From the NCBI RefSeq assembly GCF_000340215.1, contig NW_006921542.1, positions 1,206,267 through 1,270,266 of the forward strand: a stretch of 64,000 nt of DNA, written 5' to 3'. Position numbers and translations under genes: made by a program. Origin of the DNA: Pseudocercospora fijiensis CIRAD86 (Eukaryota > Ascomycota > Dothideomycetes > Mycosphaerellales > Mycosphaerellaceae). Shown piece after piece: positions 1 to 64,000 of this stretch (position 1 is its first letter; every line of letters begins with the position of its first letter). The notes under the pieces were generated by a model. It worked only from the letters and a program-made list of their open reading frames with translations, had not been told where the DNA came from and made no database searches.

Positions 1-660
1 AGGAAGGACACCTCTTTAGTAGTAAAAGTACATTTAGAAGGCTTGCAATATAGGCTATAGGCCCGTAGGCGGTCGAGCACCTTACGTACTATAGCCTAGT
101 GCTCTACAATGTTAGGTAAATAGGTGTAGACTAGGATGTTATCTAGGTAAACTATACAGAGGTGATCTAATAGGCCTAATAGGGCCCGATTAATATAGGA
201 CTAGAATATAGCAGAGGTATTAGCTAGCCTAAATAGTATAACTAAGTACTCGAAATGGCTATAGCGGGTACGGAAGGCTGTTTTCCATTTATTACTCTTA
301 CGGATGCGGATGCGATAGTACGCATCCTTAATGTCTAATATAGTGTAGTAGTAAGCGCTAGAAAGGCGATCGAGGGTCTCGTTAATAAGCGGAAGTAGAT
401 AGCGGTCTTTAATAGTAACAGCATTAAGCCTACGGTAATTAATATATAGGCGTAGGCTACCGTCCTTCTTTAGCACGAATAGGATAGGTGCACTAGCAGG
501 GCTGTTGCTATACCGAATTCGACTATTAGCTAGGTTTTCTTCTAGGTACTTACGCAACATAGCAAGCTCTCGTTTACTAAGGTTGTAGAGGGGGCTAAAA
601 GGAACCTCCTTGCCCTCTATAATATCAATCTTATAATCCGTCTCCTTAAATATAGGCAAT
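1..660 (-). pseudogene. reverse transcriptase domain of family A copy A1 (broken, partial)
   Basis: An open stretch from 659 to 201 starts MPIFKETDYKID and carries typical gypsy RT blocks: a PILFVLKKDGSLRLYINYR block, LPLINETLDRLSSA, the TILDIKDAYYRIRIR palm motif with the first catalytic Asp, and WKTAFRTRYSHFEYLV. The frame continues past a stop toward the left edge, where about positions 140-160 encode the active-site box as YLDN instead of YLDD, so the second catalytic Asp is lost. The TGA to TAA change that does this (GATGAC to GATAAC) is a RIP-type transition. RNase H and integrase are outside the window. Not functional. Confidence 0.85.
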
Positions 661-879
661 GTCGACGCTAGGTAGTGTTTAAATATATTAATGTAGGTCT
701 CTCGGATAGGCTCTAGTATGCGAGCAAGCTAATTAGGATCATTAGGGGGCACAGGTTCGTCGTTATTACTACCGAGCAGGTTAGTAGTCGGATTAGCTAA
801 GGCAGGTATTAGGTTGCTAATAAATAGGACCCTAATATCGTTAGGGCACTCGCTAACATTAATGTGTTTAATGTCCTCT

Positions 880-1295
880 TTCCTAGCGATTCTAAATCGC
901 TACTTCTAGAGGCCTAGGTCTATAGCTATAGCGTAGTACTTAAGAACAGGGTTGCTAATAACAATATCGGATAGGAGGCTGTCTATGTCTACTACGTAGG
1001 CAGTAAAGTCTAGTAGGCGCTTATTTCCGAGGTCGTCCTTTAGAGCTATAGGAATATAGTAGGCTCTATAGGTCAAGTGCCGAGCGTTATTAAACCAAGC
1101 AAGGGTTAGTAGGTCAGTCTTCGGCAGTTGTCGAAGGTCTAATTGCTTAGCTAGGCGATAGCTAATAAGGGCGCTAACTGAATTTCCTAGATCTAGTATA
1201 ACCTTAGTTTAATAGGTAGTACCCTTCGTGTCCTATATAAGGCAGGAGCGTATTATAGCTAGCACAATGTCGATAGTCTTACGCCGCACAAGGCT
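880..1295 (-). pseudogene. retropepsin-like aspartic protease region of copy A1
   Basis: This stretch aligns with the protease frames of A2 (15,792) and A3 (62,028). The minus strand encodes a KTIDIVLAIIR-like start, then a LDLGNSVSALI-type block that corresponds to the D-S/T-G active-site loop of retropepsins, followed by YRLAKQLDLRQLP. The usual DSG/DTG is DLG here in all copies, so either the family differs or this is mutational damage. It lies between gag and RT, as in other Ty3/gypsy polyproteins. Broken by several stops. Confidence 0.65.
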
Positions 1296-1299
1296 AACA

Positions 1300-2670
1300 G
1301 TTAGTGCGGCGCTTACTCTTTTTTCGACTGATTAAAAGAGCCGACTAGGGTAGCATTAGCGGCTAAAAGGTGTTTCCTATACTTAGCGGAAGCACGGTCA
1401 ATTCGGGCCTAGTCCTTAGGTTTGTCGCATTAGCCTAGTAGATAGCTAGTACTGTTACAATTGAAGCACTTCAATCCGGTTAGTAGGCTGCCGGAGCTAT
1501 TGTTGCTGTTGTTAGCCGAGCGGTTAGCATTATAGGGATACGAGCCCCTTCTACGGCCCCTATCGCGGCCTCCTCTATATAGCCGCCGGCTACGGCTTCT
1601 TCTACGGTCGTTACTATTCCTATTGTTAGCATTGTTGTTATAGTAGGAACCTTAGTTTCCTCCGCGGCTACTACGGTTGCTACGGTTAGTACTAGTTAGT
1701 CGGATCCTTAATTCTAGTCGTTATTAGAGCTAAACAGCCCGTTCGGCTGTTTCTACTTCGACTATGAATTAAATGCGTATTAGATTAGCTTGTTCGAACA
1801 CACGGCGACGGTCCAATTCGAGGATAAGCTCCTATCTGAGTTTTAGGCGTATCTCGGAGATCTATATAGAATTAGTCTTAGGCGGAAGGTCGTCTTTAAG
1901 GGTTTTTAAATAGGCCTCGAATAAGCGGGCCGATTAGTTAGTCTTTTGCTTAGCTCGAAGGTACTAGTCCTAAGTATATTATTGCCTTAGTATAGGGTTC
2001 CTAAGGGTGTCTAGTATAATGGTTTTGTAGGTCTGCTACTAAACAGCGGTCTAATCGTTAAGGGAGTTAAAATGGTTATCCTATGTACGCTTTAGGTCGC
2101 TATTGATGTATTGCATAGCGTATACGACTAAGGAATAGTCGTCTAGTAGCGCTCTTAGTACGTTACGCTAGTTAAGTTTATAGTTACGAATGTAGTCGTT
2201 ATACTGCTTCCGACTAGAGCTATTAAATACGGTGCAGTCCTTGAGTTTAGCATCCTTCTTTTAGATAGGTAGTAAAGAAGGTCCTACTATTAGCTTAGCG
2301 GTAGTTATTAGAGATTCCTAGAGGCGGCGAATCTCGAGGAGATTATCCTTTAGCTATTGTTCTTAACGCAAGGCAGTAAGCCTGTTTTAGGTAGCTTCTT
2401 AAAGCCTCGCTACTAGCTAGGGCCTAAAGGCTAGCTAGCTATATCGTCGGTTGACGATGTTGTTAAGTATGTCGTTAATAGGCAACTCTAGGTCGTCACC
2501 TAGAACTATAGGTTCTTCGGCAGGCCTAGTAGTAGGCTCTTTAGCAGGTACTTTAGTAGGTACCTTAGTAGGCACTTTAGTAGGTACTGTGCTACTAGCA
2601 TTGTCGTTGCTAGCGCTGCTAGCGGTAGCACGGTTGTTGTTTCGTAATAAACCGGCTATTATAAGGGGCG
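1300..2670 (-). pseudogene. gag region of family A copy A1
   Basis: Homologous to the gag of A3 on the other strand. Restoring RIP-type stops as Gln or Trp in thought gives a capsid-like helical region (KQYNDYI..., LRNPIL, AKQKTDQSARLF blocks), an Arg/Gly-rich basic segment around 1,540-1,700, and a single zinc-knuckle-like segment near 1,430-1,480. The N-terminal part, about 2,450-2,660, is rich in Ala, Ser, Pro and Glu. An 86-codon open frame on the opposite strand here is a shadow of this gag. Non-functional. Confidence 0.7.
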
Positions 2671-2931
2671 ATACTAATAATATATTATTAGCCCCTAAGA
2701 TACGGATGTAGCGGAATTAGTAGGTATCGGCTTAGTATGCTTAACTCGGTGTAATAGGCCGTATAGAAGGCCTTGCTTAATAATTAGTACGGTTGTTTCG
2801 ATAGAATAGTACGTATAGGTCCCGTTCTTCGGGCGCAATATAGTTAGATTAGTCTTGTTCGTAGCTATACCGCTAAAAGCTTGAAATAAGGACTATCTAG
2901 CTACTACCCTTAAAGGGTAGATCGAATACTA

Positions 2932-3128
2932 TATAAGAAGGGTTATGTTAGCAGGTAGATAGGGTGGTAGTAAATCAATATAGTATTCGATAGAGCTCTA
3001 GGAGGAGAGAGAGGAAGGTAGGAGAGTTGGCCTAACGCTAAGCGCCAAGCCCTGCCTAAGGCACTAAGACCCTAGCTTTACTTAGCCTAGTTACATACTA
3101 ATTACGTGTAGCCTCTTTAGCCCTGATA
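2932..3128 (-). repeat. 5' LTR of copy A1
   Basis: About 197 bp, the reverse complement of the LTRs at 13,964, 20,283 and 60,208. In element orientation it starts TATCAGGGCTAAAGAGG (TG start mutated to TA) and ends CCCTTCTTATA-like sequence. A conserved stretch starting TAGTATTCGATCTACCC follows at the position where a primer binding site is expected; the tRNA could not be identified. Confidence 0.85.
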
Positions 3129-4236
3129 CAGTCTCGTTATCCTATTATATTAAATATAGCTGCCTATATTGCTATAGGTTATATTACCCTTAGTAGCCTA
3201 TACTATTGCTATAAGTAGTAGTAGTAGTATTAGTTTCCGTCCTTTACTAAATTATATCTCTCTTCTTTAGTCTTTCTAGTAAACTAAAATATTTCGTAAA
3301 CAAAACTAATAAGTTAGTAAAAAACTCCGAAAGTTAGTAAAAATCCCTAAAATCTATAAGTTAATAATCGTTGCTCTACGGAAAAACTCTAGGTTACCGC
3401 GTTATTTCCTTCGCTTTCCTCTCTTCTCCTAGTCTCTTAGAGGCCTATCGTTCTCCTCGATTTATCTATATTTCGCTTCGAACTCGTCTAGTACTAAGGT
3501 ATCTACGATATAGTCTAGGGGTTCCTACGTAGGTTTATAGTACCTACTCTATTTTACGAGCGCTTCTCGTTCTCTACCCTACTTCCTTTTCTAGATATAT
3601 AGGATTTCTTCGACCTACTATTCTTTATACGTCTCGAATAAAATAGGGTCCGGCTATTCGTCGTCGATTACCTACCCTAGTAGAGGGTCCCTACTCGTAA
3701 GTCTTAGAAGGTCGGTATAGAATACTAGGTAAATGTTACTAGGGATCCTAGAGAGTTATACTAAGATAGGCGATAATATCTCTTCGACCGTATACTTAGC
3801 GTATCTCGAGTCGAGGCTCTTCTTTAGTCTATTAGTTTAGTAATTTCTTAGATCGAGCTAGACCTTATCTCCGATATAATATACTAGCGCTAGTATCCTA
3901 GTCTTATTCGCGCTATTCTCTTAATTCTATACTACTTCCGCTATTTATACTTAGTATAGGTCTAAGATCTTCTAAGTTCTTAATCTTATCTACGAATTCC
4001 TCCGCTCGTTTCGCTATAGTTAGCCGCCTATCGATAGCTAGGTCCTCTTCTAGCGTAACGGGGGAGGTAGATTCGTAACCGTAAGTCGCGAAGAAAGAGC
4101 TTATTCCTAACCCCGCTTAGTATCTCCTATTAAACGCTAGTTCCGCCGTAGGAAGCTATTAGTTCTAGTCGGACTATATTTAGTTAATATAGTTCCGTAG
4201 GTAAGCTTAAATGTCTTAGTTTACGCGCTCCGGACC
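3129..4236 (-). pseudogene. integrase C-terminus and chromodomain of chromovirus B1, 3' segment
   Basis: Outer segment of B1. About 3,630-3,450 on the minus strand reads like a chromodomain at the end of integrase: VEEIL, then a basic stretch, ALVK, a YYKPT segment and EPL, near the V-E-x-I-L ... W-K-G-Y ... W-E-P pattern with Trp codons turned to stops. Higher coordinates carry the integrase C-terminal part. The same stretch occurs at about 52,560-53,470 in B2. Chromodomains of this class are known to steer chromoviruses to heterochromatin. At 3,129-3,400 no gene is seen; it is probably 3' untranslated sequence, and no B-type 3' LTR is present before A1 begins. Confidence 0.75.
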
Positions 4237-4387
4237 TATTACGAGTTAAGTACTCTAGACCCTCGGTTGATGCCTTAGGCATTAACTCTTAGCGCTGCGA
4301 TACTTCCTCGTACGCTTCCTTAGACCTCTTCGTAGACTTATATTACGACCTCGTCTTTATACTACTATCTACCTTTGCTATTTAACA
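4237..4387 (+). repeat. 5' LTR of C1
   Basis: 151 bp, starts TATTACGAG and ends TTTAACA, keeping the CA end. It matches 11,718-11,868 over its full length. It contains the short inverted stretch TGATGCCTTAGGCAT. The preceding GGACC is one half of the target duplication. Confidence 0.93.
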
Positions 4388-4639
4388 TTTCGTAATACTA
4401 CCTATCGATACGATATCGTATTACCTACTACGATACTATACTAGAACGAGCGCTTAACTACGTTTATAGTAGGCTCTCGTTAACTAGTAACCGTCGTATA
4501 GTAAACGACGAAGTCTCAATCTTAGTCGCCTAGCTAAAGTTAGTAGGCGTATTCTCTATAGCTAACTATTTAGTAGTATTTATATATATTAGTCGTTATT
4601 TCCTAGTAGATCTGTTATCTTTAGCGTCGTTTTATTAGC

Positions 4640-7440
4640 AGTCTCTATAAGCTCCTCTTAAGCAATACTAGAATAGCGTCTTAAACTTAGTACTTAACTC
4701 GAAGAAGCTAAAGCTAAGGCGAAAGCAGCTATCGAAGCTAAGGATATAGTAGATAGAGCTAAAGCAATCGAAGAATTACCCGAAGAAGAGGGTAATATCG
4801 CCTTCCTTATAGGCGACGATAGCCTAGAAATACCTCTACCTCCTCCTATACGCTAAACCTTCGCGAATATACCGTTTAAGACTAAAGGTACTACGAAGGT
4901 CCCTACGAAGGGACCCGCCCGCGCGACTATTAAAGACGACGAAACGGACGACTCGTTTAGCTAGACTTAAGTCGATAACTCCTTCGTTCCTACTACTAAG
5001 TACGCCGGTATTACTCTACTACACTATCTACGCTCGACAACCGGTAGCAGCCTCTTTAACTTAGGAGGTAGCCTAAGACTTAACCTGTTTCCTACCTATA
5101 TACCGAGTAACGACGCTGCCTAGATTAAGCTAACTAGTAAGACCTTCGGCGGAGCTAGTACGGAAGGAGGTCCGTCGAAGTTCGGATCTTTATATACCCG
5201 CCGCAACTTGCTATCTAAAGATTAGAGCAGTATAGGAGGGTCGGTAGGTAAGAAAGGAAAGAAGCCGGAGAATACCTTATTAGCTATAGAGCGTATTAAA
5301 GTACGCCGCAAGGAGCGGGCTAAGAAAGAGGCTATAGTAGTAGCTACTATTATAGAGATATTAGCGAGAGACGTACCGGAAACTTAAGAGACAGAGATAT
5401 AAGGGCGCTCTTAGATCCCGGGTACGTATCTAGAAGATCTTACTACGATAATTAACAATATCGATAGTATTATTCCGGAATAGAAACGTATCGGTATTCT
5501 ATATTCTAAATTGCTATACCCCGAGTATAAGGACTATGTTATAACCGATAATAGCTCTTAAGACCTAGATAAAGAGGAGAATCCGCCTAAGCGTATTAAT
5601 CTAGCTCTATTTCTCTAATATCGTCCTAAGTTTAATTAAATTAACCGACTATCCGGCACTACCTACGACGCTAATAACTATAGAGTATACAATCCGAACG
5701 ATCTTATATAGAAAGTAACTATATGCCTAAAGTTTTAGTTCGCCGGTATATCGCACGTCCTCGACGCCTATACTCTCTTAAAAACAGAGTAGTCCGATCT
5801 AAGCTATAAAGTAAAGAGATAGATATCGGAAGTAGTAGCTTAGAAGATAAAGTATAAGGAACTTAATAAGAAATATTAAGAGGCTTAGGCTAAGGTACTA
5901 AAGGTAGATATAGTCGAGAAGAAGATCTATAATAATCTGCTATAGAAGACTAACTAGCTCGTCGGTAAGGCTAATTAGCGTATTAATATAGCAAACGCAA
6001 AGAAGCGAGAGCTAGAAGAGGAGATCGAGATCTTAGAGATATAGCTTAATTAGAAGTAGAACGATATTAACGCCCTCTAGGTATAGGTCGATAAGTACGA
6101 AGCCGTACCGTAAGATCTACTACTACCGATATAGCTAGTACTTCCTAGTTTGTAACCTCTTTCTCCTATCGATTAGAGTAATAGACGCACTCGTAACCTA
6201 GCACCTCCGGTACCTCCGGATCTTCGACTAGCCCTACTACGCGGCAATACCGCTCCGCCTCCTATATTGCCTAGGCTAATATAAGTACTAACGCAATTAA
6301 ACATACGAGCTAGTATAGTACCGACGACTGCGTCTCGCTTCTATAAGTATAATAATAACGTTAAGTAGCTAGACCTACTAATGTTTAGTAGGGATCGAAA
6401 GTAATATAAGGCATAGAAGGATAAGTACTAATCTAAGATCTATAACACTTTCGACGAAGATACTATAGACTCAATCTTCGACTATATTCGTAACTATATC
6501 GAAGGTACCTCCGAACCGTAGGACTTCCTATACCTTAATATAGTAGAATACTATACTTTTACTACCCTAGACGAGCTATAGGCTACTATAGACATTAAAT
6601 ATAGCTAAGATTCGGAAGAGGAAATGTTAAAGGCCTAGTCGGATCTAGAGACCTATAAGCAAGCTACTAGAGAACCTTTCTCTACCTTTATTACTAAATA
6701 TCGCACCCTGCTTACTCGCGTACGTAAAGCACCGAATACCTTTAAATTATAGAACCGCCTACTACGGCGTTACAAAGAAGAGCTTATCGTATATCGCCGC
6801 GGTAACTTCTACGAGTTCTATCGCTAAGCTCGTAACCGAGAGTAGGGTTAGACGACTATAAAGGAAGTAGGAGAGGCTTATAGCAACTCTTATAGCACCG
6901 GCGCTCGCGGCGGAAGCGTAGGTCGTAGTAGAGGAGGCGGTGCTATAGGAAGCACCGAAGGTCGTAGTAGTAGCTCTATAGCGGGAGGTCGCGATTCTTC
7001 CGACAAGATTGTTAGAGTTATTCCGATAAAATATAAGAAGACCTAAGGCCGGCTAGACGATGCCTAGAAGACTAAGTTTAAGAACGAGAACCGCTACTAG
7101 TCCTACTACGAGATCGGTTACTAGTCCTCCGACCCTATCTATATTAAGTATAAGAGTAAGAGCCGTTTCGAGTACGGCTATATATAGAAGGAGACTCCTT
7201 ATAAGGAATACTACCGAAGTATAGAACTGTATATAATAGGCACTAGAGATTAGCTATCGCAATTGCTACTTACTAATAGCTCTAAGTAGTAGGGAAACGG
7301 CTCGCCTTAGGACTAAGTCGCGTTACTAAGGCCTCCGAGAACGAAGAATTAGATATAATAGGGACGTTAGATATAGGACAGATAGATAAGGACTTATACG
7401 ACCTTTCGGAGAATAAAGAAGCCTTACTAAGTGCCTCTAT
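4640..7440 (+). pseudogene. gag region of C1
   Basis: Degenerate reading frame between the 5' LTR and protease. The start, about 4,690-4,800, is rich in Glu, Ala and Lys (KAKAAIEAKD-like), suggesting a coiled coil; a second charged helical stretch lies at 5,800-6,100. A capsid-like part follows at about 6,360-6,850. Near 7,090-7,140 a zinc-knuckle remnant is readable in which both first Cys codons and the His codon are TAC or TAT (Tyr), as C-x2-C-x4-H would look after TG to TA and CA to TA changes. The long N-terminal coiled-coil portion makes this gag larger than usual. Non-functional. Confidence 0.72.
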
Positions 7441-7499
7441 CTAAATAGGAGGTATATCTGCTAACGGTAAAACCTTAGTATAGCCTTAGTATAGACGAT

Positions 7500-10400
7500 A
7501 TATAGTATATACTGCTAAAATAAACAACGCTGCTCCCTCTCCGAAACAAACAAGCGCTTATAAGACTCCTACCCGTCCTACCCCTATAACCGCTCGCAGC
7601 TTACTCGACTACGAAGCTACTGCCCTATTCTTATACCCTAACTTCGTTCGCGCTTATAAAATACCTGTTTTTAAGCTAGTATACTCGAAGACCCTTAAGC
7701 TAGCCGATAGCCGTAGGTCTAAACTTACGTACGCGGCTATAATTAGTACAACTATTAGTAATTATACTAGCGAAGAACTCTTTTATATTACGGATTTAGA
7801 TTAATATAATCTAGTATTTAGCATATCTTAGCTAGAGGCTTACGATCCTACTATTTCTTAGAAGAATCGAACTATCTACTTTAATAAAGTAGAGTACTAT
7901 ATTAACTATTATAGGAGGGGCCTTCCGTACCTCGTCGCTATCGACGCTCGATCGACGAAACTATATTCGGTAACTACTAGTTTACCCGAAAACAAGGAAC
8001 TCGATATCTATATAGTAAGCGCCGAAGCCTTTATAAAGCTTACGAAGAGAGACAACTATACGGTTTTTATACTATAGCCTAACGGCTTCGATCTATATAA
8101 TAAACATATTAGTAATCTCGAAGTCGCCGATAAAATAGTATATAGTACCGAGACAGCACTAAATACGATATCGCCTAACGACTACGAGAACTTTATAACC
8201 CTAAAATCAAGATAGACTCTAAGAGCAAGCTCCCTAAAGTGTACTAGGATTACTCGAAGCATTTAAGTATAAAGAAGATTTTGTCCTACTACCGTATAAT
8301 CCTAAAAGAGATTATACGATTAACCTCCGACTAGATACGTAGCCTCCCTATTAGAAGGGATATCCTATAAATGCTAAGCAACTCGTAGCAGTTAAGAAGT
8401 ATATCGATAAGGAACTAGCAAAAAGTACGATCGAAAAGTTATTATTATCTTGCGCGAGCCTAGTACTACTAGTTCGTAAACTAAACGGCGGCCTTCGCTT
8501 CTACGTCGATTACCGAGCACTTAGCGCCCTTACTATTAAAGACAGGTACCCTATACCTCTAATTCGGGAGACGCTAGACTGTCTCTACCTTGCTAAGTAG
8601 TTTACTAAGCTCGATATCGTAGCCGCCTTTAACAATCTACGAATGCGTAAGGGGGATAAATAGATAACAGCGTTTATTACTCGTTATAGTCTATACTAAT
8701 ACAAGGTCCTCCTATTCGGCTTGTATAATAGACCTAGCAGTTTCTAACAATATATAAACTACGTCTTACGTAAATTCCTCGATAACTTCGTTACAGTCTA
8801 CCTCGACGATATTCTTATCTATTTAAGCGGCGATACCCTCTAAAAGCACTAGGAGCACGTTAAGAAGGTCCTACGCAAGCTAATTAATACTAGACTGCCG
8901 GTAGATATCGATAAGAGCGAGTTCTACGTTAAACGAGTTAAATACTTAGGCCTAATCCTTATAACGGACAGTATTAAAATGGATCCTACTAAAATTAAGG
9001 CGATTAAGCATTAGTAACGACCTAAGAATGCTAAAGACATACTAGTATTCTTTAGCTTCGTAGGCTTCTATCGAAGATTTATCTACGGCTTCTTAAGAAC
9101 CGTCGCACCCCTTATAGCACTTACTAAGAAAGGTGCTACCTTTAGCTAGTTAGTAGAATGCGAAGCTGCGTTCTAAGGCCTAAAAGCCAAGTTTACTACA
9201 GCTCCCGTATTATACTACTTCGTGCTATAGGAGCCTATATAGGTTAAAACCGACTCCTCGGATTAGGTAATAGCTAGAGTGCTATCTTAAATACGTAACG
9301 ATATTCTCGTTCCGATCGTATACTTCTCTAAGAAGATAATACCTACTAAGATTAACTACGACATTTACGATAAAGAGCTTCTAGCTATTATTAAATACTT
9401 CGAAGAATAGGAGCCTAAGTTAATAATAGGCAACGACAATCCTATTAAGGTAGTATTAGACTATAAGAATTTAGAGTACTTTATAACGACTAAGCGTCTA
9501 AATAGAAGGTAAGCTCGATAGGTAGAGTTCCTAAGCTAATTTAACTTCAAGATCTCGTATAGACCGGGCAAGCAAGGCACTAAGCCGGACAGTCTAACTA
9601 GGCGCTCTTAAGACCTACTAGCAAGTATAGAAGATCCGAGACTATAGTATTAGGAGAGAATAATACTCTAACTAGACAATGTTAACCTAGTAGCCGAATT
9701 CGTATTAAAGATCGATAATAAACAAGTCGTTACGGACAACGACTCTAATAAGGGAGGGGGTAAACCCGAAGAAAATGCTTAAGTTCCTAATAAAGCTAAC
9801 TTAGAACCCTCTCCGGAGAAGACCGAGATCGATATAGAAGCTGCTATTAACGAGATGTTTAACTAGGCTTACTTGCAGGACTCCGTTAAGCACTTTATTA
9901 AGAAATAGAAGGGTTGCCTCGCCGAAGGCCGAGTCTCCGCTTTTATACGAAGTAGCAAGATCTCTCTAGTAGACTGCCGTATTAACTAGAATAGACTAAT
10001 AGTTAATAACCGCCTATATATCCTAGTATTTAAGAACCTTCGAATAAGAGCGATTTATCGCTTCTACGATAGCCTAGTAGTAGGGCATTAGGGTATAGCT
10101 CGTACCCTAGAACTAATTTAACGCAACAATCTCTAGTAGCCTAAGATGTCCGCTAATATCGCTACCTACGCCCGAAACTATAAGAGCTATAGGTAGTCGA
10201 CGCCTTTACGGCTTTAGAAGTAAGGCACGCTCCTACCGCTCCCTATACCCTCCGAGCCTTAGAAACATATTACTATCGACTATATCGTCGAGTTGCCGCC
10301 TTCTAAAGATAAGCATCTTAGTAAGAAGAGCTATCGGCATATACTTACGGTAACAGATTGTCTTACTAAGCAAGTGCGCCTCCTACTAACTAATAGCCTC

Positions 10401-11716
10401 GAAGCGGAGTATGCTTTATAGCTCTTTACCTATTCCGTGTTCCCGCTATATAGGCTACTAGCTATTATGTTTAGCGATAGAGGCAGTTAGTAGGTTAATG
10501 CCCTATTCTAGCGCCTATACGCAAATCTTAGTATCGTATAGAATATATCTTTAGCTTTCTACCCTAAAACAGATAGACAATCCGAACGTACTAACTAGAC
10601 ACTCGAGTAATATCTCCGTATCTTCTATAGCTAATAATAGGATAACTAGGTATCCTAGTTACCTATAGCCGAATTTGCGCTTAACAACTATATATCTACT
10701 AGCACTAGTATAACGCCCTTCTTCGCTAATATAGGGCGGTATCCGAGGATAGGTTTTAAGGACTTACCCCGACCTATAGTTACTAAGGAACAGATACCGG
10801 ATGCTAAGGCAGCCGACGCATTTACGTACCGTATACGCGCTATCCTAGAAGAGTATAGAGCGCTATACGCAATAATATAGATAAAGAACGCTAACTTAGC
10901 TAACCGTAAGCGGTCTCCTACTCCTAACTACTAACTAGGCAAAGACAAAGTATAGCTCGATATACGAAACCTTAAGACTAATAGACCTAGTAAGAAACTT
11001 AACTATAGATACCTAGGCCCGTTCGAAGTCGAGAAGCGCGTCGGACGGAGGTCTTACAAGTTAATTCTACTAGAGTCTATAAAGCGCGTTTACCCGGTGT
11101 TCTATACTAGTATACTACGCTTAGTAGCTAACGACGCGATGCTAGGATAAGAACTAATTAACGATCCTCCGCCTATTATCGTAGTACGAGAAGGGAATAA
11201 AGGAGAAGAAGAGTAGAAGCTAATATAGATCTATAGTTCTCGGAAGATCGACGGAGAAGTCTAGTATAAGGCTAAGTAGAAGAATAGTAATAAGACGGAA
11301 TAGTATTAGAGTAACTTCTTGCCTAGCGTAGAAGAGCTAGTAGCTAAGTACTACGCTAAATACCCTCGCAGAGCGAAACCTAATATAAGCGAAGGCCTTA
11401 CTACCGCTAAAGCAGTACGGACTATTAGTAATACAAAAGGGCTATGCCTCTCTACCGTAAATATAAGTGCTAGAGTTTATACTAGCCGTTTCTAACCCTA
11501 AAAGGACTCGCTGCCGAGTAGTTAAGACAGAGACCGGCGCTTTAACCGTACGCTTATACCCGCCGTTACGGACTAACCTCTTATCGTAGCGTTAACGGCT
11601 GCTATACGATAAAGCTAGGAGAGAGTATATCTATAGAATATAGTTATAGAGTATTAAGAGGCCTGTTTGTACGGTATTAAGTCGTCGTAGGAGCTCCCTA
11701 TTAAAGGAGGGGAGTA
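7500..11716 (+). pseudogene. pol of C1: protease, RT, RNase H, integrase, chromodomain-like tail
   Basis: Protease-like part about 7,640-8,050, with a SISWLEAYDP-type segment near 7,820-7,850 matching the conserved ILGxxWL region. RT about 8,380-9,010; the active-site box YLDD at 8,809-8,820 is intact. RNase H about 9,230-9,600, ending in the YRPGKQGTKPDSLTRR motif. Integrase: a zinc-finger region near 10,085-10,190, first catalytic Asp in TIDYIVELP (10,278-10,280), second in FSDRGS (10,486-10,488), Glu in QSERTN (10,584-10,586). After it comes a region from about 11,190 resembling a weak chromodomain (YSSRKIDGEVQYKAK), then a further tail to 11,716. Catalytic residues survive because their codons lack CpA or TpG; the frame is nevertheless killed by many TAG and TAA stops. 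Confidence 0.85.
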
Positions 11717-11717
11717 A
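11706..11717 (+). other. polypurine tract of C1
   Basis: Purine-rich AGGAGGGGAGTAA-like run directly before the 3' LTR, at the position where plus-strand priming occurs in LTR retrotransposons. Confidence 0.75.
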
Positions 11718-11868
11718 TATTACGAGTTGAGTGCTCTAGACCCTCGGTTGATGCCTTAGGCATTAACTCTTAGCGCTACGATACTTCCTCGCACGCTTCC
11801 TTAGACCTCTTTATAGACTCGTATTACGACCTCGTCTTTATACTGCTATCTACCTTTACTATTTAATA
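11718..11868 (+). repeat. 3' LTR of C1
   Basis: 151 bp, aligned end to end with 4,237-4,387. Its terminal CA has become TA. It is followed directly by GGACC, the second half of the target duplication. Confidence 0.93.
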
Positions 11869-13963
11869 GGACCTCCGTTAGTTTATAGGTAGTAAGCGGA
11901 GCTTAACCTCTACTTTACGCTAAGTAGTCGATATATCTCCCTTTAGAAAGTACTTGTCTAATTCGTACCTCTATCGCTAGTAATAGTACGAGGTAGTCCG
12001 TAATACCTAACCTAGTATTTTAGAAATAAAACTACGTATTCCTCCGCTTTTATAGAGGGAGTACCGATAAGGGTAATCTATTTACTAAGGCGGTCTTTAA
12101 TTACCTAAAGATATCGATTCCCGTCTAACTCTAGTAGGTTAGTTATAAAGTCTATCGAGATTTCCTAGAAGAAACGGTCGGGCACTAGTAGTAGTTTTAG
12201 GAGGCCGTATTTATATACTCTCTATACTTTATTACGTCTATAATAGTTGCAATTCCGTAGGAATTGTCGTACCTACTTCGACTATAGCGGCTAGTAGAAG
12301 TCGCGACCTAGTATAGAAGCGGTAGAATCCCGGCTAGGGTAACTATAGAGCGGTAAGTCGTAGATCGACTAGATAATCTTCGTATATAGTATATCCTGCT
12401 ATAGTTCTTCGGCCTCTATGTCTTTATATTCGGCTTCTATCGTAGCTAGGGCTCCTAGAACCTAGAGCTTACCGCGGTAGCGTAGGAACCCCTTAGGGTC
12501 TATCGTATAATCTCCGATTTAAATTTTCGCTCTAATTTCCGGTTATAATATCCTATATCCCTTACGGACATTCCGTAATACCGTCTAGTATACCGTATCC
12601 TTCTCGATAATGCTCTTCTATATATCGTTTATTTCTAGGTTCTAGAATAGTTTAGCGCTTTCCGGCGGGGGCTACGCGGGCTCCGTCTTGTTCGCGAGTA
12701 GAGATAACGGGCCCGCCTCGGTTGTGTATAGGAAGCTACGGATCGTAGTACTAGAAATTTAAACGTTTTCCGGCTAGTTTAGAGAGAGGTCTAGCTCTAG
12801 AAATCTCCGGAACCTCGAAAGCTTATCGTCTTAGCCTAATATATCCTATTCTCTCCTCGATAAGGTATCTAGTAGGATAGCCTCGATTCCCGGCCGGTAG
12901 ACTAGGGTAAACTAGTACTTAGCTAGTTCTTCCTACTATCGGATCTGTCTCTCGGATAGCTAGCGCTTTACTATAAAGTATTCTAGGTTCTTATAGTCCG
13001 TCTAAATCGTAAAAAGGCTATATAATTTTAGCTCGGAGTCTTAAAACTTAATACTAGATACGACTATAAATATTTCCTTATCGTAGATATCGTAATTAAT
13101 CTCGGCTTTATTTAGTTTCTTCGAAAAGAAGCCTACTAGTCGACGGATCCCTACCTTTTTTTAGATAAAGGCGCCCCTAATCGCGAACCCGCTATAATCT
13201 ATTTTAAGAAAGGTAGGAAGGGACGGGTCCTACTAGGCAAGTACCGAGGTACGGTAGAATTTGTCCTTTAGCGTCTCGAACGCTTAATCCTACTCTTCTC
13301 CCTAAGAGAACGGAGTACCCTTACTAGTAAGCGCGGTTAATTATACGGGAATCTTAGAATAGTTCGGTACGAATATATAGTAATAGTTCGTAAATCCTAA
13401 GAAACGACGAACTTCCTTTTAGGTTTTAGATACTACCTATTTTTATATAGCTTCTACCTTTTCGGGATCTGCTAATACTCCTCCTCCGTCGGCGTAGATA
13501 ATAAATCCTAGGTACTTAATCTTTTTCTAGGCGAATTCGCTCTTTTTATATTAAGGTAAAGACCTCTATCCTAAAGCTTCTTAAGAACGGTCCTTACCTT
13601 ATAGAAATAGTCTTCCCTCGTCCCGCTTAAGTAGATAACTACGTCGTCTATATACGCTAACGCGAAATCGTCTAGATACTTCTATAGGAGAGTATTAATA
13701 TACCGTTAAAACGTAGCCGGGGCTCCGGATAAACCGAATAGGTATACTAGCTACTCGAACGAGCCTAGCCTAGTACGGAAGGCCGTTTTATACTCGTATC
13801 CTTTTACTATTCTTATCTTATAAAAGGCCGAGACTACGTTAACCTTAGTTAACTATCGGGCCTCCGTTAGGTTCCTTATAGTATCCGGGATTAGTAGGAG
13901 GGGATATCTATCTTACTTCGTAAGAGCCTTAAGCGCCCTATAGTCGTAGTAGAACCGGAGTCT
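11869..13963 (-). pseudogene. integrase, RNase H and RT palm of chromovirus B1, middle segment
   Basis: Second piece of B1, between nested elements C1 and A2. Read on the minus strand from high to low coordinates: RT palm with the active-site box YIDD intact at 13,654-13,643 and the downstream KIKYLGFII segment near 13,530-13,500; RNase H with the TDYKNLEYFIVKR motif at about 13,010-12,960; then integrase zinc-finger and core. It corresponds to about 53,470-55,560 of B2 with no large gap. This is the usual order RT, RNase H, integrase for Ty3/gypsy. Interrupted by many TAG and TAA stops. Confidence 0.83.
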
Positions 13964-14161
13964 TATTAGGACTAAAGAGGTTATACGTAATTAGTATGTA
14001 GCTAGGCTCGAGTAAAGCTAGGGTCTTAATGCCTTAGGTAGGGCTTAGCGCTTAGTAATAGGCTAACTCTCCTACCTTTCCCCCCTCTTCTCCTAGATCC
14101 TTATCGAATACTACTTGTACCTACTACTACCCTATCTATCTGCTAATATACCCTTCTTATA
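13964..14161 (+). repeat. 5' LTR of copy A2
   Basis: 198 bp, starts TATTAGGACTAAAGAGG and ends CCCTTCTTATA. Both ends have TA where intact LTRs have TG and CA. Matches 20,283-20,480 over its full length. Confidence 0.93.
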
Positions 14162-14399
14162 TAGTATTCGATCTACCCTTTAAGGGCAGTAGCTAGATAG
14201 TTCTTATTTTAAGCTTTTAGCGGTATAGCTACGAATAAGACTAATCTAACTATATTACGCCCGAAGAACGGGACCTATACGTACTATTCTATCGAAAGAA
14301 CCGTACTAATTATTAAGCAAGGCCTTCTATACGGCCTATTACACTAAGTTAATCGCACTAAGCCGATACCTACTAATTCCGCTATATCCGCATCTTAGG

Positions 14400-15790
14400 G
14401 GCCTATAATATATTATTCGTATTACCCCTTATAATAGCCGGTTTATTACGAAGCAACAACCGCGGCGCCGCTAGTAGCGCTAGCAATAACAACGCTAGCG
14501 GTACAGTTCCCGCTAAAGTGCCTACTAAAGTGCCTCCTACTAAAGAGCCTACTAGAGGGCCTACTAAAGAAGAACCTATAATTCTAGGTAATAATCTAGG
14601 ATTGCCTGTTAACGACATTCTTAATAACATTATTAATCGACGATATAGCTAGCTAGCCTTTAGCCTTCAACTAGTAGGGAGACTTTAAGAAGCTACTTAA
14701 AACAGGCTTACTGCCCTACGTTAAGAATAATAGCTAAAGGATAATCTCCTCGAGATTCGCCGCTTATAGGAAGCCCTAACAACTACTACTAGACTAGAAC
14801 TAGTAGTAGGACCTTCCGTATAAAAGAAGGATGCTAAGCTTAAGGACTATACCGTATTTAACGGCTCTAGTCGTAAGCAATACAATAATTACATACGTAA
14901 TTGCGAGCTTAACTAGCGAAATGCACTAAGGGCTCTTCTAAACGATTACTTATTAGTCGTATACGCTATATAGTACATCGATAGCGACCTAAAGCGCATA
15001 TAGGATAACTATTTCGACTCCCTTAATAACTAGACTACTGTTTAGTAGAAAACCTATAAGACTATTATACTAGACACCCTTAGAAACCCTATACTAAGGC
15101 AATAACACGCTTAGGACTAGTACCTTCGAGCTAAACAAAAGACTAACTAATCGGCTCGCTTATTCGAGGCCTATTTAAAGGCCCTTAAAGATAACCTCCC
15201 GGCTAAAACTAATTCTATATAGATCTCCGAAATACGCCCTAAATTGAGATAAGAATTAGTCCTTAAATTAGACCGTCGCCGTATATTTAAACAAGCTAAC
15301 CTAATACGTATTTAATTTATAGTCGAGGTAGAAACAGCTAAACGAGCTGTTTAGCTTTAGTAACGGCTAGAATCGAGGATCCGACTAACTAGTACTAACC
15401 GTAGCAACCGTAGTAGCCGCGGAGGAAACTAAGGTTCCTACTAAGATAATAATACTAATAGTAGGAATAGTAACAACGACCGTAGAAGGGGCCGTAGCCG
15501 ACGGCTATATAGAGGAGGCTATAATAGAGGCCGTAGAAGGGGCTCGTATCCCTATAATGCTAACCGCTCGACTAATAATAGTAGCAATAGCTATAGCAAC
15601 CCCCTAACCGGATTAAAGTGCTTTAACTATAATAGTACTAGTTATCTATTAGGCTAATACGATAAACTAAGGGATTAGACCCGGATTAACCGCGCTTCCG
15701 CTAAATATAGGAAACACCTTTTAGCGGCTAACGCTATCTCTATAGGTTAACCTTCGAAAAAAGAATAAGCGCCGCACTAACTGTTAGCCT
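14400..15790 (+). pseudogene. gag region of copy A2
   Basis: Homologous to the gag of A3 (60,661-61,990). The N-terminal part near 14,430-14,640 encodes a Pro/Glu/Lys-rich segment (KEPT..., EEPIILGNN). A helical capsid-like part follows, then an Arg/Gly/Asn-rich nucleic-acid-binding segment near 15,400-15,610 and a zinc-knuckle-like LKCFNYNSTSYLLG segment near 15,618-15,660, where the second Cys and the His read as Tyr. A 75-codon frame on the opposite strand is a shadow. Not functional. Confidence 0.75.
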
Positions 15791-15791
15791 T

Positions 15792-16400
15792 GTGCGGCGT
15801 AAGACTATCGATATTATACTAGCTATTATACGTACCTATCTCGTAGGGGATATATATAGGAACAATTATAAGACTAAGGTTACGCTAGACCTAGGAAATT
15901 CAGTTAGTGCCCTTATTAACTATCGCCTAGCTAAGCAATTAGACCTCCGACAACTGCCTAGGACTAACCTACTAACCCTTGCTTAGTTTAATAACGCTCG
16001 ACACTTAACCTATAGAGCCTACTATATTCCTATAGTTCTAAGGGACGACCTCGGTAATAAGCGCCTACTAGACTTTACTACCTACGTAGTAGATATAGAC
16101 AGCCTCCTATCCGATATTGTTATTAGTAACCCTGTTCTTAAGTACTACGCTATAGCTATAGACCTAGGCCTCTAGAAGTAGCGATTTAGAATCGCTAGGA
16201 AAGAGGACATTAAATACATTAATATTAGCGAGTGCCCTAACGATATTAGGGTCCTGTTTATCGGCAACCTAATACCTGCCTTAGCTAATCCGATAGCTAA
16301 CTTTCTCGGCGGAGATAACGACGAACCTATGCCCCCTAATAGCATAGACCCTAATTAGCTTGCTCGTATACTAGAGCCTATTCGAGAGACCTATATTAAT
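15792..16400 (+). pseudogene. retropepsin-like protease of copy A2
   Basis: The first 64 codons from 15,792 are open: MRRKTIDIILAIIRTYLV, then the LDLGNSVSALI active-site-like block and RLAKQLDLRQLPRTNL. After a stop (Trp in A3 at the same place) the frame continues with the VVDIDSLLSDIVISNPVLKYYAI-type segment. It links gag to RT as in A3. The DLG triplet stands where DSG or DTG is usual. Function lost by RIP-type stops. Confidence 0.72.
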
Positions 16401-16427
16401 GTATTCGAATACTACCTAGCATCGATA

Positions 16428-17640
16428 TTGCCTATGTTTAAAGAGACGGATTATAAGATTAATATTATAGAGGGCAAAGAGGTTCCTTTTAGACTACTCT
16501 ATAACCTTAGTAAGCGCGAGCTTGCTATGTTACGTAAGTACCTAGAAGAAAACCTAGCTAATAGTCGTATTCGGTATAGTAACAGTCCTACTAGTGTACC
16601 TATCCTGTTCGTACTAAAGAAGGATAGTAGCCTACGCCTATATATTAATTACCGTAGACTCAATGCTATTACTATTAAAGACCGCTGTCTACTCCCGCTT
16701 ATTAATAAGACCCTCGATCGCCTTTCTAGCGCTTACTACTATACTATATTAGACATTAAGGATACCTATTACCGTATCTGTATTCGTAAGGGCGACGAAT
16801 AGAAGACGGCCTTCTGTACTCGCTAAAGCTATTTCGAGTACTTAGTTATACTATTCGGCTTAGCTAATGCCCCTATACTAGGCCGTAGTACGTAAGGTCC
16901 TCGACCGCCTACGAGCCTACGGGCTATATTGCAAGCCTTCTAAATGCACCTTTGCTGCTAAAGAGGTAGCCTTCCTTAGCTTCCTTGTATTAACTAAGGG
17001 TATTAAGGCTAATCCTAATTAGATTAAAACAATTACTAAATGGCCTGTTCCTACGTCTATTAAAGAGCTTTAATTATTCCTCGGTTTTGCTAACTTCTAC
17101 CGCCGGTTTATTAAGGGCTATTCGAGGCATGTAATGCTATTAACTAAGCTTACTAAAACTAAGGCTAACCTAACTAGAGAGTTTAAATAGACTAACAGAG
17201 CATAAGCCGCTTTTAACGGTTTAAAGAAGCGCTTTACTAAAGTTCCCTTGTTGCACTATTTTGTACTAAGCAAGCAGATCCGTATTAAGACTAACGCTTT
17301 ACAGTTCGCTATATGAGCTATTGTATTACAACAGGCTAATAACAATTACTAGCACCCGATTGCCTTCTTCTTAAGGAAGATAATTAATACTAAGCGTCGT
17401 TACGAGACCTACGAGTAAGAGCTCTTAGCAATCGTAGAAGCCTTTAAGTATTAGCGCTATTATCTCAATAGTGCCTAGCACCCTATTTAGGTCTATACGG
17501 ACTATAACAACCTACGTAGTATTACTAAGGTTATAAGGGTTATAGGTCGATAGGCTAGATAGGCCGTCTACCTCGCTAGGTTCGATTTTAATATATTATA
17601 CCGGCTAGGCGTAAGTAACCCTACCGATAGCCTATCGAGG
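16428..17640 (+). pseudogene. RT and RNase H of copy A2, RT active site deleted
   Basis: From 16,428 an open stretch of 124 codons carries MFKETDYKIN, LFVLKKDSSLRLYINYRRLN and TILDIKDTYYRI. After FGLANAPI near 16,875 the sequence jumps: the 110 bp that in A3 lie at 63,111-63,220, with the YLDD-type active site, are missing. The loss also shifts the frame. RT then continues (FAAKEVAFLSFLVLTKGIKANPN), followed by RNase H (TDYNNLRSITKV, LDRLGVSNPTDSLSRRP) to about 17,640. Confidence 0.85.
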
Positions 17641-17779
17641 CGACCTAATTACGATAGCGAGACCTAACACATTAATTCTTTGTTTCTAACCCTATAGTAT
17701 AAGATTGCTATAAACCTTACTATAAAGCAAGCGTAGGATAAGCGGACTTCCGGACCCCGCGGCGGTAACAGACTTATAT

Positions 17780-19029
17780 AGTATACTAGCGAGTTAAAGT
17801 ACTAAAGTACTTACTATTTAGCGAGTTGTCTTTACTCCCTGTTCTAAAGAAACCATTTATAGAACTTATAATAGACTTTATTATAGGCCTTCTACCTACT
17901 AAGCGTAGGGGTAGTAAGGACGTATATAATACTATCCTTGTTATAGTAGATCGATTTACTAAAGGCGCTCGATATATCCTAGCGCGGAAAGACTAGACGG
18001 CTATTAACCTAGCTAAGTTACTATAGAATAACATCTTCTATAGCTACTAGGGGACCCCTAAGGGGATAGTCTCCGACCGAGGGTCGACATTTATATCTTT
18101 CTATTAGAGTAAGATATGCCTATAGCTAAGACTTAAGCATCGGCTATCTATAGCTTTCTATCTACAAACAGATAGCTAGACCGAGAGGCAGAATACTACG
18201 CTATAGTAGTACCTACGTAGCTATATTAATAAGAACCCTAACGACTAGGTTAACCTTCTATAACTAGCTAAATTCGTATACAATAATAGTGTTTACTTAT
18301 CGACTAAGGTTTCACTATATATAGCTATAATAGGCTAGAACCCTGCTTTGCTACGAGAGCTATTTACCTCGCTCGAGGCCGAGCGTAAGGAAAGGGAAGC
18401 GCGTTAAGCCCCTAAAATACCGGTACGAACCCCTAAGACACTAGCGGCTATTAAGAAGGTTCAAAAGATGCGAGAAATTCACGCTAAAATAGCTAACAAA
18501 CTAGCAAAAGCCTAGGCCTATTAGAAGGCCTATTATAACAAACACTATACGCTAATAACCTTTAAGTAAGGCGATATAGTTATACTTAGTACGAAGAACC
18601 TCCGTATCCGTAAATACCCGTCGCCTAATAGCAAAACACGCCCTAAACTAGCACTACGGTTTATTAGCCTATTCCGTATCCGAGAACCGAAGGGCAATAG
18701 CTAGGCCTACTAGTTATAGCTCCTACCTTATTATACTATCTATAACACCTTCTATATCTCCCTCCTTAAACTATACTACTAGCGCGAAGGTAATAAAGCG
18801 CCTACTAAGTTAGAAGAAGTCTTAGCTAATAGTAAAGAGCTGTAGTCTATAGAACGTATCCTAAAGTACCGAACTAGGTAGGGTAAGAAGGAATACCTCC
18901 TAAGATAGTAAGGCTATTTACCTAAATAGGACTCGTAGGAAGCTAAAGCCTCTTTTAAAGACATAACGGAGTTGTTAGATAAGTATTAGACTAGCGTGAA
19001 GAACAAGAAGAAGGCTAAGGGCCTATAAT
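17780..19029 (+). pseudogene. integrase with C-terminal chromodomain of copy A2
   Basis: Core domain with all three catalytic acids still encoded: Asp in IIDFIIGLLP (17,874-17,876), Asp in VSDRGS (18,075-18,077), Glu in QTERQN (18,183-18,185). A chromodomain follows at about 18,849-18,990: SIERILKYR, GKKEYLLR, QGYL, then DS-EAKASF, matching V-E-x-I-L / Y-L-V-K-W-x-G-Y / T-W-E. The frame ends at a TAA at about 19,029. The zinc-finger part of integrase normally upstream is not visible; only about 230 bp separate RNase H from the first catalytic Asp, so an internal deletion is likely. Several stops break the frame. Confidence 0.85.
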
Positions 19030-20268
19030 GTCGCCTAGGAATAATGCTACCCCCCGGGTACTATTAGCTAACTAATTAGAGACCGGCAAACTAGGACAAT
19101 AAGACTATACTACTATAGTAAACGCGCACCGAGCGTTAGCGAGCGCGCTATAACGCGTTAACTAATCGCCTGCTCTTTTAAGGACTCTACCTCTTCGCTA
19201 ACGTACCCTATAAGGCCCTTCTTCTAGTATTTAGGCCCTCCTCTTGTTCCTTTATTCTGTCGAGGCCTCGAGGCCTAGGTAGTCGGCGCGGCCGGCGCGG
19301 CTATATTAGTAACGGTATTGCGGAGTGTATTACTACTTAAGGAAGGAAAGATACGGCTATATTAGTAACGGTATTGCCGAGTTATTATTAGTTAAAGAAG
19401 GGAATTAGAAGTAAGGTAAAGTTAGCGCTAAGACGGCTAGCGCCGCTATTATTAACATTACTTGCTATTATTACTACGTCTATAGATACAACCTTACCTA
19501 TACTAAGAGCCTAAAGTACTATACTAACTAAGTTAAAGGATTAAACCTACTAGGGTTTAATTAAAACTTTAAGCTACTTAAAAAATTAAGCGACTAATAG
19601 ACTAACTAACTAAGGGCAAAAACTATAGAGCTAAGCTAGCCGGGGTCGATCTTGCGGATAATAGGTTACTCCTCGATCTTTCCGACCCTTTAAGCGAGGC
19701 GAACCTTAACTATTGCACTTATAATAGCCTTTACCTATAGAAACTAGACGAACTGTGTTTTTTAAAAAGATAAGATAAGATTGACAATTAAAGGCTACTA
19801 AACCTAGCTAATCAGGGCTAGTAAAACTACGATAGTAAATAATAGTCCTTATAATAATAAGAATAAACCCTCGGAAGCGGACAACCCTCGGAAGCGGACA
19901 ACCCTCGGAAGCGGACATTACTAGGTCTTTTAAGAGTAGACGTAAAGAACTCGATACGATATTACTTAGAACGGAGGTAGTGCTACAATACCTCGTACGC
20001 CTATCTATTATAGTAGGGAAGGCGCGCTTGTATTATAATTAGTCGATAGTCCTTAATTCTATTAGTTATATATTACTTTATTATATATAAGGATAGCGTA
20101 GTTAGAGTTAAATATTGTGTTGTATTAGAAGTAAGGTTTGCATTAGTTACATAATTAGGTAGTTAAGTGTTTAATTTAGCGCGGGCTAAGCGACTTATTA
20201 GACCTACTAAGTTAGTAGTAATAGAGGATAAGATTAGAATATAGACCGGCTACGAGGGCGCGGCCTTT
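19030..20268 (+). repeat. 3' noncoding region of copy A2 with tandem repeats
   Basis: No coding match seen. It holds palindromic GC-rich stretches (GAGGCCTCGAGGCCT and GGCGCGGCCGGCGCGGC near 19,263-19,300), a direct repeat of CGGCTATATTAGTAACGGTATTGC at about 19,296 and 19,353, and three exact 18-bp units (AACCCTCGGAAGCGGACA) at 19,866-19,919. Those three units keep CpA and look untouched by RIP. Confidence 0.7.
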
Positions 20269-20280
20269 AGAAGGGAAGCG
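20269..20280 (+). other. polypurine tract of copy A2
   Basis: AGAAGGGAAGCG just before the 3' LTR, placed where the plus-strand primer of an LTR element is expected. Confidence 0.7.
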
Positions 20281-20282
20281 TG

Positions 20283-20480
20283 TATTAGGACTAAAGAGGT
20301 TATACGTAATTAGTATATAGCTAGGCTCGAGTAAAGCTAGGGTCTTAATGCCTTAGGCAGGGCTTAGCGCTTAGCAATAGGCTAACTCTCCTACCTTTCC
20401 CCTCTCTCCTCCTAGATCCTTATCGAATACTACTTGTACCTACTACTACCCTATCTATCTACTAATATACCCTTCTTATA
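20283..20480 (+). repeat. 3' LTR of copy A2
   Basis: 198 bp, same ends as the 5' LTR at 13,964. Followed by AGTCT, the second half of the target duplication. Confidence 0.93.
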
Positions 20481-20485
20481 AGTCT

Positions 20486-22371
20486 ACTACTAGGTTTCTT
20501 AACGAACAATACGGGCGCTACCGCTTCGGAGTTCGTAGGTCTTATAAACCCGTTTTTTAAGAGTTCGTTAAGTAACTTTTATAAGACTAAGAGCTCCTAT
20601 TTCGATATACTATAGAGCGTACCCTAGGGGAGCTATAGCTAGGACCCGTCTAGGTTTTTATAGAGTTCTATTATATAGTCGATACTAGGACGATAGGGCG
20701 CTAACTTATCGGCTTCCCTTTAATAAAATAGCGTAGCTATATCGCGAAACTCTAGGGGTAGTTTCTTCTTTAGCTCCTTAATCGTCGGATATTCCTTCGT
20801 CTTTAGGGCCTTTTTAATATCCTCGGCGATTATAGCGGTAAGTAGGCTTCTTATAGCGTCGATCGTAGCGATATTTCCGCTTATATCGAATTTACGGTAA
20901 TAACGCCCTTCTTTAACCTAATACCGAGCCCTCCTATAATAGGACCGTCGCTTCTTAGGTATAGTCCTAACCTTATTATATACTTTCTATAGGTTCCCTA
21001 GGATAAGAGGGAAAGCTAATCCCGGTACGACGTAAGTGTATACCGTCTATCGGAACCTATTAATTTCTATCTAGAAGGCGACGACTCTAATAATTTTCGC
21101 GTCCTATATCGTAGACGACGCTCCTTTTACTTCTTAGGACTCTCGGCTAATATAGCTAAGCCTAAGGCCTTTAGCTAGGCCCGTATTAATCGTAGCGTAG
21201 TACTAGTATCCTTCGTCGATAAGCGTAGAAGTTCTAACGTTATTTTTAAGGACTATATCGGTATATATAAGGTTCCCGTTTATATCCTTTTTAACTTCTT
21301 TCTATTTCTTTACCTATACTTTATCTACTCTCGACTCCTAACTATAAGCGAGAGTTACTCTTTTCTCGAGTTAGAACTACTTAAGTCCGACTAATCCTCC
21401 GCGTCTTCTAGAATAGGTTATACGGAGGTAACGCTAATCTTAGTAGGCTAAACCGGCGGTACGTATAGGTAGTTGCGAATATAGTACCCGCTCGCTCTAT
21501 AGCGGAAGTAGAGCCTTTTCTCTTTACGTTTCTCTCTCTCTATAGAGTCGACCTATTTAACTCTAGGCTTCCCTACTATTCCTAATTAACCTCCGCGGTT
21601 CTTTCTACGAAAAGCGTTCGTTTAAGCGGGGTTTATAACTATATCTCCGTCGGAGTCGACTTTCGGGTTCGCTATAGGAGCTATATAGGGTAGAATAACT
21701 ACTATAGGACTCGCGGCCTCCTTCTTCCTTTCTTACTAGCGTTTCGTAGCCTATTCGAACTAGTCCGTCGTCTCGAGGTTCGTTATAATACGCTCGACTT
21801 CCTCTATATAAAGGTAGTAATTCTTTATTTTTAGTATAGTAGCGGTATAGGTCTTAGCCGCGTTCGAGAAGGTATTCTTTAAGTATCTGATTTTCGTATC
21901 GTCGGTTTAACGGTCTCTTAGCTCTACCTACGCTTAGTAGGAGGCTATCGAATTCTAGCTAGTAGTTATACTAAGGTTGTCCCTAAGTATACCTTAGGGC
22001 TTAGAGTTGCTCTAGCGCCTTAGTAGCTTCGTTACTATCCGCGAAGACGTCCTCGAGTTACTAAAAGAAAGCCTCGGGGTCCTTTTCTTTTATAAGGCTT
22101 CCTCTTTCTTAGAAGTAGTATATCCTAGTGCGTTCCTTCGCCGGTAGGGTATCGTAAATAGTATCCTAGTAGTAATCTTCGGAGAGCTTCGGTTTTAACC
22201 TAGAACGAACTTAGTACGAACTTCTTAGTCGTAATAAGTAGTCTCGGAACGTCTTAGCCTTTCCGTTCTACGATAGTAGCTTCTATTCGCGTAACGCCGT
22301 TACGTTTTAGCCGGTAGCCGAGAGGGTTTCTAGGAGTCCTTTAAGGATCTCGTTCGTAGACTAGTCTCGTA
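20486..22371 (-). pseudogene. RT N-terminus, protease and gag of chromovirus B1, 5' segment
   Basis: Third piece of B1, ending at the assembly gap. On the minus strand, falling coordinates give: gag (about 22,371-21,560); a zinc knuckle at about 21,516-21,469 read RLYFRYRASGYYIRNY, which is C-x2-C-x4-H-x4-C with every Cys and His turned to Tyr; a protease-like part near 21,250-20,900 with a LIDEG block where LIDSG is expected; and the RT N-terminal region (APYRPSIDYIIEL, GTLYSISKQELLVL) to 20,486. It matches about 55,565-56,943 of B2, except that B2 lacks 492 bp here. Confidence 0.8.
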
Positions 22372-22602
22372 NNNNNNNNNNNNNNNNNNNNNNNNNNNNN
22401 NNNNNNNNNNNNNNNNNNNNNNNNNNNNNNNNNNNNNNNNNNNNNNNNNNNNNNNNNNNNNNNNNNNNNNNNNNNNNNNNNNNNNNNNNNNNNNNNNNNN
22501 NNNNNNNNNNNNNNNNNNNNNNNNNNNNNNNNNNNNNNNNNNNNNNNNNNNNNNNNNNNNNNNNNNNNNNNNNNNNNNNNNNNNNNNNNNNNNNNNNNNN
22601 NN
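22372..22602. other. assembly gap
   Basis: 231 unresolved bases (N). In B2 about 244 bp separate the equivalent gag end from the 5' LTR, so the gap size fits a simple continuation of B1. A strong inverted repeat lies directly to its right and may have caused the gap. Confidence 1.
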
Positions 22603-22756
22603 AAAGCTTCCCGTAATAGGTTCGATAAAGAGCTAAGTCTATCTACGTAAATCCGAACAGTTTTATATAGTACGCTAAGCGCTAAGTAGTAGGTTAGAGT
22701 CGCGTAGGCCGAACGCCTAAGGCTAGCGCTTTCTACCTAGGGCGTAGCCCTTTATA
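22603..22756 (-). repeat. 5' LTR of chromovirus B1, partly inside the gap
   Basis: Matches the LTRs at 51,141-51,318 and 57,187-57,371 from TAATAGGTTCGATAA to the end GCCCTTTATA. Its outer part lies in the gap, and the first bases after the gap (AAAGCTTCCCG) do not match the other copies. Its position next to B1 gag makes it the 5' LTR of that minus-strand element. Confidence 0.8.
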
Positions 22757-22815
22757 GCTAGAAACTATAAGGAGTATTCTATTTCTACGAAAGAGGGGGA
22801 GGAGGACAGATATAA
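22757..22815. other. spacer between two facing B-type LTRs, with a polypurine tract
   Basis: 59 bp. Its right part, CGAAAGAGGGGGAGGAGGACAG-like purine sequence at about 22,788-22,810, resembles the polypurine tract beside the LTR at 51,319 and marks the next LTR as the 3' LTR of a plus-strand B copy whose body is gone. Confidence 0.65.
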
Positions 22816-22992
22816 TATAAAGGGCTACGCCCTAGGTAGAAGGCACTAGCCTTAGGCATTCGGCCTATACGATTCTAATCTACCGCTTAGCGCTTAGCGT
22901 ACTATATAAAAATATTCGGATTTACGTAGATAGACTTAGCTCCTTATCGAACCTATTAAGTCTTATATCTGGTATCTACGTACGCGTTACTT
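22816..22992 (+). repeat. solo B-type 3' LTR, inverted relative to the neighbour
   Basis: 177 bp, the reverse complement of the B LTRs, starting TATAAAGGGCTACGCC and ending GTACGCGTTACTTC. Preceded by a polypurine tract, so the lost element lay to the left on the plus strand. Together with 22,603-22,756 it forms a near-palindrome with arms of about 150 bp. It also ends the copia fragment to its right. Confidence 0.82.
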
Positions 22993-24250
22993 CTTTATAA
23001 TAGCTACTTCCCCTATTCGATTCGTAGAATTTAGCGCTAGTATAGATCCCGATAGCCTTTGTCTTAGGATTATAAATTCTATACTATTTCGTAGACTTTA
23101 TATATCTAACGAAGATACCTAGAAATGCCGTCTTTTCTAGCTTATCCCTCCTTTCCTCTTTAGGAATAAACAGAGAGTCTAGATCGCCGAATATCTATAA
23201 GTATTCTCTACTAGGCTTTCTTCCGGTATAGAGCTCCTTAGGAGTTATATCTCTTCTTTTAGCAGGTAGCCTACTATATAAATAGGTAAGCGTATAGGCC
23301 GCCTTACCCTAAAATTATTTAGGTAATCCGGAGCCTTCTAAAGCCGCCTATATCTTAGCTATAATAGTACGGTTTTGTCTCTCTACTACCCTGTTTTCTT
23401 CTAAAGTATAGGGTATCGTTTTTTCGATTCGTAGTCCTAGATAGGCCTTAAGAGCTTTAATAAGCTCTAGAGCGTTATCGATTCTTACGGCCTTTAGTTT
23501 CCTCTTAGGTTTAAGTTCGGCCTCGTCTTTCTAAGCCTTAAAGACTTCGTATACTTTGCTTCTATAGCGAGTAAGACAAATATCTAGCTATCTCGTAGTA
23601 TCGTTTATAATCGTTAGTATATACCTATTTGCCTCTAAGGTAGTATACTTATATAGATCCTTGAAATCGATATATACCCTATCTAGGCAATAATCTACCT
23701 TTTCGGATTCTTATCGTCTATCGGACTTCGTAGTAATGTAAATATTATAAGACTTATTTAACGTCGAAAGGTCCGGAACTCCTAGTAGTACTTTATATAC
23801 GTTACGTTATTTTTCGTCTTCCGGATATCCTAGGCGTTAATACTAAAGTAGCGTAGTAACTTTAGTCGTAGTAGTAGCTACTCTCGAAGTCTCGATAGAT
23901 CTAGATTCTTTTATAACGTAGGATCTTCCGACGTATACGACTTTATCTAGGTTCTTGTTTATTCTTCGAAGTATAGTCCCTTCTTTAGTATATAGAGTCG
24001 TAATACCTCCTTCCGAGAGTTAGCTTATCGAAAGCAGGTTATAATCGATTCCGGATACGTATATAACGTCCGAAATCGTAGTCGGAATTCCCTTAAACTA
24101 TACGAGGATTATACCGAATTCTGCGACCTTTATCGCTTTATAGTTCGCTAGAGTAACTTTTCCAGTTTCTTCCTTATAGTCCTTTAAGTAGTTCTTATCG
24201 TTAGGTATATATCTAGTATATTCGGAGTCTAGGATCTAATCCCTTTTACT
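22993..24250 (-). pseudogene. protease and integrase of the copia fragment
   Basis: Protease about 24,238-23,950: ILDSEYTRYIPNDKNYLK matches the copia ILDSG.T.H pattern with Gly changed to Glu, then VTLANYKAIKVAEFG and SDVIYVSGIDYNLLSISQL, a hallmark of copia. GAG-pre-integrase about 23,870-23,800 (YQRLGYPEDE). Integrase about 23,700-23,000: VDYCLDRVYIDFKDLYKYT, KLKAVRIDNALELIKALKAYL, then TIPYTLEENRVVERQNRTI and the tail YTGRKPSREYLRIFGDL. In the core the second Asp (RIDNA) and the Glu-region (VVERQN) are readable. Broken by stops. Confidence 0.83.
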
Positions 24251-24339
24251 AGATAGTCGAGTCGTAGAGTCGATAGCCGTCTAAGCTACGATCTTAGATT
24301 CCTCCTTATTGCTTTCTTAGATTTTTCTATTCTTTTAGT

Positions 24340-25275
24340 CCTATTTATACTTTCTATAGTCCTATTTAAAGTGTCCGACCTTTTAGTAATAGTAATATGT
24401 CTTTGCTTTAGCTTTATTAGCTATATTATCCTCCTTTCTATTACTAACCTTATCTCTCGCCGAATCCTTAGTATATTAGGCTACTACTTTACTGTTTTTA
24501 GAAGTAGTAATAGTATATTTAACGTCCCGTAGTCGTTAAACTAGTTTCTCGTAGAAAAGAGTAGATAAAACGGCCGATTTTAAGGCAAATATAGTAGACG
24601 AATACTCTTCTCTTAAAGATAAAACAAGGACTACCTTCTTAGAGGCCTCTAAGGGAATTTCGTCTTTATCCGCGGCCTTAATCTCGTATTAGATATACGT
24701 AAAAGCTAAAGCCGTAGTATTAATATCCCTAAGGGCTTTAAAATAGTAGAAATATAATAGTAGCGTTAAAACCCGTTCCTTAGTCGATATATAACTTACT
24801 TCGTTTATTTTTCGAATACTTCCTTAGTCGTACGTAGTCCTAGGAGGTATATACGCTTATCCCTAGCCGTAGACTTAATAAACGCAACCGCTTTTACGTC
24901 TTCTTTTTTAGCTTCTCTTAGCTTAGCCGGATCTCGGCTTATAGATTCTAGTATACTATCCCTATACTTCTAAAGGCCTTATCTAGATAAATAGTTTTAA
25001 ATTAGATCGATCTCGATAGTATAGTTCTCGGTAGTTAGTTACGGGGTTCCCTTTACTATACCGATAGTCGTCTTAATAGTAGATATCTTTATCGTTTTAT
25101 ATCTCGAGTCGTAGTAGTTATATCGTAGTAATTTTTAGTTTACTTAGTCCGTACTATTCGGTTCTTTTAGCCTATAGACTAGTATCTATAGCGGAGTTAT
25201 AACCGTTATCTTATTATCGTTCGAAGCTAGTCGCTTTTTTGATTTATAGAGTAATATCGTATAAAGTTTAAGCAT
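24340..25275 (-). pseudogene. gag of the copia fragment
   Basis: A start MLKLYTILLYKSKKRL near 25,275 is followed by a degenerate frame with LQKYRDSILESISRDPAKLREA-like helices around 24,950. The zinc knuckle at about 24,400-24,351 reads YYYQKVGHFKQDYRK: C-x2-C-x4-H-x4-C in which the Cys codons became Tyr and the His is kept. Unlike the gypsy gags here it has the G-H-F-x-x-x-C-R-K form usual for copia. Not functional. Confidence 0.72.
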
Positions 25276-25336
25276 ACGTAAGCGGACTACTTAAGCGGAT
25301 AATTCCTCGAACCTTCTCGTTTCTTTACTTACGTTC
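25276..25336. other. leader upstream of the copia gag, nothing recognised
   Basis: Short stretch between the copia gag start and the left inverted repeat arm. AAGCGGA occurs twice (near 25,290 and 25,306), echoing the AAGCGGACA units of copy A2 at 19,866. No gene seen. Confidence 0.5.
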
Positions 25337-25585
25337 CGGGCTTATAACTATTATAGATAAGCGGTAAACCGATAGAATTACTTGCTATTTAAATAGACGA
25401 CTTACTAGTTATTTATATATCCTAGCGCTAAGAATTATAAGCTATTACTAGGCTATAGGTAGATAACCCCCTAACTTCGTTCTCCTTCTCCTACTTATTT
25501 ATCTAACTAGTCTCGTATATTCTCGAGTATTCTAATATACGTAATTCTATCGGTTTACTGCTTATCTATAATACTTATAAGCCCG
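25337..25585. repeat. 249-bp unit with 45-bp terminal inverted repeats (MITE-like, or an LTR)
   Basis: Arms 25,337-25,381 and 25,541-25,585 are inverted copies with two mismatches in 45 bp (both start CGGGCTTATAA from outside). The 159-bp centre has no reading frame of note. The arms could be the terminal repeats of a small nonautonomous DNA transposon. Because it lies just upstream of the copia gag it could also be that element's 5' LTR with unusually long inverted ends. No clear target duplication was found. Confidence 0.72.
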
Positions 25586-25780
25586 GCTTTACGCTTCCGA
25601 GGGATCGCCGATAGCGATAAAGCGTAGTAGTTCCGGCGTAAAAGATAGGAGAGAACTAAGCCCGTCTAGGAAAGGTTACTAGTACTTCTATTATACCGCG
25701 AGTAGGAGTATACTACGCTAGTAGCGGGATAAAGATACCTAAGTCGAGAGGACTTCTTTACTTCCCTAAAGTAAAGAAGT
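25586..25780. other. unassigned RIP-mutated sequence
   Basis: Begins with GCTTTACGCTTCCGAGGG, whose reverse complement shares CCCTCGGAAGCG with the 18-bp units at 19,866-19,919. Otherwise no gene, repeat or motif was recognised. Confidence 0.4.
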
Positions 25781-25839
25781 AGAGGGAGTACTATATAATA
25801 AAGTTATAAAAGCTAGTTCTAACTTAGCGTTAGAAGCGG

Positions 25840-26211
25840 CGTCGCTTTTTATAATAGTTCTAGATAAAAACAATAATAAAGCAAATCTAGAGAGCCTATT
25901 CGAGCCGACTTTCTATATAAAAATAATAAAGGAATACTATAGAGTCTATTCTATTAGGAAAAAGGAGTCTATTCCTAATAGGAATAGTAGTAAAGAAATA
26001 CTAGTAAGACTATTCCTAAACATTTCTATTATAAAGAATATACCTATTACTAATAAAATTTACGACGAAGCAATACTAGGAAGCCTACTCCTTATAAAAA
26101 TAGAGAACGAGAGTCTTTTAGGCAGCCTATTTCCTATAAAGATAATAACGAAGAAGGAGCCTATTACTTATAAAAATAATAATAAAGAGGGAGTCTATTT
26201 CCGATAAAAAT
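25840..26211 (+). pseudogene. degenerate repetitive reading frame of unknown origin
   Basis: A plus-strand frame stays open for over 110 codons to a TAA at about 26,209, with no ATG (lost or never present). The product would repeat a short motif: LESLF...YIKI, LGSLLLIKI, LGSLFPIKI, spaced by Lys/Asn/Glu-rich linkers. The DNA repeats a core like GAGCCTATTTCCTATAAAAATAATAA several times and continues, frame-broken, to about 26,300. The stretch is A-rich on the plus strand, unlike its neighbours. It resembles no family I know. It may be a decayed tandem repeat that is open by chance, or the remains of a repeat protein. Confidence 0.4.
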
Positions 26212-26512
26212 AATAGCGAAAAGAGGGAAACGAAGAGTCTATCTATTATAACGAAAATAGAGAAAGAGAGTCTACTTCTAAAGATTCTAAAGAGGTATAT
26301 ACTATACCTACTTTATAAGAGTAGCCCGTAACTACTAATAGCAAAGAGTAAGGAAACGAAGAGGCCGATATCGCTTAAGAAAAAAGAGAGACAAAAAAAG
26401 AAAGAGGAGAAGTAAAAAGATCCGATCTAAGCATTTGTATTTGTAGCTACGAACGAGTGGACGGACGGGCGGCATTGTAAAATCAATAAAGAGGACGACC
26501 TACCTTCTTTCT
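26212..26512. other. end of RIP-mutated DNA and transition to normal composition
   Basis: Up to about 26,440 the sequence is A-rich and RIP-like (AGAAAGAGAGAGTCTA units). From about 26,445 on CpA and TpG are normal (GCATTTGTATTTGTAG, GAGTGGACGGACGGGCGGCATTG). No gene seen. This is the left border of the clean island. Confidence 0.6.
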
Positions 26513-26579
26513 CTCTCCCTCTCCTCTCCCACTCCCTCTCCCTCTCCCTCTCCCTCTCCCTCTCCCTCTCCCTCTCCCT
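26513..26579. repeat. (CCCTCT)n microsatellite
   Basis: About nine near-perfect hexamers CTCTCC / CCCTCT run up to the stop codon of the neighbouring minus-strand gene, forming the start of its 3' untranslated region (GA-rich on the coding strand). Confidence 0.85.
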
Positions 26580-27226
26580 TAGCATAAACAAAACCTCTTC
26601 CCAATCGCCCGAATCCTCTCGCCAACCTTATTCAACTTCCCTCGAAAGCGGCGGGGAGGACGAGAAGGACTAGGGAGAGAGAGTTGCGGCTGCGGTAGTG
26701 CTGAGATACTACGGCTGCGGCTGCGTGTCTCAGTCGAAATGGGGTTGGGATTGGGAATCGGGAATGGGCAGGTCGAACGACGCAATGGCGATGGCAAGGG
26801 CACCTCGGTCGAAGAGGATGATGATGCAAGTGCCACTCGATATCCCGTGATTTCGGCGATTTCGGCGTCGGAAGGAAAGGTTCCTGCTGGGAGGAGGAGG
26901 GCCATGGCGACGGCGTCGAGTCGGATGGCTTGGAGGATGGGGAGATGAGGGTCGGTGTTTGGTTGTTGGTGAAGGGTGATGAGAGGGGGGATGGGGGATG
27001 GGGCTGGGAGATTGTTAGTTGGGGAGAGTGGGGGAGATACTTCCTCTTCTACTTCCCTCGTTGTTGCTTGCTCAGCCCGAGAGACTGAGTGGTCTGGGTA
27101 GATGACGGACATGTCGTGGTCCAAGGTGGGGAGTGGGATGAAAGTGCCGTGTGCATGGGAGGGCGGGTAGATGATGGACATGTCGTGATCCAACGTGGGC
27201 AGTGGGACGAACGTCTTGGTAGACAT
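26579..27226 (-). CDS. hypothetical protein, 215 residues, tandem N-terminal repeat and basic C-terminus ending CLC
   Basis: One of two plausible intact genes. I place the start at the ATG at 27,226 (CGACAATGTC, A at -3, a good fungal context), because a TATAAAAG box at 27,403-27,396 implies transcription starts near 27,370, which excludes the farther ATG at 27,457; an ATG at 27,331 has poor context. The protein begins MSTKTFVPLPTLDHDMSIIYP and repeats the block 23 residues later (TFIPLPTLDHDMSVIYP). A Pro/Ser-rich disordered middle follows, with a short LDAVAMALLLPAGTFPSDAEIAEITGY segment that could fold. The last 27 residues are strongly basic (RPPRRFRGKLNKVGERIRAIG) and end KRFCLC. A C-terminal C-x-C after a basic stretch is the form lipidated in Rab GTPases; lipid anchoring is my inference. 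No signal peptide or transmembrane segment. Function unknown. Confidence 0.62.
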   Translation of the reverse strand: MSTKTFVPLPTLDHDMSIIYPPSHAHGTFIPLPTLDHDMSVIYPDHSVSRAEQATTREVEEEVSPPLSPTNNLPAPSPIPPLITLHQQPNTDPHLPILQAIRLDAVAMALLLPAGTFPSDAEIAEITGYRVALASSSSSTEVPLPSPLRRSTCPFPIPNPNPISTETRSRSRSISALPQPQLSLPSPSRPPRRFRGKLNKVGERIRAIGKRFCLC

Positions 27227-27395
27227 TGTCGAATGATGGGATGGTCGGAGATGTTGGGTCTGTCGCTGTTGCGTGTGGTTTGTGTTGCTGTTGCTCGACG
27301 TCGGAGTATCTGCGCTGCGGATAGTCTGCATCGATCGTGAGGCAGGTGTGTGGTCTGAAAGATGTAATGTCGGGTCAGAGGGAGATGGAAGACTG

Positions 27396-27403
27396 CTTTT
27401 ATA
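27396..27403 (-). promoter_or_regulatory. TATA box of the 215-residue gene
   Basis: TATAAAAG on the minus strand, 170 bp upstream of the chosen start codon at 27,226. It decides between the three in-frame ATG codons. The 5' leader would be about 140 bp. Confidence 0.55.
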
Positions 27404-27476
27404 CTTTCCCTGGGGTGGAAGCGGCAACAGGAGAAAGCATTGTGTCAGGCAGGACAAGGCATTATCTACCTGGGAG

Positions 27477-27534
27477 ACAATGGCATTGACAAATGGCTTT
27501 CATTGCTCGGGGCAGGCCAAGGCAATGCCATTGT
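27477..27534. promoter_or_regulatory. 12-bp perfect inverted repeat in the divergent intergenic region
   Basis: ACAATGGCATTG (27,477-27,488) and CAATGCCATTGT (27,523-27,534) are exact inverted copies 34 bp apart, about 75 bp upstream of the TATA box. GCATTGT or ACAAGGCATT-like words also occur nearby at 27,438, 27,455 and 27,549. It could bind a dimeric regulator or form a hairpin; role not known. Confidence 0.45.
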
Positions 27535-27898
27535 ATTATTAGTCGAATGCATTGTGCCGTGAGAAGGTGCGCATTCACCTTCTCCATGATCTGCGAGTGC
27601 GAGGCGGAAAAATGGGCTTATTCAGGGAGAAGAACGGCAAGGCCTGTATCGAAGGAGGACACGGATAAAGGAGGACACGGACAAGGCTGAGGCTCGGCCC
27701 TGGCAGGCTGGGTGGTGGAGCGAGGAGTCGACTGCCGGCGGACGCCAAGTCACTGAGTGTCTCACTGTCTGACGGCCGCATGATGGCGCATCTCCAACTC
27801 ATCTTCTTTGGCTCCACGACGCTCAATCCTCGATCATCAGGCCTGAGCAGAAGTGGCAGTCAAACTGTGAGTCGAAGGTGCAGTCGTTGAAGTTGAAG
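27535..27898. other. intergenic region between two divergent genes
   Basis: Normal-composition DNA with no convincing gene. The small overlapping frames on both strands have no repeats or motifs in common with known families. It includes two GGAGGACACGGA repeats near 27,653-27,682. It would hold the promoter and 5' leader of the plus-strand gene; no clear TATA box was seen there. Confidence 0.5.
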
Positions 27899-28633
27899 AT
27901 GGCAAGCATGGCGATGGCGGAGGCGGAACCGGTGTTCACGCGAATGGCGACGGAGCGCATTGACGGCGTGAAGCACACGTACTGCCACACGGCACTGCAG
28001 CGGCCGGTACAGCACGGCGACTTCAAAGTGGTGCACAAGGAGACGATGCGGCATGAAATCGAGGAGCCGGGATCGCTGGTGGACGGCGTGACGCAGCACG
28101 TGCAGGAGACGGCGCAGCAGCTGGCGGTGCGGCATGAGGGCATGCTCGTGCACCTGGAGTGGCACACTTCGTATACCGTACGTTCGCTTTCGCTTTCGCT
28201 TTCGTTGGTGCTGATGTTGATGACTGACCGGCGACGTGTGCACAGCAAAGCAGCAACAAGCCCGTCGCCGCGGGAGGCGTTGCCGCTGTCGACCACACCT
28301 GGACCAATCGCGCCTGCATCGACTTTTCTTCGCTGCTGATGAACAATGGCGGCGCCCCCACCACCACCATTCCGCGCATGGACGACGCGCCTCTCGCCAC
28401 TCTGCAGCAAGCTCATCGTCCCGGCGGCGGAGGAGGAGGAGGAGGGGCAGGCGATGGTCCGTCATTGGTGCGCGTCGTGTATTCCGCCGCCGACGTGCCG
28501 AATCCAATTCCCAATCCGAGTCCGCACCACTTCAACTTCAGCAACAACCAACCCAACTTGGCTCCCACCGCATTGCCATCAGCGCCCATCCAGCCGACCG
28601 CCACACCAGCAGCCCAGCCGCAGTCGCAGTCGC

Positions 28634-28664
<31 letters not shown>

Positions 28665-28869
28665 GCCGCAGCCCCAACCGACGAATCCTCGCCCTGCACG
28701 CAGCAGCAGACTTGCACGCGACGCATACGACAGCGACGATACGGCTATGACCATGGGAGGTGCAGGCGCTGGCGATGTTGATCCCACACCTGAAGGACTG
28801 CAAAAGCTGAAGCATCAGTACAATGAGTACAAGCGGCGCTTGCATGCGGCCAACGGCAATGACGAATAG
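27899..28869 (+). CDS. hypothetical protein, 300 residues, two exons
   Basis: Join 27,899-28,177 and 28,246-28,869. The ATG at 27,899 begins MASMAMAEAEPVFTRMATER; no in-frame ATG lies upstream before a stop at 27,770. Exon 1 (93 codons) ends ...EWHTSYT in phase 0, and exon 2 continues QSSNKPVAAGGVAAVDHTWTN, so splicing joins two open frames exactly. The N-terminal 130 residues look folded (HTALQRPVQHGDFKVVH, EPGSLVDGVTQHVQET, RACIDFSSLL) and hold five or six His and two Cys. The rest is low-complexity: an eight-Gly run near residue 158, a Pro/Asn/Ser-rich stretch, then a Gln-Pro-Gln-Ser run, and a final charged helix (GLQKLKHQYNEYKRRLHAANG). No signal peptide or transmembrane segment. I do not recognise the family. 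It sits head to head with the 215-residue gene, 672 bp between start codons. Confidence 0.68.
28178..28245 (+). other. spliceosomal intron, 68 bp
   Basis: Donor GTACGT, a branch-like GACTGACC at 28,222-28,229 and acceptor GTGCACAG, of typical fungal size. Contains a TTTCGC microsatellite right after the donor. Removal keeps the frame. Confidence 0.78.
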
Positions 28870-28907
28870 AAGGGTTTTGGCTGCGCTCGCTCGCTGGCTC
28901 TGGGACA

Positions 28908-29201
28908 ATGGAGGGCAGACAAAGACTGCGCGCAGAGCAATGGCAGTGAATGGAGGGCAGACAAGGGCTTCGCGCAGGACAATGGCAATGCATGGAGGGA
29001 AGACAAGGACCGCGCGCAGGGCAATGGCAGTGAATGGAGGACAGACAAGGGCTTCGCGCAGAACAATGGCGATGTATGGAGGGAAGAGAAGGACCGCGCG
29101 CAGAGCAATATCAGTGAATGGAGGGCAGACAAGGGCTTCGCGCAGAACAATAGCAATGCATGGAGGGAAGACAAGGACCGCGCGCAGAACAATGGCAATG
29201 A
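28908..29201. repeat. 42-bp minisatellite, seven units in alternating types
   Basis: Units start with ATGGAGGG at 28,908, 28,950, 28,992, 29,034, 29,076, 29,118 and 29,160. From the second unit on they alternate between an AGGGCTTCGCGCAG type and an AGGACCGCGCGCAG type, so the higher-order period is 84 bp. As 42 is a multiple of 3, all unit frames without stops stay open on both strands and give 14-residue repeats; these open frames are by-products. It begins 38 bp after the stop codon of the 300-residue gene. Not RIP-mutated. Confidence 0.93.
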
Positions 29202-29877
29202 ATGCAATCTCTTTCAAATGCACATCACTGAACTAAGGCGTGACTGAGGATTGCATGGGCCGTAGGGATACTGACAACAAACAGCATGTCTAGTGAGGCA
29301 GAAGCTTCTCTTACCCTGCAATACAAGTCGTCGGGCCTCTATGAACAGACCTTGGATGATCCGTTCACCCTGTCTGTATACACAATACGCCTTCGAGCAT
29401 GACATGATGATTACCTCGTCGACGCCCATCGAATGCTGCATTGCGTCTCTGACACATCCATCACCCTCCTGGCCTCGCTACTGACTTTCCTGCTTGCCCG
29501 AGATAGAATGGCTGGCTGACTGGCCACACAACATCTTCTGAGCCTACATCAGGCCTGACCTTGACGATCCCACCCACTCACAACTCTCTCTTCCTATCCA
29601 CCCTTCGTCTCAACTACCGACACACATCCTCCGGAGTCTGGCACTGTCAGGAGGAGTCATTTTCCATTTGCCCTCCCCACAACATCTAGCATCTCATCTC
29701 CTTCATCAACGCCTGCCTCCGCCACCCAACTCAACAAACGTCCTTCCTGTTTTCGTTTCTTGTGGGCACAATAAGCTGCTGATTGATTCCAGGGAAGTGG
29801 AAACAGGTGTCTGCAGCGAGTGCGAAAGGACAACCAGACTTGTGCATGGAAGGAGACGTGTAGCGAGGGTTCACCAC
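29202..29877. other. clean-composition stretch without a confident gene
   Basis: A minus-strand frame at 29,441-29,214 would give 75 residues with several Cys, and a plus-strand frame around 29,668-29,880 without an ATG includes SCGHNKLLIDS...GVCSEC, a spacing that could bind zinc. The second frame runs into the tandem array and could be an exon of a gene destroyed by repeat growth. Neither has supporting context, so neither is called. Confidence 0.4.
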
Positions 29878-30918
29878 GGTCACACTTTGCGGCGGTCAGA
29901 CATCATGGCTGCTACGCTCACGCCCCATGGCGGCCAAACTCCACTCTCCATAGCGGCCACACTCCACGCTCAATGCCTGCTACGCTTCACGTTTCACACT
30001 TCATGGCGGCCACCCTTCACGTCTCACACTTCACGGCGGCTACGCTTCACTCTCCATGCCGGCTACACTCTACTCTCTATGCCGGCCACACTCCACGCCC
30101 AATGCCGGCCACGCTTCACGTTTCACGCTTCATGGCGGCTACGCTTCACGCTTCGCAGCGGCCACATTCCACGCTCAATGCCGGCCACGCTTCACGTTTC
30201 ACACCTCATGGCGGCTACGCTCACGCCCCATGGCGGCCACACTCCACTCTCTATGCCGGCCACGCTTCACGCTCCATCACGCTCTATGCCGGCCACAATG
30301 CATTCACGGGGTTGGCAATGCATTCACGGCGGCGACAATCCGTTCTGGCGGCTACGCTTTATGCTCTATGGCGGCCACAATGCATTCATAGGAGTGAGAA
30401 TGCCTTCACGACGGCCACAATGCATTCATAGGAGTGACAATGCGCACAGTATTCGCAAAGGCAGATCGCCTTAATAACTAATTGATGGCGGTCACAATGC
30501 ATTCACGGGGGCCACAATTCATTCACGGTGTGACAGTGCATTCATAGCGGCGACAATCCGTTCTGGCGGCCACGCTCTATGGCGGCCACAATGCATTGGT
30601 GGGAATGACAATCCATTCACGGCGGCTACAATGCATTGATGGGAATCACAATCCATTCATCGCGGCCACAATCCATTCTCCGCAGCTACAAACCATTCAT
30701 GGGGGTGCTAATGCATTAATGGGAATGACAATCCATTTATCGCGGCTACAATCCATTATCCGCAGCTACAAACCATTCATAGGGGTGCCAATATGTTAAC
30801 GGCGGTAACAATCTATTCTCGCTAGCTAGAATCCATTTATAGGGGTGCTAATGTATTAGCGGCGGTAACAATCTATTTATCGCGACTATAATCTATTCTC
30901 CGTAGCTATAATCTATTC
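29878..30918. repeat. tandem array of 21-31-bp GGCGGC-containing units, RIP-mutated at its right end
   Basis: Units such as ATGGCGGCTACGCTTCACG and ATGCCGGCCACACTCCACG (about 23 or 31 bp) fill 29,905-30,290. From there units of the type CGGCCACAATGCATTCACGG follow to the end. To about 30,700 CpA is intact. From about 30,780 to 30,918 the same units appear with CAATCCATTC as CAATCTATTC and GCTACAATC as GCTATAATC. Open frames through the array carry only repeat peptides. Confidence 0.9.
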
Positions 30919-31047
30919 TCGAGGGTAGTAATTAAAGAGTAATAGCTTAGAGCGAGAAATTCCGTATTCTTCGCTAGCTAAACCTTATACGCAAGCTTGC
31001 TAGCTCTAAGAATATTATTATATAGAGTCGGTAATCTATTTAGCTAG
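30919..31047. other. short RIP-mutated spacer left of element D1
   Basis: No gene seen. It ends in CTAG at 31,044-31,047, repeated at 50,079-50,082 on the other side of D1. Confidence 0.55.
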
Positions 31048-31391
31048 TATAGGCGGGACGAGTAGGTCGTAGGTAGAGGTACATATATAGGGAACTATAT
31101 ACTATAGGCCTAGTACTTAGTAAACTGCGAGGGGTCGGCGTAGTATTATATACTTCGAAGGGAAGGCGTTATAAATATTAAAGAGAAGAGAACGGCCGCA
31201 GGGAGGGCTACATTGTAGCTAGATTAGGTACATTTCCTATGTCTCTCTTGCTATATATTGCCGTAGCTGTATCTCCTTATATCGTATATATATATTCTAA
31301 TTATAAAGGTAGTTATGTGTTCTAGGGTATAAAAACAAGGAGGGGGGGTACAAGTATATATATAGGTGCTAAGTACGGTTTCCCTACTATA
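31048..31391 (-). repeat. 3' LTR of D1
   Basis: 344 bp, starts TATAGGCGGGACGAG and ends CCCTACTATA. It is more RIP-mutated than its partner: where the LTR at 49,735 has GTGTGTGTGTG and CACACA, this one has TATATATATA-type sequence. Confidence 0.94.
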
Positions 31392-31497
31392 TTTTCCCTC
31401 CCGGACTAAGAAGTCTACCCTTAGACTAACGCTTCCTTACCTCTCGGACTAAAAAACCTTAAACACGTAAAGAAACCAAACTAACTATCCTATAGCG

Positions 31498-31526
31498 GTA
31501 TCCTAGCTAGCTAGCTACTATACCCT
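31498..31526. promoter_or_regulatory. CTAG-repeat motif, D1 copy 4 (after the third coding block)
   Basis: TATCCTAGCTAGCTAGCTAC followed by TATACC. It lies about 107 bp inside the 3' LTR, beyond the end of the third coding block. See copies at 35,573, 40,611 and 49,198. Confidence 0.6.
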
Positions 31527-31529
31527 ACT

Positions 31530-34500
31530 ACTTATTTCTTTCTACTACGAGTCGCTAGTCTACTATAGTTACCTCTATAGCCCTAGCCGCTATAATTGCC
31601 TCCTCGCCCCTACTAGTTAAATTAGTCGATAAGAGCCTAGGTCCGCGTCGCCTTAGCCCGTATATCCTAGCGGGTCTATCGTTTATTCGGATTAGCTATA
31701 GGGTTCGTAGGCTGCTTTAAAGAAGATAGCTAAGGAGGCTGTTTCTTAGGGATACTAAGCTGCTAGGAGTTAACGTTCGGGAGTACTCTACTAGGAGTAG
31801 AGACTTTCAAAGCGTAGGTAGTAGGTTTCGCTAAAGGGGCGCTAGACTACCGCTAGTTAGTAGGAAGGTCTACCTTACTAGGTTCCTATTAGTATATAAA
31901 TCCCTAGCCTCCCTAATTAAACTCCTCCCTAGTATTAGGCGTAGGCTAATATCGGTAGAAATTATCCTAGTTTAGGCGTATATACCGATCTTCGCTATTA
32001 TTTAGGATGCAACTCTAGTCTTTTAAAGACTGTATAAGAGCCTTAAAGAATGATTTCTCCCCGAAACGTTCCTACTCGAGCCGAATAACCTTACTTAACA
32101 TCTTAGAGTATACCGACGCTATATCCTTACGATACTGCTTTAAATAGTTCTCGAGCATATATAAGGAGCCTTCTTAGTTAAGGTTGCGAAAGAGTCTTCG
32201 AATATATTACTATACTATAGTATCGTCCTACTTTAATCGACCGACGAGGGCTTCTAAGATTAGGTTATTATTACGTAGGCGCACTATAGCCGGGAACGCG
32301 TATAGAGGGGTACCGTACTTATTTGCAAGACTAGAGGGCGAGGTAGGGCTAGGAAGAAGGTCTCGATAGGTAGCGGCGAGTTCCTAAAACGTACCTCTAG
32401 CTTCGTAATCGAGCTTTCTAGTTACTAAGTCGTATCGGCAGAACTAGGGGAGTATAGTTATCCTCTCGGTGTTCTTCGGTAATGCCTAAGCGCCGTATAG
32501 AAGGTAGGGAAGGGTTAGGCGTACTCTAAGGGCACCGACCGGGTACTACTCCTAGCCTACATTTCGATACTTGCCTTTTAGCTCGTTCTTAATAAAGTTA
32601 TTAAGGGTATTCTCTATCTTAGTGTTTAGGCAATGTGTATTATAGTTAATAGAGAGAATGTAACCCCGAGGAGCGTATATAGGGCCCTTTTCCTAGCGAA
32701 GGATCTTAAGTTCCTTACACTATTTGTTAAAGACTTCTAGTTAGTAGATCCTAGCGAAGACCTTCGTAGCAGTCTCTACCGTTTTAGGAAGGAAGGATAC
32801 GGAGCCTTAAACTTAGTTTGTAGTAATACCTTCTTAGAGATCGAGAGGGTGCTAGTTAATATAGGCAAACTCGGTCGAACCGCCGTTACTAGGTTGAGTT
32901 ATCTTAGCGTAGTACGGGTAGGAGATTAGGTTAAGAGCGTAGTTAGGGCGGGTAAGGCCGTAGAGGAGCTAGTAGATAGGGTCTCCTCGGCAGATCTACT
33001 AGAACCTAGAATAGAAGGCGGTTCGAAGCCAACCCTTATTCGAGACTCTATTAACTATACGCTAATGCTAAAGGTATATTATAGCCTCTAGCTTAAACTA
33101 GTTAGATAGGGATATCTTTCCGAAGGGTAGAGGGGCCGCGGCGACTTCGACTTTCTTATTATTATACTAACCGAAGACGGCCGCTCTATATAGTTTAGTA
33201 GAGCCTTTATCGCTCGTAATGCTATCTAAGGTAATAGTACTATCTCTTACTTAGGCATCCTAGCTAGCCTTTATTATTACTCCTATACGGGAGAAGGCCT
33301 TGCGAATCTTAGTAGCAATCGCTAGGGTAACGCGTTTAATAGTTAAAGGGTTGTATATCTTGTTCTCGTAACTATAGGCCTTAGGGAAAAAACGATATAG
33401 TCTAAGGTAGTCGCTAGGGATAGGAGGACGGCGAGTCTTCCGAAATAGGTTAGGTCTCTTATTTCGAAGGCGGAGAAGGTCGTTCCGATACTTATATCTA
33501 GGGCTACTTAAGGTTTCTATTATCTGCTCTCGACTAACTTTTCCTCGAAACCTAACTACTATCCTAAATAGGTAGCGGGTATAAGTATAGCAAGGCGGGT
33601 AAGGGGCAGTTACAACTAGGGCAATTGCTCTTCCCTACGTAGCGTTATTAGATTTACTATCGTACTATATTAAAGTACTACGGTCGGCTTCCGAGAATCT
33701 ATTGCAGCTATAGTAGGCTAGGCTGTTTCTAATATAAGTGTCCTTATCGGGGGTTAGCTCCTTATAGTATATAGTGCCTCCCCGCTTAGGTCCTAAGGTA
33801 TTAAGGTCGTCGGTTAGGTTCTCCTCGAGGGGTACGGCAAGATCTCTACTCGGCTTATTAAGTCTGTTCGATCTGCGGGTCCTTCCTAGGGGGGGGATAG
33901 GCGTTATAGTCTGAATTCGACGAGTAGGCGGAGCCCCTAGAGCAAGGCTATTATTACCACTCCTACTACTAGTCCGATCGGGTAGTAAAGTAGAGTTTTC
34001 GACTAGGAGATTAGGGCGAGTCGTATTACGCTATAGAGGCGTATTTTAGCGAGAGCTAATAGGCTAAGTAGGGCGAGCGGGTAATAGCTACTAGTTGTCC
34101 TATCTAGCTAGAGGGTCGCTAGCCGGGTTGTATATAACTAGTAATCTAATAGGTATACTAATTCGCTTATATATACCTATACGGGATCGAGGGACATTAA
34201 GCCCTAGGGTCCTAGAAGTAGTACCTTTAATATAGCTACCTAGCGGTCTCGAAAAAGGGCGCCCGTCGGGAGTAATAGCAATAATAGGAGGGCCTTCGTA
34301 TTAGCTAATTCGAATACCGATAGCCTTAAGCTTCGCCTTACTAGCCTCCGTTCTCTAGGAGAAGAATTTATTCTTACCCTCCTTACGAGTGTCGTCCTCC
34401 TTATCTACTACGCAGTCCTTAGTAGTAATAGTAACGGTATTAATATCTGCCCGTCCCTATCTCGCTCTAAGCGTTCGGCGATATAGGTAATTGCTTAGGA

Positions 34501-35390
34501 TACGAAGAATAAGCTAAATTTCGGAAACCTAGCTAGCGTCCTTAAAGTTTGCGTAGTTGTTAAGCTTTCTATCCTTCTATAGCCTAAAGACTCGAGCTAT
34601 TTCTTTTACGGTATTACCTCGGATATTATAGAGGTCTAGGTAGTTCCTAAAGAATATAGGACTATTAGTAATATCGTTCTTACGGCGATCTTCCGTAGCC
34701 TTCCTACGAGTAGCGGCGGCTTATAGGGTAGCAAACTCGTTACCTATATACTGCTCGAGGGCCTATACTATAGTAGATCCTCGGGTACGAAGATTATCTC
34801 CTATTTCTTTCGGCAGTCCTTTAAAGAGCGCCTCCTTAAGCCGATAATAGGTTAGCTCCGTGCCTTTAATAAAGTTGTTAACACTTCCTAGGTTGTCGTA
34901 GATTATATCTACTTTAGTTTAGCGGGATAGGTTAGCGGATTAAAGATATTACACCTATTCGAGTAGGGTATTGTAATTGCTTAGTCGCTAGTCGGAAGGG
35001 AGGTAGGAAATACCGCTATAGGCTACGCTCGTAATAAGGTCTCGACTAGAGGCTTCTACTATTGCGCGCTTACGAGGCGGTAGAGGGGGTTTTATATATC
35101 GGGTCGCGTAGAGGAGGTAGGGGTTTATCGGTCTTTAATAGTTAATTAAGGAGGGTAGTATTTGCTATAAGCGCCTATCGCTTTGTCGAGGGAAGGGCGG
35201 TATAGGTATATTTGTTTGTAAAGAAGTTTAGGCGCAAGAAAGATCGCCTTTTTATCGTAGTAATAGCGCGGGTACGCGGGAAGGGACGGGAGGTACCTAC
35301 CTTACGCGTATACGCGCGTTTGTATATAAATCCGAAAGTAAGGCACGTATCCTAAAGGAAGTAAAGGGTTAGTAGTAGGCAGCGGCGACA
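31530..35390 (-). pseudogene. third long coding block of D1, unknown product with a gag-like segment
   Basis: On the minus strand, from about 35,280 down to about 33,000, one frame can be followed for several hundred codons; the interruptions I read are TAG and TAA, fitting lost Gln or Trp codons. A possible ATG lies at 35,391 in another frame. The early part (about 35,000-34,650) reads like a gag capsid: VNNFIKGTELTYYRLKEAL, FKGLPKEIGDNLRTRGS, then ALEQYIGNEF. Later come a basic Ser/Arg-rich linker, a TPDGRPFSRPLG segment, and a long region (YYKELTPDKDTYIRNSLAYY; FRGKVSREQIIETL; YENKIYNPLTIKRVTLAIA) I cannot assign. No RT, protease or integrase motif is visible. It is not an env by sight: no signal peptide or clear transmembrane segment was noticed. 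The last part, to 31,530, is harder to follow. Confidence 0.55.
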
Positions 35391-35572
35391 TTTCTAGAGG
35401 CCTAGGTAATTCGCGTAGTAGCGAGATTCGAGGGCGTAGGACTAGAGCACTTAGATCTAGGGAGTTAGGCATTATATAACGTACTAACCCCTCCGCTTTA
35501 ACCCCTACCGCATTGAGGCATAGTTATAAGGGCTCCTCCGGGCAGTATAGGGGTAGTAGTAGTAGTCGCAAT

Positions 35573-35599
35573 ATATCCTAGCTAGCTAGCTACTATAGG
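35573..35599. promoter_or_regulatory. CTAG-repeat motif, D1 copy 3 (before the third coding block)
   Basis: ATATCCTAGCTAGCTAGCTA then CTATAGG. In element orientation it lies about 180 bp upstream of the first ATG of the third block. Confidence 0.6.
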
Positions 35600-38500
35600 C
35601 GGGAGTTCCCGGGATTCTTAGAAATCTCGATATACCGGCCGGCGTAGGCCGTAGAAATAGTACAAAGGAAAGGTTTTTAAATAAAGGAAATCTTTAAGGT
35701 TAGGTAAGGTTTTCCTAGGCTTACTCCGTAGGGTAGGCTTCGGTTTTAGTAAGCTAGGCGTAACGTAGAGCTTCTAGTAGGTCCCCTTTTACCGAGTTAA
35801 AATTATTTACTCGCTCCGCGGGTAGGCTAGTACTTAGACTACTCCGGGGAGCAGGTCTAGGGATATTATTAAGGATAGGGGCTCCTTACTAAAGCCCCTA
35901 CCCTCGTCGGTAGTAGTATAAAGGAAAAGAAGCAACGATAGGGCTCTAGTAGTAGTACTCTATCCGGCTGCTAATATATAAAGGGACAATCGATCCTAGT
36001 ATACGTCGATAATCCGTTTAAATGCGCGAATAAGGGTACTAGCGAGTAAAAAATTCGGTATAAGGCGAGTAAATAGGAGCAAAAGAGAGGCTATACGCGA
36101 GTAGTTATAGGTTTATCGGGCCTACTAAGGTAGTAGTAGTTTATTTTCGTTGCATTCTATAGCCTACTCCGCTTCTAAGGGTTCGTTAAAAGCTCCGGGG
36201 TTTGAGCCTAGGCCCTTAGAGTTAGCGGTATAGCGGAGCTCCTCTTGTTCGATCTAGGTAAGCCGAAGCCTGTCTCGTATTCTTATTAAGGATAGCCTAT
36301 ATTCGTTGTCTCCCTAGTTCGCAACGTTGTCTATAGCCTCCTAGGCGAGAAATCTAATGCCTCGCCGCCTATATAGGTTAGTATATACTAGGGCAGCAAG
36401 GCTAGTTTCTACTAGGGCCTTAAGGAGATATAGGTTGTGTTCGAACTTTAATATGTTTATCTCGTCGTAGACCTAGACTCTCTAGGTCGTCTACTAGCTA
36501 GGGTCTCGCTATAGTACTAGTCGAAAGCTAGGGTCCTAGGTAAGCCTCGGAAGAGCGCTAACGTAGTAGGCTTGTTCGTATAGGTCCTACCTTCTATATA
36601 GAATTGCTATCTAGCCGAATCTATAGTGTTAAGCTAAAGGCTAGGTTACCTCTCCCTAGGTAAATAGGGCTAGGTAATTAAAAGCTAGAAAACTATTAGG
36701 TTCGGCCGAGCTATTAAAGAAGAGATAGTTATTCGAATAATCTTCTATAAGGGGTACGCTAAGAAGGTCTCGTATTAGGTTATTAATCTAAGAGATAGGA
36801 TTAACTTTAGGGTCGACTCGGTATATAGCTATAGTATAGGCTTAAAAGGCTCGCCTTTGCTCCTCCTTAGGAAGGGATGTAATCGTATAGACGTCTATAT
36901 CCCTTTCTTTACCGGACTTAGTATTAGACTAGCTATCGTCCCTAGACTCGGAGGACTTAGACTAGCTATCTCTATCTGCCTCGACTTCTTTATTAATAGG
37001 TTCGTTATTCGTCGTAGCAGCGTTTTTACCCGAGATCCGGTTAGGCCGGAATAGAGGTACTTCCTTTAGTCGATCGCGTAGAAAGGTAATAGCTAGATTA
37101 GCCCTATTAAGTTCCGTAAGATAGTACGAGGTTCTAGAGGCAGTAATCCCCGTAATACGAAAGGGGCCCTTCTAGCGAAAGGCAAGCTTGCTAGACCTCG
37201 AGTGCTTAATTTCGCTCCTAGTAATAAGTATAAGGGATCCAACCTTAAGGGGAGCGTTAGATACTACTCCCTTTTCGTCGTACTAGCGAGCGTTCTCCTC
37301 GCGAGTCCTCTTTAGCCGAAGGGTCGCCTCTTCGTTATCGTTAGGCATATATACTAGTTGCTAAGTACGGTATATAAGTAACGAGGTAGTGTCGCGTATA
37401 GTATCTTAGTCGACTTTTTAGAAGGTTCGGTAGGCATTCTCGATAGGAAGGATAACGTCGGCCCCTCTATATATAACTTCCGTAGGCGTTTTTCTAGTCG
37501 TTCGTCGATATATCGTTCGGTCGGCCTATAGAATAGGCGGGACGTATTTTCTCTAACTATTTATAGTACCGTTCGTTAGTTTAGAAAGGGCAGCTAGGAT
37601 AGGTCGGTTTCTAACCTCGATTTGACTATTCGCCTTCGGGTAGTATAGGGAAATCCGTACCCGGTACGTAGCTATTCGCTTAAGCAATTCCTTAGTATCC
37701 TTCCGATTCTTAGATCCGTTATCTATAACGAATTCATCCGGACAGCTATATCGGCAATAGACCTCTTCGTATAGGAACTTAGCTATTTGCTATATACTAA
37801 CCGACTTGCCCGAGTAGTTAAATATCCTCCCCTCTACCTAGCCGCTAATAACCTTACGCGCTAAGGCAATAGACCCCTTATTGTCGATATAAAGCATATC
37901 GGCAACCTAGCGACGGCTAACAACTCGAATATAGGTAGGGTAAAGCGTCCTAGCAATCTTGTATCTCTCTCGCATCCGGTATATACGATAGGACCGAACC
38001 TATATAGCGATTTAGGACTATATCCTATACTAGAAGTACCTTTTTAAGGCTAGATAGTATACTGCCTCCCGGCCTTTATAGCTATAATCCTCGTAAAGTA
38101 ATTAGATAATTTCCTCCCTAGCCTTTTCGCTATTAATTACTCGTTAAAGGGGACAATTCGGATAACGCTAGTAGAAAAGGAGCCGATCCTTAACAATATA
38201 CTTCTAGGTAGCACGTCGAACCCTTCGGGCTTCGCTTCGAGAGATGCCTTACGGAAAGCGAAGGGTCGACTTAAAGTATCCGATAAGAAGCGATTCTCGA
38301 GACTAATATTCGCCCTCGTTAAGGAAGCTAGACTTAGCTAAGAGGTCGACAGGCTTAGTCTATACTATACTATAAAAGAAGTCGTTATCGATTATATTAT
38401 CGTCGTCGATTTAGTTATCTCGTTCGACGATATCTTCTTTAGTAGGGTTACGACGGGATAGACTATTAGCCGTAGAGTGCTTCCGTCCGGGGATATGTTT

Positions 38501-40610
38501 AACTTCGAAGTCGAATAGTCGGATCTAGGCTACCTAGCGAGCTATTACCGAGTTAGGGAGGTCCGAGGCGGATTTGTTAAGCTAGTAGACAAGGGTAGTA
38601 GCATCGATTTCGATCCGAAAGTACTACCTAACGAGATACTTCTTAAACTTCTTTAGTAGTTTAAGTACGGCAAGGCACTCTCGTTTGCTAGTATTATATC
38701 GGTCTAAAGACCGCTTTCGTACCGAATAGGGTAACGCTTCTTTATATTGTCCCTTTCGCACTAGTTTAGGCTACTACTATATCCGGATCTACTCGCGTCT
38801 AATAGAAGGATAATTAACCTAGTACCCTTAGTATAATCGATCGAGATAAGAGTAGGGGTAGTAGTTAGCGTAGCCTTCAAGGTATCTATAGCGACTTGCT
38901 AATCCGGTCCCTATAAGAATTCGATATCGGCCTTTAGGAGGTAGAAGAGTAGTCTTACTATTATTACGAAGCCCTCGATCTAGATACGGTAGTAGATACA
39001 AACCCTAAGGAAGGCCCGTACGCTAGACTAGTTCTTAGGTACTAGCTATACGACAATCTTTGCAACTTTCTCTATATTAGGGTGTCTTCCGGAAATATTA
39101 ATAACGTAGCCGATATATTTTAGCTTTTTATAGAGGAACTAAGATTTTAGACCTAAAACAGTATACCTAGCACGCTTAATGTCTATAAGAACACTATCTA
39201 TCTATTAAATGTGCTTAGTAACGAATCTTCTTAGGCTAGGCTCGACCTCTTTATTATTATATCGGGTCTTCGGGCCCTTAATACTAATGTCGTCGATAAA
39301 CGGCCTCGTACGGTAGGAAATATAGTTAAAAAGGATTCTTGTTACTACTCGGACAAACTAGGTAACGGAGTTTGTCGCTCCTTACGGAAGGGTAGTCATT
39401 CGTATAAGGCTAAGCGGGGTATTAAAGGCAGTTATATCTCGATCGGCCTCGTAAAGCGGGACTTAGTCGTATCCGGAAAAGAAATCGATTAGGGACGAGA
39501 TAGTATAGTTAGCAAAATCCTCGGTAAAGCTATTAGTATTAGGAGGAAGGTTTCCGTCCTGTATTATATAGCGGTTTAGCTCTATAGCAGCGTTAATTAG
39601 GCGATATTTCTTAGTTCCTTTCTTCTAGACTAAGAACTATAGGTTCCGGTATACTCCTTCGCTAACTTTAAGTACCCTATTCGCAATTCGTTCTCGGATT
39701 ATTTCTTCTACAATGTTTACTAGGCTAGGCTAGAGGCGGAAGGTTAGTTTTCTCTAGGGTTTATAAGGAATTGTTCGGATCCGTTAGGGAGGTGCTATAT
39801 CCGCGTCGACTCTTCTAATTTCGGTAAAGCTCTAGGTAAGGGCTTTCTCCCTATTATAAAGCATTTCGTAGAACAGATCTAGCTCCTTAGGAAGAAGTTC
39901 TATTCTAATAAGAAGCTTTGCTTTCCTTTCCTTAGTTAGGCGCGAGCTACGTAGTATATCTAAGAACTTCTTAATTAGGTACTTCTAGTTATATAGCCCG
40001 GTTCTAGGCGGAAGCAACGCTTCTCGAGTAAGCCGTTTCTTTTTCTAGTAAGGGTTACTACCGGTCGTTACACTCCCGGTTATCGTAGTGCTAGCTTCTA
40101 TAGGTCTTACTTTGTCTGCCTTTTTCTTATATATACTATAAACTCCGACCGTACGGCTAGTATTCGAATCTTCCTTAAGTATTTTCTTAATAGATAGCAG
40201 CTAGGTAGGGAACCTTCGAAAGCTCTAAAACCTATAGTGCCGCTTATGCTAGTTACAAAACCTGTTCGCTTCCGACTGCTAAAGGATTGCCGCCTAGTCG
40301 TTACGAGTTATAGGTTCGAGAATTGCCTCCGTACGCCCGAGCCGGGTAAGGCTAATCGTCGGGTATAGCTAGGAAGGATCTTCGAGAAAGGACTAGCGTT
40401 ATATAGCTAGGACCGGTACGTCGTCGTATACCCGCTCCTAGATAGGGTGCCTAGCTAAGCGGCTTTTATATAGGGTACTACTAGAGGGCAATTGTAGGGA
40501 CGCGGGAATGCCGGGGCTAGCGGGAATACCGGGATAGGCCGGGGCTAGTCTAAGCGAGGTCGGAAAAGGCAGTAGGAGCGGGGGCGGGCCGACTACCGGA
40601 CTAATTAATG
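35600..40610 (-). pseudogene. pol of D1: RT, RNase H, integrase
   Basis: Minus strand, falling coordinates. About 40,600-39,900 is an N-terminal extension rich in Pro, Ser and Lys. RT about 39,760-38,800: VEEIIRERIANRVLK, KKYRLINAAIELNR, ITAFNTPLSLIRMTTLPQG, NSVTQFVRVV, the active-site box FIDD intact at 39,300-39,289 in PFIDDISIKGP, and SSVRAFLRVCIYYR. RNase H about 38,800-38,480, with HIPGRKHSTANSLSRR near its end. Integrase about 38,250-37,450: LYIDNKGSIALARKV, CPDEFVIDNGSKNRKD and YYPKANSQIEV, then RRTTRKTPTEVIQGADVILPIE. A tail with LKVGSLILITRSEIKH and FRITGITASRTLYYLTELN follows to about 37,050. The family is the fungal gypsy type with F-I-D-D and V-K-G-P after it. Stops throughout. 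Confidence 0.85.
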
Positions 40611-40637
40611 TACCCTAGCTAGCTAGCTAGTATACCC
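40611..40637. promoter_or_regulatory. CTAG-repeat motif, D1 copy 2 (before pol)
   Basis: TACCCTAGCTAGCTAGCTAG then TATACCC. Lies between the LINE insertion and the start of the pol block. Confidence 0.6.
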
Positions 40638-40657
40638 TAGAGTTACTATCCTCTTTG

Positions 40658-40672
40658 CTATATAACCCTATA
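40658..40672. repeat. target-site duplication of the LINE, left copy
   Basis: CTATATAACCCTATA, identical to 45,576-45,590. Defines the left edge of the LINE. Confidence 0.85.
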
Positions 40673-40829
40673 GATCTAATATTATTATGCTAATACCTTC
40701 TTTAAAAAGTCGGAATAGTAGCGAACAATCAGAGACGAAGGGAAGACAGTTAAGAAGGAAGGGAGGACGAATAGAAAGCACTATATACTAGGGCAGAGGA
40801 GGTGCTAAAGGCGGAAGATAGAAGAACCC

Positions 40830-41940
40830 CTAAGAGGGTATATAGGATAATAATCTTAGAACTCCTTAGAGGACTAAAAGCAATCTACAGCTAGGCAAGC
40901 TACGTAATTACAAAGGTAGCTAATACAGTCGTAGCAAAGATTACGAAGAAACAGTAGGAAACAAGCCTAAACTACCGCACCTAGGTAGTAGTAGCTAGTT
41001 AGGAGGCGCTAAAACCCCCGAGGACAGTAGTTAGAGTCTATATTACGGACCTATAGGAGCAAAAGGAAATCTAAGGACTTATAGAGAAAGAGATTGTAGA
41101 AAGAATTGCAGTTAAAGAGGTAATTAGGGCTAGGAACGAAGGAAAAGGGATAATCAAGCTGTTTATAGCACAAGAGTAGGACAAAAAGAAGCTAGAAACA
41201 CAAAAAGAATAGATAACTAAGATAGGGAAAACAGCAAAGGTCTCCTAACAGCAATTTATGATTATAGCCTATAGTATAATAAGAAGCTTTAAGGAAGAAT
41301 AGGATATTAAGAGCCTATAGAGACAAAACCAAGCTATATGCCTAGGCCTAAAGATTACAAAAGTGGTATAGATTAAAAGGAAAATCGAGGAGACTAAGAA
41401 GCAGTCTTCCCTAATTATCTAGGTAGGGAGTATAGAGCAAGCTAATATAGTGCTAGACTAGGGGTTGTTCTAGGACTATAAGAGATTAGAAACAGAGATA
41501 TATAGAAGCAACTATAGGATAATGCAGTACTTCAAATATTAATACTATAGACACTTAGTAGCTAAGTGTATAAAGACAACTAATACCTGCTCCTATTATA
41601 TAGGGGATTACTAGGTTAAAGAATACAAAGTATACAAGGGAGAAGCAAGATATATATACTACACTAAAAGACACCCCTCTTAGGCGAAGGAATGCCTAGT
41701 AAGAATACAGGCAGCGAGGAAGGCAAAGGAAGCTAGAATCAATACACTAAAAAGATATATAACAAGCTAGGGCAGCTAGGTATAGAAGCAACCTAGCTAA
41801 GTGCTACAAAAGAGGTCTAGACAAGATAATAGGTTTACATTTAGGGCCTTACTAGTACAAGAGAGTTACTAGCAACTAGGGAGACCAAGATACCTTAACA
41901 TTATAGGAAAGGAAGCAGGGCAAATAAAGCTTAGTTAAAT
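40830..41940 (+). pseudogene. LINE ORF1, gag-like nucleic-acid-binding protein
   Basis: Lys/Glu-rich helices in the first two thirds. Then GSIEQANIVLDQGLF and DYKRLETEIYRSNYRI, typical of Tad1 ORF1, directly before three zinc-knuckle remnants at about 41,530-41,690: YFKYQYYRHLVAKC, CSYYIGDYQVKEY and YIYYTKRHPSQAKEC. Several Cys and His codons have become Tyr (TAT or TAC), others survive. The frame ends with LS-stop near 41,938. Broken by TAG codons. Confidence 0.8.
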
Positions 41941-41999
41941 GTTAGTCTAAAGTGAGGGAAGACTAAAGGAAAACTTATAGGGAAATAATATAGATAAAA

Positions 42000-42760
42000 C
42001 CTAATAAACACTGCAATATTACTAAACATTATATAGTACAATGTTAACAAGAGCAAAGATAAGGTACAGAGGAGCTTCCTTTAAGTACTGAACCTAAAAG
42101 AATATTATATTATTGCAATCTAAGAGCCCTAGCTCAACCTATATATAAAGAGACTAGCAATAGTTAAAGACCTAAGATACTACCTAATTATCTACAACTA
42201 GGGAGCCCTAAGGATATACATCTATATTAGTAAGGAGATAGATATAGAAACCTAGTAGGCTCTACTATAGGAGGATAGGGACCTAATATTAGTTTAAGTA
42301 GAGACATCCTAAGGTACACTCTAAGTCTACTGCATATACAACCTACTACTAGACTTAAGAAGCAGTACCTAACTAAAAACCCTAGAAAGACTACCTAGAG
42401 TTATCTAGGGGAACACCTACTAAATCCTACTTAGGGATTTCAACCTCTACTACCCCCTCTAGGGCTTAGACTTTACCCTAGCTTACCACTTCCTAGTAGG
42501 AAGACTAATTGACATATTAGAGAGGGAAGAAATAGAAATTGTTACCCTAAAGGGACTAATTACTTAGGAGGCAAGAGGAAGCAGCAGTATACTAGACCTA
42601 TGCTTTATATTATATTAGATTAGGAACAGGATTACAAGATATAGGATCAACTAGGAACTAGAAGAATTATTAGACCACTTCCCGGTACAGATTGAGCTAA
42701 ATGTCTAAGCTAACTAGGAAGGGGAACTAGAGGAGAAGCTTAACTAGAAGGGTGCCTAAT
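42000..42760 (+). pseudogene. LINE ORF2 endonuclease domain
   Basis: Exonuclease-endonuclease-phosphatase type. Readable motifs are ILLRDFNLYYPL-GL at about 42,420-42,460 (usual form GDFNxHHPxWG, His turned to Tyr), GRLIDILEREEIEI, SSSILDLCFILY-IR (the S-x-x-D-L block) and DHFPVQIEL at about 42,675-42,700 (usual SDHxP). This domain nicks the target to start reverse transcription. Broken by stops. Confidence 0.8.
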
Positions 42761-43329
42761 AGGGTAGGATTAGGGAGGAACTAGAAAGGGACCCAAAACT
42801 AGAGAAACTCTTAACAAAGCACCTACTAGGGCTAGAGGACATTAATAAAGCAGTAGAAGAACTAATAGGAATCCTGAAACAGGTAGCTAGAAAGCATACC
42901 CTAGTAAAGAAACATTTACTATACTAGCAACTATACTAGACTAGCGAGTGTATAAGGAAGGTTAAAGTAGCAAGGAAGGCTAGGAGGTAGTAGACATAAA
43001 CCTATACCTAGGAGGCATAGGACAACTATAACAAAGCCTACTAGGAAAAGAAGATCTAGATCAAGAAAGATAAGATACAAGAATAGAGATCTATAATAGG
43101 AATAATTATAAAGAAACTAGAGGAGATATAGAGGATAGCTAAATAGGCAAGGAGACCTAAACAGGATAAGGATATGCTACTACAATTCCCGGACATTATA
43201 GACCAATAAGGACAAATATAGACTATAATAGAAGGGAAAGCAAGAGCCCTAGGCTAACACTTCTTCTATAGAAAAGTATAAGTAGACCTATTAGATATAA
43301 GGGAGATAGAACAAGAGACTCTACTACTA

Positions 43330-44700
43330 GGCATACTAAGAGACACCTAGGTCAAACCCGAAACTATTAAAAGGATCCTAAAGAAAATTCTAGGCAATAA
43401 GGCACTAGGAGAAGACAAGATCTACAACAAACTTCTAAAAGCATATAGGAAGGGGCTAGCCCTAGCACTAGCCAATATCTTTTTATAAAGCCTAGCACTA
43501 GGATACTACCTAAGACCATTTAGGAAGTCCCTAATAGTAGTGCTAAGGAAGCCCTAGAAGGAAGACTATATACAGCTTAAGGCCTATAGACCGATAGCCC
43601 TACTTAATATAATAGGCAAGGTGCTAGAAAAAATTGTCGCTAAAAGGCTAACAACCTTTGCCGAGGAAAGGAACATCCTTCCTAAAAGCTAGATAGGAGG
43701 AAGAAAGAAGAGGTTAATACTAATAGCTATAGAACTAATTATAGAATAGATCAAGTATATCTAGTACTATAGTTAAAACTAGGTAGCAACCCTCCTCTCC
43801 CTTAACATCTTAGGAGCCTTTAATAATGTCTCCTATAAAAGGCTCCTATATATACTTAAACAGAAAGCTATACTAAACTAGATAGTCTAATTTATCTAGT
43901 CCTTCCTAGAGGAAAGATCAACACAGCTTATTCTAGGCAAATTCAAATTAGACCTAATACTAACTAAAAAGGGAATCCCCTAAGGATTAACACTCTCCCT
44001 AATCCTCTTCCTTATCTTTATAGTAGACCTACTCCTACTCCTAGAATCAAAAAACACATTAGCATTAGGGTTTGTAGATAATACAAACATCCTAGCCTAG
44101 TCTAAGACAATAGAAACCAACTACAAGATCCTAGAAGAGAAGTACTAGGAGTATAAAAAATAGGCAAGGAGGCATAGAGCAAAATTCGCCCTAGAAAAGT
44201 ACTAGCTTATCCACTTTAGTAAGGCTAAATCAACCTAGAATATAAAGCAATCAATCACTATCTAAGGCTTTAAAACCCAACTATTAGCAGAGCTTAGGGT
44301 ACTAGGGATCTAGCTAGATCTAAAACTGAATTAGGGACTATAAGTAAAGAAGGCAAAGCAGAGGGCAGATGCTAATATACAATCCATTAATAGGCTTACA
44401 GCCTCTATATAGGGGGCTACATTCGAGAAAGCTAAAGTTATATACAAAGCAATTATTAAGCTAGTAATGCTATATAGAGTACAGATATAGATAGCCTAGG
44501 GGAAAACACTAAAGAGGATTAAACAACTAGTTAGTAGGTCCTAAACCCAAAGCCTAAAGAAAATCCTAGGAGTATACAAAACTATACTAATAAGGGTAGT
44601 AGAAATAGAATCAGGGATCCTACTAGTTAAACAATACTTTAAGGGACTAAGACACTAATATACAGTAAAGACAATAGAATACCTAGCCTAACAGACTATC
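43330..44700 (+). pseudogene. LINE ORF2 reverse transcriptase
   Basis: Conserved non-LTR RT blocks: KILGNKALGEDKIYNKLLKA, YRPIALLNIIGKVLEKIVAK, GGRKKR, LSLNILGAFNNVSYKRL (first Asp changed to Asn), KKGIP-GLTLSLILFLIF (GIPQGSPLSP in intact elements), and GFVDNTNILA at about 44,068-44,097. In the last the active-site FVDD is FVDN at 44,071-44,082; GATGAT to GATAAT is a RIP-type change. Thumb and connection follow to about 44,700. Not functional. Confidence 0.87.
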
Positions 44701-45400
44701 TAAAAGGCACTAGACAAGATAAAAGCCTAGTATATTAGGACTAGGAGGCGAGACAGACTACAAATAACTCCCTAGAAAGTTAAAGACCTAGAGCAATATA
44801 GAGTCTTAATAAGAGAAATGCTAGAGAAAGAGCTTTAGGGACCAAACACAAGGCTAAAGGAAGACAAACTAAAGGGAGAGAAATAGAGCCTAGCAGAATT
44901 AATTGCTAGATACCTATAGGAGCAGGAATAGAACAAAACACAAATCAGACTAGGAACCCTAAAGGCACTAATCAAATTCGGTTAGCACAACTACTAGCTC
45001 TATAAGGACCTAAACAGGGCCGAGGTAAGCCTAGCTATCTAAACTAGATCTAAACATATTAGATTCAGATCTTACCTGTTTAGAAGAAACGTCCTAGGAA
45101 TTGAAAGTAGGGCGTACTAATATAGCTACTAATCTTAGAACCCTAAGCATATACTACTAGTCTGCCCTTAATAGTTAGAAGGCAGAAGTAATTAGAGACT
45201 AAAAGCAATAGAAAGGGAATACGATAAGCTAATCTAGAGCAAAGAAGACCTAAAGAGGATAGTAAAGTAGATTATTAAATAGGGATTTGTACAACAATTC
45301 GTACTAGTAAGGGAAACTAAGGAGTGGATAAGAAGGAGGGAAGAAGAGGGGGAAAGAAGGGCAGGGCAGCAGGCAAGGTAGTTAAAGGGTAACAACTATA
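44700..45400 (+). pseudogene. LINE ORF2 C-terminal region
   Basis: Helical, charged region ending in a Cys/His segment at about 45,110-45,180, NPKHILLVCP, the C-terminal zinc-finger-like motif common after RT in Tad-type LINEs. No RNase H active site could be picked out. Confidence 0.6.
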
Positions 45401-45575
45401 ACACTAGTGCACCCTAGAGGAAGGAGAATAAGGAAATAAGGAAGATCAATACTTGTAAATAGGACAGGAGGGAGGTTTTTACTAACTAAGTTAGTTTCCT
45501 ACCTAAAACAATATATAGAAACAGACCTACATAGGCCGAAAGGCACTACAACAGGCAAATGAAATATCTATCTAT

Positions 45576-45590
45576 CTATATAACCCTATA
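45576..45590. repeat. target-site duplication of the LINE, right copy
   Basis: CTATATAACCCTATA, identical to 40,658-40,672. Preceded by ATCT repeats of the LINE tail. Confidence 0.85.
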
Positions 45591-46940
45591 ATAATATTTC
45601 TTATTAAACAATAGGTCGTAACGGTGCGTATAATATTCCTACCTAGCGGTTTCGAAAAAGGGGCGGACTCGACGCTAGTTTCTCGTCCGCTACCTAGTTT
45701 TTTAACTACTAGGTGTTATTACGACTAAGGCGCTCCTTAAGTAGGACACAATTCTTAGAGCTAGCAAGGGTAGTAAAGGTAGTAGAGCGGCCCCCGCGCG
45801 TGGAAATGGTTCCTTCCTAGGAGCCGTCGTCTATATTTCGAGCAATAAGGCGGTTCTTACGAGCCTATAGGCGACTAAGAATAATAGAGAGGTCGTTATC
45901 CCCTAGGGATATAATAAGGAAGTCGGTTTTATACTCGACATTAAAGGTAGAGATAGGAACGGAAGTGCTAATACCGATAAATTTAGCTCTTCCTCTAGCT
46001 CCTCGTATATTTAGAATAAGACCCTTTAATAGAGTAAGACTAGCTCGCTATAGGAACTTCGCGTTTAGTATATTCCCCTCGGAGCCTTTATTAATAAGAG
46101 CGCGGATCTTAAGGCACCTATTAATAGTAATAGTAATATATAGACTAGGAATAAGGGCGAAGTTGTCGTCGACTAATAAGAGGCGAATCTAGCTAGGGTC
46201 GATATAGAGCATCTCGTTAGGTAGGGCGTCTACCCCGGATGAAATAACCTGTACTATATAGCAATTAAGTCTGTTTCTCCGGCTAATCGAATTAGGGTCC
46301 CGGATAACCTCTTCGTTAGCGGCCTTATATTCCTCGTAGCTTTCTTCCTCGTTAAGGCTAGTAAAGAACTCCCGGGCGGAGGTAAGGACTAGAATAGGGT
46401 AGTCTTTAGGCCGCCTAGGTCTACCTTTCCTAGTAGCTAAGGTAGCTACCCTACCTGCTATTTCTATAATCTAGTAGGGGATCTTGTCGGTTTTATCCTT
46501 TTCTAGCTCCCGAATTCTTATAGCAAGCGCGTTGTCGTTTAGCTAGCGTATAACGAGCTTTTAATACTCCGGAATATAGGCGAGGGCCTTAGCATTGCTA
46601 AGCTATATACCGTTCCTACTAAGGAATTTCTTTACCTAAAAGTCGGGGTCCTTATAGTGTTTCTAAAGATTCTTTATAATATTAGTTGTCTTAGGCTCTT
46701 TCCGCGTAGCTCTCTACCGGCTCGGAGGGTTTACCCCCTTCGATAGTTCTTTAGCGGCAGGCTTCGGGGTAGGCGGTAGTACGTTATCTATTTCCTAATT
46801 ACTATCCTTAGGTAGGCTAGCATTACTATTTAAGGATTCAGCAGTAGGCTACCTATAGGTACTAGAAGGGCTAGCAGTAGGGGTTTTAAGACTAACCGTT
46901 TCCTTAGACTAGGTTCTTACTCTTAGAGGTAGTAGGCTCG
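45591..46940 (-). pseudogene. protease region of D1
   Basis: Minus strand. About 46,120-45,840 reads LKIRALINKGSEGNILNAKFLQ, which matches the retropepsin ALIDSGSExNxI block with Asp changed to Asn, then TSVPISTFNVEYKTDFLII and LGDNDLSIILS, the strand that normally carries ILGxxWL. It lies between the zinc knuckle of gag and the LINE, ahead of pol. The sequence between 46,200 and 46,940 is a Pro/Thr/Ser-rich linker and an unassigned charged part. Confidence 0.68.
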
Positions 46941-48654
46941 GGGACCTTTAAGTAGTTCTTCGAGGCTAGGTTTGTTTACGAATTGCTTCCTCTACCTCGC
47001 GAACGCTAAGCCCTTAAACTACGTTACGAATGCCCTTAGTCTTCGTAGTACCTTTCTGCTTAGCAGTAGCTTTCCGGATCCGATTTATATCGGCAATAGC
47101 GGTAACGGGAAGACTATTCCTAAGCGGTACATCCTAGCTACGAGTATAGGCAAGGGTATCTATAACTATAGCCGCCTCGTAGTCGCTAAAATCTAGCTCT
47201 TTATCGGCCTCCTCGACTATACTTAGATCGTAGGGCCTTTAGTATAGCATAACCCGCCTAGTAGTAGTAGGGGTAGTAGTAGGGGTAGGAAGGCCGTTTC
47301 GAGTATCGTTTAAAGCGATCCCTCCGTAGGGATTTCCCGGAGACCTTAAAGGTAGAGGGGGAAGAGTAGAAGGAATTATCGGAGCTAGGGCTCGAGGAGT
47401 CGGAACTCGAGGGCCTAGTTAAGCTATAGCACTAGGGGCTGCAGTTCGCCTTAGTTGCTAAGAAGGATAGTTAAATTGTTTTCGAAGGGCTTCTATTCTA
47501 AATTTAGGTAGGAAAACAATCTCCTACTAGTAATAGGCCTCGAGGAGAGGAAGTATAATAGCGAGCTTTAGGAGGGTAGGACTATTACGGAAGCGGAATA
47601 GGGTAGCGTATAGTGTACCTAGGGGCCCGAAGTACTACGCACGGTCCCGAATATAGTAGAACCCTTAGTCTTATATATACCGGTAGGGCCTATAGTTTAG
47701 ACGAAGGTAGCCTTTAGCTCCGTAATAGTAATAGCGACCCTCTATACTAGGGATAGATTAAAAGGCAAAGGTATCGAAGGTTAGCCCTTATACAAACTAG
47801 TTGTTATATATCTAAGTTATAGGGATATTGTCGCTCTAGAGGGGATAGAGGCGCTATAGGGCATACGAATCGGTATTAGTATTAACCGGACCTATAGTAG
47901 GGCCCCTCTAATTGTCTCGGGAGAGGACGTAAAGTTTTAGTTCTTAGAACTGCTTAATAAGGTCGTCGATACTAGGGTCCGTAACTAGCTTAAGGGCTAC
48001 CCTCTATCGCTAGATATCTAGGGTAGGGCGTATAGTCGGCATTCTTTTCTTAACTGTCTCTCGTAGCTCTTTTAAATAGCTACTGTCGTCGCTAGTAAGG
48101 AGCGAGAAGCCCTATCGGCTACGAGCTAGGTCGTACCTAGTACGATAAATCTGTTCGAAGTCGGTATAGGATTCCTTATCGTAAGGGTAGATGCTGTATT
48201 TTTCGTAGATCCGAGGCATAATAGTAGGTATAGAGCCTCCTAAGCCCTTTAGAAACAGACGGCTCCTCGTAATATTGTTAAGAAGCCTCCTCGGTATCCC
48301 TTTAGCGATACTATAGAAGTCCTAGCAAAAGCGAAGGGCATTACTCTTAGCCGTTTATCTAGTATATAGCTATTTAAGGTATTCGCGGGAGTTTAGACGA
48401 ACCGCGACATCCTAGTTAGCAAACTCGCGTTTGAACTTCTTTAAGAAGGCTTCCTACGTAAGAGGCTTACTACCTAGGAGCCGAGTAACTCGGGGTCGGA
48501 TACTAGTTTTATAATTGGCTACAAGGAGCTTTACCGTAGTAGCCGTTTTAGCCCTTAGATAGTATCGCTTAAGGATAGTAGAAAACCTTTTAACAAAGTT
48601 AGTAGCGTTTTCTCTAGTAAAGAGGGGGTTCTTAACGGTCCCTAGGAGGGGCAT
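46941..48654 (-). pseudogene. gag of D1
   Basis: ATG at 48,654 begins MPLLGTVKNPLFTRENATNF, the PxF.G.xxTxFL start of fungal gypsy gags, with 66 codons open before the first stop. Capsid-like helices follow (FLKKFKREFAN, LRFCQDFYSIAKGIP, SRLFLKGLGGSIPTIM). A zinc knuckle at about 47,736-47,677 reads RYYYYGAKGYLRLNYRPY: C-x2-C-x4-H-x4-C with all four metal ligands turned to Tyr. A Pro/Thr-rich linker with PTPTTTPTTTRR lies near 47,300. Spacing to the 5' LTR leaves about 1.1 kb of leader. Confidence 0.78.
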
Positions 48655-49734
48655 CTACGGCTTCAAGTCCGAGAAGGCCTAAAGAAGACCTTAGAGAAGT
48701 TAAGGGGATAGCCCTCCGGTTGCCTAGATAAGCTACTAGGGAACTTCTCGAGTACCGCCCTCCTAGGTAGTACCTCCTTAAGCCGCTTCTCTATTTTCTA
48801 TACTAGTATCCTTATCGCTTCCCGAGGCCGTAGTCCTCTCGGTATCCGAGTTAGTATCGAGGCAGTTGCGAATGAAATTTAGAGGTAGGTCTCGGTAGGT
48901 ACCGGTATTAGAGGGGGCCTATAGAGGCGGTTTAGCCGGGGTAGGGTTATTATTGTTTTCTTAGGAGCTTATCTCGTCGGTAGAACAAACAATTTATAGA
49001 AGACGATAAACGATTAGAATAAATAGGAAGGATACAGTATCGATAAAATTAGATAGGTTGCTAGGTATACTTAAGGTAAGGAGGGAGCGTAGACGGGCTA
49101 TAGCGTACTTTATAGTACGTATCGCGTCTGTGTCCTCGAAGCAAGGGGAGGGTAGGCGGTAGTCCGTATACACATAGAATAAAGGGGGCGGCGAATGTTA
49201 CCTAGCTAGCTAGCTAGCATACCTGCTATACCCGCTCTAGGCCCCCTTTGTTCCTCTCTATTAATTTCTATTAACTCGCAGTATGCCGATTACGGTACCG
49301 CGGAAGGGTCGTAATAGCCCGGAAGGAGGTTTTAAGTTAGGCTCGCGCCGATTAGCGGAAGGGATAGGGGGCTGTCGACTTTTTAGGGTTCTTCGTATCC
49401 CTATCTCTAGTTTCTTATAGCGGGCTCTTAGGTTTCTTTCTATATAGGTCGTTTCTTATAAGGTCCCGCCTACTATAGACAGGTAGGGAGTCGTAACATT
49501 CGTAAACAGTATTTCCTTTTGCTTTAAGTCGGTAACGGTATTCCTTTTACTTTAAGTCGGTAACGGTTTATTAGTAGTAGGACGTCTCGATACTACTAAG
49601 GTCTTTTTAGCGGTAGTATTATATTAGTAGTATAGTCCTCGCTCTAGGCGAAGGCTGTAAACGTTTCTTCTTAACTATATATATACCTGCACCTTCAAAT
49701 GAATAAAGATAGCCCTACCTTCGGCTCTAGAAAA
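48655..49734. other. leader of D1 between 5' LTR and gag
   Basis: About 1.1 kb without a clear gene. It contains CTAG-repeat motif copy 1 at 49,198 and a direct repeat of TTCCTTTTGCTTTAAGTCGG at 49,510 and 49,545. A few minus-strand frames near 48,700-49,000 are short. Confidence 0.5.
49198..49223. promoter_or_regulatory. CTAG-repeat motif, D1 copy 1 (before gag)
   Basis: TTACCTAGCTAGCTAGCTAG then CATACC. In element orientation it lies about 540 bp upstream of the gag ATG. Confidence 0.6.
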
Positions 49735-50078
49735 TATAGGCGGGACGAGTAGGTCGTAGATAGAGGTACATATATAGGGAACTGTATACTATAGGCCTAG
49801 TACTTAGTAAACTGCGAGGGGTCGGCGTAGCATTATATACTTCGAAGGGAAGGCGTTATAAATATTAAAGAGAAGAGAACGGCCGTAGGGAGGGCTACAT
49901 TGCAGCTAGATTAGGTACATTTCCTATGTCTCTCTTGCTATATGTTGCCGTAGCTGTATCTCCTTATATCGTGTGTGTGTGTTCTAATTATAAAGGTAGT
50001 TATGTATTCTAGGGTACAAAAACAAGGAGGGGGGGTACAAATATACACACAGGTGCCAAGCAGGGTTTCCCTACTACA
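49735..50078 (-). repeat. 5' LTR of D1
   Basis: 344 bp, starts TATAGGCGGG and ends CCCTACTACA with the CA end kept. It still has GTGTGTGTGTG near 49,973 and ACACACAGG near 50,044, which are TA repeats in the partner LTR. Followed by CTAG. Confidence 0.94.
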
Positions 50079-50082
50079 CTAG

Positions 50083-50410
50083 TTAATCTAATCAATCTAG
50101 ACCCCCCTAAGTTAAATTAGATTACTAGTACCCCTAGATTAGATTGAATTAGATTGCTCTAGTAAGAGCTAAATTAGATTAGATTGCTAAATTAGTAGGA
50201 ATAAGCTAAATAAAATTAGATTAAATTGCTAAGCCTACCTAATTTAGATTAAATTAGATTTCTTTAAAAAGGGCTAGCTTAAATTAGATTTCTTTAAAAA
50301 GGACTAGATTAAATTAGATTACTTTAGAAAGGAATCGGATTAGATTAAATTAGATTGCTTAATTAGTAGGAATAGGCTAGATTAGATTAGATTAAACTAC
50401 TAAGCTAATC
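50083..50410. repeat. AT-rich minisatellite of TTAGATTA words
   Basis: Imperfect repeats of AAATTAGATTAGATTGCT-like units, some carrying TTTCTTTAAAAAGG inserts. Strongly AT-rich compared with both sides. No gene. Confidence 0.85.
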
Positions 50411-51140
50411 TCGATTGTAATCCCGGATTAATTATAGACTATACTATATTTAGTAATATAGTAACGGTATTAGGCTTTAGGCCGGCTATATCGATATACT
50501 ACTAAAGTATATCCGATTACTTCGGCTCTATATCGGGCTAGGTAAGGAACGTAGACGAGTTCTCCTCTTCCTAGCGACTTAACGATATAGCAGCTTCTTC
50601 TTACTATCCTATTTCGTAGCCTTCTTCGGAGGCTCCTCGTTACGGTAATCTTTATTAGTCTCTACGGTATCCTCTCGCTATCTCTACGCTACCCTTAACT
50701 ACTTTAGCTCGTCCCTTCCTACGCTTTCTACCGATACTAGGATCCTCCTATATAATAGATACGAGTTTATTATCGTTACCTTTATTTCCCCTAGGAATAG
50801 TCCCTTTAGTACTCTCTTTTTAATTAATCTTACTTTAATTATCGACTCTATTATCTATCTACCCCTATAGTACTATATCGTTCGGCTTATCTAGTAGTAT
50901 CGCCGCAAGTTCGTAAAGGCGTCTTACTTAGCTATAACGCTACGTTTAGAACGCTATAATTAGGCCGCCTAGCTACGGTATCGGTAACGATACTATACCG
51001 ATAACTACTAGGACTATAGTAATATAGAGATAGTATAGTAAGCCTACGTCCGCTTAGAATACTTAGGTACGATATCGATTATTAGAGCCGGTAGCCTTTA
51101 AACCTAGGTACTAAGACAAATCGAGGCGAGGTATTACAGA
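50411..51140. other. RIP-mutated sequence, nothing recognised
   Basis: TpA-rich. A plus-strand frame around 50,880-51,120 (FVKASYLAIT, RYYTDNY-DYSNIEIV) has a coding look but matches no family I know. No repeat or RNA seen. Confidence 0.4.
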
Positions 51141-51318
51141 TAAGTAACGCGTACGTAGATACTAGATATAAGACTTAATAGGTTCGATAAGGAGCTAAGT
51201 CTATCTACGTAAATCCGAATAGTTTTATATAGTATACTAAGTACTAAGTAGTAGGTTAGTATCGTATCGGCCGAATGCCTAAGACTAGTACCTTCTACCT
51301 AGGGCGGAGCCTTTTATA
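51141..51318 (-). repeat. 3' LTR of copy B2
   Basis: 178 bp, TAAGTAACGCG to CCTTTTATA. Same family as 22,603, 22,816 and 57,187. Next to a polypurine tract on its right, as expected for a minus-strand element. Confidence 0.85.
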
Positions 51319-51346
51319 TTCTCCCTATCCTCCTCTCTCTCTTTTA
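51319..51346 (-). other. polypurine tract of copy B2
   Basis: On the minus strand a run of AAGAGAGAGAGGAGGATAGG followed by GAGAA, adjacent to the 3' LTR. The same kind of tract borders the solo LTR at 22,816. Confidence 0.75.
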
Positions 51347-52440
51347 TAGGGACTAAATATCCCTTTTAATTACTAGCGCTATTACTTAAAAGATTAGATC
51401 GATACTTACCTAAGCTTTCTAAAGTAACGCGGTCTTAGTTTCCTTCTATATAGTTAGGGTTTTCGCTACTTTCCGATCGGGATTGCCTTATCCTAGGTTT
51501 TAGGAACTATTACTTCTTTTATAATTTCTAAGCCGTCCGCTTTTATCTACTAACCGCCTTCTAAACTACGCCGTAACTGCTCTTTTAAACGCTTTACTTC
51601 TATCCGCGCCTTCTATAGTAGCCGGTACCTTTACTTCCGGGTCGGCTTCTAGAAGTATTAATGTTTTTTCCTTTTCCCTTCTTCTTCTTCTTTTCTTTAT
51701 ATATCTCTACTACTACTACTATTACTATTACTATAGCAAGTTCCTATTCTATCCTTCGCGATTTTCTTTATAAAGTTAACTTATCTAGATAACTCGTTAT
51801 CGAATCTACTATATAGGCTACTATAACTCTAGGGAGGACTATACCGACTAGTCGGTAAGGTATCTACCTTATTTATCGTAGGATCCGTTAACTTTACTTA
51901 AGCCCGCCGGTTCTAGGGCTTATACTAATTGTTTTTATAAGAGAATTGCTTATATCCTACTATAACTTATTCCGATTTCCGTAGTAAAACCCTCGCTAAC
52001 TATTTAGTCCTTAAATAGCCTACGTAGCCTACGCTAGTTATATCTACGCGACCCGTAGTAATATCGCCGCTAAGTATACCGACCTTCTTAAGGTTCTTAA
52101 GATATAGAAGGCCTTAAATTCTCTTTAACCGTAGGGCTTATTATCTAGATATATTTTCCTTAATTCCTACGATAAAACCCTCGCTAATCTCGTTTTCTAG
52201 GATAGTAGCCGTAGAGGTAACGAATACGGTCGTTAATATCGTAGTTTAGTAGACCTAGATATAAGTACTTCGTAGTCCTCTATTTAATTTATTACGCTAA
52301 TCTTCTTTTTTAGCGGGGTTCCTACTACTTTAAAGCTTAGAACTAACTATAATAGTCTAAAGGAGTCTAAGTCTAGTAGTAGATAAGGGTTCCTATAGAT
52401 TTTCTTATAGAGTCTATATATTTTCGGAGATGTAATTTTT
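51347..52440. other. unassigned 1.1 kb inside B2, 3' of the chromodomain
   Basis: No clear homologue in the window: in B1 this part is missing or outside. The minus strand around 51,720-51,500 encodes a Lys/Arg/Glu-rich stretch (KKRRRRREKGKN, VKRLKEQLRRSLEGG) that could be a coiled coil. The plus strand around 52,040-52,200 also has a short coding look (NIAAKYTDLLKVLK). It could be a long 3' untranslated region, an extra gene or a decayed insertion. Confidence 0.4.
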
Positions 52441-52559
52441 TCTGTCCTAAGAGGACTATTTATTTTCGGTCGGAGAGCCGATACTTACTTATAAATATCT
52501 AAATAAAATCTAATTCTACTTGAAATTTATATCTTTCTTTTTTTAACTTCTTAAATAAA

Positions 52560-55500
52560 TAAAAAACCTTCCTTAAAAAAACTAATCAATTAGTAAACTA
52601 ATAAACTGCTAACTATCGCTCTATAGAAAAACGCTAGGTTTCTATCTGATTTTCTTCGTTTTCTTCTCTTCTCCTAGTCTCCTAATAGTTAGTCGTTTAT
52701 CTCGATTTCTCTATACTTCGCTTTAAACTCGTTTAGCGCTATAGTATTAGCGATGTTTTCTAGGGTTTTACAGATAGCTTTATAGTAACTAGTCTATTTT
52801 ATAAGTGCTTCTCGCCCTCTATCGCGTCTCTTCTTTTATATATATAAGATTTCTACGAACTACTATTCTTTATATATCTCGAATAATATAGGGTCCGGCT
52901 ATTCGTTATCGACTTCCTATCTTAGTAGAGGGTCTTTACTCGCTAGTTATAGAAGGTCGGTATAGAATACCGGATAAATATTAGTAGGAATCCTAGAGAG
53001 TCGTACTAATACTAGGGATAATACTTCTTCGACCGTATATTTCGCGTATTTCGAGTCGAGGGTTCTCTTACGCCTAACGGTCTAGTAATTCCTTAGGTCG
53101 AGCTAGACCTTATCTCTAACTCTATATACTAGCGCTAGGGTCCTAGTTTATTTACGTTATCCTCCTATTTTTACGCTATCTCTACTATCTATACTTAGTA
53201 TAGGTCTAAGATCTTCTTAATTTTATCTATAAACTCCTCCGATCGCTTTACTATATTTAAACGCCTATCGATAGTAGGGTCCTTATCTAGTACTATAGGA
53301 GACGTCGATTCGTATCCGTAAGTTACAAAGAAGGGGCTTATTTCTAATCCTAATTAATGCCTTCTATTAAACGCTAGTTCTACCGTAGGTAACTATAAGT
53401 TCTAGTCGGACTATTTTTAGTTAATATAGTTTTAAAGGTATACCTATATATCCTAATTCGCGCGTTCTAGGCCTCCGTCGGTTTATAGGTAGTAAGCTAA
53501 GCTTAGCCTTTATTTTACGCCGAGGAGCCTATATATTTCCTTCTAGAACGTACTTATCTAATTCGTATCCCTATTGCTAGTAATCGCTCGGGATAGGCCG
53601 TAATATCTTATCTAGTATTTTAGGAATAAAACCGCGTATTCCTCTACTTTTACAGAGAGGGGACTAATTAGCGTAATCTATTTACTAAGATAGTCCTTAA
53701 TTACCTAGAGGTATTAATTCCCGTCGGATTCGGGAAGGTTAGTTATAAAGTCTATTAAGATTTCCTAGAATAAACGGTCGGGGAACGGGAGTAGTTTTAG
53801 GAGGCCGTATTTATATTCTCTCTATACCTTATTACGTCTATAATAATTATAGTTTCGTAGGAATTACCACATCTATTTTAACTAAAGTAGCTAGTAAAAG
53901 TCGCGACCTAGTATCTAAGCGGTAGAATCCTAGCTAGGATAGCCGTAAAGCGGCGAGTCGTAGACCGTCTAGATAATCTTTATATATATTACGTCCCGTT
54001 ATAGTTCTTTAGTTCCTATATCTCTATATTCGGCCTCCGTTATTACTAAAGCTCCCGGTATCTAGAGCTTACTATAGTAGCGGAGGAACCCTTTAGGGTC
54101 TATTATATAGTCTCCGATCTAAATTTTTGCTTCAATTTCCGGCTATAATAATCTAGATCCCTCTCGGACTTTTCGTAGTATCGTCTTACTATATCTTTCT
54201 TAACTATACTCTCCTATAGTTCGTTTATTTCTAGGTCCTAGAATAGTTCGGCGCCTTCTAGTAGGGGACTTGTAGGCTCTATTAAGTTTCTAAGTAGGGA
54301 TAACGGGCTCGCTTTAGATATACGTAGAGACTTTCAAATCGTAGCGCTATAGATTTATACGTTCTCTAACTAGTTTAGAGAGAGATCCGGCTCTAAGAAT
54401 CTGCGGAACCGCGAGAGTTTATTATTTTAGCCTAGCGTATCTTATTCCCTTCTCGATAGTGTATCTAGGAGGATTACTTCAATTCCCGGCCTATAAACTA
54501 GGATAAACTAGTATTTAGTAAGTTCTTTCTACTAGCGGATCTATCTATCGGATAGTTAGCGCTTTACTATAAAGTATTCTGAGGTCTTACAGTCTGTCTA
54601 AATAGTAAAGGGTCTATATAACTTTAGCTCGGAATCCTTAAACTTAAGACTAGATACTACTACAAGTATTTCTTTATCGTAGATATTATATTTAATCTCC
54701 GCCTTATTTAGCTTCTTTAAGAAGAAGCCTATAGGCCGTCGGATCCCGGCCTTCTCTTAAATAAGCGCACTCCTAATCGCGAACCTACTATAATCCGTCT
54801 CTAGGAAGGTCGGAAGGGATAGGTTCTACTAGATAAGTACCGGGATATAGTAGAATTTATCTTTTAGTATCTCGAATACCTTATCCTACTCCTCTTTCTA
54901 GAAAAACGGGATATCTTTCCTAGTAAACGCGGTTAAGGGTACAAAGATCTTAGAGTAGTTTAGTAGGAATATACGATAGTAGTTTATAAATCCTAAGAAT
55001 CGGCGAACTTCTTTTAGGTTTTAGATACTATCTACTTCTATATAGCTTCTACCTTTTTAGGGTCTGCTATTACTCTTCCTCTATTAGTATAGACAATAAA
55101 CCCTAGATACTTAATCTTCTTCTAGGCGAATTTACTCTTCTTTAAATCTTAGTATAGGCCTCTATCCTAAAGTTTCTTAAGAATAGCTCTTATTTTATAG
55201 AAGTAGTTTTTCTTATACCGGTAAAGTAGATTACTATATCGTCTATATATACTAAAGCGAAATCGTCTAGATACCCTAATAGGAGAGTATTAGTGTGCTA
55301 TTAATATATCGCCGGGGCCCTAGATAAACTAAAAGGGTATACTAACTATTTAAACGACCTAAATTTAGTATAGAAGGCCGTTTTATACTCGTATCCTTTT
55401 ACTATCCTTATCTTATAGAAAGCCGAAACTACGTCGATTTTCGTTAACTATTAGGCTCCCGTTAGGTTCCTTATAGTATTCGGGATTAGTAGAAGTAGGC

Positions 55501-55600
55501 ATCTATCGTACTTCGTAAGCGCGTTAAGCGCTCTATAGTTATAATAGAACCGAAGTCCTCCGTATAGTTTCTTACCGAATAGTATAGGCGCCGCTACCTC
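52560..55600 (-). pseudogene. RT, RNase H, integrase and chromodomain of copy B2
   Basis: Aligns with the B1 pieces at 3,250-4,236 and 11,869-13,963 as one continuous stretch. RT active-site box YIDD is intact at 55,249-55,238. RNase H lies near 54,620-54,560, the integrase core about 54,350-53,470, the chromodomain about 52,880-52,690. Like B1, the catalytic box survives because its codons offer no RIP target, while TAG and TAA stops occur throughout. Confidence 0.82.
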
Positions 55601-57150
55601 GGAGTTCGTAGGCCTTATAAACCCCTTCTATAGGAGCTCGTCGAGTAACTTTCGTAGGACTAGGAGCTCTTATTTTAATATACTATAAAGCGGTCCCTAG
55701 GGAAGCTATAGCTAGGACCTATCTAGTTTCTCGTAAAGTTCTATTCTTTAGTCGATACTAGGGCGGTAGGGCGCTAACTTATCGGCTTCTCTTTAATAAG
55801 ATAGCGTAGCTATATTACGGACCTCCGGGGCTAGTTTCTTCTTTAGTTTCTCGATCGTCGGATATTCCTTTATTTTTAGGGTATTCTTAATATCCTCGGC
55901 GATCGTCGCGGTAAGTACACTTCTTATAGCGTTAATTGTAGCGATATTTCCGTATTCGTCGACTTCCCAGCAATAGCGCCCTTTTCCAACCTAATACCGA
56001 GCCCTCCCGTAATAGTACTATCGCTTCTCGGGCGCGGTCCTAACTATACTATATACTTTCTATAGATTCCTAAAGATAGGTAGGAAGGCTAGTCCTAGTA
56101 CGGCGTAAGCGTATACTATCTATAGTAATCTATTAATCTATATCTAAAAGGCGACGACTCTAATAATTTTCGCGTCCTACACCATAAACGACGCTCCTCT
56201 TACCTTTCGGGATTTACGGCTAATATAGCTATACCCGAGGCCTTTAGCTAGGCCTACGTTACTTATAGAGTAGTACTAGTATTCTTCGTTAATAAGAGTA
56301 GAAGTTCCGACGCTTACTAGCGCTTAGCGGCCTACTTAAACTAATCGGTCGTCTCGAGGCTTGTTATAATTTACTCGACTTCCTCTACGTAGAGATAGTA
56401 ATCCTTAATCTTTAGTACGGTAGCGGTATAGGTCTTAGCCGCGTTCTAGAAGGTATTCTTCAGGTACCCAATCTTAGTATTATCGGTCTACCGGTCTCTA
56501 CCTCTACCTAATAGGAGATCGTCGAATTCTAGCGAGTAGTCGTACTAAGATTGTTCCTAGGAATACCTTAGGGCTTAGAGCTACTCTAGCGCTTTTACGG
56601 CTATATTAAAATCTATAAAGACGTCTTCGAGTTATTAGAAGAAAACTTCGCGATCCTTTCCTTTTATAGGGCTTCCTTTCTCCTAGAAGTAACGTATTCT
56701 AACGCGTTCTTTCGCCGGTAGGGTATCGTAGATAGTATCCTAGTAGTAATCCTTAGAGAGCTTTAGTTTTAGTCTAGTACGAACTCGATACGAGCTCCTT
56801 AGTCGTAGTAGATAGTCCTAGAACGACTTAATCTTACTATTCTATAATAGTAGCTTCTATTCGCGTAATACCGTTATATTTTAGCCGGTAGCCGAGAGAG
56901 TTTCTAGGAGTCCCTTTAGGATCTCGTTCGTAGACTAGTCTTCTATTAAGTTAGTATTGGTAGACCTAGCCTAACGAGATACTTTCGCGTATTAAAGCGC
57001 GGAGCGCGTAACTTGTAGCTCGGCTTCTATTGTTTATTACCTAGTATAGAGACTTACGAAGGCGCGGTAAATCTCTTCCCTAGATATCCCTAGTATAGTA
57101 AGAGTAGCATTCCCCTAGCTATCTTACTCGGGTTCCTAGTAAACCTCTAC
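55601..57150 (-). pseudogene. gag, protease remnant and RT N-terminus of copy B2, with internal deletion
   Basis: Homologous to 20,486-22,371 of B1. Gag covers about 57,150-56,313. At 56,312/56,313 the sequence jumps from gag into protease, skipping the zinc knuckle; this loss is not explained by RIP and would have disabled RNA packaging. RT N-terminus follows to 55,601. Confidence 0.75.
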
Positions 57151-57186
57151 GTTTTGTATAGTAAAGATCGAACCTAATATAACGGG

Positions 57187-57371
57187 TAAGTAACGCGTAC
57201 GTAGATACTAGATATAAGACTTAACAGATTCGATAAGGAGCTAAGTCTATCTACGTAAATCCGAATAGTTTTATATAGTACGCTAAGTACTAAGTTATAA
57301 GTAGTAGGATAGTATCGTATAGGCCGAATACCTAAGGCTAGTACCTTCTACCTAGGGCGTAGCCCTTTATA
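57187..57371 (-). repeat. 5' LTR of copy B2
   Basis: 185 bp; identical in layout to 51,141-51,318 apart from a 7-bp insertion (TTATAAG). Ends GCCCTTTATA. Confidence 0.85.
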
Positions 57372-58175
57372 CTAGGAGCTTTATAACGAAACGTTAGTAT
57401 AATCTTAGTATCCCTTCTATATAGGAAGTCGGTTAGGTAGCGTATTAGGCTAGTATATTCTTATCTATATCTCGGTAGGAGTATATCCTCTATTATAACG
57501 TCTTCGACGTCTACTTATACTTAAAGCTCGCTAGACCTAGGCCGCTTCCTACGAGTTAGATCTAACTTAATACTATTATACTTAGAGCGCTTATAGATTA
57601 GCGAAATCTGCTTATTTAGTATATCTTCCGCGCTAGGCTACGTCTAACTACTAGTATATCGGGGATGCTTATATTATATCTAATAGACTATCTCCTAAAA
57701 CGAGATTCGAATTCAAACGACGTCCTTAAGCGTACGCGAAATTGCTATAGTAGTTACTAGGGATTTAAGGATTTCCTTACTTCCGTAGGGATAGTGTTTA
57801 CTAAATCATTTTATAGGCAGTTTTACCGTAGCTCTAAGTAGAATATTTGTTGTTCTTTCTAGTAAGAGTTATTATAGCGGTAGTCTAGTTAGACTAATTA
57901 CAAGCCTAAGCTTTAGTACTATTAGCGATATAATCCCGAGAAGCGTTATTAGCCGTCTCGTACCTCTATATAAGTTTCGTATATATAGTAGATAATAACG
58001 TTAGTTAGATATCTAGAGTATCCCTAGTTATAGGCCTAATAATACTATTTAGGAGATTTTAACTACCGACTAAGCGTAAATAAAGTATAGCGATATAAGA
58101 TACTTTAAATTATTCTATCTATACGACGAAGGTAAGAGTAAGATTTCTAGGAGATCGGCTTTTCGGATACTAGGT
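57372..58175. other. RIP-mutated sequence, nothing recognised
   Basis: TpA-rich with no long frame and no match to the retrotransposon families here. One GCGGTAGTCTAG word near 57,878 announces the iterated repeat that follows. Confidence 0.4.
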
Positions 58176-59440
58176 CGCTATTCTAGATAGGAGCCCTATA
58201 CTCTCTTTTACCTCTCGCTATCGGTAGTCTAGCTCCGATATTATAGAGTAACCTTTACGCTTTAATTATTCTCTTAGTAATATTCTAACTCCGATAGGAT
58301 AGACTTATAGATATTAATTACGAGTATACTAGTCTACTTTGCTATTAGTAATCTAGGTCTAACGAGACTTAGTCTAGAATAACGAAGATCCTATCTTATA
58401 CTTCTTTCTTGCTTCTTTATACCTCGAAATCCGATACTACTAGGAAAGTATAGAAATTACGTACTAGATTTCCTTACTATCGGTAATCTAGGTATAACGA
58501 GATTAAGTCTAAGTTAATAAGGAATCTTACGCTTCTTTCTTGCTCCTTAGTATCTCGAATCTAACTCCGATAGTAACGTATAGGTATTAGATTCGTAACG
58601 ACTATACTAGTCTACCTTACTATTAGTAGTCTTTTAACGAGACTAAGTCTAAGTTAATAACAAACCTTACGCTTCCTTCTTACCCCTTCGTATCCCGAAA
58701 GTAATTAAGATATATAAAGAATTTACTAGTATGCCCTACTATAGGTAGCCTAACACGTAAGATCTTATAAGTAACGCTTTTAGAGAAGAGTTCTAAGAGT
58801 TCGGAGCGATATCGAGAGATAGATATTAATCGATTAAGCGGAGATACTTTCGAAATAGATAAAGACGTATAAAGAATATACTAGTATACCTTACTAACGG
58901 TAGCTAGATATACGAGGGCAAATAATACTCTAGGAGAGGAGTACTTAGAAGTTATAGCGATATCGAGGGATAGATATTAATCGATAGAGAGTAGACGCTT
59001 TTAAAATCGATAAAGATATATAAATAATTTACTAGTATGCCCTAATATTAGTAGCTTATTAAGCGAGAGTAAGTAATACTCTTAGAGAGGAGTACCTAGA
59101 AGTCGTAGCGATATCTTAAGATAGATAGATATTAGTCGATTATATATAGATACTTTCGAAATGCCTATCGCGAGATCTATATAGGCTATAATTCGGACTA
59201 CCTTACTATCGGTAGTCTATTTATTACGAAGATAGCGATTTTAGTTTAGAAGCTATAGCGAATTTAAGTCTGCCTTGCTATCGGTAGTCTAATTAAGAAG
59301 ATAGATAGATCGGGAAGCTACGGCAAATTTCTATTCTACCTTGCTATCGGTAGTTTTAGACGTCTAATTAGAAGGAGGGTAGTAATATTAGTCGAGAAGC
59401 TACGACGAGTTTCGAATCTACCTTGCTATAGGTAGTCTAA
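58176..59440. repeat. iterated CTACCTTGCTATCGGTAGTCTAAT element, about ten degenerate copies
   Basis: A core CTACCTTGCTATCGGTAG, with ends that can pair (CTACC / GGTAG), recurs near 58,190, 58,340, 58,470, 58,612, 58,733, 58,890, 59,038, 59,200, 59,270, 59,335 and 59,425. Spacing is about 120-160 bp first and 60-90 bp later. In the middle part (58,730-59,160) three units of about 150 bp share AGCGATATCGAGRGATAGATATTAATCGAT. All RIP-mutated. Confidence 0.75.
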
Positions 59441-60207
59441 TCCGGTATATAGATAGGTCGAGAAGGTACTACTCGAGAAGGTACTACTCGAGAAGGTATC
59501 TACTATAGCTACATTTATTAGTAACGAGATAGGTTTAGTCCGAACGGAATATACGGCCGCCGAATAAATCGTAATTTATTAAGGAAGATAGGTAGGTTTG
59601 CTTAAACTTCTATAGTAAGGACGTACGCTTATATTTAATAACTTACGCCGACTAATTTCTTTCTATTAACTAAAGTCTTAAGAGAACGCAAGTCCTTAGG
59701 TTATATTAATATATTAAGGGTTTCTCGATATTATACGCTTATACTTAGTTAAGTCTACTCGGTCTAGATAGTTTTATTAATAGAAGCAAAGTCGTAAGCC
59801 CTAGTACTACGTTAAGGTACGAGTATATCGCTAGGGTAGCTTTAGCTAGTTTTCTATCTAGGATAGTTCTTAGTATATAGTTTACCTATAACCGAGCTCT
59901 ATCTACTTAGCGGAGGGAGAGTATTACTTATCCTAGTAATATAAGAGGCTAAGGACCGCGGCACGAGCTTACGTTAAAGCCTAATAAGCTTAACGATAGC
60001 GGTTATATAAATCGGCTAGCTACGGATTATAGGGAGTATAGACTAGGACGGTAGTACGATCCTACTACTCCTTCTTCTCTATAGTACGAAGGAACGTTAC
60101 GCGGGTAGCTCGAGGTCTCGACGCCCGATTTTAACGCCGTTAGCGCTACGAAGGGTACGGCGGAGTCTACTACTTATCTAGGCGAGACGATCTATTATCG
60201 CTATATT
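59441..60207. other. RIP-mutated spacer before copy A3
   Basis: Starts with three short direct repeats of TCGAGAAGGTACTAC (about 59,458-59,505). No gene or known element seen. Confidence 0.45.
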
Positions 60208-60403
60208 TGTTAGAGCTAAAGAGGTTACACGTAATTAGCATATAATTAGGCCGAGTGAAGCTAGGGTCTTAGTGCCTTAGGTAGGGCTTAGCGCTTAGCG
60301 TTAGGCCAACTCTCCTACCTTCCTCCCTCTCCTCCTAGATCCCTATCGAATACTACCTATACCTACTACTACCCTATCTACCTGCTAACATACCCTTCTT
60401 ATA
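60208..60403 (+). repeat. 5' LTR of copy A3
   Basis: 196 bp, starts TGTTAGAGCTAAAGAGG, the only family A LTR here with its TG start kept, and ends CTTCTTATA. Followed by TAGTATTCGATCTACCC as in A1 and A2. Confidence 0.92.
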
Positions 60404-60660
60404 TAGTATTCGATCTACCCTTTAAGGGCAGTAGCTAGATAGTCCTTATTTCAAGCTTTTAGCGGTATAGCTACGAACAAGACTAATCTAACTATATTGC
60501 GCCCGAAGAACGGGACCTATACGTACTATTCTATCGAAACAACCGTACCAATTATCAAGCAAGGCCTTCTATACGGCCTATTATACTAAGTTAAGCATAC
60601 TAAGCCGATATCTACTAATTCCGCTACATCCGTATCTTAGGGGCTAACAATACATTATTA

Positions 60661-61990
60661 GTGTCGCCCCTTACGATAGCTAGTTTATTACGAAACAACA
60701 ACCGTGCTACCGCTAGCAGCGCTAGCAACGACAACGCTAGTAGTACAGTGCCTGCCGAAGTGCCTCCTACTAAAGAGCCTGCCGGAGAGCCTATTAAAGA
60801 AGAACCTATAATTCTAGGTAATAATCTAGAATTGCCTATCGACGACATTCTTAATAATATTGTTAACCGTCGATATAGCTAACTAGCCTTTAGCCCCTAA
60901 CTAGTAGGGAGACTCTAAGAAGCCACCCAAAACAGGCTTACTGCCCTACGTTAAGAACAACAGCTAAAGGATAACCTCCTCGAAATTCGCCGCCTTTAGG
61001 AGGCCCTAACAACTAATACTAAGCCGATAGTAGGGCCTTCCTTACTATTAGTCCTAGTCTAGAAGAAGGATGCTAAACTCAAGGACTGTACCGTATTTAA
61101 TAGCTCTAGTCGAAAGCAATACAACGACTACATTCGTGACTGTAAGCTTAACTAACGAAATGTACTAAGGGCCCTACCAGACGACTATTCGCTAGTCGTC
61201 TATGCTATACAATACATTAATAGAGACCTAAAACGCACCTAGGATGACTATTTCGACTCCCTTACTAATTAGACCGCTGTTTAGTAGCAAGACTACAAGA
61301 CTATTATACTAGACACCCTTAGAAACCCTATACTAAGGCAACAACACGCTTAGGACCAATACCTTCGAGCTAAACAAAAGACTGATTAATCGGCTCGCTT
61401 ATTTAAGGCCTATTTAAAGACCCTTAAGGACGATTTGCTAGCTAAGACCGACTCTATCTAGATTTCCGAAATACGCCCTAAATTGCGATAGGAATTAGTC
61501 CTCGAATTGGACCGCCGCCGTATATTCGAATAGGCTAACCTAATACGCATTTAATTCATAGTCGAAGTAGAAACAGCCGAACGAGCTGTTTAGCTTTAGT
61601 AACGGCTAGAATCAAGGATCCGACCTGCTAGCAACCGTAGCAGCCGTAGCCGCGGAGGAAACCAAGGTTCCTACTAAGACAACAATGCTAACAATAGGAA
61701 TAGTAACGATCGTAGAAGAGGCCGTAGCCGGCGGCTATATAGAGGAGGCCGCGATAGGGGCCGTAGAAGGGGCTCGTATCCCTACAATACTAACCGCTCG
61801 ACTAACAATAGCAGCAATAATAGCTACGGCAACAATCTCCTAACCGGATTGAAGTGCTTTAACTATAACAGCACTAGTTATCTACTAGGCTAATGCGATA
61901 AACCTAAGGACTAGGCCCGAATCGACCGTACTACCGCTAAACACCGAAAGCACCTTTTAGCAGCTAACGCTACCCCTATAGGCCAACCTT
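60661..61990 (+). pseudogene. gag of copy A3
   Basis: The frame opens at 60,661 (SPLTIASLLRNNN) and is open to 60,880 through KEPAGEPIKEEPIILGNN. After the first stop it continues with EIRRLQEALT, KQYNDYIRDCKLN, LRNPILRQQHA and AKQKTD-SARLFKAYLKTL, a helical capsid-like part. An Arg/Gly/Asn-rich segment near 61,630-61,800 should bind nucleic acid. One zinc-knuckle-like segment near 61,853-61,895, LKCFNYNSTSYLLGQC, keeps its first and last Cys while the second Cys and the His have become Tyr. Confidence 0.78.
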
Positions 61991-62027
61991 TAAAAAAAGA
62001 GTAAGCGCCGTACCAACTATTAGCCTT

Positions 62028-62414
62028 ATGCGGCGTAAGACTATCGACATTGTGCTAGCTATTATACGTACCTGTCTCGTATCGGATACGTATAGGACTA
62101 ACTATAAGACTAAGGTTATACTAGATCTAGGAAATTCAGTTAGTGCCCTTATTAGCTATCGCCTAGCTAAGCAATTAGACCTTCGACAACTGCCTAGGAC
62201 TAACCTACTAACCCTTACTTGGTTTAATAACGCTCGGCACTTGACCTACGGAGCCTACTATATCTATATAGCCCTAAGAGACGACCTCGGCAATAAGCGC
62301 CTACTGAACTTTACTGCCTACGTAGTAGACATAGACAGCCTCCTATCTAAGATTATTATTAGCAACCCTGTTCTTAAGTACTATACTATAGTTATAGACT
62401 TAGGCAGTCAATAG
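62028..62414 (+). pseudogene. retropepsin-like protease of copy A3
   Basis: 128 codons open: KTIDIVLAIIRTCLV, then VILDLGNSVSALISYRLA (active-site loop, DLG for the usual DSG/DTG), LPRTNLLTLTWFNNARHLTY, and VVDIDSLLSKIIISNPVLKYY, which matches the strand before ILGxxWL. It processes the polyprotein in intact Ty3/gypsy elements. The open stretch starts in mid-polyprotein and has no ATG of its own. Confidence 0.78.
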
Positions 62415-62633
62415 TAGCGATTTAGAATCGCTAGGAAAGAGGACATTAAACACATCGATATTAGCGAGTGCCCTAACGATATTAGGGTTCTATTTATCGG
62501 TAACCTAATACCTGCCGCAGCTAATCTAATAGTCGACCTATTAGGCGATAACGATAAGCCTGTGCCCCCCGATAGCATAGACCCTAATTAGCTTGCTCGC
62601 ATACTAGAGCCTATTCGAGAAACCTATATTAAT

Positions 62634-63400
62634 GTGTTTAAATACTACTTAGCATCGACATTGCCTATGTTTAAAGAGACGGATTATAAGATTGATATTA
62701 TAGCGGGCAAGGAGGTCCCTTTTAGCCCCCTCTACAACCTTAGTAAACGAGAGCTTGCTATATTACGTAAGTACCTAGAGGAAAACCTAGCTAATAGTCG
62801 CATTCGGTATAGTAACAGCCCTGCTAGCGCCCCTATCCTGTTCGTACTAAAGAAGGATAGTAGCCTACGTCTATATATTAATTATCGTAGGCTCAACGCT
62901 GTTACTATTAAAGACCGCTGCCTACTTCCTCTTATTAATAAGACCCTCGATCGCCTTTCTAGTACTTACTACTATACTATATTAGACATTAAGGACGCCT
63001 ATTACCGCATCCGTATCCGTAAGGGCGATGAATAGAAGACAGCCTTTCGCACTCGTTATAGGCATTTCGAGTACTTAGTTATGCTATTCGGCTTAGCTAA
63101 TGCCCCTATAACGTTCTAGTCCTATATTAATCGGGCCCTTTCGGGCCTATTAGATTACCTTTGTATAGTTTACCTAGATAACATCCTAGTTTATATACAC
63201 TCTCCTAACATTGCGGAACACTAGGCTATAGTCCGTAAGGTACTCGATCGCCTAAGGGCCTATAGCTTGTACTACAAACCCTCTAAATGCACCTTTGCTG
63301 CTAAAGAGGTGTCCTTCCTTAGCTTCCTCGTATTAACCGAGGGTATTAAGGCTAATCCTAATCGGATTAAAACTATTACTAAATAGCCTATTCCTACGTC
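62634..63400 (+). pseudogene. reverse transcriptase of copy A3
   Basis: 133 codons open from 62,634, with LPMFKETDYKID, PFSPLYNLSKRELAIL, LFVLKKDSSLRLYINYRRLN, TILDIKDAYYRIRIRKGDE. After a stop (Trp in intact relatives) come RYRHFEYLVMLFGLANAPIT and the active site YLDN at 63,171-63,182, where the second catalytic Asp is Asn by a GATGAC to GATAAC change. Then CTFAAKEVSFLSFLVLTEGI and the linker to RNase H. Not functional. Confidence 0.87.
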
Positions 63401-64000
63401 AATTAAGGAGCTGCAGTCGTTCCTCGGTTTTGCTAACTTCTATCGCCGATTTATTAAGGGCTATTCGAGGCATGTAATACTACTAACTAAACTTACTAAA
63501 ACTAAGGCTAACCCGACTAGAGAGTTTAAATAGACTAACAAAGCGCGAGCCGCTTTTAACGGTTTAAAGCAGCGCTTTACTAAAGTCCCCTTGTTACACT
63601 ATTTCGTGCTAAATAAGCAGATCCGAATTGAGACTAACGCTTTACAGTTCGCTATATCGGCTATTATGTCCTAGCAATCAGATAGTAACTATTACTAGCA
63701 CCCGATTGCCTTCTTCTCGAGGAAGATAATCGATGCTAAGCGTCGCTACGAGACCTACGAGTAAGAGCTCTTAGCTATTATCGAGGCCTTTAAGCATTAG
63801 AGGCATTACCTCGATAGGGCCTAATATACGATACAGGTCTATACAGACTATAACAACCTCCGTAGCATTACTAAGGTTACTAGAGTTATAGGTCGATAGG
63901 CTAGATAGGCCGTCTACCTCGCTAGGTTTGATTTTAATATATTATATCGACTAGGCGTAAGCAACCCTACTAATAGCCTATCGAGGCGACCTAATTACGA
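63401..64000 (+). pseudogene. RNase H of copy A3, cut by the window edge
   Basis: Connection and RNase [68 protein letters not shown], then TDYNNLRSITKVTRVIGR and LDRLGVSNPTNSLSRRP-like sequence at the edge. Integrase should follow outside. Confidence 0.82.

Follow-up and report, generated by a model that had tools for sequence, protein, structure and literature searches.

A repeated, directional motif at the coding-block borders of a three-block, putatively Ty3-type LTR family in Pseudocercospora fijiensis, a candidate cis-acting border signal

LTR retrotransposons are generally taken to produce a single RNA with one or two polyproteins, and their usual expression employs a single genomic mRNA with a frameshift, a readthrough or one splice. 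Among described fungal elements, the Ty3/gypsy (Metaviridae) elements of Mycosphaerella (Pseudocercospora) fijiensis (PMC3562529) share with the element considered here, D1, the TG...CA LTRs and heavy CA-to-TA RIP, as well as, in candidate form, a retrotransposon-type RNase H, and D1 falls in the size range of 6-20 kb stated there. Unlike those elements, D1 carries a third block after pol, its blocks are separated, and a short motif stands at every border. No such border motif is found in the available text of the fungal LTR-element accounts PMC3562529 and PMC3248453; PMC4241990, checked for a similar repeat, concerns another thing in the text available. Among the matches listed in a literature search, there is no description of the motif or of several transcription units in LTR elements.

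The motif carrier is one LTR family of ~14 kb, taken as Ty3-type. D1 with its CTAG duplication spans 19.0 kb in the window (the whole 64,000-nucleotide stretch analysed), of which 4.9 kb belong to a later insertion lying 43 bp from motif 3; without the insertion the span is ~14.1 kb. Features are collected in Table 1. The sense strand of the element is the minus strand, and border motifs 1-4 are therefore listed as (-). The window LTRs start with TA (RIPed), and the TG start and CA end are visible in several other D copies. A Pfam domain scan covered 40 stop-to-stop pieces, 32 of them on the minus strand. It recognised an RNase H piece of 48 aa at 38627-38770 (-) (RT_RNaseH PF17917, E 2.3e-4, 21.7 bits, under the curated cut-off of 24.8), and the middle block is therefore taken as pol; gag and the third block are so called from their position. 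The gag block holds a weak aspartyl-protease-like piece (46051-46188, E 0.023). Reverse transcriptase and integrase were not recognised among the 40 pieces, and the remaining domain matches, with E from 0.034 to 0.16, were taken as chance. For the third block nothing fell below E 0.16 in Pfam among the pieces scanned, with no recognised envelope; in PDB the best E was 0.12 for one piece with no match for another, and a protein search with one piece gave no homologue at E 0.01.

Table 1. Features of D1 and of the later insertion, in window positions
Feature	Position	Strand	Remarks
CTAG target duplication, 4 bp	left half 31044..31047, right half 50079-50082	.	seen in window copy
3' LTR	31048..31391	-	344 bp
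Border motif 1	31502..31517	-	directly after third block; 110 bp before inner end of 3' LTR
Third coding block, approximate limits	31540..34926	-	three-phase model and codon-phase pattern; product unassigned
Border motif 2	35577..35592	-	spacer separating pol and third block
Pol block, approximate limits	35881..40362	-	three-phase model and RNase H piece
Border motif 3	40614..40629	-	gag/pol gap; also retained in C17 relative (L211)
Later insertion, not part of D1	40673..45575	.	~4.9 kb; 43 bp from motif 3; TATATAACCCTATA at both ends
Gag block, approximate limits	45697..49139	-	three-phase model
Border motif 4	49201..49216	-	leader, upstream of gag, 518 bp inside 5' LTR
5' LTR	49735..50078	-	344 bp; 94% identical to other LTR over 342 aligned bp

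The 4.9-kb insertion resembles a non-LTR element whose mutation signature departs from that of the surrounding DNA: it has a 14-bp duplication, a TATC-repeat tail and an A excess on the plus strand, and CpG stands at 0.06-0.23 of expectation over 41-45 kb. Its eight pieces gave no Pfam match; a non-LTR family with an average length of 4.9 kb is mentioned in the available text of PMC4981457. The stretch 27000-30900 is a G+C-rich island adjoining the RIPed D1, mostly without a RIP signature and with 42- and 20-bp tandem repeats. Elsewhere in the genome a cluster of reverse-transcriptase matches was seen at G000:C7:3576124-3601974, and two of these are the only ones without an inner stop among 150 scored genome-wide, one of them lying in a 1413-codon open frame.

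The exact motif CCTAGCTAGCTAGCTA occurs at the four sites of Table 1 without a mismatch and, as read in the window, on the plus strand at all four. The original prediction of four copies thus proved right, each copy beginning 3-4 bases to the right of where it had been placed. The predicted following pattern [CG][CT]ATA[CG][CG] was also found, as CTATACC, CTATAGG, GTATACC and GCATACC, and the flanks common to the four copies beyond the core are TATR[CG] on the sense 5' side. The core had been described as a 16-bp palindrome; strict palindromy holds for the 14-mer TAGCTAGCTAGCTA, but not for the 16-mer. In a scan of 31,040-50,081 with a matrix of the four 35-bp sites, those four score 46-52 bits, with no fifth site (the next non-overlapping match has 18 bits) and a best score of 25 bits in 40 order-3 simulations. 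The four-copy border motif as observed is confirmed as real. Two further candidates were set aside: a motif copy inside the LTR, a likeness by eye only that the matrix scan did not bear out, and extended dyad arms, which by eye were convincing at site 1 alone and are not claimed.

The placement of the motif at coding-block borders largely holds. In an unsupervised three-phase model all four motifs lie in, or two bases outside, non-coding stretches, and D1 has spacers, not overlapping frames, between its blocks. Codon-phase mismatch between old and young copies shows third-block coding reaching within ~40 bp of motif 1 (p 8e-18), and this test overruled the spacer that the three-phase model had placed beside that motif. 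By the same comparison gag coding stops ~150 bp before motif 3. The third-block side of motif 1 is thus clear, but the gag-like periodicity near motif 4 is weaker, beginning within ~200 bp after it. Around motif 2, uneven phases occur in several 120-bp windows to its left and right, with p down to 2.7e-5 and no consistent phase, and this region is therefore read as non-coding spacer. In the three-phase model the distance from a motif to the next coding block varies from ~60 to 650 bp.

The tie of the motif to D elements, a point that the original prediction had named for checking, was assessed on the 73.9-Mb assembly on which the genome-wide counts were made. There are 184 exact copies, against 2 for the reversed control, and among the 100 of the 184 that were listed, 88 are in D-family site matches, 10 lie at or near D spacing from a D site, and 2 fall outside D copies. 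A longer degenerate pattern that fits sites 1, 3 and 4 has 144 genome matches (control 0); the 100 listed are all in D copies: 93 have a D protein piece no more than 4.5 kb away, and the other 7 lie at D border-site matches. Among young copies, scored as the best 40 each of 58, 57, 65 and 54 candidates at sites 1-4, the exact core is present at the same four borders in 135 of 160 site-copies, i.e. in 22, 37, 38 and 38 of 40 at sites 1-4, respectively.

Uniformity of this kind must be read against the RIP that the element has undergone. CpA and TpG are at ~0.1-0.35 of expectation in the element outside the insertion, and RIP is saturating, 13.4 kb of element containing 0 CCAG and 0 CTGG with CTAG at 16.2 per kb. 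The statement that RIP cannot erode the motif was half right and is not supported in that form, CTAG being the RIP end product of CCAG and CTGG. At young site 1, 18 of 40 copies end in a RIP-able TG instead of TA, and today's uniformity of the motif is therefore partly RIP-made. A CTGG unit is kept in one of the 160 young site-copies, a count that does not decide between a pre-RIP CTAG and CCAG/CTGG because CTAG-context columns elsewhere keep almost none (residual CA/TG in 3 of 75). Completeness of RIP was observed to be context-dependent, with residual CA/TG of 0.1% in CTAG-context vs 35% in TTAT-context cells across the 3-kb loci L002-L068. Saturation of this order, with so little CA/TG surviving in CTAG context, gives some ground for regarding the motif as a pure artefact, i.e. 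four unrelated sequences made alike by C-to-T change. However, RIP merges CA, TG and TA only, and the remainder of the tandem, as well as its length and flanks, must already have been alike before RIP; moreover, simulations under order 1-5 Markov models fitted to the motif-masked element, 150 for each model, give an expectation of 0 to 0.013 15-mers per 13.4 kb of such RIP-like sequence, against 4 observed. The matrix scan, too, tells against an artefact. Such an origin is very improbable.

The copies might alternatively be scars: recombination or insertion would have joined the blocks at a short repeat that was then copied along and is functionless today. If the element was put together from modules, one short sequence shared by all joints is to be expected, copying alone yields a fixed family-wide spacing, and CTAG is very common in RIPed DNA. 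On this account, however, drift of the motif should equal that of its flanks, and old copies bear on the point. Old border stretches were located from third-block, gag and pol piece searches, of which the third-block search gave 59 genome matches, 17 at <=88% amino-acid identity. Of 60 divergent border stretches compared, 41 aligned and 37 covered the motif (8, 9, 13 and 7 at sites 1-4). In these 37, with both sequences RIP-saturated, identity over the 22-bp motif window is 0.903, 0.985, 0.979 and 0.922 at sites 1-4, and that over the rest of the stretch 0.792, 0.844, 0.803 and 0.805. At every site the motif window beats both directly adjacent windows; windows further off can match its conservation, above all at sites 1 and 4, those conserved at least like the motif numbering 72/634, 10/635, 5/580 and 56/569 at sites 1-4.

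Other CTAGs within 350 bp were used as a control because RIP undoes transitions inside CTAG. Retention was 101 of 114 cells for the CTAG units of the motif vs 244 of 358 for the other CTAGs, an odds ratio of 3.6, with p of 0.21, 0.034, 0.0004 and 0.002 at sites 1-4; site 1 is not significant, and these p-values overstate the evidence because the copies are related and the cells share ancestry. The control thus gives support, not proof, for sequence conservation of the motif. The motif appears to drift less than nearby DNA in old copies, and therefore to reflect more than inheritance in one burst. This lesser drift, together with an orientation and length identical in all four copies, speaks against the scars, which are a rather unlikely explanation of the motif.

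Retention in old copies is incomplete. The motif is kept at the same borders in other D copies and, among the copies listed, is rare outside them, and neither of the two outcomes named as telling against the original prediction was obtained, but 22 of the 60 divergent stretches lack any 11-base part of it; their places were guessed, and motif loss, site loss and misplacement are indistinguishable there. When 19 of these 22, plus L214, were scanned, the best match had 4-6 mismatches. A further stretch, L167 (1 of the 23 not covering the motif), contains the greater part of the motif right where its alignment ends, and some old copies, e.g. L183, L194, L202, L206 and L209, have altered cores. 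The most distant relative aligned at site 3, L211 on contig C17, with 68% flank identity and amino-acid identities of 35% in gag and 71% in pol, has a perfect 14-mer at the gag/pol border. In this C17 relative the motif was found at site 3 only, with none at the guessed places of the borders in L212-L214, L228 and L229. As to the location of old D matches (<=88% identity), 16 of 17 rows are on contigs C11, C13-C16 and C21, and 7 of 42 younger rows are, some rows being parts of one copy; these contigs are putative dispensable scaffolds if numbered as in the available text of PMC4981457.

Because of its one orientation, its family-wide borders and its conservation, a directional cis signal is favoured. 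The motif may act in cis as a conserved, directional signal that marks the borders of the three-block LTR family; an internal promoter or a border element is its likeliest form, and this reading is put forward tentatively and short of being called probable. A start or border signal acting at the DNA level is likewise the first choice among the readings considered, again as a tentative one. In the active element, a protein of the host or of the element itself would have bound the motif as DNA, and the bound motif would have started or delimited separate gag, pol and third-block transcripts in place of one polyprotein mRNA. There is no gene downstream of motif 1 and none upstream of motif 4, and neither a pure start nor a pure stop signal fits all four copies because motif 1 has no downstream and motif 4 no upstream gene; the copy after the third block might close the last unit, or might be a non-essential fourth copy. 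The fuller scheme, in which each of the three blocks would be bounded by one repeated cis signal and the separate gene units would be expressed from within, is possible but doubtful.

Action at the RNA level, as a cleavage, splice or translation-restart element between blocks, would also suit the layout: release by cleavage needs four sites flanking three blocks, as found, and in today's sequence the sense TAG units put a stop codon in each of the three frames. Minimum-energy structures of sites 1, 3, 4 and L211, but not that of site 2, fold the core into a hairpin of 5-6 bp, and folding is not clearly better than that of shuffles (z -1.15, -0.34, 1.00 and 1.02 at sites 1-4, 1.88 for L211); the RNA hairpin, as no better than shuffles, was rejected. 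Rfam has no match at the gathering threshold in 31000-50200, and RIP may have made both the stop codons and the palindrome. Visual inspection with a splice acceptor in mind showed no CTAAC resembling a fungal branch point upstream of the motifs. An RNA-level role is unlikely.

A different DNA-level role would be as a binding site of the element's integrase or of another element protein, the motif being a tandem of the insertion-target tetranucleotide. The D family prefers a CTAG target: CTAG lies directly outside the 5' LTR in 15 of 27 copies vs 285 of 20925 positions (1.36%) in the same flanks, as counted on the 5' LTR side only for loci L009-L038 (30 loci, 3 of which lacked a readable LTR end), and CTAG on both sides, as a target duplication, is seen in the window copy only. 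The tie between this preference and the border motif is, however, a four-base resemblance only, and CTAG is the commonest of six tetramers counted in element DNA. The target CTAG is mostly followed by T, unlike the TAGC tandem of the motif, and the insertion targets may themselves be RIPed. A binding site of this kind is quite improbable. For the preferred directional border signal, an LTR family with gene-by-gene signals would, if true, represent a different expression plan. The idea is testable, since more than 50 border candidates per site, young and old, exist in one genome, and comparison with other CTAGs, both sequences being saturated, offers an approach to detecting selection on short motifs in DNA where RIP is complete.

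One short, same-orientation sequence per gene border is a familiar arrangement in the gene-junction signals of non-segmented negative-strand RNA viruses and the body signals of coronaviruses. The comparison with D1 is an analogy of layout only, D1 being a DNA-integrated LTR element. Among LTR elements, the errantiviruses (Drosophila gypsy, ZAM; PMC5408687) have three coding blocks, as does D1, whose third block differs in having no recognised envelope in the pieces scanned. In the available text of that account errantiviruses, like D1, prefer palindromic 4-bp targets, which are TATA, CGCG or ATAT in their case and CTAG in that of D1. Some errantiviruses also carry repeats in the untranslated region (PMC5408687); the short D1 repeat is found at every border and is not confined to the 5' leader.
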